From Methylomarinovum caldicuralii (GTDB lineage: Bacteria; Pseudomonadota; Gammaproteobacteria; Methylococcales; Methylothermaceae), in NCBI RefSeq assembly GCF_033126985.1, contig NZ_AP024714.1, positions 2,248,990-2,312,989 of the forward strand: a stretch of DNA of 64,000 bases. The letters run 5' to 3'. Made by a program: the position numbers and the translations under genes. Position 1 is the stretch's first letter. The number at the start of each line of letters is the position of its first letter. Under the pieces are notes generated by a model. It did no database searches. It was not told the DNA's origin and was given only the letters and a program-made list of their open reading frames with translations. This document shows, piece after piece, positions 1 through 64,000 of this stretch.

Positions 1-593
1 AAACGCCGCAGCGCGGTTTCGATCCTGCGGCGCAGGTCCGCATCCAGGGGCTGGGCCGTGACGACGGTCCACTCGCGGGAGCCGGCCTCGGTCAGCAGCC
101 GTTGCAGCTCCGGCGAGGTTTCCAGCCGTTCCAGGAACGTCTCCACCAGGCATGCTTCCAGACGGCGGCCGGCCAGCTCCGCAAAGGCCTTGCGTCCCAG
201 GGCGATGAGCTGCTCCCCCAGCAGACGCTCGAGGTCGCGGGCCAGCTGATGCTGCTCCCGCGCCAGCGCCTCGAGCCACTGGCGCCGCTTTGCCTCCACC
301 TCCAGGCGGGCCTGATCGAGCAGTGCCTGACGCTCGCGTTCGGCTTCCTGCCTGGCCTGCTCCAGCAGCTGCTGGTTCTGCTGCTCCACCTCCTCGAGAC
401 GGCGGCGGTAGGTGGCGATGAGGCGCTCGGCCTGGGCTTTGAGGTGGCGGGCCTCCTGCAACTGGCGTTCGATGTGGGCCTGGCGCGCGGCCATGGCGGT
501 GACGATGGGGCGGTAGAGGAAACGCTTGAGCAGCGCGGCGAGGATGAGAAAGTTGACGATCTGGGCGACGACCGTCAGCCAGTCCACCTGCAT
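1..593 (-). CDS. atpF: N-ATPase F0 subunit b (partial, runs off the left edge)
   Basis: Peripheral-stalk subunit of a sodium-type F0F1 ATPase. Read on the minus strand, it starts with an ATG at 593 (MQVDWLTVVAQIVNF) and has one N-terminal membrane helix (about residues 8-25). A long charged Q/E/R-rich coiled coil follows, as expected for b subunits. The frame stays open to base 1, so the C-terminus lies outside the window. It begins 3 nt after the stop of the c-subunit gene and is the last visible gene of the operon. In known N-ATPase operons atpA and atpG follow. Identity rests on position and architecture; b subunits have little sequence signature. Confidence 0.85.
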   Translation of the reverse strand, partial: MQVDWLTVVAQIVNFLILAALLKRFLYRPIVTAMAARQAHIERQLQEARHLKAQAERLIATYRRRLEEVEQQNQQLLEQARQEAERERQALLDQARLEVEAKRRQWLEALAREQHQLARDLERLLGEQLIALGRKAFAELAGRRLEACLVETFLERLETSPELQRLLTEAGSREWTVVTAQPLDADLRRRIETALRR

Positions 594-595
594 TT

Positions 596-871
596 CTAAG
601 ATCCGGCGGACAGGAAGTGATCCCAGTAGGGATTGGCGAACAGCAGGATCATGCTGATGACGAAGCAGTAGATGGCGGTGGACTCCACCATCGCCAGACC
701 CACGAACAGGGTCCGGGTGATGGTGTTGGCCTCGTCCGGCTGCTGGGCGATGGCGAGCAGGGCCTGGGCCACCGCCCGCCCCTCCCCCAGTGCCGGCCCG
801 ATGGCCCCCAGGCCCATGGTGAGCCCGGCGGTGAAGATGGAAACCATGGCGACCAGCGTTTCGGCGTTCAA
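596..871 (-). CDS. atpE: N-ATPase F0 subunit c, Na+-type proteolipid
   Basis: Ring-forming proteolipid that carries the coupling ion through the membrane; 91 residues, two helices joined by a short polar loop around AIAQQPDEAN. A TTG start at 871 is preferred: it follows an AGGAGGA box and overlaps the atpB stop as TTGA. Helix 2 carries MVESTAIY, that is E63, S64, T65 and Y68, matching the sodium-binding signature of Na+-translocating c subunits. Helix 1 has glutamate E30 where the Ilyobacter-type ring has glutamine, giving two carboxylates per site. Na+ specificity is inferred from these residues. The neighbours atpR and atpQ mark the operon as N-ATPase rather than the standard H+ enzyme. 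Confidence 0.9.
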   Translation of the reverse strand: MNAETLVAMVSIFTAGLTMGLGAIGPALGEGRAVAQALLAIAQQPDEANTITRTLFVGLAMVESTAIYCFVISMILLFANPYWDHFLSAGS

Positions 872-1575
872 GGCGATTCCTCCTGTGTTCGCAGACGGGC
901 CCGGCGTTCCTGCTGCACCCGGCAGCCCGAGGCGATGTAGACCAGGGCCAGAATAGCGAAAATGTAAGCCTGAATGAAGCCGGTCAGCAGTCCCAGAAGC
1001 TGCATCACCACCGGAAAGAAGAATGGCACCAGGGTGATCAGCACCGCCCCGATCACCGCCCCGCTCATGAGGTTGCCATAAAGGCGCACCGCCAGGGCCA
1101 GGGTGCGGGAGAACTCGCCGATGACGTTGAAGGGCAGCATCAGCGGATGGGGCTCCAGGTACTGGCGCAGATAGGCTTTCAGCCCCACCTCGCGAATCCC
1201 GACCCAGGGCACGGCGACGAACACGCACAGGGCCAGGGCGGTGGTGGTGGACAGGGAGGCGGTGGGAGGCAGGTAACCGGGCACCGGCGCCAGCAGATTC
1301 GACAGGGCGATGAACAGAAACAGGGTGCCGACGAACCACAGATAGCGGTCCGGGTCCTGATGGGTCACCTCCCGGATCTGGTTGCGGATCACCTCCACCA
1401 GCGCCTCCAGGAAATTCTGCCAGCGCCCGGGCCGCAGCGTCGGACGGATGCGGCGGGTCGCCAGCCACGACCCCAGCACCAACAGCGCCATCACCCCCCA
1501 GGTGAAGAGAAGGGTGGCACTCAATTTGAAGGGACCGTACTGCCACAAAACAATTTGGTCAGGATTGAACTGCAT
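868..1575 (-). CDS. atpB: N-ATPase F0 subunit a (complete copy)
   Basis: Membrane stator subunit forming the ion half-channels against the c ring; 235 residues with about five to six hydrophobic helices. The essential stator arginine is R164 in LALAVRLYGNLMSG, equivalent to the RLFGN region of other a subunits. Two ATGs lie side by side (1578 and 1575); the inner one has better spacing from GGAGG. Its start overlaps the 3' end of atpR and its stop overlaps the TTG of atpE, so the genes are translationally coupled. The N-terminal 75 codons are repeated at 25574-25797 on the far side of the mobile region, where the gene is truncated. This left copy is the intact one. Confidence 0.92.
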   Translation of the reverse strand: MQFNPDQIVLWQYGPFKLSATLLFTWGVMALLVLGSWLATRRIRPTLRPGRWQNFLEALVEVIRNQIREVTHQDPDRYLWFVGTLFLFIALSNLLAPVPGYLPPTASLSTTTALALCVFVAVPWVGIREVGLKAYLRQYLEPHPLMLPFNVIGEFSRTLALAVRLYGNLMSGAVIGAVLITLVPFFFPVVMQLLGLLTGFIQAYIFAILALVYIASGCRVQQERRARLRTQEESP

Positions 1576-1885
1576 CATGCCTCCGCTGCCGCCGCACCAG
1601 GAAAAACCGCATCGCCACAAACCCCGCCAGGACGGCCGCCAGCCGCCGCCAGTCCCCGGCCATGAGGCCGGCCATCATGCCGACGGTGACGGCAGTGCGC
1701 ACCGCAAAGCTGGCCAGCATCAGCAGTACCGGATGGCCTGCCGCCGGCAGGCGTTTCACCGTCCACCACAGGCCGCCGTAGAAGAACGCGCCCAACCCCA
1801 GCCCGGCGGCGAACAGCAGCGGCCAGCGCCAGACCTCAGTCATCGCGGCGGCTCTCCCGTTTGATCCACTGCCAGGCGTTGTAAC
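1352..1885. repeat. Left copy of 534-bp direct repeat flanking the mobile region
   Basis: This stretch recurs in the same orientation at 25574-26107 with a constant offset of 24,222 and one mismatch that I can see (G at 1871, T at 26093). It spans the first third of atpB, all of atpR and the last 17 codons of atpQ. It ends exactly where the terminal repeat of the first IS66 begins (1886). It is far too long for a transposase target duplication, so it records a rearrangement or an assembly effect. Confidence 0.9.
1559..1843 (-). CDS. atpR: N-ATPase accessory membrane protein AtpR (left, duplicated copy)
   Basis: AtpR is a small integral membrane protein found only in N-ATPase operons, always just upstream of atpB, and thought to assist F0 or c-ring assembly. 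The protein has 94 residues, starts MTEVWRWPLL, has three hydrophobic segments and ends in a basic tail (FFLVRRQRRH). An identical copy lies at 25781-26065. Here the gene has lost its native upstream neighbours: the preceding atpQ is reduced to its last 17 codons (1836-1885) and is followed by an IS66 end. Expression of this distal operon half would need read-through from, or a promoter in, the mobile region. Confidence 0.85.
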   Translation of the reverse strand: MTEVWRWPLLFAAGLGLGAFFYGGLWWTVKRLPAAGHPVLLMLASFAVRTAVTVGMMAGLMAGDWRRLAAVLAGFVAMRFFLVRRQRRHDAVQS

Positions 1886-3395
1886 GTTACCGTTCACGGG
1901 CTTGCCACTGGAAGTGGTTGAGGTTCCGGCAGGGGCAGGCGGAAGGTGACCTCGCCCTCTGCCATGCCCTGGGCGCAGATGGTCCGCAGGGTCTGATAGA
2001 CGCCGATCTTGAGGCGCTTGCAGGTTTCGACCAGCGACAGGATCATGGGGCGGAAGCAGTCACCGCCATGCGACTGGCTGAAGAAACTGGTCTTGCGCCA
2101 GATGACATAGGGGCGTAGGGCACGCTCTGCCGTGTTGTTGGTCATCGGTACCCCGGGATGGTCCAGGAAGGTCCAGAACCTGGGAAAATCGTCCAACAAC
2201 TTGCGGCAGCTGCGACCGGTTTTGTTGTCGCCATGTCTTTGGGCGGCCTGTTCCAGTTCGCGCCGGAAGAGGGCTTTGAGGCGTTCCAATCGCCTTCGGT
2301 AGCGGTCGGATGGGTAATGGCTCTGTTGCCAGAGCTTGCCGCAGTGAACCGTCAGGCGGGCGGCCCGGAGCAGGCGTTCGCCATCTTCGCCGGCCTGTCC
2401 CTTGCGCCCGGCGATCCGTTCCAGGTTGCGGATGAGATGCGCCCAGCAGTATTGGTGTGAGTCCTGGGGATGGTCGTTGTAGGCCCCGTGGCGGTCGGTC
2501 ACCAGGATTCCCTGGAAATCCCCCAACAGCTCACCGGCCGCACCCTTGCCGCGGGAATAATGGGTCAGGAAATACGCCATCTGATCGGTCGTCAGCGCCC
2601 ACAGCCAATAGATGCTGCGGCCCCGGTAGTGGCGGGTCTCGTCGGCATGGGCGATCAGCGCTTTTCTGACCGCCTCGCCAATCTGGTTGTAGACCGGACC
2701 CAGCCACGCCTGCAGCGGGATCTGGCTCTGGCTGATCGCCCCCAGGCTGAATTTCAGACCCCATTGTTCTTCCAGCAGCGCTTCGACTTCCCGCAGCGAC
2801 AGGTGATAGCGCCCCGTCATCAAGCCAATCCACGCCACCAGCCCAGGTCCCATCTGGCCGCGGGGCACCTCATCCGGTAGCCGCCCCTGGTGCTTCTGAC
2901 CACACCACCCACAGCGGCCTTCATACACCCGGTGTTCGACCACCCGGTAACGAATCTCGGGCAGGTCGAACACCTGATGGGGACGGAATCCCCGCACCGC
3001 CACCGACCCACCGCACTCGCAGCGGCCATGGGGAAAGTAATGCCGGACCTCGTCCACTGCTTCTGCCGGAACCAGAGCCCGCTCGTGCCCGGGATGTCCC
3101 ACCTGCGCCCCTTTCTTGCGTCCCGTCGGTCGCTTGCCCTTGCGCTCGGCGCGCTTCTTCGGGCTGTCCTGGGAAGGTGGTTGGGAGGAATTGTCGGACC
3201 CCAAGGCCAACTGTTCCTCCAGTTCTTCCACTCGCGCCTGGATCTGCTGAAATTCTCCCAGCGCCCGCCAAAGCGCTGCGATCACCCGGTGGCATTCCTC
3301 CACCGTCCCGGGCAAGGGAGGTGGGCGGCTCAGGTCCAGATCAAGTCTTTCCATGGCCCGCATTCTCCTGAATCTTCAGGCACTTGGCAAGACCG
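1886..3395 (-). mobile_element. IS66-family element, copy 1 (5' terminal repeat split by a group II intron)
   Basis: The outer end at 1886 reads GTTACCGTTCACGGGCTTGC, the 3'-side terminal inverted repeat. The other terminal repeat is interrupted after base 3395: its inner part remains, and its outermost 11 bp (TGAACGGTAAC) reappear at 6848-6858 beyond the intron. Without insertions the element would be about 1,521 bp. It carries a single transposase gene and no tnpA or tnpB helper genes, as in the ISBst12-like group of IS66. The flanks (GTTGTAAC on the left, TAGCCAAT on the right) are not a target duplication. Confidence 0.88.
1894..3354 (-). CDS. IS66-family transposase (copy 1, intact)
   Basis: DDE transposase of 486 residues. 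The N-terminal region (about 30-75) is a leucine-rich helix followed by SDNSSQPPSQDSPKK, typical of IS66. A cysteine pair region (CECGG then CGWCGQKH) is the IS66 zinc-finger block. The catalytic core shows HADETRHY, VTDRHGAYND and NNTAERALRPYV, the D, D and E motifs. The start at 3354 (MERLDLDL) is shared with copy 3; an upstream in-frame ATG at 3363 is possible. The stop codon lies inside the terminal repeat itself, so the protein ends PVASP. Copies 2 and 3, where an intron follows, end PVASPAG. Confidence 0.9.
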   Translation of the reverse strand: MERLDLDLSRPPPLPGTVEECHRVIAALWRALGEFQQIQARVEELEEQLALGSDNSSQPPSQDSPKKRAERKGKRPTGRKKGAQVGHPGHERALVPAEAVDEVRHYFPHGRCECGGSVAVRGFRPHQVFDLPEIRYRVVEHRVYEGRCGWCGQKHQGRLPDEVPRGQMGPGLVAWIGLMTGRYHLSLREVEALLEEQWGLKFSLGAISQSQIPLQAWLGPVYNQIGEAVRKALIAHADETRHYRGRSIYWLWALTTDQMAYFLTHYSRGKGAAGELLGDFQGILVTDRHGAYNDHPQDSHQYCWAHLIRNLERIAGRKGQAGEDGERLLRAARLTVHCGKLWQQSHYPSDRYRRRLERLKALFRRELEQAAQRHGDNKTGRSCRKLLDDFPRFWTFLDHPGVPMTNNTAERALRPYVIWRKTSFFSQSHGGDCFRPMILSLVETCKRLKIGVYQTLRTICAQGMAEGEVTFRLPLPEPQPLPVASP

Positions 3396-3475
3396 GCCGG
3401 GTGACCGCGGGCGATTGCTCACCCGCGGTTCCCACAGATCCGGACGTGCCCGATTAAGGCATCCGGCTCCTCGGA

Positions 3476-4789
3476 CTATGGCGTCGCTACGCAACGGGCA
3501 ATTCCGTGAACCACGCGCGGTGGGGGGAGTGGGTATCGTTTGTACAGCCGCCCAAAATGGTCCCAGTTCATCCGTTCCCGGTTGCGGCGGGACAACCATT
3601 TGTACCAGCGCCGTCTGACCTCGTACAGGAAGCGGGCCAGCGATTGGCTGTTGCCGACGATCCCATAGTAGGCATAATGCCCCTTGAGTTTGCGGCTCAG
3701 GGCCGCTTGTTGGTCTGCAACCGGCCAGTGGCGGTGCATCCGGCACCAGTGGTTGATCGCCTGCAGGGAGCGGCTGAGCCGGGCTTGGGCGGTCTTGCGT
3801 TTGACGACCCAACGCCCTTTCCCTGAGCGTCCCCAGTAGTGGGTGAATCCCGGGTATTGGAAGCTCTGGCCTTTCCGTCCGGGTTTTCTGAAGTCGAGCA
3901 GGCGGGTTTTGTCCGGGTGCAGGCGCAGGCCGTATTTGGCCAGGCGCTTGCCCGGAACGGCCAATACCCGCCGGGCGTCTTCTTCCCGTTCGAACACCAG
4001 GACCGCATCGTCGGCGAACCGGACTTCGAAGGCGCTGCCTTGCAGTCGCGGTTTGACCGTCTGCTCGAACCACAGGTCGAGCACGTGATGCAGGTAGAGG
4101 TTGGCCAGCAGTGGGGAGATCACCCCACCTTGCGGTGTCCCTTGTTCGGGGTAGTGAAGCTGTCCGCCTTCCATGACGCCGGCATTCAGCCATTTACCGA
4201 TCACGCGGCAGATCACGCCGTCGCGCACCCTCTGCCCCAGAAAGTTCCGCAGCCGGTCCCGGTCCACGTCGTCGAAGAAGTTTTGGATGTCCAGGTCGAT
4301 GACCCAGCCACCGCCCATGGCCATCAGCCCGCCCCATAGCCTCTCCAGGGCCTGGTGGGCACTGCGTCCGGGCCGGAACCCGTAGGCGCAGTCGAGAAAG
4401 TCCTGCTCGAAGATGGGTTCCAGCGCCATCAGCACCGCCCGTTGCAGCACCTTGTCTTCCAGCGTGGGAATGCCGATCGGGCGGGTCTTTCCCGTTCCCG
4501 GCTTGGGCAGGTGGACGCGCCGTACCGCAGGCGCCCGATACCGGCCGGTCTTGAACCGTTCCAGCAGGCGCGTCAGGTTCTCCTCTAAGGCGGCTGCGTA
4601 TTGGGATGCAGTCACGCCGTCCACCCCGGCGGCCCCGTCCTTGCGGGTGCGCCGCCAGGCTTCTTCCAGCCACACCACGTCGATGTGGTGGGCAATCGTG
4701 GTCAGTTCCAGCTTCGGTTCGATCCGGGCCAGTTCCACTAGCTTCCGTTGTCGTGTTGAGATGTTCTCCTGGCTCGATGTCCCGGCCAT
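3476..4789 (-). CDS. ltrA: Group II intron reverse transcriptase/maturase (copy 1)
   Basis: Intron-encoded protein of 437 residues, starting [10 protein letters not shown] behind GGAGG with 5-nt spacing; an ATG 21 nt upstream is less well placed. RT blocks in order: [59 protein letters not shown] and the active-site FADD (about 258-261). A basic maturase/thumb region follows. There is no HNH endonuclease domain after it, so target priming would have to use another route. The usually conserved LGF of RT block 7 reads YPGF here (proline at codon 3851-3853), a change that may reduce activity. It is an intron RT, not a retron or DGR RT: the context is a group II ribozyme. Confidence 0.88.
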   Translation of the reverse strand: MAGTSSQENISTRQRKLVELARIEPKLELTTIAHHIDVVWLEEAWRRTRKDGAAGVDGVTASQYAAALEENLTRLLERFKTGRYRAPAVRRVHLPKPGTGKTRPIGIPTLEDKVLQRAVLMALEPIFEQDFLDCAYGFRPGRSAHQALERLWGGLMAMGGGWVIDLDIQNFFDDVDRDRLRNFLGQRVRDGVICRVIGKWLNAGVMEGGQLHYPEQGTPQGGVISPLLANLYLHHVLDLWFEQTVKPRLQGSAFEVRFADDAVLVFEREEDARRVLAVPGKRLAKYGLRLHPDKTRLLDFRKPGRKGQSFQYPGFTHYWGRSGKGRWVVKRKTAQARLSRSLQAINHWCRMHRHWPVADQQAALSRKLKGHYAYYGIVGNSQSLARFLYEVRRRWYKWLSRRNRERMNWDHFGRLYKRYPLPPPRVVHGIARCVATP

Positions 4790-5200
4790 CTGTCCCTCCG
4801 AAAGCCCCATCGTCCGACCTGCCGCTTCCCTCCATCGGGTCCCTTGGGGCAGGTTCCCCGACTTCCCAGGTACTATCGGCAGGCTCCGATTGCTCGATCA
4901 CCTTCCCAGCGCGCTTCGTCGCCTTCGCGCGCCGGTACCCTGCTTCGTGTCCCGTTCGCTCCCATCGGCCGGACACCGCTCCGATGGGCCTGGGCCTTTT
5001 CTCACACGGCGCCCGCACCGCTCTTCCCGCAGGGAGTGTTCGAGCCCTCCCAGGTTCCTGGGCGACCCTTGCCCTGCATGCCCCGCTCTTCGACCCCGGC
5101 GGAGGGATGATGCCAGGCCAGTACAGCACCACCCCTGTTGCCTTCCGTCCGTTCAACAACGTCGGCTCCGCATTCCGTACTTTCGAGGCTCCATCACGCG

Positions 5201-5209
5201 GCCTACAGG
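5201..5209. repeat. Left 9-bp target-site duplication of IS4 copy 1
   Basis: GCCTACAGG here is repeated at 6666-6674 immediately outside the other IS4 end. A 9-bp duplication is what IS50-like IS4-family elements make. It shows that this IS4 jumped into an already resident group II intron. Confidence 0.9.
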
Positions 5210-6665
5210 CACCCTATTACCCGTATCTTCCCCCTTCTCATAGGAATCAATGTCTTATCCGTTTTCTCTGAGGGAACTTGATCTCGGCCGCCCGGATGGC
5301 GGTCACGGCCTCCACGTAGGCGCTCAGTTTGGTCATGCCCTGCCACAGGGCTTTGGGACCGGGCGGGGGATCGTTCTTGCGCCCCAGCCAGCCGCCAAAG
5401 CCGGCCACGATGCGGACGATGGTGCCCAAATCCGGCGGCGTCGCGGGCGGCGGGGTGCGATGGTGGATGGCCCAGGCGGTCTGCCATTCTTCGACAGAGA
5501 ACACCACTTCACAGCACCACTCGGGATGTTCCCGCCCGAGCGTCATCAGCATCAGGATGCGCCAGGCGACGATCAGATACAGCACCAGGGCCCGTTCCAG
5601 GCGTTCCCGGGTGCGAAGTTGCAGGGCTTCGATGCGGCAGCCGCTTTTGAGGATGCGGAAGTAGACCTCGATCCACCACCGTTTGCGGTACCATTCGATG
5701 CGCGCTCTGGCCTGTTCCAGGGTGGTGATTTCTTCGTTGGTGATCAGGCACCATTCGACCGCTTCCTGGCCTTCGGGGGGCGCCTCTTCCCGGGCCAGGA
5801 TGACGGTGACTTGGGGACCCGGGCCGCTTCGGGTCTTCAGTTCGACCCGGGCGAGCCGGATTGTTTGTGTGACCTGCCGGGCCGGGCGGTTGCCGCCGGC
5901 CGGCAGGTCAAAGGCGATCGTCCCCAACACCGGCTGGGCTTCGACCGCGGCCCGCAGTTTGCCATCGAGGGGGTCATTGAGCTTACGGTCGTGCTGCACC
6001 CGGATCAGGTAATCGGCGGCAAAGCCCAGCTGTTCGGCCCGGTCGATCAGGGCCCGAAGGTCACCTTCGCGGTCGGCGACATACACCAGCCGGGTCTCGG
6101 GCGCCAGGGCGGCCATCTCGGCCACCCGCTCATAACCTTCCACCCAACGCAGGCTTTCGGCCAGGTCCGGTTCCCCCTTGGGCAAACGCGCCCAGTGCCA
6201 GCAGTCGGTCACCCCCAGGGCCACGCCCGCCTCACTGATCACCAGCGTCGGATGCAGGTACAACCCCTGACGCTGCTCGTAATTCAGCCGTCCCAACCCC
6301 GCCATCGACGGCCGCCCGGAATAATCCAGCTCGGTGGTGTCCTGCAGGCACAGCACCCGCGACTGCTGCCGGATCCGTTCCAGGGTCGGCACACTGTGGG
6401 CCCGCAACACCTCCCGAAAATCCAGCCTGGCATTGTCCAGCAGCCGGTAGGCCGCCTTGGTCTCCGCCCAGCCACCCCCGCAAACGTTGGGAACGCTCGC
6501 CATCGGATCGTTTGCCATCGCTTCTATCACCCGGCACAGCCGCCGGTTCAGGCGGGCATCGCCCAGCGCCAGGGAAAAAATTCTTGTTCAGCCCAGCTCA
6601 TGTCAACGCCTATCCAAAGAAATCAATATCTTACTACAGGGGCGAGAGATGTGGGTAATAGGGTG
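5210..6665 (-). mobile_element. IS4-family (IS50-like) insertion sequence, copy 1, inserted in group II intron
   Basis: A 1,456-bp element. The ends are inverted repeats: CACCCTATTACCCGTATC at 5210, and its reverse-complement relative ending GGGTAATAGGGTG at 6665. A perfect 9-bp duplication flanks it (5201-5209, 6666-6674). One transposase gene occupies it. It splits intron copy 1 in the 5' ribozyme region. The insertion is the most recent event visible in this composite because its target duplication is still perfect. Confidence 0.92.
5247..6601 (-). CDS. IS4-family transposase, likely read through a -1 frameshift
   Basis: The main frame (from 6530 downwards) has the IS4 core: LQDTTELDYSG (first Asp), VADREGDLRALI (second Asp), and YRKRWWIEVYFRILK, which fits the Y-x2-R-x3-E-x6-K signature. 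The natural N-terminus (MSWAEQEFF, from an ATG at 6601) lies in another frame. Joining the two at the run of six T on the coding strand (6575-6580) by a -1 shift gives MSWAEQEFFSLALGDARLNR, which resembles IS50 transposase N-termini. Without the shift, the first start is the GTG at 6530 and about 24 residues are lost. The other copy has the same T run, so the shift is not a private error. Whether it is recoding or an inherited defect is open. Confidence 0.75.
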
Positions 6666-6873
6666 GCCTACAGGCCCCCTGTGTACGCTTCGCAGTCGGG
6701 ATCGCTCCTCGACCACGCAACACTCGGTTCCGGCTGGTGGCCAGCCTTGGCCGGACAGGACTTGCACCTGTCAGGTCGCTCTGAAGGTTTCAGCGATGTC
6801 TTTCCTTCTACATAACTTCCTCCTTCTCCAGGCTTGGCCTGGCGCAATGAACGGTAACTAGCCAATCACACTC

Positions 6874-6918
6874 TGACTGTGTGATATGACACAGTGATTG
6901 AGGCATATCACACAGTCA
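6874..6918. promoter_or_regulatory. 15-bp inverted repeat upstream of the TonB receptor gene
   Basis: TGACTGTGTGATATG (6874-6888) and CATATCACACAGTCA (6904-6918) are perfect reverse complements separated by 15 nt. They lie 113 bp before the receptor ATG at 7032, in an AT-rich gap just outside the IS66/intron composite. The size and symmetry suit a dimeric repressor or activator site. A TATATATGAT stretch at about 6991-7000 could supply a -10 element downstream. The ligand and regulator are unknown; copper control is only a guess from the gene it precedes. Confidence 0.55.
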
Positions 6919-7031
6919 AGAGGGCGATTTCAAATTCATTGGTTTCATGGTTCTTTCACTTCAAAGAGTTACTGTTATGGAACAGTATTCGCCTATATAT
7001 GATAGATGCTCTCAATTTTAAGGGAAATGCA

Positions 7032-9197
7032 ATGAATAAACTCAGCGTGTCTAAATTGCTTGCCGTCGCACTGGCCTCGCAGATTCATGGCGCGTGGGCT
7101 GAATACGAAGAGTTACCGACCCTGATTGTCGAAGGGGAAATCATGGAGCCTGGCACAGTTTCACTTCAGCCTGGAGCCGCGGGAGCACTGGATGCCGCCG
7201 AATTTCTCAACCATGTGCCCGGGGGCAATGTGAATCGTAATGGCCCTTTGACTGGAATTGCCCAGTTCCGGGGGCTATTTGGGGAAAGGGTCAACCTGCT
7301 TACCAACGGTATGGCATTAAAACCTGCTTGCACCAATGCCATGGATGATCCTGCAAGCCATATTCCATCTTCCTTGTTCCAGTCGATCACTGTATACCGG
7401 GAGGTGACCCCGGTCAGTACCGGATTGGAGACCATTGGCGGAACGGTCCAGATGAAATCCCGGGGAAGTGAATTCACCGATGAGGAAAAATTCAAGCTGC
7501 AGGGGTTCGGTAGTGCGGGTTACAGCGGTGTCAGCAATGGCCATTACGGCGCCGGCCTGCTGGGTGTGGCCAATCAGAATTTTCGCGCCCATTTCTCTGG
7601 CAGCGTTGAACGTGGACGGGATTACCGCTTCGACCGGACCCGCAGGGTCAATTCCACCAAATACAGCCGGGAAACCTATGAACTGGGTTTCGGCCTTCGT
7701 CGAGCCGGTCACGAATTCGGCTTTACCTACGACTATAAATACACAGGTCAATCGGGCACTCCGGCCTTGCCCATGGACATTCTTTTTGACCGGATGAACA
7801 TCTACCGCGGCGAGTATGAATGGAATATGGGCGGCGGCTGGAAACTGGCCTTCTTGGGCTTCTACCAAAATGCCAATCATGTCATGAACAACTTCAGCTC
7901 ACGGCCCGCGCCTGCCGACCGAGCGCGCTGGCGTGAAGCGGAAACCGAACTGGAGACCGGCGGTTATAAGTTTGCCGTCACCATACCAAGTGTGGGTCCC
8001 GGCAGTCTGGAAGTGGGTTTTGACGGGGATGTGGCGCTCCACAATGCAGTCATTCGCAATCCCAATAATGCTGCTTTTTTTGTCAGGAATTTTGAAGATG
8101 TCAACCGCAACCGCTATAGCGCTTATGCCGAATGGCGGGGTGAGCCGGTAGAGAAATTCACCGTGACCGCCGGCGTCCGTTACCGCTTTACCTATATGGA
8201 TGCCGGCAAGGTGGACGGTACCCCGGCGAAGAAAATACCGGCAGCCCGCGCGTTGGCGGATCGTTTCAATGCTTCCGACCGCCGACAGGACCAACACGAC
8301 GTGGATGTAGGGATGAACTTCCGCTATGCTGTCCAGGACAGTCTGGATTTGGTTCTCGGGTTGGCCCGCAAGACCATGGCGCCCACCTACCAGCAGCGCT
8401 ATACCTGGCTGCCCCTGGAATCCACAGGAGGTCTCGCGGATGGGCGGGTTTACATCGGCGATATCGGGTTGGACAGCGAGAAATCCTATGAGGCCGTGGC
8501 CGGATTCGATTTGCATCTGGATCATCTGGGAAGTTGGGTCCATGATCTTTACTTCGAGCCCCGGGGTTTCTATCGTTATATCAACGATTTCATCCAAGGC
8601 CAGCGGACCAACGACCCAACCGCTCTTGCAGCCGCCAATGCCATGTTGCCGGGCCGAACCTGTCCCAACGATCCCTCTCCCGGAGACAATGACGCCAGCG
8701 ACTGTGTCTTGCAGTGGACCAATGTCGATGTCCAACTATATGGTGCCGATATCCGGGCAGGTCTGGCCATGGGAGATTACTTTCGCCTGGATGGCCTGCT
8801 GAATTATACCCGCGGCCAAAAGCTCAGTGGCAAGGATGATAATTTGTACCGTATCGCCCCTCTCAATGGACGGATCAGAGGCACCTTTTCCTGGCGGGAT
8901 TTCGCCTTTTCCACCGAGCTGGTGGGCGCGCTGCGCCAAGACAAGGTGGCCGACTACAACAAGGAACGGAAAAGTTCCGACTGGAGTGTGTTGAACCTGC
9001 GTCTGCAATATCAACCGAGCTATCGCTATATCCAAGGTCTTAAAATTGCTCTCGGGGTGGATAATGTTTTCGACAACGAACACACCAATCATCTTAACGG
9101 CCTCAACCGCGTCCGGGGCACCCGCGATCTGCCGGTGGGTTCAAGGGTTCCGAATCCCGGCCGCAATCTCTACGCGAACCTGACTTACGATTTCTGA
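7032..9197 (+). CDS. TonB-dependent outer-membrane receptor, OprC/NosA copper type
   Basis: Outer-membrane active transporter of 721 residues with a signal peptide (MNKLSVSKLLAVALASQIHG, cut after AWA). Plug-domain features follow (FLNHVPGGNVNRNGP, IAQFRGLFGERVNLL), and the end is a C-terminal beta-strand in aromatic F (YANLTYDF). Residues C100 and M104 form CTNAM, and H283-V-M285 forms HVM. The pairing CxxxM plus HxM is the reported copper site of Pseudomonas OprC, so copper uptake is a good inference. The ATG at 7032 is preferred over an upstream in-frame ATG because the signal peptide starts there. It stands alone, with its own terminator, between two mobile composites. Its base composition is visibly lower in GC than the housekeeping region. 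Confidence 0.82.
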   Translation: MNKLSVSKLLAVALASQIHGAWAEYEELPTLIVEGEIMEPGTVSLQPGAAGALDAAEFLNHVPGGNVNRNGPLTGIAQFRGLFGERVNLLTNGMALKPACTNAMDDPASHIPSSLFQSITVYREVTPVSTGLETIGGTVQMKSRGSEFTDEEKFKLQGFGSAGYSGVSNGHYGAGLLGVANQNFRAHFSGSVERGRDYRFDRTRRVNSTKYSRETYELGFGLRRAGHEFGFTYDYKYTGQSGTPALPMDILFDRMNIYRGEYEWNMGGGWKLAFLGFYQNANHVMNNFSSRPAPADRARWREAETELETGGYKFAVTIPSVGPGSLEVGFDGDVALHNAVIRNPNNAAFFVRNFEDVNRNRYSAYAEWRGEPVEKFTVTAGVRYRFTYMDAGKVDGTPAKKIPAARALADRFNASDRRQDQHDVDVGMNFRYAVQDSLDLVLGLARKTMAPTYQQRYTWLPLESTGGLADGRVYIGDIGLDSEKSYEAVAGFDLHLDHLGSWVHDLYFEPRGFYRYINDFIQGQRTNDPTALAAANAMLPGRTCPNDPSPGDNDASDCVLQWTNVDVQLYGADIRAGLAMGDYFRLDGLLNYTRGQKLSGKDDNLYRIAPLNGRIRGTFSWRDFAFSTELVGALRQDKVADYNKERKSSDWSVLNLRLQYQPSYRYIQGLKIALGVDNVFDNEHTNHLNGLNRVRGTRDLPVGSRVPNPGRNLYANLTYDF

Positions 9198-9225
9198 TTC
9201 GGGAATGTGATAATTCACTTTTCAT

Positions 9226-9250
9226 GCGCGCCCTAGGGCGCGCTTTTTTT
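9226..9250 (+). terminator. Rho-independent terminator of the TonB receptor gene
   Basis: A self-complementary stem GCGCGCCCTAGGGCGCGC followed by seven T, 28 bp after the receptor stop codon. A group II intron 5' end begins 4 nt after the T run. Confidence 0.93.
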
Positions 9251-9254
9251 CTAT

Positions 9255-9369
9255 GTGCGCCCGGCATGGGCGCACCCCTGCGGGTGGAAGTCCCGCCACG
9301 AGCCGGTCACGGCGAGTGAAGCGAAGCACAACTGCGGAAGGGTGACCGACCGTGGGGGGGAAGCGTGGG
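9255..9369 (+). mobile_element. 5' stump of a second, different group II intron
   Basis: Starts GTGCGCCCGGCATGGGCGCA, which matches the GUGYG 5' consensus of group II introns and forms the usual first hairpin. It continues with GGTGGAAGTCCCGCCACGAG and an AGTGAAGCGAAGC stretch, like bacterial intron domain I. It sits directly behind an intrinsic terminator, the known preferred target of class C introns. Only about 115 bp remain; the rest is replaced by tandem repeats. It is not a copy of the 1,987-bp intron elsewhere in the window. The right boundary is approximate. Confidence 0.65.
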
Positions 9370-9461
9370 CGCACAAAAGGGGTCACAACGCACAAAAGGG
9401 GTCACAACGCACAAAAGGGGTCACAACGCACAAAAGGGGTCACAACGCACAAAAGGGGTCA
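9370..9461. repeat. 19-bp tandem repeat, four full units and a partial fifth
   Basis: The unit CGCACAAAAGGGGTCACAA repeats head to tail at 9370, 9389, 9408, 9427 and 9446 (partial). It then runs into GGTCAGGTCTTGCAATCCTGC. Because 19 is not a multiple of three, it gives open frames in all three phases with repetitive peptides, which I do not treat as genes. Nothing else is seen up to the IS4 end at 9550. Confidence 0.9.
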
Positions 9462-9549
9462 GGTCTTGCAATCCTGCAAAATCCCATGCTTGCAATATGA
9501 CAAGGCCGAGGGGCAGGTATGGCCTCAGGTGTTCGCTTAGATGTCAAGG

Positions 9550-10472
9550 CACCCTATTACCCACATCTTCCCCCTTCTCATAGGAATCAATGTCTTATCC
9601 GTTTTCTCTGAGGGAACTTGATCTCGGCCGCCCGGATGGCGGTCACGGCCTCCACGTAGGCGCTCAGTTTGGTCATGCCCTGCCACAGGGCGGCCGGGTG
9701 GGGGATCGTTCTTGCGCCCCAGCCAGCCGCCAAAGCCGGCCACGATGCGGACGATGGTGCCCAAATCCGGCGGCGTCGCGGGCGGCGGGGTGCGATGGTG
9801 GATGGCCCAGGCGGTCTGCCATTCTTCGACAGAGAACACCACTTCACAGCACCACTCGGGATGTTCCCGCCCGAGCGTCATCAGCATCAGGATGCGCCAG
9901 GCGACGATCAGATAAAGCACCAGGGCCCGTTCCAGGCGTTCCCGGGTGCGAAGTTGCAGGGCTTCGATGCGGCAGCCGCTTTTGAGGATGCGGAAGTAGA
10001 CCTCGATCCACCAGCGTTTGCGGTACCATTCGATGCGCGCTCTGGCCTGTTCCAGGGTGGTGATTTCTTCGTTGGTGATCAGACACCATTCGACCGCTTC
10101 CTGGCCTTCGGGGGGCGCCTCTTCCCGGGCCAGGATGACGGTGACTTGGGGACCCGGGCCGCTGCGGGTCTTCAGTTCGACCCGGGCGAGCCGGATTGTT
10201 TGTGTGACCTGCCGGGCCGGGCGGTTGCCGCCGGCCGGCAGGTCAAAGGCGATCGTCCCCAACACCGGCTGGGCTTCGACCGCGGCCCGCAGTTTGCCAT
10301 CGAGAGGGTCGTTGAGCTTACGGTCGTGCTGCACCCGGATCAGGTAATCGGCGGCAAAGCCCAGCTGTTCGGCCCGGTCGATCAGGGCCCGAAGGTCACC
10401 TTCGCGGTCGGCGACATACACCAGCCGGGTCTCGGGCGCCAGGGCGGCCATCTCGGCCACCCGCTCATAACC
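9550..10472 (-). pseudogene. IS4-family element copy 2, left part with transposase C-terminal half
   Basis: Begins with the IS4 terminal repeat CACCCTATTACCCACATC. It carries the C-terminal half of the transposase, including VADREGDLRALI and the YRKRWWIEVYFRILK signature. It stops at 10472, where the IS66/intron composite begins. Relative to copy 1 there is a net 5-bp deletion near 9690 (within GGCGGCCGGGTGGGGG), which shifts the frame before the C-terminus. The flank outside 9550 (ATGTCAAGG) does not match the flank beyond the other end (GCTGGTAAG), so there is no target duplication. Confidence 0.9.
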
Positions 10473-10483
10473 GTTACCGTTCA
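10473..10483. other. Outermost 11 bp of IS66 terminal repeat, acting as 5' exon of intron copy 2
   Basis: GTTACCGTTCA is the same as the first 11 bp of the IS66 end at 1886. Its last 7 nt, CCGTTCA, are complementary to TGAACGG inside the intron (10711-10717). The mirror-image piece TGAACGGTAAC is at 15959-15969. Together they are the detached tips of IS66 copy 2. Confidence 0.85.
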
Positions 10484-11076
10484 TTGCGCCAGGCCAAGCC
10501 TGGAGAAGGAGGAAGTTATGTAGAAGGAAAGACATCGCTGAAACCTTCAGAGCGACCTGACAGGTGCAAGTCCTGTCCGGCCAAGGCTGGCCACCAGCCG
10601 GAACCGAGTGTTGCGTGGTCGAGGAGCGATCCCGACTGCGAAGCGTACACAGGGGGCCTGTAGGCCGCGTGATGGAGCCTCGAAAGTACGGAATGCGGAG
10701 CCGACGTTGTTGAACGGACGGAAGGCAACAGGGGTGGTGCTGTACTGGCCTGGCATCATCCCTCCGCCGGGGTCGAAGAGCGGGGCATGCAGGGCAAGGG
10801 TCGCCCAGGAACCTGGGAGGGCTCGATCACTCCTTGCGGGAAGAGCGGTGCGGGCGCCGTGTGAGAAAAGGCCCAGGCCCATCGGAGCGGTGTCCGGCCG
10901 ATGGGAGCGAACGGGACACGAAGCAGGGTACCGGCGCGCGAAGGCGACGAAGCGCGCTGGGAAGGTGATCGAGCAATCGGAGCCTGCCGATAGTACCTGG
11001 GAAGTCGGGGAACCTGCCCCAAGGGACCCGATGGAGGGAAGCGGCAGGTCGGACGATGGGGCTTTCGGAGGGACAG

Positions 11077-12390
11077 ATGGCCGGGACATCGAGCCAGGAG
11101 AACATCTCAACACGACAACGGAAGCTAGCGGAACTGGCCCGGATCGAACCGAAGCTGGAACTGACCACGATTGCCCACCACATCGACGTGGTGTGGCTGG
11201 AAGAAGCCTGGCGGCGCACCCGCAAGGACGGGGCCGCCGGGGTGGACGGCGTGACTGCATCCCAATACGCAGCCGACTTAGAGGAGAACCTGACGCGCCT
11301 GCTGGAACGGTTCAAGACCGGCCGGTATCGGGCGCCTGCGGTACGGCGCGTCCACCTGCCCAAGCCGGGAACGGGAAAGACCCGCCCGATCGGCATTCCC
11401 ACGCTGGAAGACAAGGTGCTGCAACGGGCGGTGCTGATGGCGCTGGAACCCATCTTCGAGCAGGACTTTCTCGACTGCGCCTACGGGTTCCGGCCCGGAC
11501 GCAGTGCCCACCAGGCCCTGGAGAGGCTATGGGGCGGGCTGATGGCCATGGGCGGTGGCTGGGTCATCGACCTGGACATCCAAAACTTCTTCGACGACGT
11601 GGACCGGGACCGGCTGCGGAACTTTCTGGGGCAGAGGGTGCGCGACGGCGTGATCTGCCGCGCGATTGGTAAATGGCTGAATGCCGGTGTCATGGAAGGC
11701 GGACAGCTTCACTACCCCGAACAAGGGACACCGCAAGGTGGGGTGATCTCCCCACTGCTGGCCAACCTCTACCTGCATCACGTGCTCGACCTGTGGTTCG
11801 AGCAGACGGTCAAACCGCGACTGCAAGGCAGCGCCTTCGAAGTCCGGTTCGCCGACGATGCGGTCCTGGTGTTCAAACGGGAAGAAGACGCCCGGCGGGT
11901 ATTGGCCGTTCCGGGCAAGCGCCTGGCCAAATACGGCCTGCGCCTGCACCCGGACAAAACCCGCCTGCTCGACTTCAGAAAACCCGGACGGAAAGGCCAG
12001 AGCTTCCAATACCCGGGATTCACCCACTACTGGGGACGCTCAGGGAAAGGGCGTTGGGTCGTCAAACGCAAGACCGCCCAAGCCCGGCTCAGCCGCTCCC
12101 TGCAGGCGATCAACCACTGGTGCCGGATGCACCGCCACTGGCCGGTTGCAGACCAACAAGCGGCCCTGAGCCGCAAACTCAAGGGGCATTATGCCTACTA
12201 TGGGATCGTCGGCAACAGCCAATCGCTGGCCCGCTTCCTGTACGAGGTCAGACGGCGCTGGTACAAATGGTTGTCCCGCCGCAACCGGGAACGGATGAAC
12301 TGGGACCATTTTGGGCGGCTGTACAAACGATACCCACTCCCCCCACCGCGCGTGGTTCACGGAATTGCCCGTTGCGTAGCGACGCCATAG
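11077..12390 (+). CDS. ltrA: Group II intron reverse transcriptase/maturase (copy 2)
   Basis: Full-length 437-residue RT/maturase with the same blocks as copy 1 ([36 protein letters not shown]) and an uninterrupted frame. It differs from copies 1 and 3 at KLAELAR (KLVELAR there) and at QYAADLEEN (AAALEEN there), both shared with copy 4. It has alanine in CRAIGKW. Like copies 1 and 3 it has YPGF instead of the usual YLGF at RT block 7. The start has GGAGG at 5-nt spacing. Confidence 0.88.
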   Translation: MAGTSSQENISTRQRKLAELARIEPKLELTTIAHHIDVVWLEEAWRRTRKDGAAGVDGVTASQYAADLEENLTRLLERFKTGRYRAPAVRRVHLPKPGTGKTRPIGIPTLEDKVLQRAVLMALEPIFEQDFLDCAYGFRPGRSAHQALERLWGGLMAMGGGWVIDLDIQNFFDDVDRDRLRNFLGQRVRDGVICRAIGKWLNAGVMEGGQLHYPEQGTPQGGVISPLLANLYLHHVLDLWFEQTVKPRLQGSAFEVRFADDAVLVFKREEDARRVLAVPGKRLAKYGLRLHPDKTRLLDFRKPGRKGQSFQYPGFTHYWGRSGKGRWVVKRKTAQARLSRSLQAINHWCRMHRHWPVADQQAALSRKLKGHYAYYGIVGNSQSLARFLYEVRRRWYKWLSRRNRERMNWDHFGRLYKRYPLPPPRVVHGIARCVATP

Positions 12391-12396
12391 TCCGAG

Positions 12397-12470
12397 GAGC
12401 CGGATGCCTTAATCGGGCACGTCCGGATCTGTGGGAACCGCGGGTGAGCAATCGCCCGCGGTCACCCGGC
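12397..12470 (+). ncRNA. Group II intron domains V and VI (copy 2)
   Basis: Domain V is the 34-nt hairpin 12397-12430, beginning with the catalytic AGC triad (GAGCCGGATG) and closing with CACGTCCGGATCT. Domain VI follows (12431-12470): a CCGCGGG/CCCGCGG stem with an internal UCA bulge. The adenosine at 12464 is 7 nt from the 3' end at 12470, where the branch point is expected. The same block occurs in the other three intron copies. Confidence 0.82.
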
Positions 12471-13929
12471 CGGGCTTGCCACTGGAAGTGGTTGAGGTTC
12501 CGGCAGGGGCAGGCGGAAGGTGACCTCGCCCTCTGCCATGCCCTGGGCGCAGATGGTCCGCAGGGTCTGATAGACGCCGATCTTGAGGCGCTTGCAGGTT
12601 TCGACCAGCGACAGGATCATGGGTCGGAAGCAGTCACCGCGATGCGACTGGCTGAAGAAACTGGGTCTTGCGCCAGATGACATAGGGGCGTAGGGCACGC
12701 TCTGCCGTGTTGTTGGTCATCGGTACGCCGGGATGGTCCAGGAAGGTCCAGAACCTGGGAAAATCGTCCAACAACTTGCGGCAGCTGCGACCGGTTTTGT
12801 TGTCGCCATGTCTTTGGGCGGCCTGTTCCAGTTCGCGCCGGAAGAGGGCTTTGAGGCGTTCCAATCGCCTTCGGTAGCGGTCGGATGGGTAATGGCTCTG
12901 TTGCCAGAGCTTGCCGTAGTGAACCGTCAGGCGGGCGGCCCGGAGCAGGCGTTCGCCATCTTCGCCGGCCTGTCCCTTGCGCCCGGCGATCCGTTCCAGG
13001 TTGCGGATGAGATGCGCCCAGCAGTATTGGTGTGAGTCCTGGGGATGGTCGTTGTAGGCCCCGTGGCGGTCGGTCACCAGGATTCCCTGGAAATCCCCCA
13101 ACAGCTCACCGGCCGCACCCTTGCCGCGGGAATAATGGGTCAGGAAATACGCCATCTGATCGGTCGTCAGCGCCCACAGCCAATAGATGCTGCGGCCCCG
13201 GTAGTGGCGGGTCTCGTCGGCATGGGCGATCAGCGCTTTTCTGACCGCCTCGCCAATCTGGTTGTAGACCGGACCCAGCCACGCCTGCAGCGGGATCTGG
13301 CTCTGGCTGATCGCCCCCAGGCTGAATTTCAGACCCCATTGTTCTTCCAGCAGCGCTTCGACTTCCCGCAGCGACAGGTGATAGCGCCCCGTCATCAAGC
13401 CAATCCACGCCACCAGCCCAGGTCCCATCTGGCCGCGGGGCACCTCATCCGGTAGCCGCCCCTGGTGCTTCTCACCACAACACCCACAGCGGCCTTCATA
13501 CACCCGGTGTTCGACCACCCGGTAACGAATCTCGGGCAGGTCGAACACCTGATGGGGACGGAATCCCCGCACCGCCACCGACCCACCGCACTCGCAGCGG
13601 CCATGGGGAAAGTAATGCCGGACCTCGTCCACTGCTTCTGCCGGAACCAGAGCCCGCTCGTGCCCGGGATGTCCCACCTGCGCCCCTTTCTTGCGTCCCG
13701 TCGGTCGCTTGCCCTTGCGCTCGGCGCGCTTCTTCGGGCTGTCCTGGGAAGGTGGTTGGGAGGAATTGTCGGACCCCAAGGCCAACTGTTCCTCCAGTTC
13801 TTCCACCCGCGCCTGGATCTGCTGAAATTCTCCCAGCGCCCGCCAAAGCGCTTCGATCACCCGGTGGCATTCCTCCACCGTCTCGGGCAAGGGAGGTGGG
13901 CGGCTCAGGTCCAGATCAAGTCTTTCCAT
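12462..13929 (-). pseudogene. IS66-family transposase, copy 2, frameshifted
   Basis: Same protein as copies 1 and 3 from MERLDLDL (start 13929) up to YVIWRKT. One extra G near 12664 (CTGGGTCTTG against CTGGTCTTG) then throws the last 60 or so codons out of frame. The displaced C-terminus (FFSQSHRGDCFRPMILS) is still readable in the next frame to 12462. The catalytic D, D and E motifs lie before the shift, but the conserved C-terminal block is lost. Confidence 0.88.
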
Positions 13930-13970
13930 GGCCCGCATTCTCCTGAATCTTCAGGCACTTGGCAAGACCG
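12471..13970 (-). mobile_element. IS66-family element, copy 2, with an intron in each terminal repeat
   Basis: The internal 1,500 bp of the element lie between intron copy 2 (plus strand) and intron copy 3 (minus strand). Both introns point their 3' ends inwards. The inner parts of both terminal repeats remain (CGGGCTTGCC on the left, GGCAAGACCG on the right), and the outer 11-bp tips lie at 10473-10483 and 15959-15969. The whole composite (10473-15969) replaced 47 bp of IS4 copy 2. Confidence 0.9.
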
Positions 13971-15958
13971 GCCGGGTGACCGCGGGCGATTGCTCACCCG
14001 CGGTTCCCACAGATCCGGACGTGCCCGATTAAGGCATCCGGCTCCTCGGACTATGGCGTCGCTACGCAACGGGCAATTCCGTGAACCACGCGCGGTGGGG
14101 GGAGTGGGTATCGTTTGTACAGCCGCCCAAAATGGTCCCAGTTCATCCGTTCCCGGTTGCGGCGGGACAACCATTTGTACCAGCGCCGTCTGACCTCGTA
14201 CAGGAAGCGGGCCAGCGATTGGCTGTTGCCGACGATCCCATAGTAGGCATAATGCCCCTTGAGTTTGCGGCTCAGGGCCGCTTGTTGGTCTGCAACCGGC
14301 CAGTGGCGGTGCATCCGGCACCAGTGGTTGATCGCCTGCAGGGAGCGGCTGAGCCGGGCTTGGGCGGTCTTGCGTTTGACGACCCAACGCCCTTTCCCTT
14401 GAGCGTCCCCAGTAGTGGGTGAATCCCGGGTATTGGAAGCTCTGGCCTTTCCGTCCGGGTTTTCTGAAGTCGAGCAGGCGGGTTTTGTCCGGGTGCAGGC
14501 GCAGGCCGTATTTGGCCAGGCGCTTGCCCAGAACGGCCAATACCCGCCGGGCGTCTTCTTCCCGTTTGAACACCAGGACCGCATCGTCGGCGAACCGGAC
14601 TTCGAAGGCGCTGCCTTGCAGTCGCGGTTTGACCGTCTGCTCGAACCACAGGTCGAGCACGTGATGCAGGTAGAGGTTGGCCAGCAGTGGGGAGATCACC
14701 CCACCTTGCGGTGTCCCTTGTTCGGGGTAGTGAAGCTGTCCGCCTTCCATGACACCGGCATTCAGCCATTTACCGATCACGCGGCAGATCACGCCGTCGC
14801 GCACCCTCTGCCCCAGAAAGTTCCGCAGCCGGTCCCGGTCCACATCGTCGAAGAAGTTTTGGATGTCCAGGTCGATGACCCAGCCACCGCCCATGGCCAT
14901 CAGCCCGCCCCATAGCCTCTCCAGGGCCTGGTGGGCACTGCGTCCGGGCCGGAACCCGTAGGCGCAGTCGAGAAAGTCCTGCTCGAAGATGGGTTCCAGC
15001 GCCATCAGCACCGCCCGTTGCAGCACCTTGTCTTCCAGCGTGGGAATGCCGATCGGGCGGGTCTTTCCCGTTCCCGGCTTGGGCAGGTGGACGCGCCGTA
15101 CCGCAGGCGCCCGATACCGGCCGGTCTTGAACCGTTCCAGCAGGCGCGTCAGGTTCTCCTCTAAGGCGGCTGCGTATTGGGATGCAGTCACGCCGTCCAC
15201 CCCGGCGGCCCCGTCCTTGCGGGTGCGCCGCCAGGCTTCTTCCAGCCACACCACGTCGATGTGGTGGGCAATCGTGGTCAGTTCCAGCTTCGGTTCGATC
15301 CGGGCCAGTTCCACTAGCTTCCGTTGTCGTGTTGAGATGTTCTCCTGGCTCGATGTCCCGGCCATCTGTCCCTCCGAAAGCCCCATCGTCCGACCTGCCG
15401 CTTCCCTCCATCGGGTCCCTTGGGGCAGGTTCCCCGACTTCCCAGGTACTATCGGCAGGCTCCGATTGCTCGATCACCTTCCCAGCGCGCTTCGTCGCCT
15501 TCGCGCGCCGGTACCCTGCTTCGTGTCCCGTTCGCTCCCATCGGCCGGACACCGCTCCGATGGGCCTGGGCCTTTTCTCACACGGCGCCCGCACCGCTCT
15601 TCCCGCAAGGAGTGATCGAGCCCTCCCAGGTTCCTGGGCGACCCTTGCCCTGCATGCCCCGCTCTTCGACCCCGGCGGAGGGATGATGCCAGGCCAGTAC
15701 AGCACCACCCCTGTTGCCTTCCGTCCGTTCAACAACGTCGGCTCCGCATTCCGTACTTTCGAGGCTCCATCACGCGGCCTACAGGCCCCCTGTGTACGCT
15801 TCGCAGTCGGGATCGCTCCTCGACCACGCAACACTCGGTTCCGGCTGGTGGCCAGCCTTGGCCGGACAGGACTTGCACCTGTCAGGTCGCTCTGAAGGTT
15901 TCAGCGATGTCTTTCCTTCTACATAACTTCCTCCTTCTCCAGGCTTGGCCTGGCGCAA
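13971..15958 (-). mobile_element. Group II intron, copy 3, in the 5'-side IS66 terminal repeat
   Basis: Minus-strand copy, 1,988 bp (one base longer than the others because of an insertion in the RT gene). The 5' end TTGCGCC is at 15958 and the 3' end at 13971 joins GGCAAGACCG of IS66. It is the mirror image of copy 2 around the IS66. Ribozyme parts look intact at both ends. Confidence 0.88.
14051..15365 (-). pseudogene. ltrA: Group II intron reverse transcriptase/maturase (copy 3), frameshifted
   Basis: All RT blocks through FADDAVLVF and [11 protein letters not shown] are in frame. One extra T near 14399 (CCCTTTCCCTTGAG against CCCTTTCCCTGAG) then shifts the maturase region into another frame. 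It shares KLVELAR and AAALEEN with copy 1, so these two 5'-side copies are closest relatives in the N-terminal part. Confidence 0.88.
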
Positions 15959-15969
15959 TGAACGGTAAC

Positions 15970-16450
15970 AACGCGCCCAGTGCCAGCAGTCGGTCACCCC
16001 CAGGGCCACGCCCGCCTCACTGATCACCAGCGTCGGATGCAGGTACAACCCCTGACGCTGCTCGTAATTCAGCCGTCCCAACCCCGCCATCGACGGCCGC
16101 CCGGAATAATCCAGCTCGGTGGTGTCCTGCAGGCACAGCACCCGCGACTGCTGCCGGATCCGTTCCAGGGTCGGCACACTGTGGGCCCGCAACACCTCCC
16201 GAAAATCCAGCCTGGCATTGTCCAGCAGCCGGTAGGCCGCCTTGGTCTCCGCCCAGCCACCCCCGCAGACGTTGGGAACGCTCGCCATCGGATCGCTTGC
16301 CATCGCTTCTATCACCCGGCACAGCCGCCGGTTCAGGCGGGCATCGCCCAGCGCCAGGGAAAAAATTCTTGTTCAGCCCAGCTCATGTCAACGCCTATCC
16401 AAAGAAATCAATATCTTACTACAGGGGCGAGAGATGTGGGTAATAGGGTG
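15970..16450 (-). pseudogene. IS4-family element copy 2, right part with transposase N-terminal half
   Basis: Continues IS4 copy 2 after the composite: the N-terminal half of the transposase (VPNVCGGGWAETKAAYRL, LQDTTELDY) and the terminal repeat ending GGGTAATAGGGTG at 16450. Comparison with copy 1 shows that 47 bp (equivalent to 6138-6184) are missing between the two halves. The same six-T frameshift site near the start codon is present. Confidence 0.9.
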
Positions 16451-16561
16451 GCTGGTAAGCATACGGCACCGATGCCTGTCAGCTATCCTGACCGGTAGAG
16501 GTATTCTCATGCCACGTTTAAGATAACAGGCACAAAACACATCTATATTCCCAAAACCCTC

Positions 16562-16672
16562 CCTCAAAACTGGATTCCGCATCCTCCGATCCCGGGGAAA
16601 CGATCAGAAAATCTTGCCAAACGAACCTTCCAAGAGTAACCTCAGCCCAAGGATAGATCGGAAAGTGGCGTT
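16562..16672. repeat. 111-bp direct repeat, copy A, upstream of the first PEP-CTERM gene
   Basis: Identical to 19255-19365 (constant offset 2,693). It lies in the 314-bp gap between IS4 copy 2 and the gene at 16765. Both copies stand upstream of a PEP-CTERM protein gene, and both are followed by GAATTTCCTATCCAT: directly here, after 175 extra bp in copy B. The rest of the gap (16451-16561) holds no gene I can see. Confidence 0.9.
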
Positions 16673-16764
16673 GAATTTCCTATCCATCTTCTGTAACCTG
16701 GCCGTCATTTTCCGGCCATAGAATCGCCGCACTCACCAACTAACCAAGACGCACGGAGAGGGGA

Positions 16765-18351
16765 ATGAACAGATACATTCATAGGGTGTTGCCGGGTGCC
16801 GCGTTTGCATTGGCATTGGGTATCGGCAGCGCCAATGGGGCGCCGGTCCTCGAGTTCTCTCAGGAATGGAGCCAGTCGGGTGCAGGGTCCGAGATCGTGG
16901 CCATCGATACGGCATCGAATCGGGTGTTCAGCACCTTTTCCGGCGGGGTGGAGATCAGAGACCTGTTTACCGGCAATCTGATCGGCACCCTGACGGTACC
17001 CGATAGCAGCACCGTCAACAGCGTCGCCGTCAAGAATGGCATTGTGGCCATTGCTGCACAGGGAGCAGGCGGCAAGCAGGATATTGGCAAGGTGGCCTTC
17101 TTCAATACCACTGACGCTCCGGGCAGTGCGCCGATCAAGACGGTGAATACGGGCTACCTGCCGGACATGGTCACCTTCACCCCCGATGGCAAAAAGGTAC
17201 TGGTCGCCAACGAGGGCGAGCCCAGTGATGCCTACGACAATGATCCTGAAGGTTCGATCACCATCATCGACCTGTCCGGTGGCGTAGGCAGTGCGACGGC
17301 GACCCAGCTGGACTTTCATGCCTTCGATGGTGGGGAAGCCGCCATCGAGGCTGACGGGGGTCGGATCTTCGGTCCTGGTGCCAGTGTCTCTCAAGACCTG
17401 GAACCCGAGTACATCGCGGTCTCCCCGGACGGGAAGACGGCCTTCGTCACCCTGCAGGAGAACAACGCGGTTGCCAAGGTCGATCTCACCACCAACACCA
17501 TCAGCGAGATCCAGGGCCTGGGCTTCAAGGACCACAGCCAACCCGGCAACGAAATCGATGCATCCAACAAGGATGGGATCGATGGCAATCTGCAGAATTG
17601 GCCGGTGCTCGGGATGTATCAGCCGGACGGCATCGCGAGCTATGAAGTCGATGGCAAGCGTTACTACGTTACCGCCAATGAAGGCGATGCCCGTGACTAT
17701 GGCGGCTATTCGGAAGAGACCCGGGTGAAAAAACTGACCCTGGACCGGGACGACGACGGGAATCCCGACGCCTTCAGTCCTCTGCAGGATGACGACCAGC
17801 TTGGGCGGCTGAAGATCACCATCGCCAATGGCGATATCGATGGCGACGGCATGTACGAGCAGATCTACAGCTATGGCGCGCGTTCGATGTCCATCTGGGA
17901 CGAAGACGGTAACCTGGTATCCGATACGGGTGACACCGTCGAGCGCATGATTGCCACCCTCTTTCCCGATCAATGGGTGGACAGCCGCTCCGACGACAAG
18001 GGTCCGGAACCCGAAAGCGTCGAGCTGATCGAGATCGACGGCTGGACCTATGCGCTGGTAGGTATGGAGCGCACCAATGGTCTGATGCTGTTCGATATCA
18101 CCGATCCCACCAGCCCGATGTATATGGACTACTTCTTCAATGCGGGTGACATTGGCCCAGAGGGTCTGGATTTCGTCGCGGTGCAGGCAACCTCTACCTC
18201 GTCTTCGATGGCTTGGGGATGGTTGGCCGTGGGTAACGAGGTATCGAATACCACCACCCTGTATCGGGTCAGCCGCGTACCGGAGGCGGGCACCCTCGCC
18301 TTGATGGGGCTTGGCCTGGGGCTTATAGGGCTGGGTCGGCGGCGCGCCTGA
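16765..18351 (+). CDS. Exported PEP-CTERM protein with choice-of-anchor I (beta-propeller, phosphatase-like) domain
   Basis: A 528-residue secreted protein. It has a signal peptide (residues 1-25, ending ANG-A). A long beta-propeller-like region follows with repeats such as TFTPDGKKVLVANEGEPS, AVSPDGKTAFVTLQENNAVAKV and YVTANEGDARDY, the hallmark of the choice-of-anchor I family often annotated as alkaline phosphatase-like or phytase-like. The C-terminus VPEAGTLALMGLGLGLIGLG followed by RRRA is a PEP-CTERM sorting signal, recognised by exosortase and cleaved by archaeosortase-type enzymes. The start at 16765 follows GGAGAGGGGA. Many Asp-rich loops (DRDDDGNPDA, DIDGDGMYEQ) suggest calcium binding. 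Enzyme activity is not shown by any motif. Confidence 0.82.
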   Translation: MNRYIHRVLPGAAFALALGIGSANGAPVLEFSQEWSQSGAGSEIVAIDTASNRVFSTFSGGVEIRDLFTGNLIGTLTVPDSSTVNSVAVKNGIVAIAAQGAGGKQDIGKVAFFNTTDAPGSAPIKTVNTGYLPDMVTFTPDGKKVLVANEGEPSDAYDNDPEGSITIIDLSGGVGSATATQLDFHAFDGGEAAIEADGGRIFGPGASVSQDLEPEYIAVSPDGKTAFVTLQENNAVAKVDLTTNTISEIQGLGFKDHSQPGNEIDASNKDGIDGNLQNWPVLGMYQPDGIASYEVDGKRYYVTANEGDARDYGGYSEETRVKKLTLDRDDDGNPDAFSPLQDDDQLGRLKITIANGDIDGDGMYEQIYSYGARSMSIWDEDGNLVSDTGDTVERMIATLFPDQWVDSRSDDKGPEPESVELIEIDGWTYALVGMERTNGLMLFDITDPTSPMYMDYFFNAGDIGPEGLDFVAVQATSTSSSMAWGWLAVGNEVSNTTTLYRVSRVPEAGTLALMGLGLGLIGLGRRRA

Positions 18352-18474
18352 GTACGGCGGAAAAACTCTCACCGCAAAGGACGCAAAGGACCGCAAAGGG
18401 AAGAAAGGCAAGGACAGATCGCCAGGATGCCCCTTTGCTGTTGTTTGGGGGCGCCTCCTGGCGATCCCTCGTAG

Positions 18475-18501
18475 GGTGGGTTTCGCTCTGCGAAACCCAC
18501 C
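18475..18501. repeat. REP-like hairpin, possible terminator
   Basis: GGTGGGTTTCGC-TCT-GCGAAACCCACC is a perfect 12-bp stem with a 3-nt loop. It lies between the PEP-CTERM gene and the convergent pdxA fragment. The surrounding gap (18352-18565) also has short CGCAAAGGA repeats (18380-18410). Such palindromes are commonly repeated in proteobacterial intergenic DNA. Confidence 0.6.
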
Positions 18502-18565
18502 GCCAAGCGACGACAGGGCCGATGGGTCCCTCAAAGCGCGACGCTTTCCGTCCGCTTTCCTGTAA

Positions 18566-19144
18566 TCAGGAGGATGCCAGGGCAGCAGCCTGCTCGATCG
18601 CGGCCACGAGGCTACCGGCATCCGCCTGACCGGTCCCGGCCAGCTCCAGGGCGGTGCCATGATCGACCGATGTGCGGATGATGGGCAAACCCAGGGTGAT
18701 GTTCACCGCCTGGCCGAAGCCAAGATGCTTGAGCACCGGCAGTCCCTGGTCGTGGTACATGGCCAGGACCGCGTCGGCCTGCTCCAGGTGGCGCGGGGTG
18801 AACAGGGTGTCGGCCGGCAGCGGCGGGCTCAGGCGGATCCCTTCGGCGCGCAGACGGGCCAGTGTCGGCTCGATGATCTCGATCTCCTCGCGTCCCAGGT
18901 GGCCGCCTTCTCCGGCGTGAGGGTTCAGTCCGCACACCAGGATATTGGGTCTGTCGATGCCGAAGCGCCGGACCAGATCGTGGTGTAGCGCTCGAATTAC
19001 CTTCTCCAGTACCTGCGGCGTGATGGCATCAGGTACCTCGCGCAACGGGAGGTGGGTGGTGGCCAGGGCCACCCGCAACCCGGGGCAGGCGAGCATCATC
19101 ACCGGGTGCCCGCCGGTGATCTCCGCCAGGAACTCGGTATGGCC
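18566..19144 (-). pseudogene. pdxA: 4-hydroxythreonine-4-phosphate dehydrogenase, 5'-truncated
   Basis: The C-terminal half of PdxA (vitamin B6 synthesis): [70 protein letters not shown] and [15 protein letters not shown] are all family signatures with metal-binding histidines. Family members are about 330 residues; only about 192 codons remain. Upstream of the first Gly the frame meets TAG (19145-19147) and homology ends, so the first 140 or so residues are gone. A 67-bp piece of the same gene recurs at 25503-25569. An intact pdxA may exist elsewhere. Confidence 0.9.
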
Positions 19145-19254
19145 CTATCCATCGACTGCGCGGACTTTGTAAAAGAAAATGGAAATGTCTTTAAACATTA
19201 CATTGCGATCTATGTACTCGTATTGACTGCCGGTTCCCTTTGGGGCAATACGTG

Positions 19255-19365
19255 CCTCAAAACTGGATTCCGCATCCTCCGATCCCGGGGAAACGATCAG
19301 AAAATCTTGCCAAACGAACCTTCCAAGAGTAACCTCAGCCCAAGGATAGATCGGAAAGTGGCGTT
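19255..19365. repeat. 111-bp direct repeat, copy B, upstream of the second PEP-CTERM gene
   Basis: Identical to 16562-16672. Copy B lies in the 553-bp gap between the pdxA fragment and the gene at 19698. The first part of the gap (19145-19254) is AT-rich DNA with no gene or feature I recognise. Confidence 0.9.
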
Positions 19366-19540
19366 ACCATCCGCGGCGAAAGCTATCGCCTGCGGGAGAA
19401 ACGGCGGGCCGGCCTTATCAGGCCCGCTTCCCACCTCCCCGGGACTGAGCAAGCCGGGAAATCCAACGCAACAACCTTGTAAACCAGGGGGGTCAGTTCC
19501 AAGTGTCGCAAGAGGGTCAATTTCTGGTGTCGCTTGACAT
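19366..19540. other. 175-bp segment interrupting the repeat B context, possibly an IS end remnant
   Basis: In copy A the 111-bp repeat is followed at once by GAATTTCCTATCCAT; in copy B the same 15 bp come only after these 175 bp. The segment contains a GCGGGCC/GGCCCGC hairpin (19404-19427). Near its right end are two related motifs, GTGTCGC preceded by GGGTCAGTTCCAA and by GGGTCAATTTCTG. Repeated motifs ending in TGTC-type tips are typical of IS21-like ends, so this may be such a remnant. No transposase is present. Confidence 0.35.
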
Positions 19541-19697
19541 GAATTTCCTATCCATGATATTAAGTTTTTCGCGAAGCCTTGCAGGCGCGCTGCATCGATT
19601 GCCAAATCATTGCAGCAATCTACTCGACAACTGCGTATCACCAGAAAGCGGGTCTGAGGGCTCGGCGGTTAGCAAAATTTCACTCAAGGAGCACAAC

Positions 19698-20708
19698 ATG
19701 AAAAAGCGATATTCACTGGTAGCCTTCGCTATTGCGGCGGCCCTCGGGGCAGGGAGCGTGTCTGCCGATGTCCTGATCAACTCGGCCAAGACGGTAGCGA
19801 TCGGCGTAGATACCCTGGGGCAGCTGAATGCCCGCCCCAATATCACGCGTAACGCGACCCGTACGGGTGTCGCCTACAACATCGGTACGGCCGACGCTCC
19901 CAATTGGCAAGACGCCACCGCCCCCGGCTGTCTCTGTGAGGGTTGGGGCGTGTCGGCGAATGGTACGGACTCCGGTTACGCCAATAACGCTGCCGGCACC
20001 GTGAACCTCACGTCGGATACCTTTACTGCGAGCACAACCTCCATTACCTCCGCAGTTCACCTCACCAGCCTGCCGGGGCTGAAGGTGACCCAGACCTACT
20101 CCGCTGCCGACAATGCCCCTGACGCCCTGTTCAAGGATGAAGTGGTGATCCGAAACGACACCGGGGGCGCCCTGACCGACGTCAAATACGTACGGGTCAT
20201 GGACTGGGACATCCCACCGACCGAGTTCAGAGAGTTCGTCACCATCAAGGGCACCGCCACCACCACCCTGCTGGAGGTCTCGCACGACGATGGCTTCGAA
20301 AGTGGCGACCCGCTGGCTTCTACGAGTGCCATTACGGCAAGCACCCTTAACACCGATTTCGAAGATTCGGGACCGCGCGACCATGGTGCCTACTTCCGTT
20401 TCAACTTCGGTGATCTGCTGGACGGGGAGGAGGCAGCCTTCACCATCTTCTACGGCGCCGCCGCCAATGAGACGGCTGCCCTGGCGGCTATCGCTGCCGA
20501 GGGGATCGAACTGTTCTCGCTGGGCCAATCGCACGTCAGAGGTAGGCCCGGCGACACCCTTCCGACCTTCATCTTCGGCTTCAAGGGCGTTGGTGGTGTG
20601 CCGGTGATCCCGCCGCCGACCACCGGTGTGCCGGAGCCCTCCACGCTGGCACTGCTGGTATTGGGCATTGCCGGTCCTGGCTTCGCCCGCCGTCGGCGCC
20701 AGGCCTGA
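19698..20708 (+). CDS. Exported PEP-CTERM protein of unknown function
   Basis: A 336-residue secreted protein with signal peptide MKKRYSLVAFAIAAALGAGS ending VSA-D. The ATG at 19698 follows AAGGA with 7-nt spacing. The body is rich in Thr, Ala and Asp, with a few recognisable stretches (LKVTQTYSAADNAPD, DVKYVRVMDWDIPPTEF, FNFGDLLDGEEAAFTIFYGA). These resemble an immunoglobulin-like beta-sandwich seen in other PEP-CTERM proteins. The C-terminus VPEPSTLALLVLGIAGPGFA followed by RRRRQA is a textbook PEP-CTERM signal. Two cysteines (CLCEG) lie near residue 76. It has its own terminator. Function is not recognisable. Confidence 0.82.
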   Translation: MKKRYSLVAFAIAAALGAGSVSADVLINSAKTVAIGVDTLGQLNARPNITRNATRTGVAYNIGTADAPNWQDATAPGCLCEGWGVSANGTDSGYANNAAGTVNLTSDTFTASTTSITSAVHLTSLPGLKVTQTYSAADNAPDALFKDEVVIRNDTGGALTDVKYVRVMDWDIPPTEFREFVTIKGTATTTLLEVSHDDGFESGDPLASTSAITASTLNTDFEDSGPRDHGAYFRFNFGDLLDGEEAAFTIFYGAAANETAALAAIAAEGIELFSLGQSHVRGRPGDTLPTFIFGFKGVGGVPVIPPPTTGVPEPSTLALLVLGIAGPGFARRRRQA

Positions 20709-20726
20709 TCGACCCTTCCCTCGAAG

Positions 20727-20752
20727 ACCCCTCCCCTGCGGAGGGGTTTTTT
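20727..20752 (+). terminator. Rho-independent terminator after the second PEP-CTERM gene
   Basis: ACCCCTCC-CCTGC-GGAGGGGT followed by TTTTTGTTTT, 19 bp after the stop codon. Confidence 0.9.
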
Positions 20753-20796
20753 GTTTTGGGCTATCATGCCGAAATTGTTCTGAGAGGAATTCCGCT

Positions 20797-21993
20797 GTGC
20801 AGCCACCCGTTCTGCGATCCCTTCCGTTACTTCTCATCGCCTTGTTCTGCGCCACCCCGGCGTTCGCTGTCCCCCTGGGCTTCACCGTGATGCCGCAGGC
20901 ATCGGAGCAGACCAACGCCCAGGATGCCAACTATCGCGCGGGCCTCGCGGCGCTGGTCGAGGGCCGCCTCGAGGAGGCCGCCAGCACCTTCCGGGCCGAA
21001 CTGGAACAAAACCCGGCAGCGGCACGCTCGATGCTTGGCCTCTCGGCCGTGGCGCGCCAGCGGGGAAACAAGGCGGAAGCGACCCAGTGGCTGGAGAAGG
21101 CGCTCAAAACAGCGCCCGACGACTATCACGTGCTCCTCACCTGGGGACGCCATCTGCGTTGGGACCAGCGCGACCTCTCGGGGGCCGAACAGGCCTTCCG
21201 CAAGGCCACCCAGGCAGATCCCAAGAAGCCGGTTGCCCATGTCGCCCTCGGTGACGTGCTGCAGGAGACCGGCCGCGCCGCCGAGGCCGCTGCGGAATAT
21301 CACCGCGCGATCGAGCAGGCACCCAACAACGCCGCCGCCCACTATGCCCTTGGCCTGGCCCTGCTCCGCGACAATCGCCCGAACGAGGCGCAGACAGCCC
21401 TGGAGCGGGCGGCGCAGCTGGCACCTGAGAACCCGCTGCCGCTGGTCGCCCTGGCGCGGCTCTACCTGAGTAACGGTCGGGCCAAGGAGGCGCTGCAGGC
21501 CGCCACCGAGGCGGTACGCCGCGACCCCAGACTGCCTGCGCCCCGCTATCTGGCCGCCCGAGCCCTCGAGGCCTTGGACCGGCCCGCAGAGGCGGAGAAG
21601 GCCTACCGCAGCCTGCTCCAGACCGCGCCACAACATGCCGATGGCCTGCTGGCACTCGCGCTGCTCTACCATCGCCAGGACCGGCTCCAGGAGGCGATGG
21701 CCGCCTATCGGCAGAGAATCACCCTGCAGCCGCCTTCGCCGCTGGCCTACAACAATCTGGCCTGGCTGGTCGGCGAACAACCAGGAAAGCTGGAGGAGGC
21801 GATCGGGCTCGCCCGCAAGGCAGTGGCACTGGCGCCCGAGAACCCGTCGCTCCATGACACCTTGGGGATGCTCCTGTGGCGCGCTGGCCGCGCCGAGGCG
21901 GCCTGCCGGGAGATGCGCCAGGCGGTCCGCAACGCGCCGGTGCCGCAGGACATCCGCCGCCACTGGGAGCAGATCCGACCGAACTGCAAATGA
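20797..21993 (+). CDS. Exported TPR-repeat protein
   Basis: A 398-residue protein starting at GTG 20797 behind GAGAGGA, with a signal peptide (hydrophobic LRSLPLLLIALFCATPAFA). About nine tetratricopeptide repeats follow from residue 45 to the end; examples are AHVALGDVLQETGRAAEAAA, AHYALGLALLRDNRPNEAQT and ARALEALDRPAEAEKAYRSL. TPR arrays bind proteins, and in PEP-CTERM genomes such proteins often serve export or exopolysaccharide systems, which is the neighbourhood here. An IS66 terminal repeat begins 2 nt after its TGA, so the coding sequence is complete but its native downstream region is lost. Confidence 0.8.
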   Translation: MQPPVLRSLPLLLIALFCATPAFAVPLGFTVMPQASEQTNAQDANYRAGLAALVEGRLEEAASTFRAELEQNPAAARSMLGLSAVARQRGNKAEATQWLEKALKTAPDDYHVLLTWGRHLRWDQRDLSGAEQAFRKATQADPKKPVAHVALGDVLQETGRAAEAAAEYHRAIEQAPNNAAAHYALGLALLRDNRPNEAQTALERAAQLAPENPLPLVALARLYLSNGRAKEALQAATEAVRRDPRLPAPRYLAARALEALDRPAEAEKAYRSLLQTAPQHADGLLALALLYHRQDRLQEAMAAYRQRITLQPPSPLAYNNLAWLVGEQPGKLEEAIGLARKAVALAPENPSLHDTLGMLLWRAGRAEAACREMRQAVRNAPVPQDIRRHWEQIRPNCK

Positions 21994-21994
21994 C

Positions 21995-23504
21995 GTACCC
22001 GTTCACGGTCTTGCCAAGTGCCTGAAGAACCAAGAGAATACGGGCCATGGAAAGACTTGATCTGGACCTGAGCCGCCCACCTCCCTTGCCCGGGACGGTG
22101 GAGGAATGCCACCGGGTGATCGAAGCGCTTTGGCGGGCGCTGGGAGAATTTCAGCAGATCCAGGCGCGAGTGGAAGAACTGGAGGAACAGTTGGCCTTGG
22201 GGTCCGACAATTCCTCCCAACCACCTTCCCAGGACAGCCCGAAGAAGCGCGCCGAGCGCAAGGGCAAGCGACCGACGGGACGCAAGAAAGGGGCGCAGGT
22301 GGGACATCCCAGGCACGAGCGGGCTCTGGTTCCGGCAGAAGCAGTGGACGAGGTCCGGCATTACTTTCCCCATGGCCGCTGCGAGTGCGGTGGGTCGGTG
22401 GCGGTGCGGGGATTCCGTCCCCATCAGGTGTTCGACCTGCCCGAGATTCGTTACCGGGTGGTCGAACACCGGGTGTATGAAGGCCGCTGTGGGTGGTGTG
22501 GTCAGAAGCACCAGGGGCGGCTACCGGATGAGGTTCCCCGCGGCCAGATGGGACCTGGGCTGGTGGCGTGGATTGGCTTGATGACGGGGCGCTATCACCT
22601 GTCGCTGCGGGAAGTCGAAGCGCTGCTGGAAGAACAATGGGGTCTGAGATTCAGCCTGGGGGCGATCAGCCAGAGCCAGATCCCGCTGCAGGCGTGGCTG
22701 GGTCCGGTCTACAACCAGATTGGCGAGGCGGTCAGAAAAGCGCTGATCGCCCATGCCGACGAGACCCGCCACTACCGGGGCCGCAGCATCTATTGGCTGT
22801 GGGCGCTGACGACCGATCAGATGGCGTATTTCCTGACCCATTATTCCCGCGGCAAGGGTGCGGCCGGTGAGCTGTTGGGGGATTTCCAGGGAATCCTGGT
22901 GACCGACCGCCACGGGGCCTACAACGACCATCCCCAGGACTCACACCAATACTGCTGGGCGCATCTCATCCGCAACCTGGAACGGATCGCCGGGCGCAAG
23001 GGACAGGCCGGCGAAGATGGCGAACGCCTGCTCCGGGCCGCCCGCCTGACGGTTCACTGCGGCAAGCTCTGGCAACAGAGCCATTACCCATCCGACCGCT
23101 ACCGAAGGCGATTGGAACGCCTCAAAGCCCTCTTCCGGCGCGAACTGGAACAGGCCGCCCAAAGACATGGCGACAACAAAACCGGTCGCAGCTGCCGCAA
23201 GTTGTTGGACGATTTTCCCAGGTTCTGGACCTTCCCGGACCATCCCGGGGTACCGATGACCAACAACACGGCAGAGCGTGCCCTACGCCCCTATGTCATC
23301 TGGCGCAAGACCCGTTTCTTCAGCCAGTCGCATCGCGGTGACTGCTTCCGACCCATGATCCTGTCGCTGGTCGAAACCTGCAAGCGCCTCAAGATCGGCG
23401 TCTATCAGACCCTGCGGACCATCTGCGCCCAGGGCATGGCAGAGGGCGAGGTCACCTTCCGCCTGCCCCTGCCGGAACCTCAACCACTTCCAGTGGCAAG
23501 CCCG
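21995..23504 (+). mobile_element. IS66-family element, copy 3 (3' terminal repeat split by a group II intron)
   Basis: The left end GTACCCGTTCACGGTCTTGC is intact and uninterrupted, although it contains the CCGTTCA intron target. The right terminal repeat is split after 23504 by intron copy 4, and its tip TGAACGGTAAC is at 25492-25502. This is the same architecture as copy 1 but with the intron at the opposite IS end. The flanks (CAAATGAC and GGTGGGTG) do not match. Confidence 0.88.
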
Positions 23505-23513
23505 GCCGGGTGA
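22047..23513 (+). CDS. IS66-family transposase (copy 3, intact)
   Basis: 488 residues, MERLDLDL to PVASPAG. All D, D and E motifs (HADETRHY, VTDRHGAY, NNTAERALRP) and the cysteine-rich block (CECGG, CGWCGQKH) are present. The stop codon is supplied by the first bases of the intron 3' end, which adds Ala-Gly compared with copy 1. This is one of two undamaged transposases of this family in the window and could act in trans on the others. Confidence 0.9.
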   Translation: MERLDLDLSRPPPLPGTVEECHRVIEALWRALGEFQQIQARVEELEEQLALGSDNSSQPPSQDSPKKRAERKGKRPTGRKKGAQVGHPRHERALVPAEAVDEVRHYFPHGRCECGGSVAVRGFRPHQVFDLPEIRYRVVEHRVYEGRCGWCGQKHQGRLPDEVPRGQMGPGLVAWIGLMTGRYHLSLREVEALLEEQWGLRFSLGAISQSQIPLQAWLGPVYNQIGEAVRKALIAHADETRHYRGRSIYWLWALTTDQMAYFLTHYSRGKGAAGELLGDFQGILVTDRHGAYNDHPQDSHQYCWAHLIRNLERIAGRKGQAGEDGERLLRAARLTVHCGKLWQQSHYPSDRYRRRLERLKALFRRELEQAAQRHGDNKTGRSCRKLLDDFPRFWTFPDHPGVPMTNNTAERALRPYVIWRKTRFFSQSHRGDCFRPMILSLVETCKRLKIGVYQTLRTICAQGMAEGEVTFRLPLPEPQPLPVASPAG

Positions 23514-25491
23514 CCGCGGGCGATTGCTCACCCGCGGTTCCCACAGATCCGGACGTGCCCGATTAAGGCATCCGGCTCCTCGGACTATGGCGTCGCTACG
23601 CAACGGGCAATTCCGTGAACCACGCGCGGTGGGGGGAGTGGGTATCGTTTGTACAGCCGCCCAAAATGGTCCCAGTTCATCCGTTCCCGGTTGCGGCGGG
23701 ACAACCATTTGTACCAGCGCCGTCTGACCTCGTACAGGAAGCGGGCCAGCGATTGGCTGTTGCCGACGATCCCATAGTAGGCATAATGCCCCTTGAGTTT
23801 GCGGCTCAGGGCCGCTTGTTGGTCTGCAACCGGCCAGTGGCGGTGCATCCGGCACCAGTGGTTGATCGCCTGCAGGGAGCGGCTGAGCCGGGCTTGGGCG
23901 GTCTTGCGTTTGACGACCCAACGCCCTTTCCTTGAGCGTCCCCAGTAGTGGGTGAATCCCAGGTATTGGAAGCTCTGGCCTTTCCGTCCGGGTTTTCTGA
24001 AGTCGAGCAGGCGGGTTTTGTCCGGGTGCAGGCGCAGGCCGTATTTGGCCAGGCGCTTGCCCGGAACGGCCAATACCCGCCGGGCGTCTTCTTCCCGTTT
24101 GAACACCAGGACCGCATCGTCGGCGAACCGGACTTCGAAGGCGCTGCCTTGCAGTCGCGGTTTGACCGTCTGCTCGAACCACAGGTCGAGCACGTGATGC
24201 AGGTAGAGGTTGGCCAGCAGTGGGGAGATCACCCCACCTTGCGGTGTCCCTTGTTCGGGGTAGTGAAGCTGTCCGCCTTCCATGACACCGGCATTCAGCC
24301 ATTTACCGATCACGCGGCAGATCACGCCGTCGCGCACCCTCTGCCCCAGAAAGTTCCGCAGCCGGTCCCGGTCCACGTCGTCGAAGAAGTTTTGGATGTC
24401 CAGGTCGATGACCCAGCCACCGCCCATGGCCATCAGCCCGCCCCATAGCCTCTCCAGGGCCTGGTGGGCACTGCGTCCGGGCCGGAACCCGTAGGCGCAG
24501 TCGAGAAAGTCCTGCTCGAAGATGGGTTCCAGCGCCATCAGCACCGCCCGTTGCAGCACCTTGTCTTCCAGCGTGGGAATGCCGATCGGGCGGGTCTTTC
24601 CCGTTCCCGGCTTGGGCAGGTGGACGCGCCGTACCGCAGGCGCCCGATACCGGCCGGTCTTGAACCGTTCCAGCAGGCGCGTCAGGTTCTCCTCTAAGTC
24701 GGCTGCGTATTGGGATGCAGTCACGCCGTCCACCCCGGCGGCCCCGTCCTTGCGGGTGCGCCGCCAGGCTTCTTCCAGCCACACCACGTCGATGTGGTGG
24801 GCAATCGTGGTCAGTTCCAGCTTCGGTTCGATCCGGGCCAGTTCCGCTAGCTTCCGTTGTCGTGTTGAGATGTTCTCCTGGCTCGATGTCCCGGCCATCT
24901 GTCCCTCCGAAAGCCCCATCGTCCGACCTGCCGCTTCCCTCCATCGGGTCCCTTGGGGCAGGTTCCCCGACTTCTCAGGTACTATCAGCAGGCTCCGATT
25001 GCTCGATCACCTTCCCAGCGCGCTTCGTCGCCTTCGCGCGCCGGTACCCTGCTTCGTGTCCCGTTCGCTCCCATCGGCCGGACACCGCTCCGATGGGCCT
25101 GGACCTTTTCTCACACGGCGCCCGCACCGCTCTTCCCGCAGGGAGTGTTCGAGCCCTCCCAGGTTCCTGGGCGACCCTTGCCCTGCATGCCCCGCTCTTC
25201 GACCCCGGCGGAGGGATGATGCCAGGCCAGTACAGCACCACCCCTGTTGCCTTCCGTCCGTTCAACAACGTCGGCTCCGCATTCCGTACTTTCGAGGCTC
25301 CATCACGCGGCCTACAGGCCCCCTGTGTACGCTTCGCAGTCGGGATCGCTCCTCGACCACGCAACACTCGGTTCCGGCTGGTGGCCAGCCTTGGCCGGAC
25401 AGGACTTGCACCTGTCAGGTCGCTCTGAAGGTTTCAGCGATGTCTTTCCTTCTACATAACTTCCTCCTTCTCCAGGCTTGGCCTGGCGCAA
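23505..25491 (-). mobile_element. Group II intron, copy 4, in the 3'-side IS66 terminal repeat
   Basis: 1,987 bp on the minus strand: 5' end TTGCGCC at 25491, 3' end at 23505 against GGCAAGCCCG of IS66. The proposed EBS1 (TGAACGG) reads from about 25264 on the minus strand. It is uninterrupted and encodes the only RT copy with the canonical LGF at block 7, so it is the best candidate for an active intron. Beyond its 5' exon (25492-25502) lies a pdxA scrap. Confidence 0.9.
23585..24898 (-). CDS. ltrA: Group II intron reverse transcriptase/maturase (copy 4, most canonical)
   Basis: 437 residues, no frameshift. RT blocks as in the other copies, with FADD at about 258-261. At codon 23960-23962 it has leucine (YLGFTHYWG) where copies 1-3 have proline; leucine is the conserved residue of RT block 7. 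It shares KLAELAR and AADLEEN with copy 2, and has RSRKGRW where copies 1 and 2 read RSGKGRW. It would supply maturase and RT for all copies if these act in trans. Confidence 0.9.
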   Translation of the reverse strand: MAGTSSQENISTRQRKLAELARIEPKLELTTIAHHIDVVWLEEAWRRTRKDGAAGVDGVTASQYAADLEENLTRLLERFKTGRYRAPAVRRVHLPKPGTGKTRPIGIPTLEDKVLQRAVLMALEPIFEQDFLDCAYGFRPGRSAHQALERLWGGLMAMGGGWVIDLDIQNFFDDVDRDRLRNFLGQRVRDGVICRVIGKWLNAGVMEGGQLHYPEQGTPQGGVISPLLANLYLHHVLDLWFEQTVKPRLQGSAFEVRFADDAVLVFKREEDARRVLAVPGKRLAKYGLRLHPDKTRLLDFRKPGRKGQSFQYLGFTHYWGRSRKGRWVVKRKTAQARLSRSLQAINHWCRMHRHWPVADQQAALSRKLKGHYAYYGIVGNSQSLARFLYEVRRRWYKWLSRRNRERMNWDHFGRLYKRYPLPPPRVVHGIARCVATP

Positions 25492-25502
25492 TGAACGGTA
25501 AC

Positions 25503-25569
25503 GGTGGGTGGTGGCCAGGGCCACCCGCAACCCGGGGCAGGCGAGCATCATCACCGGGTGCCCGCCGGT
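25503..25569 (-). pseudogene. pdxA: 67-bp pdxA fragment at the rearrangement junction
   Basis: Identical to 19051-19117 within pdxA and in the same orientation. It is sandwiched between the detached IS66 tip (25492-25502) and the truncated atpB copy. About 4 nt (25570-25573) of unmatched filler separate it from atpB. It is read in the PdxA frame as [20 protein letters not shown], fused by chance to the atpB frame. Confidence 0.9.
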
Positions 25570-25573
25570 TGTT

Positions 25574-25797
25574 GGGTCCTGATGGGTCACCTCCCGGATC
25601 TGGTTGCGGATCACCTCCACCAGCGCCTCCAGGAAATTCTGCCAGCGCCCGGGCCGCAGCGTCGGACGGATGCGGCGGGTCGCCAGCCACGACCCCAGCA
25701 CCAACAGCGCCATCACCCCCCAGGTGAAGAGAAGGGTGGCACTCAATTTGAAGGGACCGTACTGCCACAAAACAATTTGGTCAGGATTGAACTGCAT
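25574..25797 (-). pseudogene. atpB: N-ATPase subunit a, truncated copy (first 75 codons)
   Basis: Identical to the start of the complete atpB (MQFNPDQIVLWQYGPF) up to REVTHQDP, then broken by the pdxA scrap and intron. It lacks all channel helices and the stator arginine, so it cannot work. The frame runs on through pdxA sequence into the intron 5' end, giving a meaningless chimera. Confidence 0.92.
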
Positions 25798-26065
25798 CAT
25801 GCCTCCGCTGCCGCCGCACCAGGAAAAACCGCATCGCCACAAACCCCGCCAGGACGGCCGCCAGCCGCCGCCAGTCCCCGGCCATGAGGCCGGCCATCAT
25901 GCCGACGGTGACGGCAGTGCGCACCGCAAAGCTGGCCAGCATCAGCAGTACCGGATGGCCTGCCGCCGGCAGGCGTTTCACCGTCCACCACAGGCCGCCG
26001 TAGAAGAACGCGCCCAACCCCAGCCCGGCGGCGAACAGCAGCGGCCAGCGCCAGACCTCAGTCAT
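25781..26065 (-). CDS. atpR: N-ATPase accessory protein AtpR (right copy, native upstream context)
   Basis: Same 94-residue protein as at 1559-1843. Here it keeps its native position after atpQ (8-bp overlap) and before the truncated atpB. Transcripts from the atpD side would include this copy but would then run into the mobile region instead of the c and b subunit genes. Confidence 0.85.
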   Translation of the reverse strand: MTEVWRWPLLFAAGLGLGAFFYGGLWWTVKRLPAAGHPVLLMLASFAVRTAVTVGMMAGLMAGDWRRLAAVLAGFVAMRFFLVRRQRRHDAVQS

Positions 26066-26368
26066 CGCGGCGGCTCTCCCGTTTGATCCACTTCCAGGCG
26101 TTGTAACAGCCCAAAGCGACGCCAACGAACAAAAACGTCAAGGTCCAGGAGGGCGGGCCGGGAAACCTGCGGTCGAGCCACCAGCCCAGGGCGATCCCCA
26201 GCAGGGTCGGGAGCGCCACCGCCCAGCCCACCAACCCGAACATTCCCAGGCCGAACCACAAACCGCGGCGTCCTTCGCGCTCGGCCTTGAGGCGGCGCCG
26301 GACCTTCTTGTCCACCTCGCGCAGCAGGCGCGCTTCGTCTTCCGGGGGATCGGGTTTGGGATCGTCGC

Positions 26369-26372
<4 letters not shown>
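26058..26372 (-). CDS. atpQ: N-ATPase accessory protein AtpQ
   Basis: AtpQ is the second N-ATPase-specific small membrane protein, related to the AtpI/F0F1 gene I family. It has 104 residues: an acidic/basic N-terminus (MSDDPKPDPPEDEARLLREV) and two hydrophobic segments, WFGLGMFGLVGWAVALPTLL with GIALGWWLD and then LTFLFVGVALGCYNAWKWI. The end is basic. It overlaps atpC by 4 bp (ATGA) and atpR by 8 bp. Its last 17 codons are duplicated at 1836-1885. Confidence 0.85.
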
Positions 26373-29326
<2,954 letters not shown>

Positions 29327-29330
29327 AACG

Positions 29331-29546
29331 CCTCCCAGCCACAGCGCCCAGGGCTGGGTGTGCAGCAGGACCAGCGCCGCCAGGATCAGGAAGACAATCC
29401 CGCTGCAGCGGTGACCCCGACCCACACCGCCTGGGGCGGCGAGGTGAGGCTGAGACCGGCGACGGCGAGCTGGGTCTTGTCGCCGAATTCAGCCAGGAAC
29501 ACCAGCGCGAACGCAGTCGCCGCAGCCGGTCCGATTCCACGAAACC
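29331..29546 (-). pseudogene. Remnant of a Gdt1/UPF0016-family cation transporter
   Basis: Directly after the ZIP gene stop, the minus strand reads ATAFALVFLAEFGDKTQLAV, which contains the E-x-G-D-K-T motif of the UPF0016/Gdt1 manganese-calcium exporters. The frame stops at 29386. A following hydrophobic stretch (FLILAALVLLHTQPWALWL) is in another frame. There is no plausible start codon and only one of two repeats remains, so this is a decayed gene. Its adjacency to a ZIP transporter fits a former metal-homeostasis pair. Confidence 0.6.
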
Positions 29547-30491
29547 TCAGCCCAGGGTGCTTTCCAGCACCGTCATCACCGCGAAACCGATCAGCACACC
29601 GAAGGTAGCGATGGAGGAACGTTCCTTGGCGTGCATTGCGGGAATGATTTCGTAGGCGATGACGTAGAGCATGGCCCCGGCGGCGAATCCCATCGCCAGA
29701 GGCAGCAGGGTGTGGAACACGGTCACCAGGGTCACGCCCAGAAAACCGCCGACCGGCTCCACCAGGCCGGAAACCAAGGCGATCGCCACCGCCTTCCACG
29801 GCTTGTAACCGATGGTGAGCAGCGGCAGGACCACCGCCAGTCCCTCGGGAATGTTCTGGGCGCCGATGGCGATGGCCAACAGGGTGCCGTTGCTCCAGTC
29901 GCCGCTGCCGAAGCTGACCCCCACCGACAGGCCCTCGGGGAAATTGTGTAGGGTGATGGCGGCGACGAACAGCCATACCCGCCGCAGGGTCGCACCGGTT
30001 TCCCGGTCCGCGGCGAACAGTTCGTGGGGAAGGGTGCGGTCGGCCCAGTCCAGAAACCAGGCCCCCAGCAACATGCCGACGATGACGATGTAAACTCCCT
30101 TGCCGGGCCACAGTTCGTTGCCGAATTCCACCCCCGGCTCCACCAGGGAATAGGCGGTCGCCGACAGCATGATGCCCGCCGCCATGCCCATCATGAAGTT
30201 GACGGTGCGGAAGGAGATTTCCCGGAACAGCACCGCCGGCAGTGCCCCCAGCACTGTGGCCAGCCCGGCGAGGAAACTGGCGAAGAATCCCACCACCACG
30301 GTGGTCCCGAAGACGAGGTAGAGCAGCCCGAAGACCACGATTTGGCTGAGCGCGAACGCGCCGGCGGCAGCGGCGATCTGCCCGGCAAGAGGCCAGGATC
30401 GGACCCGGCGGTACCACGGCCGGGATTCCAACCCGTGCCGCCAGGTTTCCAGGTGATGCGCCCACCGCTGCTGCAGCGCTGTCCAGTTCAT
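29547..30491 (-). CDS. ZIP-family divalent metal transporter
   Basis: 314 residues, starting MNWTALQQRW behind GAGGAGGAGA. About eight membrane helices. The two ZIP metal-site motifs are present: ITLHNFPEGLSVGVSFG and IAIGAQNIPEGLAVVLPL, both with H/Q-N-x-P-E-G. The first helix pair is preceded by an unusually long N-terminal segment of about 45 residues. ZIP proteins import zinc, iron or manganese; the metal here cannot be read from sequence. Confidence 0.88.
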   Translation of the reverse strand: MNWTALQQRWAHHLETWRHGLESRPWYRRVRSWPLAGQIAAAAGAFALSQIVVFGLLYLVFGTTVVVGFFASFLAGLATVLGALPAVLFREISFRTVNFMMGMAAGIMLSATAYSLVEPGVEFGNELWPGKGVYIVIVGMLLGAWFLDWADRTLPHELFAADRETGATLRRVWLFVAAITLHNFPEGLSVGVSFGSGDWSNGTLLAIAIGAQNIPEGLAVVLPLLTIGYKPWKAVAIALVSGLVEPVGGFLGVTLVTVFHTLLPLAMGFAAGAMLYVIAYEIIPAMHAKERSSIATFGVLIGFAVMTVLESTLG

Positions 30492-30744
30492 CGTCTCCTC
30501 CTCGTTGATTCGGCTTTGGATTTTGCAAAAAGCATACCCGATGTGGGATTTGGGATCGAATCCATGGAATCGGCGGACGCAAATCCGCATACTGCCGTTG
30601 TCAGGATTTTTTACCACGCCGCCCGAACGCCCGCTCCACGACGCCGGACCGGGGCGGCAAGCCTTTGATCTGTTTTGGAAATTCATGCGACGGAACGGAA
30701 GTCGCATCCACCACCTGCAGGAAAACCACGACAGGAAGGGAAAC

Positions 30745-31073
30745 ATGCAACCGCGACCCCAAGATCAGGATTTCGACTTCGATGCATGGATGCGGCTGGC
30801 CCGGACCGACCCGGAGGGTTTCGAAGCCCGCCGCCGCCAGCTGATCGAGGCCCACATCGCCGCCCGCCCCTCAGAGGAGCAGGAACGCCTGCGCCGCCTG
30901 CAGTGGCGCATCGACCGGGAGATCCGGCGTCACGGGAATCCGCTGGGGGCCTGCGTCCACTTGTATCGATGGATGTTCGACAGCCTCGCCCGTCAGCAAC
31001 AGGCCCTTGAAACCCTGCTGAACGGCGCCCCCTCCACAACACGGAAAACCGCCCGGGTGATCCCCCTGCGGCC

Positions 31074-31083
<10 letters not shown>
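30745..31083 (+). CDS. DUF3135-like small protein
   Basis: 112 residues, starting MQPRPQDQDFDFDAWMRLAR behind GGAAGGG. The FDFDAWMRLARTDPEGFEAR opening and the following basic helix (RRRQLIEAHIAARP) match the DUF3135 family of gammaproteobacteria. The C-terminal half is helical and basic. It is cytoplasmic by appearance; function unknown. It converges on dnaE with a 10-bp overlap. The 253-bp gap upstream (30492-30744) shows nothing else. Confidence 0.72.
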
Positions 31084-34545
<3,462 letters not shown>

Positions 34546-34553
<8 letters not shown>

Positions 34554-35112
34554 GCAGCGCTTCCTTGACGGGACGGAACGAGCGCCGATGCCAGGGGGAC
34601 GGCCCGAGGCGCCGCAGCGCCTGGCGATGGGCCGCGGTGGGATAGCCTTTGTGGGCGGCGATACCGTAACCGGGCGCCAGACGGTCGAGCAGCTGCATCT
34701 CGCGGTCGCGGGCCACCTTGGCCAGAATCGAGGCGGCGGCGATTTCCGGGACGCTGGCGTCTCCGCCGATCACGGTTTCCACCGGCATGGGCAAATCAGG
34801 GGCGTGGCGGCCATCCACCCGGACTGCAGCCGGTTGCAGCGCCAGGCCGGCCACCGCCCGCCGCATCGCCAGCAGGCTGGCCTGGAGGATGTTGTGGCGG
34901 TCGATCTCCGAAGGCTCGGCCCGGGCCACGCACCGGGCCAACGCCCGCGCCTCGATCTCCCGGGCCAGGGTCTGGCGCCGCCCGGCCGTCAGCTTCTTGG
35001 AATCGGTCAACCCCTCGATAGGCCGGGCCGGGTCGAGGATCACGGCAGCGGCGAACACCGCCCCCGCCAGACAGCCGCGCCCGACTTCGTCCACCCCGGC
35101 CCTATAGTCCAT
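34546..35112 (-). CDS. rnhB: Ribonuclease HII
   Basis: 188 residues. Removes ribonucleotides and RNA-DNA hybrids. It shows the family motifs [14 protein letters not shown] (catalytic Asp-Glu), [19 protein letters not shown] and [13 protein letters not shown], and ends [14 protein letters not shown]. The ATG at 35112 ([11 protein letters not shown]) fits the family N-terminus. It lies 5 bp after fabZ and overlaps dnaE. Confidence 0.95.
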
Positions 35113-35117
35113 CGGCG

Positions 35118-35561
35118 TCAGTGTTCGGCTTCGGCTGCCGCGCACATAATCTCGGCGCTGGCGACGAAGTCACCGTCCACCTCGGCGCGGCAGGCGAAGG
35201 CCGAGATGTTGCGCTTGTGGCGCAGGTATTCCACCTGCAGCTGCAGCTGGTCCCCCGGCACCACCGGGCGCTTGAAACGGGCCTTGTCCAGCCCCACCAG
35301 ATAGTAGATGAAATTCTTGCCGGCCAGGACTTCCGGGGCGCTTTCCGAGGCCAGAAGCCCCGTGGCCTGGGCCAGCGCCTCCATGATCAGCACGCCCGGC
35401 ATGATCGGCTCGCCCGGAAAATGGCCCTGGAAGAAAGGCTCGTTGTAGGAAACGTTCTTGATCGCTACCAAGCGCTTGCCCGGTTCGCATTCGATGACCC
35501 GGTCCACCAGCAGGAAAGGATAGCGGTGGGGCAGGTAGCTCATGATCTTGTGGATGTCCAA
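35118..35561 (-). CDS. fabZ: 3-hydroxyacyl-ACP dehydratase FabZ
   Basis: 147 residues if started at TTG 35561 ([20 protein letters not shown]), which has GGGAG upstream and aligns with known FabZ N-termini; the ATG at 35543 would cut into the fold. It has the catalytic [20 protein letters not shown] (active His and Glu) of the hot-dog dehydratases. Acts in fatty-acid elongation. In most gammaproteobacteria lpxD precedes it and lpxA-lpxB follow it; here skp precedes and rnhB follows. Confidence 0.93.
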
Positions 35562-35584
35562 AGGCCCGGTCTCCCTCGATTGAA

Positions 35585-36091
35585 TTATTTCATCTTCGCC
35601 AGGCGTTTCTGCACCTTGTCGGTCACGTCCACCCGGTCGCTGGCGTAGACGACCCCGTCGGTCAGCAGGAGATCGTAGCCTTCCTCCTTGGCCAGGGACT
35701 TGATGGCCTCGAACACCTGCCGCTGCAGCTTGCCCAGCTCCTCGTTGCGGCGCAGGTTGAAGTCCTCGCGGAATTCCTCCTGGGCGCGCTTGAGCTCCCG
35801 TTGTTTGGCGAGGATTTCCCGCTCCAGCTTGCGGCGCTCGGCATCGCTCATCACCGCCGCGTCGCGGGACATCTTCTCCTCCAGCTTCTTCAGCTCTTTC
35901 TGCATCGCCACCAGACGCTTGTCGCGCGGGGCGAATTCCTTCTCCAGACGTTTTTTCGCCGCCTCCGCCTGGGGCGCCTGCTGCAGCACCCGGGCGACGT
36001 TGACGAAGCCGATCTTGATTTCCGCCGCCCACGCCAACGAACTGACACTGAGCAACAGGGCAGCCAAGCCGCCGATCCAGATACGTCGCAT
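35585..36091 (-). CDS. skp: Periplasmic chaperone Skp/OmpH
   Basis: 168 residues with signal peptide ([20 protein letters not shown], cut after AWA). The body, [20 protein letters not shown], is followed by a long charged coiled coil, as in Skp trimers that hold unfolded outer-membrane proteins. The ATG at 36091 follows GAGGAG. Sits between bamA and fabZ, its usual place in the outer-membrane biogenesis cluster. Confidence 0.92.
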
Positions 36092-36128
36092 CGTTTTACT
36101 CCTCAAAAATTGAAACATTCACACATCG

Positions 36129-38408
36129 TCAGAATCCGGCCCCGAAGGAGAACTGGAACACCTGCTCCTCATCCCGGCTTTTGGCGTTCAAGGGCTGGGC
36201 CAGGCTCACTTCCAGAGGACCGAAGGGTGACAGCCACTGGGCCGAAATGCCCGCGGAATAGCGCAGATCCCCCAGTTTCAGACTGTCTTCGAACACGTTG
36301 CCGGCATCGAAAAACACCCCCATACGAAACGCGGAACTGAGCTCCTCGCTCAGGAACGGCACCGGAAAGAACAGCTCGGCCCCGCCGACGAGCTTGACGT
36401 TGCCGCCGAAGGGATTGTTGTTGGAATCCCTGGGACCCAAGGTGTTCTGGCGGAAGCCGCGCACCGATTTTACCCCACCGGCGAAGAAGTGTTCGAAGAA
36501 AGGCAGTTTGCCGGTGCCGCCGTAACCGTCGCCGTAGGCCAAATCCCCGTGCAGGGAGAAGATCAGGTCCCGGGTCCAGGGGAAGAAATAGCGTCCCCGG
36601 GCGCGGATTTTATAGTATTCCAGATCGAGGAAGGGCAGCGATCCCAGCAGAGAGAGGGAGTGGCGCCCCCCGCGGGTGGGAAACACCGCTTTGTCACGGG
36701 TGTCGTGCACCCAGGTCAGCCCCAGGGTCACGACCCCGTAGGTCCGGCCATTTTTATCAATGAAATCGAATATCTCTTTGGAGGTGTTGGCGCTTGTCTT
36801 CAGTTCCGTGTGGCTGAAGTCCATGCTGGCGTTCAGATGGTCCCATTCGGACAGGGGAATGCCGCCACTCAAACCCGCCGCCAGGGTGTTGGTGGTGTAA
36901 TTGGCGATGTTGGCGTTATTGGCGTCGAGGCTGCGGTAGCTGACGTTGAAGCCCGCACCGATGCCGTCGAGGGTGAAATAGGGATCGTAAAGGTTGACCC
37001 GGTAGATGGTCGATACCCGGCTGTTGTTGAACTCGAAGCTGACCCGTTTGCCGGTGCCGAGAAAATTGGTCTGGGACACGCTGGCGTTGAAGATCAGCCC
37101 CTGCACCTGGGAGAAGCCGATACCGGCGCTGAGGTTGCCGGAGGGCTGTTCGGTCACCGAGAAATTGAGGTCGATCAGATCCTCCGCCCCCGGCACCTGC
37201 GGGGTTTCGACGTTGACCTCCTTGAAGTAACCCAGGCGCTGGATGCGCTGCTTGGACTGTTCGATCTTGGTGGACTGGGTCAGCGCCGCCTCCATCTGGC
37301 GCATTTCCCGCCGCACCACCTCGTCCTGGGTGCGGGCGTTGCCCTTGATGTGAATCCTGCGCACGTAGACCCGGCGGCCGGGGTCGACGAAGAAAGTCAG
37401 CTTGACGGTCTTTTTGGCCTCGTCGATTTCCGGCACCATGTTGACGTTGGCGAACAGGTAGCCCTCGTCACCGAGGCGTTTGGTGATGGCGTCGATGGAT
37501 TCGGTCGCCGCCTTGCGGGAAAACACTTCCCCCGCCCCCAACTTGAGCAGCGCGATCAGTTCCTGGGGCGGGACGATCAGCTTGCCGGTCAGGCGCACCG
37601 ATTCGAGGCGGTAGACGTCGCCCTCCTTGACGTTGATGGTGATGTAGATGTCGCGCTTGTCCGGGGTGATGGCCACCTGGGTGGATTCGATCTCGAACTT
37701 GAGATAGCCGCGGTCCATGTAGAAGGAGCGCAGGCGCTCCAGATCGGCGGCGAGCTTCTGCTTGGAATACTGGTCGTTCTTGGTGTAGAAGGACAGCCAG
37801 CCGGTGGTGCCGAGCTCGAACTGGTCGAGCAGGGTTTCATCGTCGAAGGCGCGGTTGCCGACGATGTTGATGCGCTTGATCTTGGCGACCTTGCCCTCGG
37901 CGATCTTGATCAGGATCGCCACCCGGTTGTGAGTGATCGGGGTCACCTCGGTCTTGATCTTGACGCCGTACTTGCCGTGGCTGAAATACTGGCGCCGGAG
38001 CTCGCTTTCGATCTTTTCCAGCAGGCGGCGGTTGAAGATCCGCCCCTCGGCCAGGCCGACGCTTTCCAGCGCCTTGGTCAGATCCTTGGTCTTGATGTCC
38101 TGGTTGCCGACGATCTTGATCGCGGCGATGGAAGGCCGCTCCACCACCTCGATCACCAGCACGTTGCCCTCGCGCGCCAGACGCACGTCCTTGAAGAAAC
38201 CGGTCTTGAACAGGGCCCGGACCGCGGCGGCGGCCTTGTGCTCGTCAAGGGTCTCGCCCGGCTTGACCGGCAGATAGTTGAAGACGGTGCCGGCCGCGAC
38301 CCGTTGCAGACCCCGGATGTGGACGTCCTCCACCACGAAAGGCTCCCACGCCAGCAGGCTGCCGGTCCAAAACCAGACCAGCCAGCCGAATGTGCGCAGG
38401 CGCTTCAT
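36129..38408 (-). CDS. bamA: Outer-membrane protein assembly factor BamA
   Basis: 759 residues with a signal peptide (MKRLRTFGWLVWFWTGSLLA). Five POTRA domains run from FVVEDVHIRGLQRVAAGTVF to about residue 405, and the rest is the C-terminal Omp85 barrel. The VRGF lid-lock motif is present (SVRGFRQNTLGPRD). The last residue is Phe (FSFGAGF), as needed for barrel recognition. The start at 38408 is chosen by the signal peptide; its Shine-Dalgarno is weak. Confidence 0.95.
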   Translation of the reverse strand: MKRLRTFGWLVWFWTGSLLAWEPFVVEDVHIRGLQRVAAGTVFNYLPVKPGETLDEHKAAAAVRALFKTGFFKDVRLAREGNVLVIEVVERPSIAAIKIVGNQDIKTKDLTKALESVGLAEGRIFNRRLLEKIESELRRQYFSHGKYGVKIKTEVTPITHNRVAILIKIAEGKVAKIKRINIVGNRAFDDETLLDQFELGTTGWLSFYTKNDQYSKQKLAADLERLRSFYMDRGYLKFEIESTQVAITPDKRDIYITINVKEGDVYRLESVRLTGKLIVPPQELIALLKLGAGEVFSRKAATESIDAITKRLGDEGYLFANVNMVPEIDEAKKTVKLTFFVDPGRRVYVRRIHIKGNARTQDEVVRREMRQMEAALTQSTKIEQSKQRIQRLGYFKEVNVETPQVPGAEDLIDLNFSVTEQPSGNLSAGIGFSQVQGLIFNASVSQTNFLGTGKRVSFEFNNSRVSTIYRVNLYDPYFTLDGIGAGFNVSYRSLDANNANIANYTTNTLAAGLSGGIPLSEWDHLNASMDFSHTELKTSANTSKEIFDFIDKNGRTYGVVTLGLTWVHDTRDKAVFPTRGGRHSLSLLGSLPFLDLEYYKIRARGRYFFPWTRDLIFSLHGDLAYGDGYGGTGKLPFFEHFFAGGVKSVRGFRQNTLGPRDSNNNPFGGNVKLVGGAELFFPVPFLSEELSSAFRMGVFFDAGNVFEDSLKLGDLRYSAGISAQWLSPFGPLEVSLAQPLNAKSRDEEQVFQFSFGAGF

Positions 38409-38433
38409 ACCGGGAAGGCGACAGGATGAAGGG

Positions 38434-39147
38434 TTATCGCTGGATTTCCTGTTCCAGCTGTTCGAGGCTGATGTGGCGGACATCCTTGCCCTTGACGTAA
38501 TAGATCAGGTATTCGCACATGTTGCAGCTGCGGTCGCCGATGCGCTCCAGGGAGCGCGCCGACCACATGATGTCGAGGGCGATGGGGATGTTGCGGGCAT
38601 CCTCCATCATGTAGGTGATCTGCTGGCGGACGATGGTTTCGTACTCCTGGTCGACGACCTTGTCCTCCTCCACCACTTTCAGCGCCAGGTCCACGTCCAT
38701 GCGGGCGAAAGCGTCGAGGGCGTCATGCAGCATGGAACGGACCTGCCGGGCCAGCTGCTCCAGCTCGCTGAGCTGATTCCTGCGCGGCTGGCGGGTGCTG
38801 AGATCGAGCGACTGCCGGGCGATGCCGCGGGCCTCGTCACCGATGCGTTCGAGATCGGCGATCATCTTGATGACCGCCAGCACCAGACGCAGATCGCGGG
38901 CGGCCGGCTGGCGCCGGGCCAGGATCTCGGTGCACTTCTCGTCGATCTCCACCTCCATGGAGTTGACCTTGTAATCGTTGGCGATCACCTCCTCGGCCAG
39001 GGCCACGTCGTTTTCCAACAGCGACTTGACTGCGTCGGCCAGCTGGGATTCCACCAGGCCGCCCATGGCCAGAACCTGGTGGCGCAGATTTTCCAATTCC
39101 TGTTCGAACTGCTTGGAGATATGCTGATGCACCTGTTCCCCTGCCAT
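38434..39147 (-). CDS. phoU: Phosphate-system regulator PhoU
   Basis: 237 residues of two repeated three-helix bundles. The paired metal-binding motifs E/D-x3-D are visible as IADLERIGDEARGIA and SLERIGDRSCNMCEYL. PhoU links Pst phosphate uptake to the PhoR-PhoB sensor and metal-phosphate homeostasis. No pst or pho genes are adjacent in this window. The ATG at 39147 (MAGEQVHQHI) follows AGGA; a TTG at 39171 is an alternative. Confidence 0.93.
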   Translation of the reverse strand: MAGEQVHQHISKQFEQELENLRHQVLAMGGLVESQLADAVKSLLENDVALAEEVIANDYKVNSMEVEIDEKCTEILARRQPAARDLRLVLAVIKMIADLERIGDEARGIARQSLDLSTRQPRRNQLSELEQLARQVRSMLHDALDAFARMDVDLALKVVEEDKVVDQEYETIVRQQITYMMEDARNIPIALDIMWSARSLERIGDRSCNMCEYLIYYVKGKDVRHISLEQLEQEIQR

Positions 39148-39205
39148 ACGTTTTTTCCTGCCCGCGGACAAATTGAGGCCATTGTATGCTGTTCGGTGGG
39201 GATTC

Positions 39206-41956
39206 TCAATCGGCGTTCAAGCGCTTGAGCAGCGCTTCTGCCTGCTTCCGCTCGGGAAAATCGGGATGGCGCTGGAGCAGACGCTTCAGTTCCAGTCCCG
39301 CCTCGTGCGCGCGGCCGGCAGCAGCCAGGGCTTCAGCCCAGTGCAGCCGGATGTTCGGAAGATGCGGGGCCTTCACCGCCGCGTCCTGCAGGATCGGCAG
39401 TGCCTCGCCGACGCGCCCCTGGCGCAGATAGACCCAGCCCACCGTATCCAGGATCTCCGGCCGCCCCTGGGCGAGCGCCTGCAGGCGGCGGGCGCTTTCC
39501 AGCGCTTTGGCATCCCCGAGCTGTTGATACAGCCAGGTCAGATTGTTGCGCGCCACCACGTTCTCCGGGCTGGCAGCCAGCACTTTCTCATAGGCTGCGA
39601 TGGCCGCCTGCGGCCGGCCGTCGGCCTGCTCCGCCAGGGCTAGGCGCAGCCAGGCGCCGGTATCGTCCGGATGCTTGGCGAGCCAGTCCTGCAGGAACCG
39701 GCGGGCTTCATCCGCTTTGCCCAGCTGTCGCTTCAGGAAGAAAAGCTGCTGCGCCGTCACCGGGCCGGGCTGGCGTCGGTGGGCGGTTTCCAGGGCTTTC
39801 AGGGCCGCTGCATAGTCCTTTTGCGCCAGAGCCACCTGCCCGGCCCAGAAATACCCCTCGGCCCGCTCCGGGAAACGGGTCTGCAGCTCTTTGGCCGCAG
39901 CCAGCGCCTCGTCGTAGCGTTTCTGTTCGAGCAGCAGCCGTAACCGGGCCACCGTCGCCGGGAGGAAATCCGGCTTGAGCTGCAGGGCCCGTTCCCAGGC
40001 CGTCAGGGCCGCCTCCGGCGCGCCGTTCCTTTGTTCGGCGACTCCGAGCCGGTACAGCGCCATCGCGTTGTCGGGCCGCTTCGCCACCAACCGGCGCAGG
40101 GTTGCGGCGGCGCTGGCCGCCTGCCCCGCCGCCAGCTGTCCCTGGGCGGTCAGCAGCAGGGCCAGCGGATGATCGGGGTGTTTCTCCAGCACCGGCCGCA
40201 ACACACCGACCGCCTCGAGGCCCTGGTTCCGGGACAGGTGGTAACGGGCCAGCATCACCGCCGGCTCCGGCCGCTGCGGGTCACTGTCGTGCGCCTTTTC
40301 CAGGTAATCCCGCATCGCTTTGAGATCCTTCCGGGCCTCGGCGATCTGGGCCAGCCCGATCAGGGCCATGACGTGCCTGGGATGCTGCTGAAGGATCGTC
40401 CGGTAAAGGGATTCAGCCTCGTCGAGCTTGCCCTGGGCAACCTTCAGCCGGGCCAGGTTCAACCGCGCGGTGACGTAATCGGGGAAACGCGCGATCGCCT
40501 CGCGCCACTGGCGCTCGGCTCCGGCCTTGTCCCCCTTGGCCATCAGCACCCCGGCGATCAGATTGGCCGGCATCGGGTTGTCGGGCATTGCCGCCGCCAT
40601 CTTTCTGGCCACCGCCAGCGCCTCGTCGTAGCGCTTCTGGCGCAGGCGCGTCAGAACCAGCATGACGTCGGCCTGGACCAGTTCCGGCTCCAGGGAGACG
40701 GCCTGTTCCAGCTCCCCCGCTGCCGCCTCCAGATCGCCGCCGGCGATCTTCCCCAGCGCCAGCTGGGTGCGGATGGCGGCGACATCCGGCGCCAGTTCCG
40801 CGGCCCGCCCCAGCAGCTCGGTGGCGCGGTCGAACTTGCGCTGCTGCAGATAGGCGCTGCCCAGCAACGCCAGAAGCTGGGGATCGTCCGGATGGCGATC
40901 GAGGTAGGGTTCCAGCAGGGCGACCGCGTCCTCGGGACGGCCGCGTTTCAGCTTCACCGCCCCCAGTACCTTGGCCACCGCCACCTGGTCCGGCTTCCTG
41001 GCCCGTACCGCCTCCAGATATTCCTCCGCCGCCGCCAGTTCGTTCTGACGGTAGGCGATCATGCCCAGCAGCAGCTTGCTGGGCAGGTGGGAAGGCACCC
41101 GGTTGATCACCCGGGTCAAATTCTCCTTGGCCTGGTCCAGGCGCCCCTCCCGAAACGCCAGCAACCCCTGGAGATAATGCAGCAGGGGGGCGTCCGCGGC
41201 GATCCCGGCAGCCTTCTCCAGATCGGCGGCCGCCTCCTGGGTGCGCCCCTGGGCGATCGCCACCGCAGCCCGCCCCAGCAACGCCCGCAGGTTCCCGGGC
41301 TGGGCTTCCAGCGCCTGGGTGGCGGCGGCATAGGCGCCTTCCAGGTCGCCCAGCTGGCGCTTGGCTTCCATCGCGATCAGGTAGGCCGCAGGCGGCGTTT
41401 CTTCACCCTGCAGCAACGGCTCGACTTCCTTCAGGGCCTGTTCCGGCTGGCCCTGCGCCAGGGCCAGCCGGGCCCGCCCCAGACGCCCTTCCGGCAACCG
41501 CGGCGCCAGCTTCAGGGCCGCGGCGAAATCCCGGCCAGCCGCCTCCAGCTCCCGGCGCTGCAAATGGGCCTCGCCCCGCAGGGCGTGGAGTTTGGCCTTG
41601 AGCACCGGATCTTCGACCTGGTCCGGCTGGATCCCGTCCAGCACCTTGCGGGGCCGGTTCTGCAGCAGATAGGCCCTGCCCAGCGGCTCCAACCAGCGTT
41701 CCGGCGCCAGGCCGCCGTCACGGGCCTTCTCCAGTTCCTTCACCGCCCCGGCGGCGTCTCCCTGGCGCAGATAGGTCTGTCCCAGCAACAGCCGGGCCTC
41801 GGCGTCCAGAGGATTTTTCCGCAGGTGATTCTTGAGCTGAATCACCGCCGCCCGCAGTTTGCCCTGTTCCAGGTAGGTTTGGGCTTCCTGCAGGTAGTTC
41901 TCCCCGGCCCAGGCGATCGCGGTGAAAAAACCGGCGGCGACAAGCAAACGGCGCAT
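39206..41956 (-). CDS. prsT: PEP-CTERM system TPR-repeat protein PrsT
   Basis: 916 residues with a short signal peptide (MRRLLVAAGFFTAIAWAGEN), then more than twenty TPR units up to the C-terminus. Length, TPR density and position next to prsR and prsK match the PrsT family of exosortase genomes, where it belongs to the exopolysaccharide/PEP-CTERM machinery. The N-terminal pattern AEARLLLGQTYLRQGDAAGA repeats with variants. The hydrophobic leader has no lipobox cysteine, unlike the lipoprotein form described for some members. It lies 1 bp after prsR, so it is the last gene of a prsK-R-T operon. Confidence 0.85.
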   Translation of the reverse strand: MRRLLVAAGFFTAIAWAGENYLQEAQTYLEQGKLRAAVIQLKNHLRKNPLDAEARLLLGQTYLRQGDAAGAVKELEKARDGGLAPERWLEPLGRAYLLQNRPRKVLDGIQPDQVEDPVLKAKLHALRGEAHLQRRELEAAGRDFAAALKLAPRLPEGRLGRARLALAQGQPEQALKEVEPLLQGEETPPAAYLIAMEAKRQLGDLEGAYAAATQALEAQPGNLRALLGRAAVAIAQGRTQEAAADLEKAAGIAADAPLLHYLQGLLAFREGRLDQAKENLTRVINRVPSHLPSKLLLGMIAYRQNELAAAEEYLEAVRARKPDQVAVAKVLGAVKLKRGRPEDAVALLEPYLDRHPDDPQLLALLGSAYLQQRKFDRATELLGRAAELAPDVAAIRTQLALGKIAGGDLEAAAGELEQAVSLEPELVQADVMLVLTRLRQKRYDEALAVARKMAAAMPDNPMPANLIAGVLMAKGDKAGAERQWREAIARFPDYVTARLNLARLKVAQGKLDEAESLYRTILQQHPRHVMALIGLAQIAEARKDLKAMRDYLEKAHDSDPQRPEPAVMLARYHLSRNQGLEAVGVLRPVLEKHPDHPLALLLTAQGQLAAGQAASAAATLRRLVAKRPDNAMALYRLGVAEQRNGAPEAALTAWERALQLKPDFLPATVARLRLLLEQKRYDEALAAAKELQTRFPERAEGYFWAGQVALAQKDYAAALKALETAHRRQPGPVTAQQLFFLKRQLGKADEARRFLQDWLAKHPDDTGAWLRLALAEQADGRPQAAIAAYEKVLAASPENVVARNNLTWLYQQLGDAKALESARRLQALAQGRPEILDTVGWVYLRQGRVGEALPILQDAAVKAPHLPNIRLHWAEALAAAGRAHEAGLELKRLLQRHPDFPERKQAEALLKRLNAD

Positions 41957-41957
41957 A

Positions 41958-43334
41958 TCAAGAAACCTTCAGGTTGTGTTTGCCCAGCAAAGTATACAGG
42001 GTCGGGCGGGTCACATCGAGAATCTCCGCCGCCTTGGCGACCTTGCCGTCGGCGGCGCTCAGGGCCGCCGCCAGGGCCTGGCGCTCGGCCTCCTCGCGCG
42101 CCTCTTTCAGGGTCAGCAGCCGGCGATTCGTTTCCGGCGGGCTCAGCTTGAGGTCCTCCGCCCGGATCTTCGGCCCCCGTGCCAGCGCCACGGCGGTCTT
42201 GACCCGCCCCTGCAGCTCGCGCACGTTGCCGGGCCAGTCGCAGGCATCGAGCGCGGCCAGGGCGGATTCGTCGAAGTCGAGCAGATCGCGCTTCATCTCA
42301 TGGTTGTAGCGGTGGAGGAAGGCGCGGGCGAGCACGGCGATGTCCTCGCGCCGCTCCCGCAGCGGCGGCAGCTCGATGACGGACTCGTTGATGCGGAAAT
42401 AGAGATCCTGGCGAAAGCGTCCCTGCGCGATCAGCGCCTCCAGATCCTGGTTGGTGGCGCAGACGATGCGCACGTCCACCGGGATCGGCTGGCGCCCGCC
42501 GATGCGTTCGATGGTACGCTCCTGCAGGAAACGCAGCAACTTGGGCTGGAGGCTGGGAGGCATGTCGCCGATCTCGTCCAGGAACAGGGTTCCGCCGCTG
42601 GCCATCTCGATCTTGCCCACGGTCTGCTTGGCGGCGTCGGTGAAGGCGCCCTTTTCGTAACCGAACAGCTCGGCTTCGAGCAGGGTTTCCGGAATCGCGG
42701 CGGCGTTGATGGCGACGAACGGCCCCTCCCGACGTCTGCTGAGATTGTGCAGCGCCCGCGCCATGACCTCCTTGCCGGTGCCGCTCTCACCCAGCAGCAA
42801 CACGCTCAGATCGGTGGTCGCCAGCCGCTCCAGCAGCCGGCAGATCTCCACCATCCTGGGACTGGCGGCGATCACCCCGTCCAGCGGGTGGTTCACCTGG
42901 GAGCGGGCGAGTTTGCGGTTCTCCTCCTCCAGTTCGTAGAGGCGCATCGCCCGCTCGACCACGAAGGCCAGCATGTCCGGTTCCACCGGTTTCTGGTAGA
43001 AGTCGTAGGCCCCCATGCCGATGGCACGGACGGCATTGTCCACCTGATCGTTGCCGGTGATGACGATAACCTTGGTATGGGGACTGTGGTGGAGAATGGC
43101 CTCCAGGGTGGCGAACCCCTCGCTGACGCCGCCGGGATCGGGCGGCAGGCCGAGATCCAGCGTCACCACCGCCGGAGGGCGCTTCTTCACCACCGCCAGG
43201 GCGGATTCCCGGTCACCGGCGGTGACCACCTTGTAGCGGTCGGCGAAATTCCATTTGAGCTGGCTCTGCAGGCCGGGATCGTCCTCGACGATCAACAAAG
43301 TGAAGTCGCTCACGCAGGCACCTTCTTGTCGCAA
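41958..43334 (-). CDS. prsR: PEP-CTERM-box response regulator PrsR (sigma-54 activator)
   Basis: 458 residues. A receiver domain opens LLIVEDDPGLQSQLKWNFAD, with the phosphoacceptor Asp in VVTLDLGLPPD. The AAA+ domain has Walker A LLLGESGTGKEVMA and Walker B GGTLFLDEIGDMP. The C-terminal Fis-type helix-turn-helix reads AKAAEILDVTRPTLYTLLGK. The sigma-54 contact loop reads GAFTDA rather than GAFTGA. It pairs with PrsK and is known in other genomes to act at conserved boxes before PEP-CTERM genes. Overlaps prsK by 25 bp. Confidence 0.9.
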   Translation of the reverse strand: MRQEGACVSDFTLLIVEDDPGLQSQLKWNFADRYKVVTAGDRESALAVVKKRPPAVVTLDLGLPPDPGGVSEGFATLEAILHHSPHTKVIVITGNDQVDNAVRAIGMGAYDFYQKPVEPDMLAFVVERAMRLYELEEENRKLARSQVNHPLDGVIAASPRMVEICRLLERLATTDLSVLLLGESGTGKEVMARALHNLSRRREGPFVAINAAAIPETLLEAELFGYEKGAFTDAAKQTVGKIEMASGGTLFLDEIGDMPPSLQPKLLRFLQERTIERIGGRQPIPVDVRIVCATNQDLEALIAQGRFRQDLYFRINESVIELPPLRERREDIAVLARAFLHRYNHEMKRDLLDFDESALAALDACDWPGNVRELQGRVKTAVALARGPKIRAEDLKLSPPETNRRLLTLKEAREEAERQALAAALSAADGKVAKAAEILDVTRPTLYTLLGKHNLKVS

Positions 43335-45391
43335 TCGGTATGGTTCTCTTGCACGGCCAGGGGCAGGACGAAGCGGAAACAGCTCCCTTCACCGGGTGCG
43401 CTCCGGACCACCAGATCCCCTCCCATCTGGCGGGCGTATTCGCGGCTTTCGTAGGCACCGATGCCCATCCCCGTCAGCCCCTTGGTGGTTTCGAAAGGCT
43501 TGAACAGACGCTGGCGGATGAAGGCCGCATCCATACCCGGACCGTTGTCCTCCACTTCAACTATAGCCTGCCGGCCCTGCCTTGCCAGTCTCACCCGCAC
43601 CCGGCCGCGCTTGCCGGCCGCCTCCTGAGCATTCTGGATCACGTGCTCGAACGCCGACGCCAGGCGTTCCGCCTGGCCTTCGACCCACATCTCCTCACGG
43701 GTTTCGCAGACGAACTGCGGCCGGGGCAACTGCCCGGCCCGGGCCGAGACCACTTCCTCGAGCAGAGGACGCAGGGCGATCCGTTCGGACTGCTGGGCCT
43801 TGCCCATGCTCTTGAGCTGCTCCAGCAGCCGGCTCATCTTGCCGACGGCGTGCTCGACCGTCGTCATGGCGTCGCGAAAGAATTCCGGGTTGCCGGCATG
43901 GCGCTCGGCGTTGCGCACCACCAGGGACAACTGGGCGATCAGGTTCTTCAGGTCGTGCACCACGAACGCCGACAGACGGTTGAAGCCCTCGAACTGGCGC
44001 GCCTCCAGCAGCCGGGCGGCGGTTTCTTCGAAGGCCAGGAAGCCAGCGGCCTGGCGGCCGGCGGTCTTGAGCACGTCGATCACCTCCCAGTTGCAGTCCA
44101 GGGGAACCCGGGGGCGCAGCAACAGCACCATGCCCCACAGCTCATGGCCGTGGAACAGCGGCACCAGCAGCCAGGCGTCGCGGCAGTCCGCCAGCCACGG
44201 CGGCCGGGACAGAGCTTCATAGAGTTCGGGAAGCCGCTGCAGCTCGTCCAGGTCGATGACCCATTCCCGCCGTTTCATGAAAGCGATGGCGGGATCGTCC
44301 GCCTCGATCCACGGAATTTCCCCTGTCTGACCGCCCCAGTCGGCCCGTTGCAGGTAACGGCCGCTGTCGCTGCGCACCCACAGCGCTCCTCCCGGGCTTT
44401 CCACCAATTCCGCCAGCGCCCGGATGACCCGCTCTCCCAGCGGCGTGCCGTCGTCGTCCTGGGACAGGACCGCGGTGATCCGCAGCCATTCCTTGCGGTA
44501 ATCGTAACGGTAGTTGAAGAAATGCTTGTTGAGAAATATCCGCAGCCGCGCCCGCAACTGGCCGGAGAACAGCAGCACCGCCAGCAGCACCAGCGCCGCG
44601 ACCAGAAACGCCGCCTGTAACACCCGCCCCCATTCCCCGCCATAGAGGCGCACGTAATAGCCGGCGGCCGCCATCGTCAGCAGATACAGGCCGGCACCGA
44701 ACAGGGCGGTGGAATGAAAGACCACGTCGCGAGAAACGAAGGCATCGATCGACCAGTCCGGATTGCGCACCGCCGACACCGCCAGCAGCGGCACCAGCAG
44801 GGCGCTGATCAGCCCCCGCGCCTGCCACAGTTCGGCATTGATGCGCTTGAACAGGAGGGCGTCTGCGTACAAATAGAATTCGTAAGCGAACAGGGTCCCC
44901 AGCGCCAGGCACAGGAATTTGACCGCCCAGCGCCGCTCCGGATGGAGGTTGCGGTACAACTGCTCCAGCAGCACCAGCCCGGTCAACGCCAGCAGCAGCT
45001 GGCCCATCAACGGCCATTCCGTCACCTGCCAGGCCCCCAGGAAACCGTCGACCCAAGGGGCGCTCCAGTGATAGGCCAGCAGCATTCCCCCCAGGACGTA
45101 ACTGGCGAAACGCCAGCGGCGCAGCCGCCCGCCGTCGGGGAGAAGCTGCCACAGAAACACCAGCCACAGCAGCAGATGCCCGGTCTCCAGCGACCACAGC
45201 CAGGCGAGCGGCACGGTGTGATAGGCCAGCTGCCAGGCGTTCACCGCCGCCCACAGGGCCGTGCCGGCGATGGCCAGCAGCAACAGACCGCCGTGCCGGC
45301 GGCCGCGCCACCCCGCCGCCAGCGTCAACCCCAGCACCAGATAGGCGGCGGCTCCGATGCCGTAGCTGACCGCACCGATCCAGCCGTTCAC
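43310..45391 (-). CDS. prsK: PEP-CTERM system sensor histidine kinase PrsK
   Basis: 693 residues. About eight N-terminal membrane helices (to about residue 280), a GAF-like middle region, then a kinase core. The H-box is FVVHDLKNLIAQLSL, the N-box FEHVIQNAQEAAGK and the G-boxes VEDNGPGMD and GLTGMGIGAYESREY. The multi-helix sensor followed by GAF and HATPase is the PrsK layout. It is the first gene of the prsK-R-T unit, and the sugar transferase stop lies 1 bp upstream of its start. Confidence 0.9.
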   Translation of the reverse strand: MNGWIGAVSYGIGAAAYLVLGLTLAAGWRGRRHGGLLLLAIAGTALWAAVNAWQLAYHTVPLAWLWSLETGHLLLWLVFLWQLLPDGGRLRRWRFASYVLGGMLLAYHWSAPWVDGFLGAWQVTEWPLMGQLLLALTGLVLLEQLYRNLHPERRWAVKFLCLALGTLFAYEFYLYADALLFKRINAELWQARGLISALLVPLLAVSAVRNPDWSIDAFVSRDVVFHSTALFGAGLYLLTMAAAGYYVRLYGGEWGRVLQAAFLVAALVLLAVLLFSGQLRARLRIFLNKHFFNYRYDYRKEWLRITAVLSQDDDGTPLGERVIRALAELVESPGGALWVRSDSGRYLQRADWGGQTGEIPWIEADDPAIAFMKRREWVIDLDELQRLPELYEALSRPPWLADCRDAWLLVPLFHGHELWGMVLLLRPRVPLDCNWEVIDVLKTAGRQAAGFLAFEETAARLLEARQFEGFNRLSAFVVHDLKNLIAQLSLVVRNAERHAGNPEFFRDAMTTVEHAVGKMSRLLEQLKSMGKAQQSERIALRPLLEEVVSARAGQLPRPQFVCETREEMWVEGQAERLASAFEHVIQNAQEAAGKRGRVRVRLARQGRQAIVEVEDNGPGMDAAFIRQRLFKPFETTKGLTGMGIGAYESREYARQMGGDLVVRSAPGEGSCFRFVLPLAVQENHTDCDKKVPA

Positions 45392-45392
45392 C

Positions 45393-46784
45393 TCAGCGCG
45401 CCCCCTTGCCCCACAGCACCACCTCCACGGTCCGCAGCAGGATCAGAAAATCGAGGAACAGACTGTAGTTCTTGACGTAATACAGATCGTACTGGAGCTT
45501 TTCCAGGGTGTCCGCCTCGTTCTCCGCATAGGGATAACAGACCTGGGCCCAGCCGGTGATGCCGGGCTTAACCCGATGGCGCTCGGAATAGTAGGGGATG
45601 GTTTCGGCGAAGCGCTCGACGAATTCGGGCCGTTCCGGACGCGGTCCCACGAAGCTCATGTCGCCCCGGAAAACGTTCCACAGCTGCGGCAGCTCGTCGA
45701 TCCGGGTCTTGCGGATGAAACGGCCCACCCGGGTCACCCGGTCGTCGTTGGCCTTGGCCATCCTGACGCCATCCTTCTCCGCATCCGGGCGCATACTGCG
45801 GAACTTGAGCACCTGGAACAGGCGCCAGTCCTTGCCCACGCGGGTCTGGCGGTAGAAAATCGGGTACCTGCCACGGCTCTCGATCTTGATCGCCGCCGCG
45901 GTCGCCAGCATCACCGGCCAGGCGACCGCCAGCAGCGCCAGGCTGGCGCCGATATCGAACAGGCGCTTGACGAACATACCGCTTTTCATCCGGAAACCGT
46001 CGGAGAACACCAGCCAGCTGGGATGCAGGCAGTCGATCTTGACGATGCCGGCCTCGCGCTCGAAGAAGGTCAGCAGATCGACGACGTCGAAGCCGCTCAT
46101 CTTGCAGTCGAGGATCTCGTCCACGGGAAAACCCCGGCGGCGGTCGTCCGGCGCCACGACGATCTCGTCGATGTCCTCCCGATCGGCGAACTCCCGCAGC
46201 GGCACATCCAGGCTTACCAGATATTCCGAAGGCACCCGGCAGTTCTCCTGCCCCATGCGCACGAAGCCGGCGAAGGCCAGATTGCCGTATGGCAGGCGGC
46301 CCTGGAAATCCAGAATCTTCCTGGCATTGTCCCCGGCGCCCAGCACCAGGATGCGACGACGCAGGCGCCGGTTGTCGACCAGACGGTAAAACAGATAGCG
46401 CAGCAGCAACGTGGCGGTGAAGGAAACCAGCAGGGCGAAACCGAACACGCCGCGACCGATGAACAAGTCGGGTAAGGCGTAAAACACCAGGCTCATCGCC
46501 ACCGCCGCCAGGAAGATACTGACGCCCAGCCGCAGCACCAGACTGGAGACACTCCACTGGGCGGCACGCTGGTACAGCCCGACGCCCACGTTGCAGAGGA
46601 GCACGGTGACGGCGAAGAGGAAGGCCACCAGCAGCCAGTCGTCCTCCGGACGCCAGTCGTTGCTGCGGAGGAAACGCAGGCTGCCTCCAATGTAGATGGC
46701 GCCCAGATACAGCAGGAATTCCACCACCATCAGACCGAGATAGGCGGTGGAAACGTAATGACGAAAGATGCGTATGGTCGGCAT
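45393..46784 (-). CDS. Undecaprenyl-phosphate sugar phosphotransferase, PEP-CTERM-associated type
   Basis: 463 residues; starts an exopolysaccharide chain by moving a sugar phosphate onto undecaprenyl phosphate. Four N-terminal membrane helices, a Rossmann-like middle (RRRILVLGAGDNARKILDFQ), then the catalytic bacterial sugar transferase domain: RQTRVGKDWRLFQVLKFRSM, TRIDELPQLWNVFRGDMSFV and GPRPERPEFVERF. The family is the EpsB_2-like sugar transferase linked to exosortase systems. Sits directly upstream of prsK and probably in one transcript with prsK-R-T. Confidence 0.88.
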   Translation of the reverse strand: MPTIRIFRHYVSTAYLGLMVVEFLLYLGAIYIGGSLRFLRSNDWRPEDDWLLVAFLFAVTVLLCNVGVGLYQRAAQWSVSSLVLRLGVSIFLAAVAMSLVFYALPDLFIGRGVFGFALLVSFTATLLLRYLFYRLVDNRRLRRRILVLGAGDNARKILDFQGRLPYGNLAFAGFVRMGQENCRVPSEYLVSLDVPLREFADREDIDEIVVAPDDRRRGFPVDEILDCKMSGFDVVDLLTFFEREAGIVKIDCLHPSWLVFSDGFRMKSGMFVKRLFDIGASLALLAVAWPVMLATAAAIKIESRGRYPIFYRQTRVGKDWRLFQVLKFRSMRPDAEKDGVRMAKANDDRVTRVGRFIRKTRIDELPQLWNVFRGDMSFVGPRPERPEFVERFAETIPYYSERHRVKPGITGWAQVCYPYAENEADTLEKLQYDLYYVKNYSLFLDFLILLRTVEVVLWGKGAR

Positions 46785-46878
46785 GGATGATCCTGTGCTT
46801 GTCCAGGCGGGCCGCGTAAAGACGACAGGTGGAGAATGTTTATGCTAACAAAAAACCTAAGCGTGATGGCAAACAGGC

Positions 46879-47358
46879 TCAGATCTCATCGTAACCGCGG
46901 GACCGCAATCCCCAGCCGAACAGTGACAGCATCTTGCCGTCGGTGCGCCGCAGACGGGCGGCCAACACCTCGGCCAGATGGCGGTAAACGTGCGCGCCCG
47001 CTTCCGGGTGTGTCTCCAGATAGGTCAGCAGTGCCGCCGCCTCGATCTCCGCCACCTCACCGTCGCTCAGGGCGATGACGTCGGCCCCGTGGGCCTGACC
47101 GTCGATCAGGGCCAGCTCCCCCACCACGTCCCCCACATTCAGAACCTGAAACCCGGTGCGCACCAGCCGATCCCCCAGAGCCAGCGAGCCGGTCACCTGC
47201 AGCTGACCCGCCAGCACCACGAAGACTTTCCCGCAACGTTGCCCTTCCCTTACAATGACGTCATTGACACGAAAGGTGCGCCGGCGCCAGTGGCGTCCCT
47301 CCTGCAGCTCCCCCTGGTGGATCAAGTTTTCCAACATGGCCGCATCCCGACTCGACAA
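46879..47358 (-). CDS. Cyclic-nucleotide-binding domain protein
   Basis: 159 residues forming one cNMP-binding fold: VNDVIVREGQRCGKVFVVLA, LNVGDVVGELALIDGQAHGA (phosphate-binding cassette region) and DVIALSDGEVAEIEAAALLT. It ends in a short helix with no DNA-binding domain, so it is a sensor or adaptor rather than a Crp-type regulator. It is divergent from the dehydrogenase gene at 47421. No Arg of the classic cAMP cassette is clear, so the ligand is unknown. Confidence 0.75.
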   Translation of the reverse strand: MSSRDAAMLENLIHQGELQEGRHWRRRTFRVNDVIVREGQRCGKVFVVLAGQLQVTGSLALGDRLVRTGFQVLNVGDVVGELALIDGQAHGADVIALSDGEVAEIEAAALLTYLETHPEAGAHVYRHLAEVLAARLRRTDGKMLSLFGWGLRSRGYDEI

Positions 47359-47420
47359 ATTTCTGACTACCCTTAAATCATAGCCTCAAACCACCCAGCT
47401 CACGCGATAGAGGAGGAAAC

Positions 47421-48698
47421 ATGTTTTCACTGGACAGGGTCCACATCGGCGTCGTCGGCCTGGGATACGTCGGCCTGCCGCTGGCGGTGGAGTTCGGCCG
47501 CCGGTATCCGACCACCGGCTTCGACATCAACCGCCACCGCATCGAGGAACTGCGCCGGGGCATCGACCGCTCCCTGGAAGTGGAGCCGGAAGAACTGCAG
47601 CGCGCCGAGCGGCTGCGCTATACCTCCGACCCGGACGACCTGGCGTCCTGCAACGTCTACGTGGTCACGGTCCCCACCCCCATCGACCGCCACAAGCGTC
47701 CCGACCTGACCCCGCTGGTCTCGGCCAGCGAGACCGTCGGCCGGGTTCTGGCGCCGGGGGACGTGGTTATCTACGAATCCACCGTCTATCCCGGCGCCAC
47801 CGAGGAGGTCTGCGTCCCGGTACTGGAACGGGAATCCGGACTCAGATTCAATCAGGACTTCTTCGCCGGCTACAGCCCCGAGCGCATCAACCCCGGCGAC
47901 AAGGAACACCGGGTCACCAACATCGTCAAGGTGACCGCCGGCTCAACGCCGGAGGCGGCGGAATTCATCGACCGGCTCTACCGCAGCGTGATCACCGCCG
48001 GCACCCGCAAGGCCAGCAGCATCAAGGTGGCGGAAGCGGCCAAGGTGATCGAGAACATCCAGCGCGACGTCAACATCGCCCTCATCAACGAGCTGGCGGT
48101 GCTGTTCAACAAGCTGGGGCTGGACACCCTGGAAGTGCTGGAGGCCGCCGGCAGCAAGTGGAATTTCCTGCCTTTCCGGCCGGGGCTGGTGGGCGGCCAC
48201 TGCATCGGCGTCGATCCCTACTATCTGACCCACAAGGCCCAGGAGATCGGCCATCACCCGGAAATCATCCTCGCCGGCCGCCGCATCAACGACGCCATGG
48301 GCGAATACGTGGTGGCGCGGGTGGTCAAGCTCATGAACCAGCGCCGCATCCACGTCTGCCAGGCGGACGTGCTGATCCTCGGGGTCACCTTCAAGGAAAA
48401 CTGCCCCGACATCCGCAACACCCGGGTCATCGACATGGTGCGGGAGCTGGCAACCTACAACGCCCGGGTGGCGGTCCACGATCCCTGGGCCCACGCCGAC
48501 GAGGCCCGGGAGGAACTGGGCATCGAGCTGATCGAGCGTCCCGAACCGGGCCGCTACGACGCCATCATCCTCGCCACCGGTCACGACCAGTTCCGGGAAA
48601 TGGGCGCTGAGGCAATCCGCGCCTTCGGCAAGCCGAACGCGGTGCTGTTCGACGTCAAGGGCATCCTTCCCAAGGAGCAGGTGGACGGCAGGCTATGA
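47421..48698 (+). CDS. UDP-N-acetylhexosamine 6-dehydrogenase (TviB/WbpO type)
   Basis: 425 residues. The N-terminal Rossmann domain reads [20 protein letters not shown]; the catalytic cysteine C261 is in [20 protein letters not shown]; the C-terminal UDP-binding domain follows. [15 protein letters not shown] and [20 protein letters not shown] are typical of the Vi/WbpO branch, which oxidises UDP-GlcNAc or UDP-GalNAc to the uronate. It has a strong Shine-Dalgarno (GAGGAGGAAAC). Overlaps the epimerase gene by 4 bp and supplies nucleotide sugars for surface polysaccharide. Confidence 0.9.
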
Positions 48699-49705
48699 AG
48701 ATACTGGTCACCGGCACCGCCGGCTTCATCGGCGCCTTCGTCGCCCACCGCCTGCTCGACCGCGGCGACGAAGTGATCGGCTTCGACAACGTCAACGACT
48801 ATTACGACGTCCGCCTCAAGGAGGACCGCCTCGCCCGCCTCAAGGCCCGGGCGGGCTTTACCGAGATCCGCGCCGATCTGGAGGACCGCCGGGCCGTGGA
48901 GACCGCCTTCCGGAAACACCGGCCGCAGCGGGTGGTGCATCTGGCGGCCCAGGCGGGCGTGCGCTATTCCCTGGAGAATCCCCACGCCTACATCGACGCC
49001 AACCTGGTGGGATTCTGCAACATCCTCGAGGCCTGCCGCCACGGTGAGGTCGAGCACCTGGTCTACGCCTCGTCCAGCTCGGTCTACGGCGCCAACACCG
49101 AGATGCCGTTCTCGGTCCATCACAACGTGGACCATCCGGTGAGCCTCTACGCCGCCACCAAGAAGGCCAACGAGCTGATGGCCCACACCTACAGCCATCT
49201 GTACGGCCTGCCGACCACCGGCCTGCGCTTCTTCACCGTCTACGGCCCCTGGGGACGACCGGACATGGCCCTGTTCAAGTTCACCCGCAACATCCTCGAA
49301 GGCCGCCCCATCGACGTCTACAACCACGGCCACCACCGGCGGGACTTCACCTACATCGACGACATCGTCGAGGGCGTGGTCCGCACCCTCGACCACGTGG
49401 CCGAGCCCGATCCGGACTGGTCCGGCGACCGCCCCGACCCGGGCACCAGCCGCGCCCCCTACCGGATCTACAACATCGGCTGCCACAATCCGGTGGAACT
49501 GATGCGCTTCATCGAGGTCCTCGAAGACGCCTTAGGTCAAAAGGCGCAGAAGAACTTCCTGCCGATGCAGAAGGGTGACGTGCCCGCCACCTACGCCGAC
49601 GTCAGCGATCTGATGCGGGACGTGGGCTACGCCCCCTCGGTGACGATCGAGGAAGGCATTCCCCGCTTCGTGGCCTGGTATCTGGAGTACTACGGCAACC
49701 GATGA
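48695..49705 (+). CDS. UDP-glucuronate 4-epimerase-like NAD-dependent epimerase
   Basis: 336 residues of the extended SDR family. NAD-binding [19 protein letters not shown]; the CapI/LspL-type signature [17 protein letters not shown]; active-site [11 protein letters not shown] (Tyr and Lys); and [17 protein letters not shown]. It interconverts UDP-glucuronate and UDP-galacturonate or the N-acetyl equivalents from the preceding dehydrogenase. ATGA overlaps join it to both neighbours. Confidence 0.9.
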
Positions 49706-50214
49706 ACGAGGTTCCCCTGCTGGGACTGGCCGCCTTCAGCGGCACCGGCAAGACCACCCTGCTGACCCGCCTGATCCCCCTGCTGAAGGCCGGGGGACTT
49801 AAGGTCGGGCTGATCAAGCACGCTCACCACGCCTTCGACATCGACCACCCCGGCAAGGACAGCTACGAACTGCGCCGGGCCGGGGCCACGCCGGTGATGG
49901 TGGTTTCCCGGCGGCGGCGGGCGATCGTGTACGAGTATCCCGACGAGGGTGAGGTGGACCTGTTCTCCCAGCTGGCCTATCTGGATACCACCGGTCTCGA
50001 CCTGATCCTGGTGGAAGGTTTCAAGCGCGCCCCCATCCCCAAGATCGAGCTGCACCGCCCGGCCTTGGGAAAACCGCTGCTGTTTCCCGAGGATCCCCAT
50101 GTCATCGCAGTCGCCAGCGATGCGCCCCTGTCCTGCCCCTGCCCGCTGCCGCAGCTCGATCTCAACCAGCCGCTGCAGATCGCCGCCTTCATCCGCCATG
50201 ACTTCCTCCGCTGA
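49702..50214 (+). CDS. mobB: Molybdopterin-guanine dinucleotide biosynthesis protein MobB
   Basis: 170 residues, P-loop protein: [20 protein letters not shown] at the N-terminus, then [20 protein letters not shown] (family signature) and [19 protein letters not shown]. It is a GTP-binding partner for guanine-dinucleotide attachment to molybdenum cofactor. Overlaps the start of moeA by 17 bp, so the two are coupled. Confidence 0.92.
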
Positions 50215-51442
50215 TCCCTGCCGCCGCCCCGGGCTGGTACCCTTGGAGCAGGCTCTAAAGCAGATATTGGGTGGCATCGTGCCTTTGCCGGACGACGAAT
50301 GGGTCCCGGTGCACGACGCCGGCGGCCGCATCCTGGCCTGTGACCTGCAGGCGCCGATGCCGCTGCCCGCCTTCACCAATGCGGCGATGGACGGTTACGC
50401 CGTCAGGGCACAGGACCGCGGCCGCTTGAAGATCATCGGCACCGCCTGGGCGGGCAAAGCGTTTCCGGGCCGGGTCGAGGCGGGTACCTGCGTGCGCATC
50501 TTCACCGGCGCGCCCCTGCCGGAAGGAGCCGACGCCGTGGTCATGCAGGAACAGGTCGTGCGGGAAGGGGACACCGTCAGCCTCAGCGCTCCGGTGCGCC
50601 CGGGGGAGAACGTGCGCCGCGCCGGCGAGGATCTCGAGCGCGGCGCGGTGCTGCTCCCCGAAGGCAAGCGGCTGCAGGCCGCCGACCTGGGGCTGCTGGC
50701 CGCCGCCGGGGTGAGCCAGGTGCCGGTGCGCCTGCGGCCCCGGGTCGGCTTCTTTTCCAGCGGCGACGAACTGCGCCCGCTGACCGAAACCCTGCAGCCG
50801 GGGCAGATCTACGACAGCAACCGTTACGCCCTCAAAGGATTGCTGCGGGAACTGCCCGTCGTCGCCTGCGATCTCGGCGCCCAGCCGGACGACCTCGAAC
50901 GCCTGGGCGCCTGCCTGCGCCTGGCCGCGGAACATACCGACGTCCTCATCAGCACGGGCGGCGCTTCCGTAGGCGAGGCGGACCTGCTGCGGCAGGCCCT
51001 GATCCTGGCCGGGGGGGAAATCCACCTCTGGCGCCTGGCCCTCAAGCCCGGCAAGCCTTTGATCTTCGGACGTGTGGGCAGGGCCTGGTATTTCGGCCTG
51101 CCGGGCAATCCGGTTTCGGTGCACGTGACTTTCCAGCAGCTCGTCCGCCCCGCCATCTGGCGCCTGACCGGCGGCCGGCCGTACCGGCCCCTGCGCCTCC
51201 AGGTTCCCTGCACCCAGCCCCTGAGGAAAGAACCCGGCCGCCTGGAATTCCAGCGGGGACGGCTGCATTACGACAGCGACGGGAAGCTGGTGGTCACCGC
51301 CCTGAGCGGCCAGGGCTCGCACCAGCTCGCCGCCCTCTGCCGCGCCAACTGCTACATCGTCCTGCCGGCCGACAGCCGCGGGGTGAGCGCCGGAGAAACC
51401 GTCACCGTGGAGCCGTTCACCACCGATCTTTTCGATGACTGA
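50198..51442 (+). CDS. moeA: Molybdopterin molybdenumtransferase MoeA
   Basis: 414 residues, standard length. Inserts molybdate into adenylylated molybdopterin. Motifs: FTNAAMDGYAVRAQD, FTGAPLPEGADAVVMQEQ, FFSSGDELRPL, IYDSNRYALKG, STGGASVGEADLL, KPGKPLIFGRVG and GLPGNPVSVHVTFQQ. The ATG at 50198 gives the natural N-terminus and overlaps mobB. The stop overlaps bioD by 8 bp. Confidence 0.95.
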   Translation: MTSSADPCRRPGLVPLEQALKQILGGIVPLPDDEWVPVHDAGGRILACDLQAPMPLPAFTNAAMDGYAVRAQDRGRLKIIGTAWAGKAFPGRVEAGTCVRIFTGAPLPEGADAVVMQEQVVREGDTVSLSAPVRPGENVRRAGEDLERGAVLLPEGKRLQAADLGLLAAAGVSQVPVRLRPRVGFFSSGDELRPLTETLQPGQIYDSNRYALKGLLRELPVVACDLGAQPDDLERLGACLRLAAEHTDVLISTGGASVGEADLLRQALILAGGEIHLWRLALKPGKPLIFGRVGRAWYFGLPGNPVSVHVTFQQLVRPAIWRLTGGRPYRPLRLQVPCTQPLRKEPGRLEFQRGRLHYDSDGKLVVTALSGQGSHQLAALCRANCYIVLPADSRGVSAGETVTVEPFTTDLFDD

Positions 51443-52070
51443 CGGGCTTTTCGTCACCGGCACGGACACCGGCGTCGGCAAGACCTGGGTGGCCTGCCGC
51501 CTGTTGCGCCATCTGGTCGCACGCGGCATGGCGGTGCAGGTCCGCAAGCCGGTGGAAAGCGGCTGCCGCCAGGGGGATGCCGGCCTGGTTCCCGCCGATG
51601 CCCTGGCCCTGAAACAGGCCGCCGGCAGCGACGAACCGCTGGCGGCCATCTGCCCTTATCGCTACGCCGCCGCCGCCTCACCGCCACGGGCGGCGGCGCT
51701 GGTGGGCGAAACCCTGCAACTACGGGATCTTTTGGATGCCTGCCACCCGCAAGAGGCACGCTGGCGCCTGGTGGAAGGCGCCGGCGGCTTCTGCTCCCCC
51801 ATCGCCGGCGACGGTCTCAACGCCGATCTGGCGGCCGCCCTGGGGCTGGCGGTGCTGGTGGTCGCCCCCGACCGGCTGGGAGCCGTCAATCAGGTACTGC
51901 TGACATTGGAGGCCATCGAACGCCGCGGCCTGACGACAACCGCCGTCTTCCTCAACGCCATCGCGCCACCGCCTCCGCAGCTGAACAACGCTGCCGAACT
52001 GCGGCAGTGGACCTGTGTGCCGGTCGTCAGCCAAATCCCGGCGCTGGCAGACCTCGTCGTCAGCCGCTAA
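51435..52070 (+). CDS. bioD: Dethiobiotin synthetase
   Basis: 211 residues. ATP-dependent ring closure in biotin synthesis. The P-loop is FVTGTDTGVGKTWVACRLL at residue 6; VRKPVESGCRQ and VEGAGGFCSPIAGDGLNADL are family signatures. No other bio gene is adjacent; it rides behind moeA with an 8-bp overlap. An inverted repeat beginning 22 bp after the stop may end the transcript. Confidence 0.93.
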   Translation: MTDGLFVTGTDTGVGKTWVACRLLRHLVARGMAVQVRKPVESGCRQGDAGLVPADALALKQAAGSDEPLAAICPYRYAAAASPPRAAALVGETLQLRDLLDACHPQEARWRLVEGAGGFCSPIAGDGLNADLAAALGLAVLVVAPDRLGAVNQVLLTLEAIERRGLTTTAVFLNAIAPPPPQLNNAAELRQWTCVPVVSQIPALADLVVSR

Positions 52071-52091
52071 AGCCGGTCAGAGGAAAGGGGA

Positions 52092-52187
52092 CCGGGTCAT
52101 GGGTTTTCGGGGCGTACCCGGCCTGGATGGCCGGGTTTCGAGCATCCAGGGATGGATTCACAGCGTCCCCGAAAACCCATGACCCGG
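52092..52187. repeat. Long inverted repeat between bioD and gpsA (MITE- or REP-like)
   Basis: Arms of 21 bp, perfect: CCGGGTCATGGGTTTTCGGG plus one G at 52092-52112, and its exact complement at 52167-52187. The 54-nt spacer contains a second hairpin (ACCCGGCC-TGGAT-GGCCGGGT). It lies between convergent genes, so it could act as a two-way terminator. The size and nested palindromes look like a small repeated element. Confidence 0.75.
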
Positions 52188-52220
52188 CCCCCCCACCGCC
52201 CCCAACAGGAACAGCGTTTT

Positions 52221-53225
52221 TCAGAGCGCCTCGGGCTTGGGTTCGCGCAACAGCAGCTTGCGCACCGCGATCTGGGGCGCCACGCCTTCGTAGAGCAGGG
52301 CATGGACCTGTTCCACGATCGGCATCTCCACCCGGTGGCGGCGGGCCAGGGCCCAGATCAGCCGGGCGGTGCCGATGCCCTCGATCTCCTGGCCGATTTC
52401 CGCCTTCACGGTTTCGAGGTCGCGCCCCTGCCCCAGCCCCAGCCCGAGACGGCGGTTGCGCGACTGGTCGTCGGTGCAGGTCAGAATCAGATCCCCGACG
52501 CCGGCGAGCCCCATCAGGGTCTTGGGCTTGGCGCCCAGGGCGCTACCTAAGCGCATCATCTCCGCCAGCCCCCGGGTGATGAGGGCCGCCCGGGCATTGG
52601 CACCGAATCCCATGCCGTCCGACACCCCGGCGGCAATCGCCAGGACGTTCTTGACCGCCCCGCCGAGCTGGACGCCCAGCAGGTCGTCGTTGGTATAGAC
52701 CCGGAAGAAGGCATTGCGCAGCAGCGCCGCCACCGCCTCGGCAAAGGCCATGTCCGGGGAGGCGGCGGTGATCGCCGTCGGCAGCCCCTTCATGACCTCG
52801 ATCGCGAAGGTTGGCCCCGACAGGGCGGCCAGGGAAGCCTCGGGCCCGAAACAGTCGCGGGCCACCTGATGCAGGAAACGGCCGCTGTGCGGGTCCAGGC
52901 CCTTGGTTCCCCAGGCCAGCCGGTAAGGCGGCTGCAGGCAGGCGCGCAGCCTGGCCAGACAGTCGGCGAAGCCGTGACTCGGCACCGCCAGCAGCATCAG
53001 CTCGCGCCCTGCTGCGGCACGCGCCAGCTCCGCCTCACAGACGATGGCGTCGGAAAGCGTAAGACCAGGCAGATAGCGGTCGTTGCGGCGGGTTTCGGCG
53101 ATCGCCTCGATGCGCTCGGCGCTGCGGTCCCACAGGCTGACGGCAAAGCCGTTGCAGGCGATCAGATTGGCCAGCGCGGTTCCCCAGGAGCCGGCCCCAA
53201 GCACACAGACCGAGGAGATCGCCAT
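52221..53225 (-). CDS. gpsA: Glycerol-3-phosphate dehydrogenase [NAD(P)+]
   Basis: 334 residues. Makes sn-glycerol 3-phosphate for phospholipids. NAD-binding VCVLGAGSWGTALANLIACN, AWGTKGLDPHSGRFLHQV, LSGPTFAIEVMKGLPTAITA, the catalytic Lys in QLGGAVKNVLAIAAGVSDGM, then LMGLAGVGDLILTCTDDQSR. It is the last gene of the rhodanese-secB-gpsA group and begins 8 bp after secB. Confidence 0.95.
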   Translation of the reverse strand: MAISSVCVLGAGSWGTALANLIACNGFAVSLWDRSAERIEAIAETRRNDRYLPGLTLSDAIVCEAELARAAAGRELMLLAVPSHGFADCLARLRACLQPPYRLAWGTKGLDPHSGRFLHQVARDCFGPEASLAALSGPTFAIEVMKGLPTAITAASPDMAFAEAVAALLRNAFFRVYTNDDLLGVQLGGAVKNVLAIAAGVSDGMGFGANARAALITRGLAEMMRLGSALGAKPKTLMGLAGVGDLILTCTDDQSRNRRLGLGLGQGRDLETVKAEIGQEIEGIGTARLIWALARRHRVEMPIVEQVHALLYEGVAPQIAVRKLLLREPKPEAL

Positions 53226-53233
53226 CAGGGCAC

Positions 53234-53689
53234 TCAGTTGGGCTTCGAAGCCGCCTGCTGCTGGGCTTCCTGCTGCATCTTCTGGGCGTAGATGGCCTCG
53301 AAGTTGACCGGCGGCAGCACCATGGGCATGAAACCGCCCTTCAGGGACAGGTCGGACACCACCTCACGGGCGTAGGGGAACAGCACGTTGGGGCAGTAGA
53401 TGCCGAGCAGCGGCCCCATTTCCTCCTGGGCGAACCCCTGGATGGCGAAGATGCCCGCCTGGGCCACTTCCACCAGATAGGCGGTCTTGTCGCCCAGCTT
53501 GACGGTGACCGTCACCGTCAGCACCACTTCGAACAAATTTTCCTCCGCCAGCGGCGTGGCGCTGCTGGAGAGGTTGAACTCCACCCCCGGCTCCCACTTC
53601 TCCCGGAAGATATCCGGGGAGTTGGGCGTTTCGAAGGAAACGTCCTTGACGTAGATTTTCTGGATCGCAAACTGTTTTTCTTCCGCCAT
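53234..53689 (-). CDS. secB: Protein-export chaperone SecB
   Basis: 151 residues, standard. Tetrameric chaperone that hands precursors to SecA. IQKIYVKDVSFETPNSPDIF at the N-terminus, CPNVLFPYAREVVSDLSLKG and GGFMPMVLPPVNFEAIYAQK are signature segments. It lies between a rhodanese and gpsA, the usual gammaproteobacterial arrangement. Confidence 0.95.
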   Translation of the reverse strand: MAEEKQFAIQKIYVKDVSFETPNSPDIFREKWEPGVEFNLSSSATPLAEENLFEVVLTVTVTVKLGDKTAYLVEVAQAGIFAIQGFAQEEMGPLLGIYCPNVLFPYAREVVSDLSLKGGFMPMVLPPVNFEAIYAQKMQQEAQQQAASKPN

Positions 53690-53698
53690 GTAAAATCC

Positions 53699-54154
53699 TT
53701 ATTTGCTCTGTTGTTTCGATTTGACCACCGGCAGACCAGCCTCTTCCCAGGCCGTCATGCCCCCTTTCATCAGATACACTTTGGGAAAACCGGCGGCAAC
53801 CAGCTTCCCGCAGGCCGTGATCGACCGGTTTCCGGACTGGCAGGTGACGATGATCGGCCGCTCCCGGTACGGCTCCAATTCCCCCAGTTTCTTGTCCAGA
53901 TCCCCCACGGAGATCAGCACCGCATCGGCCACGTGCCCCTTGACCCACTCGTGGGGCTCGCGCACGTCGAGGACCACGGCGTCTTCGTTGTTGATCAGCA
54001 GCACCGCCTGCAGCGGGGTGACCACCTCATACTTGCGCAGCAGACTCTCGACCAGATCCCGGATCAGCAGTACCGTCACCACCACGAAAGCGATGACCAG
54101 ATACAGATGATTCCCGACGAATTCAAACAGCCGTTCCAAGGTGATTCCGTCCAT
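53699..54154 (-). CDS. Membrane-anchored rhodanese-like protein
   Basis: 151 residues: one N-terminal membrane helix (LYLVIAFVVVTVLLI) and a rhodanese domain with active-site cysteine in VTCQSGNRSITACGKL. The VVLDVREPHEWVKGHVADAV segment is the CH2A motif. Sulfur transferase role inferred. It is the first gene of the group and lies 25 bp after the arsR-type gene. Confidence 0.88.
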   Translation of the reverse strand: MDGITLERLFEFVGNHLYLVIAFVVVTVLLIRDLVESLLRKYEVVTPLQAVLLINNEDAVVLDVREPHEWVKGHVADAVLISVGDLDKKLGELEPYRERPIIVTCQSGNRSITACGKLVAAGFPKVYLMKGGMTAWEEAGLPVVKSKQQSK

Positions 54155-54179
54155 GTCGTTGTTCGTTTCTCTGTGTCAG

Positions 54180-54503
54180 TCAATCGATAGCGGCGGACCC
54201 GTCGTGCCGGCAGAAGACGTCGCGGATCATCTCGATCAGCTTCAGGGTGCGCTGGTCGTCGATACGGTAAAAGACGCGATTGGCCCGCTTGTCGAAGGTC
54301 AAGAGCCCCTTGTCCCGCAAGACGGCAAGGTGCTGGGAGACGTTGCTCTGGGTCGTCCCCACCTGCTCGACGATCTCCTGCACGCTGGCCGGCCCGCGCC
54401 CCAGGATGCACAAAATTTTCAGCCGCAAGGGATGCGACATCGCCTTCAGGCATTTGGCCGCCTTGGCGATGTCCTCCTCCTCGGCGATCAGCGTTTCACT
54501 CAT
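54180..54503 (-). CDS. ArsR-family transcriptional regulator
   Basis: 107 residues, winged helix: MSHPLRLKILCILGRGPASV, then QEIVEQVGTTQSNVSQHLAVLRDK (recognition helix) and LLTFDKRANRVFYRIDDQRT. No ArsR/SmtB metal-binding cysteine box is in the usual alpha-3 position; one Cys (FCRHD) lies near the C-terminus. A 19-bp tandem duplication covers its start codon and creates a short upstream reading frame. It may control the rhodanese gene just downstream. Confidence 0.88.
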   Translation of the reverse strand: MSETLIAEEEDIAKAAKCLKAMSHPLRLKILCILGRGPASVQEIVEQVGTTQSNVSQHLAVLRDKGLLTFDKRANRVFYRIDDQRTLKLIEMIRDVFCRHDGSAAID

Positions 54504-54524
54504 AAATCAGCGTTTCACTCATAA
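54487..54524. repeat. 19-bp tandem duplication over the arsR-type start codon
   Basis: ATCAGCGTTTCACTCATAA occurs twice in direct succession (54487-54505, 54506-54524). On the coding strand this doubles the ATGAGTGAAACGCTGAT start. The upstream ATG (54522) opens an 8-codon frame (MSETLIYE) whose TGA overlaps the downstream ATG in ATGAGTGA. Confidence 0.92.
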
Positions 54525-54616
54525 AGCCCTCGCGCGCGTTTTCTCCTCCGAGATCGGCGGCTTTCAACCCGAATCGGGTATTATAACGGTTTCCCCATCC
54601 CTGCCCCAGCCAAACC

Positions 54617-55735
54617 GTGATCGTCCGTCGCCTCCTCCCGGCCCTGCTGGCCCTGTCGCTGTATCTCCCCGGCGGATGGAGCAAAACGTCCGACGCGTCG
54701 GCCCCCGTCCAACGGCTCACCCGGGAAATCCGGCACCTGACCGACGAACAGCACCAGGCGGAAAGGGAACTGGCCCGGGCCGAAAAGCAAATCGCCCGGC
54801 TCAATCGCCGCCTCGGCGAGCTGGAACAGGAACGCCACGGACTGCAACGACGCCAACGGCAGCTGCACCGGGAACTGGAAACCCTGCGCCAAAAACTGCG
54901 CGACCGGCGCCGCTGGCTGGCGGCCCAGATTCGCGCCGCCTACCTGCTCCAGCGCCGCGGCGGCCTGCCGCTGCTTTTCAGCGACCGCAGCCCCGGCGAG
55001 ATCCAACGACTGCTGGTCTATTACCGCCATCTGACCCAGGCCCAGGCCACCCGGCTGCAACAGCTGCAGACCCAACTGAACCGCTTGCAGACCCTGGAGG
55101 CGCGCAACCGGCAGCTCCTCGCCCGCCTGGAGACGCTGGCGGCCCAACGCCGGGAGACCCTCACCGCCCTGAAACAACAGCGACAGGCGCGCCGCCAGGC
55201 GCTCACCGCGCTGCAGCGGCAACTGGCCGACCGCCGCACCCGCCTGCGCAAGCTCGGGGCGGACCAGAACCGGCTGCAGCAGCTGGTGCGCGCGGTCAAC
55301 CGGACAGCGGCGGCTTCCGCGCCCAAGACGGGCTTTCTCCATCGCAAGGGCAAGCTGCCGTGGCCGGTCGCCGGCAGACTGGCCGTCCGCTTCGGCGCCA
55401 GACGTGGCAGCGGCCGCTGGGAGGGGGTGGTCCTGAAAGCGCCTGCAGGCACCCCGGTAAAGGCGGTCCACGCTGGCAAGGTCATCTTCGCCGGCTGGAT
55501 GCCGGGCTACGGCAACCTGCTGATCATCCGCCACGATCACGACTTTCTGACGCTGTACGGTTTCACCCGCGAGCTGTACAAGCAGACCGGCGACCGCGTC
55601 GAAGCAGGAGAGACGATCGCCACCGTGGGCAACAGCGGCGGGCGCACCCGCCCCGGCCTCTATTTCTCCATCCGCCGCGGCAGCCGCCCCGTCGATCCGG
55701 AACGCTGGTGCAACAGACACGGGCGGAGAGGCTGA
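54617..55735 (+). CDS. envC: Murein hydrolase activator EnvC
   Basis: 372 residues from a GTG start at 54617. Signal peptide (LLPALLALSLYLPGGWS), then about 200 residues of coiled coil (QHQAERELARAEKQIARLNR and similar), then a C-terminal LytM/peptidase M23 domain (APAGTPVKAVHAGKVIFAGW, PGYGNLLIIRHDHDFLTLYG). The zinc ligands of active LytM enzymes are missing: GLYFSIR stands where HLHFEIR is expected. So it is an activator of amidases at the septum, not a hydrolase. It is followed by ctpA, its usual partner. Confidence 0.92.
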   Translation: MIVRRLLPALLALSLYLPGGWSKTSDASAPVQRLTREIRHLTDEQHQAERELARAEKQIARLNRRLGELEQERHGLQRRQRQLHRELETLRQKLRDRRRWLAAQIRAAYLLQRRGGLPLLFSDRSPGEIQRLLVYYRHLTQAQATRLQQLQTQLNRLQTLEARNRQLLARLETLAAQRRETLTALKQQRQARRQALTALQRQLADRRTRLRKLGADQNRLQQLVRAVNRTAAASAPKTGFLHRKGKLPWPVAGRLAVRFGARRGSGRWEGVVLKAPAGTPVKAVHAGKVIFAGWMPGYGNLLIIRHDHDFLTLYGFTRELYKQTGDRVEAGETIATVGNSGGRTRPGLYFSIRRGSRPVDPERWCNRHGRRG

Positions 55736-55828
55736 AGACGGGGAAAATGTGTCATACTAACAGGAGGTTGAAAACGCCCTCTGCAGGCCTTTCGACCCCC
55801 GCCAAGAATTCGAATGAAGGAAGCATCG

Positions 55829-57139
55829 ATGCGTAGTACCAAAAGCAACCTGTTCCTGCTGGCCCTGGGCACCTTCCTGGGCATCCTGTTGGGTACCTGC
55901 GGCAGCGTTCTGGCCGAGCGCGGCGCCCGCCAGGCCGACACCATTCCCTTCACCGAACTTAGGACCTTCACGGAAGTCTTCAGCCGCATCGAAAGCGACT
56001 ACGTGGAGCCGGTGGAAGACAAAACGCTGCTGGAGAACGCCATCCGCGGCATACTCTCGGGGCTCGATCCCCATTCGGCTTATCTGGGCCCGGACGAGTA
56101 CAAGGAGCTGCGCATCGGCACCACCGGCCAGTTCGGCGGTCTCGGCATCGAGGTAGGGATGGAGAACGGCTTCATCAAGGTCATCTCCCCCATCGATGAC
56201 ACCCCGGCGCAGCGGGCCGGCATCAAGGCGGGTGACCTGATCATCCGCCTCGACGACAAGCCGGTCAAGGGCATGACCCTGCAGGAGGCGGTCAAGATCA
56301 TGCGCGGCAAGCCTGGCACCAAGATCACCCTGACCATCGTCCGCGAAGGGGTGGACAAACCGCTCAAGATCACCCTCACCCGGGCGATCATCAAGATCAA
56401 AAGCGTCAAGCACAAACTGCTGCAGCCCGGCTACGGCTACGTGCGCATCACCAGCTTCCAGTCCCGTACCGGTGAGCAGCTGCACAAGGCCATCGCCGAA
56501 CTGAAAAAGGACGGAGCGCTCAAGGGACTGATCCTCGATCTGCGCAACAACCCCGGGGGCGTGCTCAACGCCGCGGTGGCGGTCAGCGACGCATTCCTGG
56601 AATCGGGCAAGATCGTCTATACCGACGGCCGGATCGAAGAGGCCAAGATGGAATTCAAGGCCACGCCGGGCGATCTCATCAAGGGCGTGCCGATGGTGGT
56701 GCTGATCAACGCCGGTTCGGCCTCGGCCTCGGAAATCGTCGCCGGCGCCCTGCAGGACCATCGCCGCGCCATCGTCATGGGGCAGAAATCCTTCGGCAAG
56801 GGCTCGGTGCAGACCATCCTGCCGCTGAGCAACGGCGGCGCCATCAAGCTCACCACGGCGCGTTACTACACCCCGTCGGGACGCTCGATCCAGGCCGAAG
56901 GCATCGTGCCCGACATCGTTCTGGGCATCGTGCGTCTGGAGCCGGTCAAGGAGGCGGAGGAGTTCAAACCGGTCACCGAAGCCAGCCTGAGCCGTCATCT
57001 GGAAAACGGCGCTAAAAAAGAGGCGAAGGAAAAGGACGGCCGCAAAGAGAGCGAGGCCCTGCTCAGGGACTACTACCTCCACGAGGCCCTGAACGTTCTC
57101 AAGGGCATCAACATCGCCAGGGAAGCCGGCAGGCGGTAA
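55829..57139 (+). CDS. ctpA: Carboxyl-terminal processing protease (S41 family)
   Basis: 436 residues. N-terminal membrane anchor/signal (LFLLALGTFLGILLGTCGSV), PDZ domain (VISPIDDTPAQRAGIKAGDL), then the S41 protease core with the catalytic Ser in NAGSASASEIVAGAL and Lys in VMGQKSFGKGSVQT. The start at 55829 has GAAGGA at good spacing; an in-frame ATG at 55814 is possible. Cleaves C-termini of periplasmic proteins. Ends with a terminator. Confidence 0.94.
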   Translation: MRSTKSNLFLLALGTFLGILLGTCGSVLAERGARQADTIPFTELRTFTEVFSRIESDYVEPVEDKTLLENAIRGILSGLDPHSAYLGPDEYKELRIGTTGQFGGLGIEVGMENGFIKVISPIDDTPAQRAGIKAGDLIIRLDDKPVKGMTLQEAVKIMRGKPGTKITLTIVREGVDKPLKITLTRAIIKIKSVKHKLLQPGYGYVRITSFQSRTGEQLHKAIAELKKDGALKGLILDLRNNPGGVLNAAVAVSDAFLESGKIVYTDGRIEEAKMEFKATPGDLIKGVPMVVLINAGSASASEIVAGALQDHRRAIVMGQKSFGKGSVQTILPLSNGGAIKLTTARYYTPSGRSIQAEGIVPDIVLGIVRLEPVKEAEEFKPVTEASLSRHLENGAKKEAKEKDGRKESEALLRDYYLHEALNVLKGINIAREAGRR

Positions 57140-57142
57140 CGC

Positions 57143-57171
57143 AAAAAGGGGGCGATATTGCCCCCTTTTTT
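57143..57171 (+). terminator. Rho-independent terminator after ctpA
   Basis: AAAAAGGGGG-CGATATTG-CCCCCTTTTTT, starting 4 bp after the stop codon. Confidence 0.93.
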
Positions 57172-57179
57172 CAGGCCAG

Positions 57180-57216
57180 AAACCGGATCGGGGTATGCCG
57201 ATCCGGTTTTTGTTTT
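57180..57216 (-). terminator. Bidirectional terminator between ctpA and the DUF934 gene
   Basis: AAACCGGATCGG-GGTATG-CCGATCCGGTTTTT, with A on one side and T on the other. It directly abuts the stop codon of the minus-strand gene at 57217. Confidence 0.85.
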
Positions 57217-57711
57217 TCAGGCCGACAGCCGCCGCTGCTGTATCAATCCCGTCCCGTCGGCGGCCGGCTGGTATTTCACCGAGAAGGTCTCGAAGGCCTT
57301 CAGGGCGTCCTCGAGGGGTTCCGGCCCCCGGTATTCGAAGGCGTTGACACCGACCCGGGCCAGATAGAACATCTGGTCGTAGAGGAAGTCGCCGCCGGCC
57401 CGGATTTCCCCGGTGAATCCGTACCGTTGCCGCAGCAGCCGGGCGATGGAAAAGGCCCGACCGTCGGCGAAGCGCGGCAGCTCCAGCATCACCAGCTGGA
57501 TCCGGGGCAGATCCGGGGCCAGCACGTCCAGTTCCTCCGGCGCCTGGCAGTCGAGGCGCACCCCGATCTCGCCCTCACGCTGCAGCAGCGATTCCCGTTC
57601 CACCAGCCAGCGGCTGAAGGGGACGGTCACCTTGCCGTTGGGGGGTGCCACCTCGTCGCTCAGATGCACCCAGGCGTCTTCGATGATCTGGCGGTCCTTA
57701 ATGATTCGCAT
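57217..57711 (-). CDS. DUF934 protein, sulfite-reductase partner
   Basis: 164 residues from ATG 57711 (MRIIKDRQIIEDAW), with GGAG 7 nt before it. Family DUF934, always next to cysI-type genes: IQLVMLELPRFADGRAFSIA, then RLLRQRYGFTGEIRAGGDFL, DQMFYLARVGVNAFEYR. Thought to assist sulfite reduction or electron delivery. Overlaps cysI by 14 bp. Confidence 0.88.
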   Translation of the reverse strand: MRIIKDRQIIEDAWVHLSDEVAPPNGKVTVPFSRWLVERESLLQREGEIGVRLDCQAPEELDVLAPDLPRIQLVMLELPRFADGRAFSIARLLRQRYGFTGEIRAGGDFLYDQMFYLARVGVNAFEYRGPEPLEDALKAFETFSVKYQPAADGTGLIQQRRLSA

Positions 57712-59347
57712 AGACACGCTCCTTGAACGGGGTCACGCCCACACGGCGCACGGTGGCCAGAAACGGCTCGTCCTCCAGGCGCAGATCCACGTAGGTTTTG
57801 ATGATGGCTTCGACGGTGTCGGCCACCTGATCCTTGGCCACCGCCGGCCCCAGGCGCTCGCCGAGGCTGGCGTCATCGGCCGACGAGCCGCCAAGGGTGA
57901 TCTGATACCACTCCTCGCCCTTCTTGTCGACACCGAGAATGCCGATGTGGCCGACGCTGTGGTGCCCGCAGCCGTTCATGCAGCCGGACAGGTTGACGCG
58001 GATATCGCCCAGATCGTAGAGGTAGTCGAGATCCTCGAAGCGCCGGTAGATGTCCCCGGCCACCGAGATCGAGCTGGCGTTGGCCAGGGCGCAGTAGTCC
58101 AACCCCGGACAGCAGATCATGTCGGTGAGCTTGCCGATGTTGGGGGTGGCGAGGTTGATTTCCTTGAGCGCCTGCCACAGTTCAAACAGATCGGTCTGGC
58201 GGACGTCGGCGAACACCAGGTTCTGGGTGTGGGTGGTGCGGGTGACGCCGAAGCTGTAGCGCTCGCACAGATCGGCCACCCGCTCCAGCTGCTCGGAGGT
58301 CAGATCCCCGGGGGCCACCCCGGGCGGCTTGAGGGACAGGAACACCACCCGGTAACCGGGCACCTTGTGGGACACGGTGTTGTGAGCGTACCAGGCGGAA
58401 AATTCCGCCTGCCGGCCGCGCTCGTCCTCCCAGTCCTTTTCCGCCGCGCGGGGATCGTATTGCGGCCTGACGAAGCGGGCCTGGTACCAGGCGATGATGT
58501 CATCTTCGAGTGGGAAGGTACCCTGGATCGCCTGCCATTCCTTCTCCACCGCTTCACGGAAAGCTTCGACCCCCATTTCCTTGACCAGGATCTTGATCCG
58601 GGCCTTGAATTTGTTGTCGCGGCGGCCGTGGAGGTTGTAGACCCGCAGGATCGCCTCCAGATAGGTGAGCAGATCCCGCTTGGGCAGGAACTCCCGGATC
58701 ACCTTGCCGATGATGGGAGTGCGCCCCAGACCGCCGCCGACGATGACCTCGAAGCCCACCTCACCCGCCGCGTTCCTGACCAGGCGCAGGCCGATGTCGT
58801 GGACCCGCACCGCCGCCCGGTCGCTGGGGGCGCCGGTGACGGCGATCTTGAACTTGCGGGGCAGAAAGGCGAATTCCGGGTGCAGGGTGGACCACTGGCG
58901 GATGATCTCGCAATAGGGGCGCGGGTCCTCGACCTCGTCGGCGCAGACCCCGGCGAGGGGATCGGAGGTGGTGTTGCGGATGCAGTTGCCGCTGGTCTGG
59001 ATCGCGTGCATCTGGACGCTGGCCAGATCTTCGAGAATCACCGGCACATCCTCGACTTTGGGCCAGTTGAGCTGGATGTTCTGGCGGGTGGTGAAGTGGA
59101 CGTAACCCTTGTCGTAGACCCTAGCGATGTGGGCGACCATGCGCAGCTGGCGGGCCGCCAGATGCCCGTAGGGCACGGCGATGCGCAGCATCGGCGCGTG
59201 GCGCTGGATGTAGAGGCCGTTCTGCAGCCGCAGGGGCAGAAATTGCTCTTCGGTCAGCTTGCCTTCGAAATAGCGGCGGGTCTGGTCGCGGAACTGGGCT
59301 GCCCGCTCGTCGACCAGACGCTGATCGTGTTCGTCGTAAGTGTACAT
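57698..59347 (-). CDS. cysI: Nitrite/sulfite reductase hemoprotein (CysI type)
   Basis: 549 residues with two ferredoxin-like and two siroheme/4Fe-4S half-domains. Siroheme site TTRQNIQLNW and SGNCIRNTTSDPLAGV; cluster cysteines in ICCPGLDYCALANASS and LSGCMNGCGHHSVGHIG. Reduces sulfite to sulfide for cysteine synthesis; nitrite is also possible. The ATG at 59347 gives MYTYDEHDQRLV. Forms an operon with the DUF934 gene. Confidence 0.92.
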   Translation of the reverse strand: MYTYDEHDQRLVDERAAQFRDQTRRYFEGKLTEEQFLPLRLQNGLYIQRHAPMLRIAVPYGHLAARQLRMVAHIARVYDKGYVHFTTRQNIQLNWPKVEDVPVILEDLASVQMHAIQTSGNCIRNTTSDPLAGVCADEVEDPRPYCEIIRQWSTLHPEFAFLPRKFKIAVTGAPSDRAAVRVHDIGLRLVRNAAGEVGFEVIVGGGLGRTPIIGKVIREFLPKRDLLTYLEAILRVYNLHGRRDNKFKARIKILVKEMGVEAFREAVEKEWQAIQGTFPLEDDIIAWYQARFVRPQYDPRAAEKDWEDERGRQAEFSAWYAHNTVSHKVPGYRVVFLSLKPPGVAPGDLTSEQLERVADLCERYSFGVTRTTHTQNLVFADVRQTDLFELWQALKEINLATPNIGKLTDMICCPGLDYCALANASSISVAGDIYRRFEDLDYLYDLGDIRVNLSGCMNGCGHHSVGHIGILGVDKKGEEWYQITLGGSSADDASLGERLGPAVAKDQVADTVEAIIKTYVDLRLEDEPFLATVRRVGVTPFKERVYANH

Positions 59348-59551
59348 GGTTCGGCTGTCCCGCAATCCTGACTGGGACAGTCAATTATGCGCGGCTTCCT
59401 TATGAAAAAAAACACTGGAAACGGGATATTTCCAAAACGAATCGTAATAACGCAAGCTTCGGGCTTCCGCCGGGCGGCTAAAATTGCCTATGATATACGG
59501 CTTGTTGCGCTTGCATCCAAGATATTCCAACACGTTGAAGGGGGATCCACC

Positions 59552-60922
59552 TTGATCAGGTTCATACTCGCACTCATCACCCTGCTGGCGCTGCCCGGCA
59601 TCGCCGCCGCCTCCCAGTTGGAGCCGTTGGGACTGGTCGCCACCGAACGCGGCCTGTACTGCGTGCTCATCTTCGTCATCGCCTACGTGCTGGTGATGTC
59701 GGAAGAGTTCACCGAGCTGAAGAAATCCAAGCCGGTCATCATCGCCGCCATCATCATCTGGGGGGAAGTGGCCTACATGGCCGCCACCCAAGGGCCGGAA
59801 AGGGTCGAACAGCTGGACGGCGCCATCGTCCACCCTTTGGCGGAATATGCGGAACTGATGCTGTTCCTGCTGGTGGCCATGACCTACATCAATGCCATGG
59901 CCGACCGCAACGTCTTCGAGCGCCTGCGTTCCTGGCTGCTGATCCGCAATTTCGGCTACCGCAAGCTGTTCTGGATCACTGGCGTCATCACCTTCTTCCT
60001 GTCCGCGGTGGCCGACAACCTGACCTCGGCGCTGCTGATCGGCGCGGTGGTGCTGGCGGTGGGCAAGGACAACCCCCGCTTCGTCGCCCTGGGGCTCATC
60101 AACCTGGTGATCGCCGCCAACGCCGGCGGCGCCTTCAGCCCCTTCGGCGACATCACCACCCTGATGGTATGGCAGGCGGAGAAAGCCACCTTCTTCCAGT
60201 TCTTCGGGCTGTTCATCCCCTCGGTGGTCAACTATCTCGTTCCCGCCATCGCCATGAGCATGGCGGTTCCCGATGAAATGCCGGAACAGTCCACCACCGG
60301 GCTGGTGCCCCTGAAGATCGGCGCCTACACCGTCTGCGGCCTGTTCGGCGTCACCATCGCCCTGGCGGTCAGCTTCCATCAGGTTCTCCACCTGCCGCCC
60401 TTCATGGGGATGATGCTGGGCTGGGGCATCCTGGCCATCTACGGCTACTGGATCAAGTTCCAGGAGCACGACCTTCCCCACGACAAGCGTTTCGACATCT
60501 TCGACATGGTCCGGGATGCCGAATGGGACACCCTGCTGTTCTTCTTCGGCGTCATTTTCTGCGTCGCCGGCCTCGACCACATCGGCTACATGGATCTGGT
60601 GGCGGAATGGATGTACGGCGATCTGGGACCGACCGTCGCCAACATCCTGGTCGGTTTCCTGTCGGCCATCGTCGACAACATCCCGGTGATGTTCGCGGTG
60701 CTGACCATGGATCCGGACATGGATCTGTACCAGTGGCTGCTGGTGACCCTGACCGCCGGTGTCGGCGGCTCGATGCTGTCGATCGGCTCTGCCGCCGGGG
60801 TGGCGCTGATGGGAATCTCGAAGGGCAAATACACCTTCTTCTCCCACCTGCGCTGGACGCCGGCGATCATGGCCGGCTATTTCGCCAGTATCGCGGTCCA
60901 TTACTGGCTCAACGCCCCGTAA
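59552..60922 (+). CDS. nhaD: Na+/H+ antiporter NhaD
   Basis: 456 residues from TTG 59552, which follows GGGGG at 8-nt spacing and begins a signal-like segment (FILALITLLALPGIAAASQ). About 12 membrane helices. NhaD/ArsB superfamily motifs: FFLSAVADNLTSALLIGAVV, NLVIAANAGGAFSPFGDITT and FLSAIVDNIPVMFAVLTM, with paired Asp-Asn in the half helices. Expels sodium in exchange for protons. A TATGATAT box at about 59491 may be its -10. The in-frame ATG at 59387 would give an unlikely leader. Confidence 0.93.
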   Translation: MIRFILALITLLALPGIAAASQLEPLGLVATERGLYCVLIFVIAYVLVMSEEFTELKKSKPVIIAAIIIWGEVAYMAATQGPERVEQLDGAIVHPLAEYAELMLFLLVAMTYINAMADRNVFERLRSWLLIRNFGYRKLFWITGVITFFLSAVADNLTSALLIGAVVLAVGKDNPRFVALGLINLVIAANAGGAFSPFGDITTLMVWQAEKATFFQFFGLFIPSVVNYLVPAIAMSMAVPDEMPEQSTTGLVPLKIGAYTVCGLFGVTIALAVSFHQVLHLPPFMGMMLGWGILAIYGYWIKFQEHDLPHDKRFDIFDMVRDAEWDTLLFFFGVIFCVAGLDHIGYMDLVAEWMYGDLGPTVANILVGFLSAIVDNIPVMFAVLTMDPDMDLYQWLLVTLTAGVGGSMLSIGSAAGVALMGISKGKYTFFSHLRWTPAIMAGYFASIAVHYWLNAP

Positions 60923-60944
60923 CCGCTTTCGCAAAAACCGCCAC

Positions 60945-60973
60945 GAACCCCGGCCCAGTGCCGGGGTTTTTTA
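60945..60973 (+). terminator. Terminator between nhaD and ampG
   Basis: AACCCCGGC-CCAGT-GCCGGGGTTTTTT, between convergent genes; it may serve both. Confidence 0.9.
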
Positions 60974-62200
60974 TGCCAGCCAGTGGCGGAAACGCAGCAG
61001 TATCAGCAGGCCCGGCAGTGCGATCAGGGCGCAGCAGAGGAAAAACCCCGGCCACCCCAGCCATTCGGCCAGCAGCCCCGTGGGGGCGGCGACGATCACC
61101 CGGGGAATCCCCATCAGGCTCGACAACAGCGCGTACTGGGTCGCGGTGAAACGGCGGTCGGTCTGGCTGGCCATGAAGGCGACGAAGGCGGCGGTTCCCA
61201 GTCCGGCCGACAGGTTCTCGAAGGTCACCACCCCCATCAGCCCGAGCAGATCGCGCCCCCACCAGGCCAACAGGACGAAACCGGCGGTGGACAGCGCCTG
61301 CAGCACCCCGAAACCCCACAGGGAGGCGTACAGCCCCAGGCGCAGGATCAGCACCCCGCCGATCAGCCCGCCGGCGATGGTGGCCCAGAAGCCGAACAGC
61401 TTGACCACCGCCCCGATCTCAGTCTTGCTGAACCCCAGGTCGAGGTAGAAGGGCATGGTCATATGGCTGGCCATGGTGTCGCCGATCTTGTAGAGCAGGA
61501 TGAAGGCCAGAATCCAGAGCGCATCCTCACGGCGGAAGAACGTCAGGAAAGGCTGGACCACCGCCTCCGCCAGGGTCCTGGGGACACCGTGGGCGCTCTG
61601 CGGCTCACGGGCCCACAGCGTGATCACGGCCCCGCTCGCCATCAGCAGGCCGCACAAGGCGTAGACCTGGCGGAAACCGATGAAATCGGCCAGGATCAGC
61701 CCGCCGCCGGAGGTGAGCAGCATCCCCAGACGATAGCCGTTGACGTACAACGACGCCCCCAGCCCCTGTTCCAGCTCGGCAAGGGACTCGCGCCGATAGG
61801 CGTCGATGAGGATGTCCTGGCTCGCCGACAGGAAAGCAACCAGCAGGGCGGCCAGCGCCACCCCCCAGGGGGCATGGGCCGGATCCACCCACCCCAAACC
61901 GGCGATAGCCCCGGCCAAGGCCAGCTGCACCAGCAACAGCCAGCCCCGCCGCCGCCCCAACAGCGGCAAGGCGTAACGGTCGAACAGCGGCGCCCACAGG
62001 AACTTGCCGGTATAGGGCAGACCCACCAGGGCGAACAGACCGATGGTGGCCAGATCGACCCCGGACTCGCGCATCCACGCCTGCAGCAGGGAACCGGTGA
62101 GGAGCAGCGGCAGGCCGCTGTAGAAGCCCATGAAAAAGGCCACCGCCATGCGGCGGCTCCACAGCACCCGCCAGGGACGGGACTCAGAAGGGGTAGTCAT
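60971..62200 (-). CDS. ampG: Muropeptide permease AmpG-like MFS transporter
   Basis: 409 residues, about 12 membrane helices. AmpG signatures: FFMGFYSGLPLLLTGSLLQA, LPYTGKFLWAPLFDRYALPL, LVAFLSASQDILIDAYRRE and FMASQTDRRFTATQYALLSS. Imports anhydro-muropeptides for cell-wall recycling. Its start overlaps the end of xthA by 17 bp. Confidence 0.9.
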   Translation of the reverse strand: MTTPSESRPWRVLWSRRMAVAFFMGFYSGLPLLLTGSLLQAWMRESGVDLATIGLFALVGLPYTGKFLWAPLFDRYALPLLGRRRGWLLLVQLALAGAIAGLGWVDPAHAPWGVALAALLVAFLSASQDILIDAYRRESLAELEQGLGASLYVNGYRLGMLLTSGGGLILADFIGFRQVYALCGLLMASGAVITLWAREPQSAHGVPRTLAEAVVQPFLTFFRREDALWILAFILLYKIGDTMASHMTMPFYLDLGFSKTEIGAVVKLFGFWATIAGGLIGGVLILRLGLYASLWGFGVLQALSTAGFVLLAWWGRDLLGLMGVVTFENLSAGLGTAAFVAFMASQTDRRFTATQYALLSSLMGIPRVIVAAPTGLLAEWLGWPGFFLCCALIALPGLLILLRFRHWLA

Positions 62201-62960
62201 AATCGATGATCAGGGGCGCGTGATCGGAAAAGCGCTGTTCCTTGTAGATTTCCACCCGCCGGATCTTGTCCTTCAGCGAAGGGGAGACGATCTGATAGTC
62301 GATGCGCCAGCCTACGTTCTTCTCCCAGGCCCGGCCCCGGTTGGACCACCAGGTGTACTGGTCCGGTTCCTGATTGAGGACACGGAAGGCGTCCACCCAG
62401 CCCTCCTGTTCCAGGACCCGGTCCATCCAGGCCCGCTCCTCGGGCAGGAAACCGGAGCGGTTCTGGTTGGCGCGCCAGTTCTTGATGTCGATTTGCTTGT
62501 GGGCGATGTTGAAGTCGCCGCAGAAAATGTAATCGCGGCCGCTGCGGGCGCACTGGCGCAGGAATTCGAGAAACCGTTCCAGAAAACGGAACTTGAAGGC
62601 CTGCCGTTCCTCCCCGGAGGTGCCGGAAGGCACATAGACCGAGGCCACGCTCAAGCGCCCGAAGCGGCCTTCCAGATAGCGTCCCTCCACATCCACGTCG
62701 GGCCAGCCGAAACCGTAGATGACTTCGTCCGGCTCCTTGCGGGCGTAAAGAGCCACGCCACCGTAGCCCTTCTTGTCTTGGGCCGGATAGTAATAACAAT
62801 GGAACCCCTCGGGCCAGAAGACCGGATCCTGCAGCTGCGCCAGCTGGGCCTTGATCTCCTGGAGGCAGACCAGATCGGTGTTCTGCCCGGCCAGCCAGGT
62901 GAAGAAGCCCTTCCGGGCCGCCGCCCGAATACCGTTGACGTTCAGGGTGATGACGCGCAT
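62184..62960 (-). CDS. xthA: Exodeoxyribonuclease III
   Basis: 258 residues of the exonuclease-endonuclease-phosphatase fold: ITLNVNGIRAAARKGFFTWL, VCLQEIKAQ (catalytic Glu), FCGDFNIAHKQIDIKNW (Asp-Asn) and FSDHAPLIIDYDYPF (Asp-His). Repairs abasic sites and 3' blocks. GWRIDYQIVSP is also typical. Confidence 0.95.
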   Translation of the reverse strand: MRVITLNVNGIRAAARKGFFTWLAGQNTDLVCLQEIKAQLAQLQDPVFWPEGFHCYYYPAQDKKGYGGVALYARKEPDEVIYGFGWPDVDVEGRYLEGRFGRLSVASVYVPSGTSGEERQAFKFRFLERFLEFLRQCARSGRDYIFCGDFNIAHKQIDIKNWRANQNRSGFLPEERAWMDRVLEQEGWVDAFRVLNQEPDQYTWWSNRGRAWEKNVGWRIDYQIVSPSLKDKIRRVEIYKEQRFSDHAPLIIDYDYPF

Positions 62961-63049
62961 GGATGCTCCTGGACAATGGACAAAGTCACCATATCATCTA
63001 TAGTTAAAAAACACCTAAATCCTGACACACCAGCCCCAGAAACCCAAAC

Positions 63050-64000
63050 ATGGCGACAGCGACGGCAACGCCCCCACTCCTCAGCGGCCTGGCCCGGTGT
63101 CTGGTCGATGCCGGGCTGCTGACCGAAGAAGCGGCCGGCCAGCACCAGGAACAGGCACGCAGGCAACAGATCCCGCTGAGCACCTATCTGGTCGCCAACA
63201 AGGTTCTGGCGCCGCTGGAAATCGCCCGCACCGCCTCCCAGCAGTTCGGAGTCCCCCTGTTCGATCTGAACGCCATGGACATGGCGCAGGCCCCGATCGA
63301 TCTGGTGAGCGACAAGCTGATCCAGAAGCACCACGTGCTCCCCCTGTTCCGGCGCGGCAACCACCTGTTCGTGGCCGTCTCGGACCCGACCAATTTCCAG
63401 GGGCTGGACGAGATCAAGTTCCACACCGGCCTCAATACCGAAACCGTGGTGGTGGAGGAGGACAAGCTCGCCAAGGCCATCGATGTCGCCCTGGAAGCGG
63501 CCGACAGCAGCATGCAGGATCTCCTCGACGAGGACCTGGACAACCTCCAGGTCACCAACGAAGAGGAAGAAACCGCCGCGGTCAGCATCAGCGAATCCGA
63601 GCTGGAAGACGCCCCCATCGTCCGCTTCGTCAACAAGGTCCTGCTGGATTCCATCAAGAAAGGGGCCTCCGACATCCACCTGGAGCCCTACGAAAAAAGC
63701 TTCCGCATCCGCCTGCGTATCGACGGCATTCTCCACGAGGTCGCCTCCCCACCCCCCTCCCTGGCGACCCGCATCATCTCCCGCATCAAGGTGATGTCGC
63801 GCATGGACATCGCCGAACGCCGCCTGCCCCAGGACGGGCGCATCAAGATGAAGCTGTCGCGCAACAAGGCCATCGATTTCCGTGTCAACACCTGCCCCAC
63901 GTTGTTCGGGGAGAAGGTGGTGCTGCGTCTCCTGGATCCCACCAGCGCCCAGATCGGCATCGACAAGCTGGGCTTCGAACCGGACCAACAGGAACTGTTC
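63050..64000 (+). CDS. pilB: Type IV pilus assembly ATPase PilB (partial, runs off the right edge)
   Basis: Starts ATG 63050 (MATATATPPLLSGLARCLVD) and is open to the window end, about 317 residues. The N-terminal MshEN/GspE domain runs through QQIPLSTYLVANKVLAPLEI and VLPLFRRGNHLFVAVSDPTN. The ATPase N-domain begins APIVRFVNKVLLDSIKKGAS with DIHLEPYEKSFRIRLRIDG. Walker A lies beyond the edge. PilB powers pilus extension. The PilB call over GspE rests on the opening and length. Confidence 0.88.
   Translation, partial: MATATATPPLLSGLARCLVDAGLLTEEAAGQHQEQARRQQIPLSTYLVANKVLAPLEIARTASQQFGVPLFDLNAMDMAQAPIDLVSDKLIQKHHVLPLFRRGNHLFVAVSDPTNFQGLDEIKFHTGLNTETVVVEEDKLAKAIDVALEAADSSMQDLLDEDLDNLQVTNEEEETAAVSISESELEDAPIVRFVNKVLLDSIKKGASDIHLEPYEKSFRIRLRIDGILHEVASPPPSLATRIISRIKVMSRMDIAERRLPQDGRIKMKLSRNKAIDFRVNTCPTLFGEKVVLRLLDPTSAQIGIDKLGFEPDQQELF

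Follow-up and report, generated by a model that had tools for sequence, protein, structure and literature searches.

A predicted OprC-like copper receptor on a mobile island of Methylomarinovum caldicuralii, its resident Gly-form relative and a candidate common sigma54 switch

The closest described counterpart of the receptor considered here is OprC of Pseudomonas aeruginosa, or NosA, a receptor for ionic copper. According to the portion of the OprC report drawn on here (PMC8610252), the protein binds free copper ions, and its mutant C143A bound no Cu(II) and gave silver peaks the same as those of wild type, from which its authors inferred that the binding of Cu(I) was still possible. CrtA (BfrG) of Bordetella pertussis is likewise a copper TonB-dependent transporter, and in the relevant part of the account of it (PMC12914433) it imports chelated Cu(II) and its gene is often followed by one for a PepSY_TM protein. 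For methane oxidisers there is Methylococcus capsulatus Bath, in which, as the pertinent sections of PMC4831470 have it, copper limitation draws a joint response from TonB genes (with the receptor MCA0440), multihaem cytochromes and putative sigma54 promoters. A methanotroph that has pMMO only depends on copper, and import of copper across the outer membrane of such species, together with the switch that controls it, is poorly known.

Methylomarinovum caldicuralii is a heat-loving, marine, methane-eating bacterium. Table 1 of PMC10950024, the part of that paper relied on here, gives pMMO and no sMMO for strain IT-9. The host genome (one contig of 2,694,844 bases) has two pmoA, which bears out the methanotroph-like host supposed in an earlier, sequence-only reading of the DNA. 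The window, by which is meant the whole stretch of 64,000 nucleotides analysed, holds an intact gene for a TonB-dependent receptor within an accessory island (Table 1). The boundaries of the island come from the sister-species genome G005, whose locus L131 aligns to window positions 1-1885 and then runs straight on from 25574, so that about 23.7 kb including the receptor gene is absent there; that genome carries a Gly-form receptor copy only. As for the ends, a 534-bp direct repeat (1352-1885 and 25574-26107, 99.8% identical) bounds the island, and a single stretch of L131 (3542-4075) matches both copies. The sequence-only reading had the gene standing between mobile composites, and Tn5/IS4-like and IS66 transposases and a reverse transcriptase do flank it; a match to group II intron RNA lies at 6626-6764 on the minus strand (Rfam group-II-D1D4-6, 62.7 bits, gathering score 49), and near-identical copies of the mobile neighbours occur further right in the window. 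Also encoded within the island, at 16765-21990, are two proteins with PEP-CTERM matches (one of them a choice-of-anchor I protein), a TPR protein and a fragment of pdxA.

Table 1. Features of the receptor gene and its island, in window coordinates
Feature	Position	Strand	Remarks
Accessory island, about 23.7 kb	1886..25573		Absent at the syntenic place in sister-species genome G005
IS66-family transposase	1897..3363	-	DDE_Tnp_IS66
Probable group II intron reverse transcriptase	3479..4810	-	RVT_1
Tn5/IS4-like transposase left of receptor gene	5250..6530	-	DDE_Tnp_1, Dimer_Tnp_Tn5, Tnp_DNA_bind
Two tandem 16-bp palindromic sites, predicted activator-binding	6878-6893, 6899-6914		21 bp start to start; score 31/32, reached by 0/200 shuffles
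Sigma54-type -24/-12 promoter candidate, GG-N10-GC	6978..6993	+	10/12 scored positions; shuffle P 0.045 taken alone
TonB-dependent receptor, Cys form (OprC-like), 721 aa	7032..9197	+	Intact ORF, ATG at 7032, stop ending 9197
Intrinsic-terminator-like stem and T-run	9226..9250	+	Stem 9226-9243: 7 G-C pairs round a 4-nt loop; followed by TTTTTTT
Piece of second Tn5/IS4-like transposase right of receptor	9540..10535	-	98% identical repeat of 5207-6137

Where did the receptor gene come from? Its GC content was said to be lower than that of its surroundings, and it is 55.4% (GC3 62.0) against 64.3% for the window, the resident paralogue having 63.6% (GC3 87.2). Its closest relative, L076 of genome G018 (89% protein identity), is at home in DNA of lower GC, the gene having 53.2% and its flanks 53.3%, and over the 4.6 kb compared DNA similarity to that locus is confined to 7027-9219 and the palindrome at 6878-6915. 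The offset, the setting of the relative and the restriction of similarity to gene and palindrome together fit transfer from a lower-GC relative. With the empty site in G005 and the patchy presence of the Cys form (3 of the 12 receptor copies in the genus), the earlier proposal of transferred accessory cargo gains support. As to vehicles, the 14 pattern matches among viral contigs included no relative of the receptor, and the 40 plasmid records found at E≤1e-30 were all less than 60% identical to it, the best having 31.6%; a contig search gave, besides the host, one relative, L003 (the same contig as G042:C259).

The receptor has a recognisable Plug domain (PF07715, 32.4 bits, cut-off 23.9) and with it belongs to the TonB-dependent receptor superfamily. 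Two motifs, C100-x3-M104 (CTNAM) and H283-x-M285 (HVM), had been singled out as mirroring the copper site of OprC; both are where they were said to be, each is the sole CxxxM or HxM of the protein, and C100, M104, H283 and M285 align with C143, M147, H323 and M325 of OprC. Being in register, they represent a homologous site. In a single-sequence search with the window protein, OprC was the only match among solved structures (sequences of 6 entries, best E 8e-24), and its CPNRM fell on CTNAM; a family profile of 53 rows, from which L042 was excluded for its unknown residues, matched OprC over positions 23-692 of 692 (E 2e-53), with H323 and M325 on the invariant H-x-M of the family; its matches to haem, colicin I and enterobactin receptors were much weaker. 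The curated model that scored best was the copper receptor equivalog TIGR01778, yet at 149.2 bits it is below the cut-off of 472.45. AlphaFold2 run from a 2-row alignment (window protein and L003 protein) gave a mean pLDDT of 28.1, not a usable model, and so it is from homology that contact of the four residues in space is argued. They are the predicted copper ligands. That the receptor is of a copper type, as first proposed, is supported by the full-length homology, by the register of the ligands and by copper-linked genes near some relatives: CopC and PepSY_TM genes beside L078, and a gene for a protein with HMA and DsbD_2 domains beside L043.

The host has a second such receptor, at 1320794-1322968, 63% identical to the first, that keeps M, H and M and has Gly in place of Cys. 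A match at E≤1e-30 was present in 88 of the 201 genomes sampled from the order. The 76 distinct proteins compared were of at least 550 aa, matches shorter than that and identical ends having been dropped and 20 regions from weaker matches, plus L087 and L091, taken in; 54, the window's among them, are of the receptor's own family and 22 are of OprC type. M104, H283 and M285 are invariant in all 76, while position 100 has Cys in 36 (including every OprC-type protein) and Gly in 40. From other orders of the class, 45 matches gave 30 loci, three of which proved to be of the window's own order; in the remaining 27 (L135-L161) the same three residues are again invariant, with Cys in 6 and Gly in 21. 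In trees of the barrel the window gene groups with L076 and L078 in a starred clade that is nested among Gly genes and has L077, a Gly gene, as sister, and a plug tree made without the motif columns agrees in grouping the window gene with the genus's own genes. By parsimony, then, the Cys would have been regained, after its loss, in this three-gene clade; over 80 sequences at least 6 changes between Cys and Gly are needed, two of them forced by starred branches. Exchange of the whole plug as the source of the Cys is unsupported, given where the motif-free plug tree puts the window gene; transfer of the short Cys motif by itself is a possible source. Among Cys receptors of other families, L041, L043, L054 and L091 are near a gene for a Crp-like regulator (L043 by Pfam, the rest by eye), and L037, L040, L044, L046 and L092 are near ExbB/ExbD genes (L037 by Pfam, the rest by eye).

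What the two receptor genes of the host have in common lies upstream. The sequence-only reading had given the island gene its own regulatory palindrome and terminator; the terminator-like stem with its T-run is there, and the palindrome, at 6874-6918, can be refined to two tandem sites. Tandem 16-bp palindromes, 20 or 21 bp apart, are upstream of all 12 receptor copies in the genus with scores of 30-32 of 32, unreached in every case by 200 shuffles per sequence, albeit with a score drawn up from the same sequences, for which reason scanning the genome is the better test. In the host genome the exact pattern is present at 3 places, with none for the reversed-pattern control: before both receptor genes, and 5' of a pseudopilin-like gene. 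Allowing up to 3 mismatches adds one place, 0.7 kb from the third, and the reversed control then also has one. All 10 genus genomes have the exact pattern, at 21 places in total against one for the control, and 11 of the 21 belong to receptor genes (the receptor site of G022 being off by one base). The remaining ten, some of them identified by eye, comprise 3 with pseudopilin-like genes, 3 with a DsbD_2-type gene (tested with Pfam at L108), 2 with FG-GAP-type proteins (tested with Pfam at L125), 1 with a flagellin-like gene and 1 unassigned; the FG-GAP place other than L125 faces a multihaem-cytochrome-like gene, and such a gene adjoins the tandem site in G030. The third host site (L100 8097-8129, i.e., G000:C1:2394096-2394128) precedes a pseudopilin-like gene at 8381-9262 that has a prepilin-like start by eye, no Pfam match and a sigma54-like element, TGGCAC-N8-GC; pseudopilin-like genes with a tandem site are found also in G022 and G012. 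At L108, 42-437 encodes a Met/His-rich protein of 131 aa without a Pfam match, which faces the DsbD_2 gene across the tandem site and toward which a sigma54-like element points. An Rfam match of the palindrome to mir-5 was rejected, its 22.6 bits being far below the gathering score of 75.

All 12 receptor genes of the genus are preceded by a GG-N10-GC element that has 9 or more of the 12 scored positions, which gene by gene is weak evidence (shuffle P 0.005 to 0.295). The weakest score is that of L082, whose chosen start is probably too far upstream; a better element seems, by eye, to be downstream of it. The host genome has a match to the rpoN (sigma54) family. Outside the genus, 10 of the 11 Cys forms of Methylococcales are without a tandem site above shuffles, and L092 has the site and no sigma54 element. 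Gly genes of family f6 without a tandem site above shuffles are L015, L017-L019, L021, L023, L025-L027, L029, L031, L036, L039 and L042; mostly, as judged by eye, they have another palindrome upstream, of the kind TGCGACAATTTGTCGCA, and this difference suggests a different regulator for them.

What might act at these sites? Divergent from the resident Gly receptor gene is one for a single protein of 562 aa that combines DsbD_2 (166.6 bits), PF00158 (234.9 bits) and PF02954 (57.8 bits); with the AAA+ domain, the Fis-type HTH and a GAFTGA loop read in activator translations, it has the features of NtrC-type activators of sigma54. All 9 Gly copies of the genus have DsbD_2 and activator linked to them and none of the 3 Cys copies has; each of the 10 genomes carries an orthologue of the activator, which in G038 is split across two contig ends. 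In L086, L088, L089, L047 and L049 the two kinds of domain are in neighbouring genes. Of nine loci outside the genus with linked DsbD_2 and activator, 6 have a tandem site (P≤0.05) and 5 of them a sigma54 element too; the pairing is thus looser than in the genus, for L086, L030 and L053 have the linkage but not the tandem site, and L045 and L048 have both upstream elements with no linked activator within 4-5 kb upstream. From this pattern of co-occurrence the DsbD_2-sigma54 fusion is a candidate for the activator that would bind the tandem sites. G026 is instructive here. In it pyrF adjoins the activator gene, and the receptor and tandem site are missing at the core locus (a draft of 120 contigs, 98% complete, in which gaps are possible); the sole copy of the family found is a Cys form elsewhere in the genome, with tandem sites and a sigma54-like promoter. 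With the activator kept and the Cys copy elsewhere, the Gly form may have its place taken by the Cys form in this genome, and the activator, if acting, would do so in trans.

The scheme that we put forward, and judge as a whole to be probable, is that the mobile island has added an OprC-like, Cys-form copper receptor to the resident Gly-form one. Copper would reach a site to which the plug contributes C100 and M104 and the barrel H283 and M285, and would be moved on by TonB energy into the periplasm, for use by pMMO and oxidases. Expression would be from the sigma54 promoter, switched on via the tandem palindromes by a membrane-bound DsbD_2-sigma54 fusion protein, encoded beside the resident receptor, and most likely under copper scarcity. 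The clusters of M. capsulatus that respond to copper limitation and have putative sigma54 promoters, as set out in the sections of PMC4831470 referred to above, make a copper-famine sigma54 regulon plausible.

What would a second receptor add? Given that C143A of OprC loses Cu(II) and keeps Ag(I), the prediction by analogy is that Gly forms, with M-H-M only, accept Cu(I) alone and that Cys forms accept either ion, Cu(II) or Cu(I). A plainer account, that the island copy is just a second dose of the resident receptor and that Cys or Gly alters neither ligand nor valence, we think somewhat unlikely: the common upstream elements suggest the same regulation, and the Cys form that is the sole family copy found in G026 may simply replace a Gly form, but position 100 is strictly two-state (Cys or Gly in 103 sequences, the window's included), Pro101 goes with Gly in 59 of 60, at least five genomes carry both forms together, and in OprC, by the portion of PMC8610252 already cited, it is the Cys that decides Cu(II) binding. 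Do Gly forms make good the missing ligand? Within Methylococcales an extra Met (M108 or M281) is present in 32 of 39 Gly forms and in 0 of 14 Cys forms, the Gly form has more Met than the Cys form in all 5 genome pairs looked at, and Met content differs between the forms (p 9e-7, uncorrected for relatedness); in the host, where a track of Met toward the site would be a mark of the OprC type, the counts in sequence are 14 for the window receptor and 24 for its paralogue. Outside the order, the extra Met is in 0 of 21 Gly forms and the difference in content has p 0.32, which rules out compensating Met as a general rule for Gly forms. With these hints stopping at the border of the order, it is chiefly the OprC mutant on which the predicted valence difference depends. 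A Trp at position 103 or 284, in 12 of 60 Gly and 0 of 20 Cys forms (p 0.03, uncorrected), is a lead only.

Distinctly unlikely, in our estimation, is that the receptor imports chelated copper, as a chalkophore or other small-molecule complex in the manner of CrtA or MbnT, with the four residues as an inner filter. The Cys receptor gene of G026 has as neighbours genes for PepSY-like (below Pfam cut-offs), PepSY_TM and CopC proteins, and the association of PepSY_TM with crtA, as well as the import of chelated Cu(II) by its product, would agree with such a role; against it, CrtA proteins are reported, in the relevant part of PMC12914433, to be without conserved Cys or Met, unlike the family of the window receptor, and OprC, the closest solved relative, binds free ions. 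Very improbable is a gene in decay, carried as a passenger and caught between mobile elements: the island is rich in repeats and has a broken transposase copy, but the reading frame is full, dN/dS against L076 is 0.036 (with dS near saturation), and tandem sites, promoter candidate and terminator-like stem are kept. That the ligand is another metal or compound, such as zinc (as for ZnuD) or haem, is hardly to be expected. In its favour are weak local matches to the relevant models, at 29.7 bits for the ZnuD model NF038289 (cut-off 950) and 82 for the haem receptor family (cut-off 316.85), both far too low; against it, OprC is the only solved relative matched over full length, and copper genes adjoin the relatives L078 and L043.

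The sequence-only reading was right in its main points; what is added to a copper-type receptor on an island is the resident Gly form, the Cys regained by parsimony and a common switch with a candidate membrane-bound activator. From this come two candidate receptors, a pair within a single cultured strain; the hypothesis that one residue, at a position switched several times in evolution, governs the choice of copper valence; and a defined promoter for which a membrane-bound sigma54 protein is the candidate copper sensor. A bolder version is tentative, and we would call it possible rather than probable: that in a gammaproteobacterial family of copper receptors the one residue toggles, over evolution, a receptor between Cu(II) plus Cu(I) and Cu(I) only, and that in Methylothermaceae the toggled, laterally moved copy joins the copper-famine regulon of a copper-sensing, membrane-bound, one-component regulator, its DsbD_2 part metal-transporter-like and fused to a sigma54 activator, whose reach extends to a multihaem cytochrome, other DsbD_2 proteins and operons of the pseudopilin-like kind. 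Among the matches listed in a search of the open-access literature, seen as titles and the starts of abstracts, no description of the DsbD_2-sigma54 fusion or of the Gly form was found.

How, finally, does the locus stand beside the described systems? With OprC and NosA it shares profile homology over the full length, four ligands in the same order and, after the H-x-M, an NF-x-LR or similar stretch. It differs in having no more than about 24-29% identity with OprC-type proteins from the same order, in falling below the TIGR01778 cut-off and, with respect to OprC as treated in the cited portion of PMC8610252, in that its family has a majority Gly form and, in some members, a linked pair of DsbD_2 and sigma54 activator. 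With CrtA it shares the character of a copper TonB-dependent transporter, here as predicted, and the proximity of PepSY_TM genes, here in the relative L078; unlike CrtA, as characterised in the part of PMC12914433 drawn on, its family has M104 and M285 invariant. The likeness to the copper-limited clusters of M. capsulatus Bath is in the multihaem-cytochrome-like gene that adjoins the tandem site in G030, and the unlikeness, relative to those clusters as described in the sections of PMC4831470 used, is in the DsbD_2-sigma54 activator and the tandem site found here.
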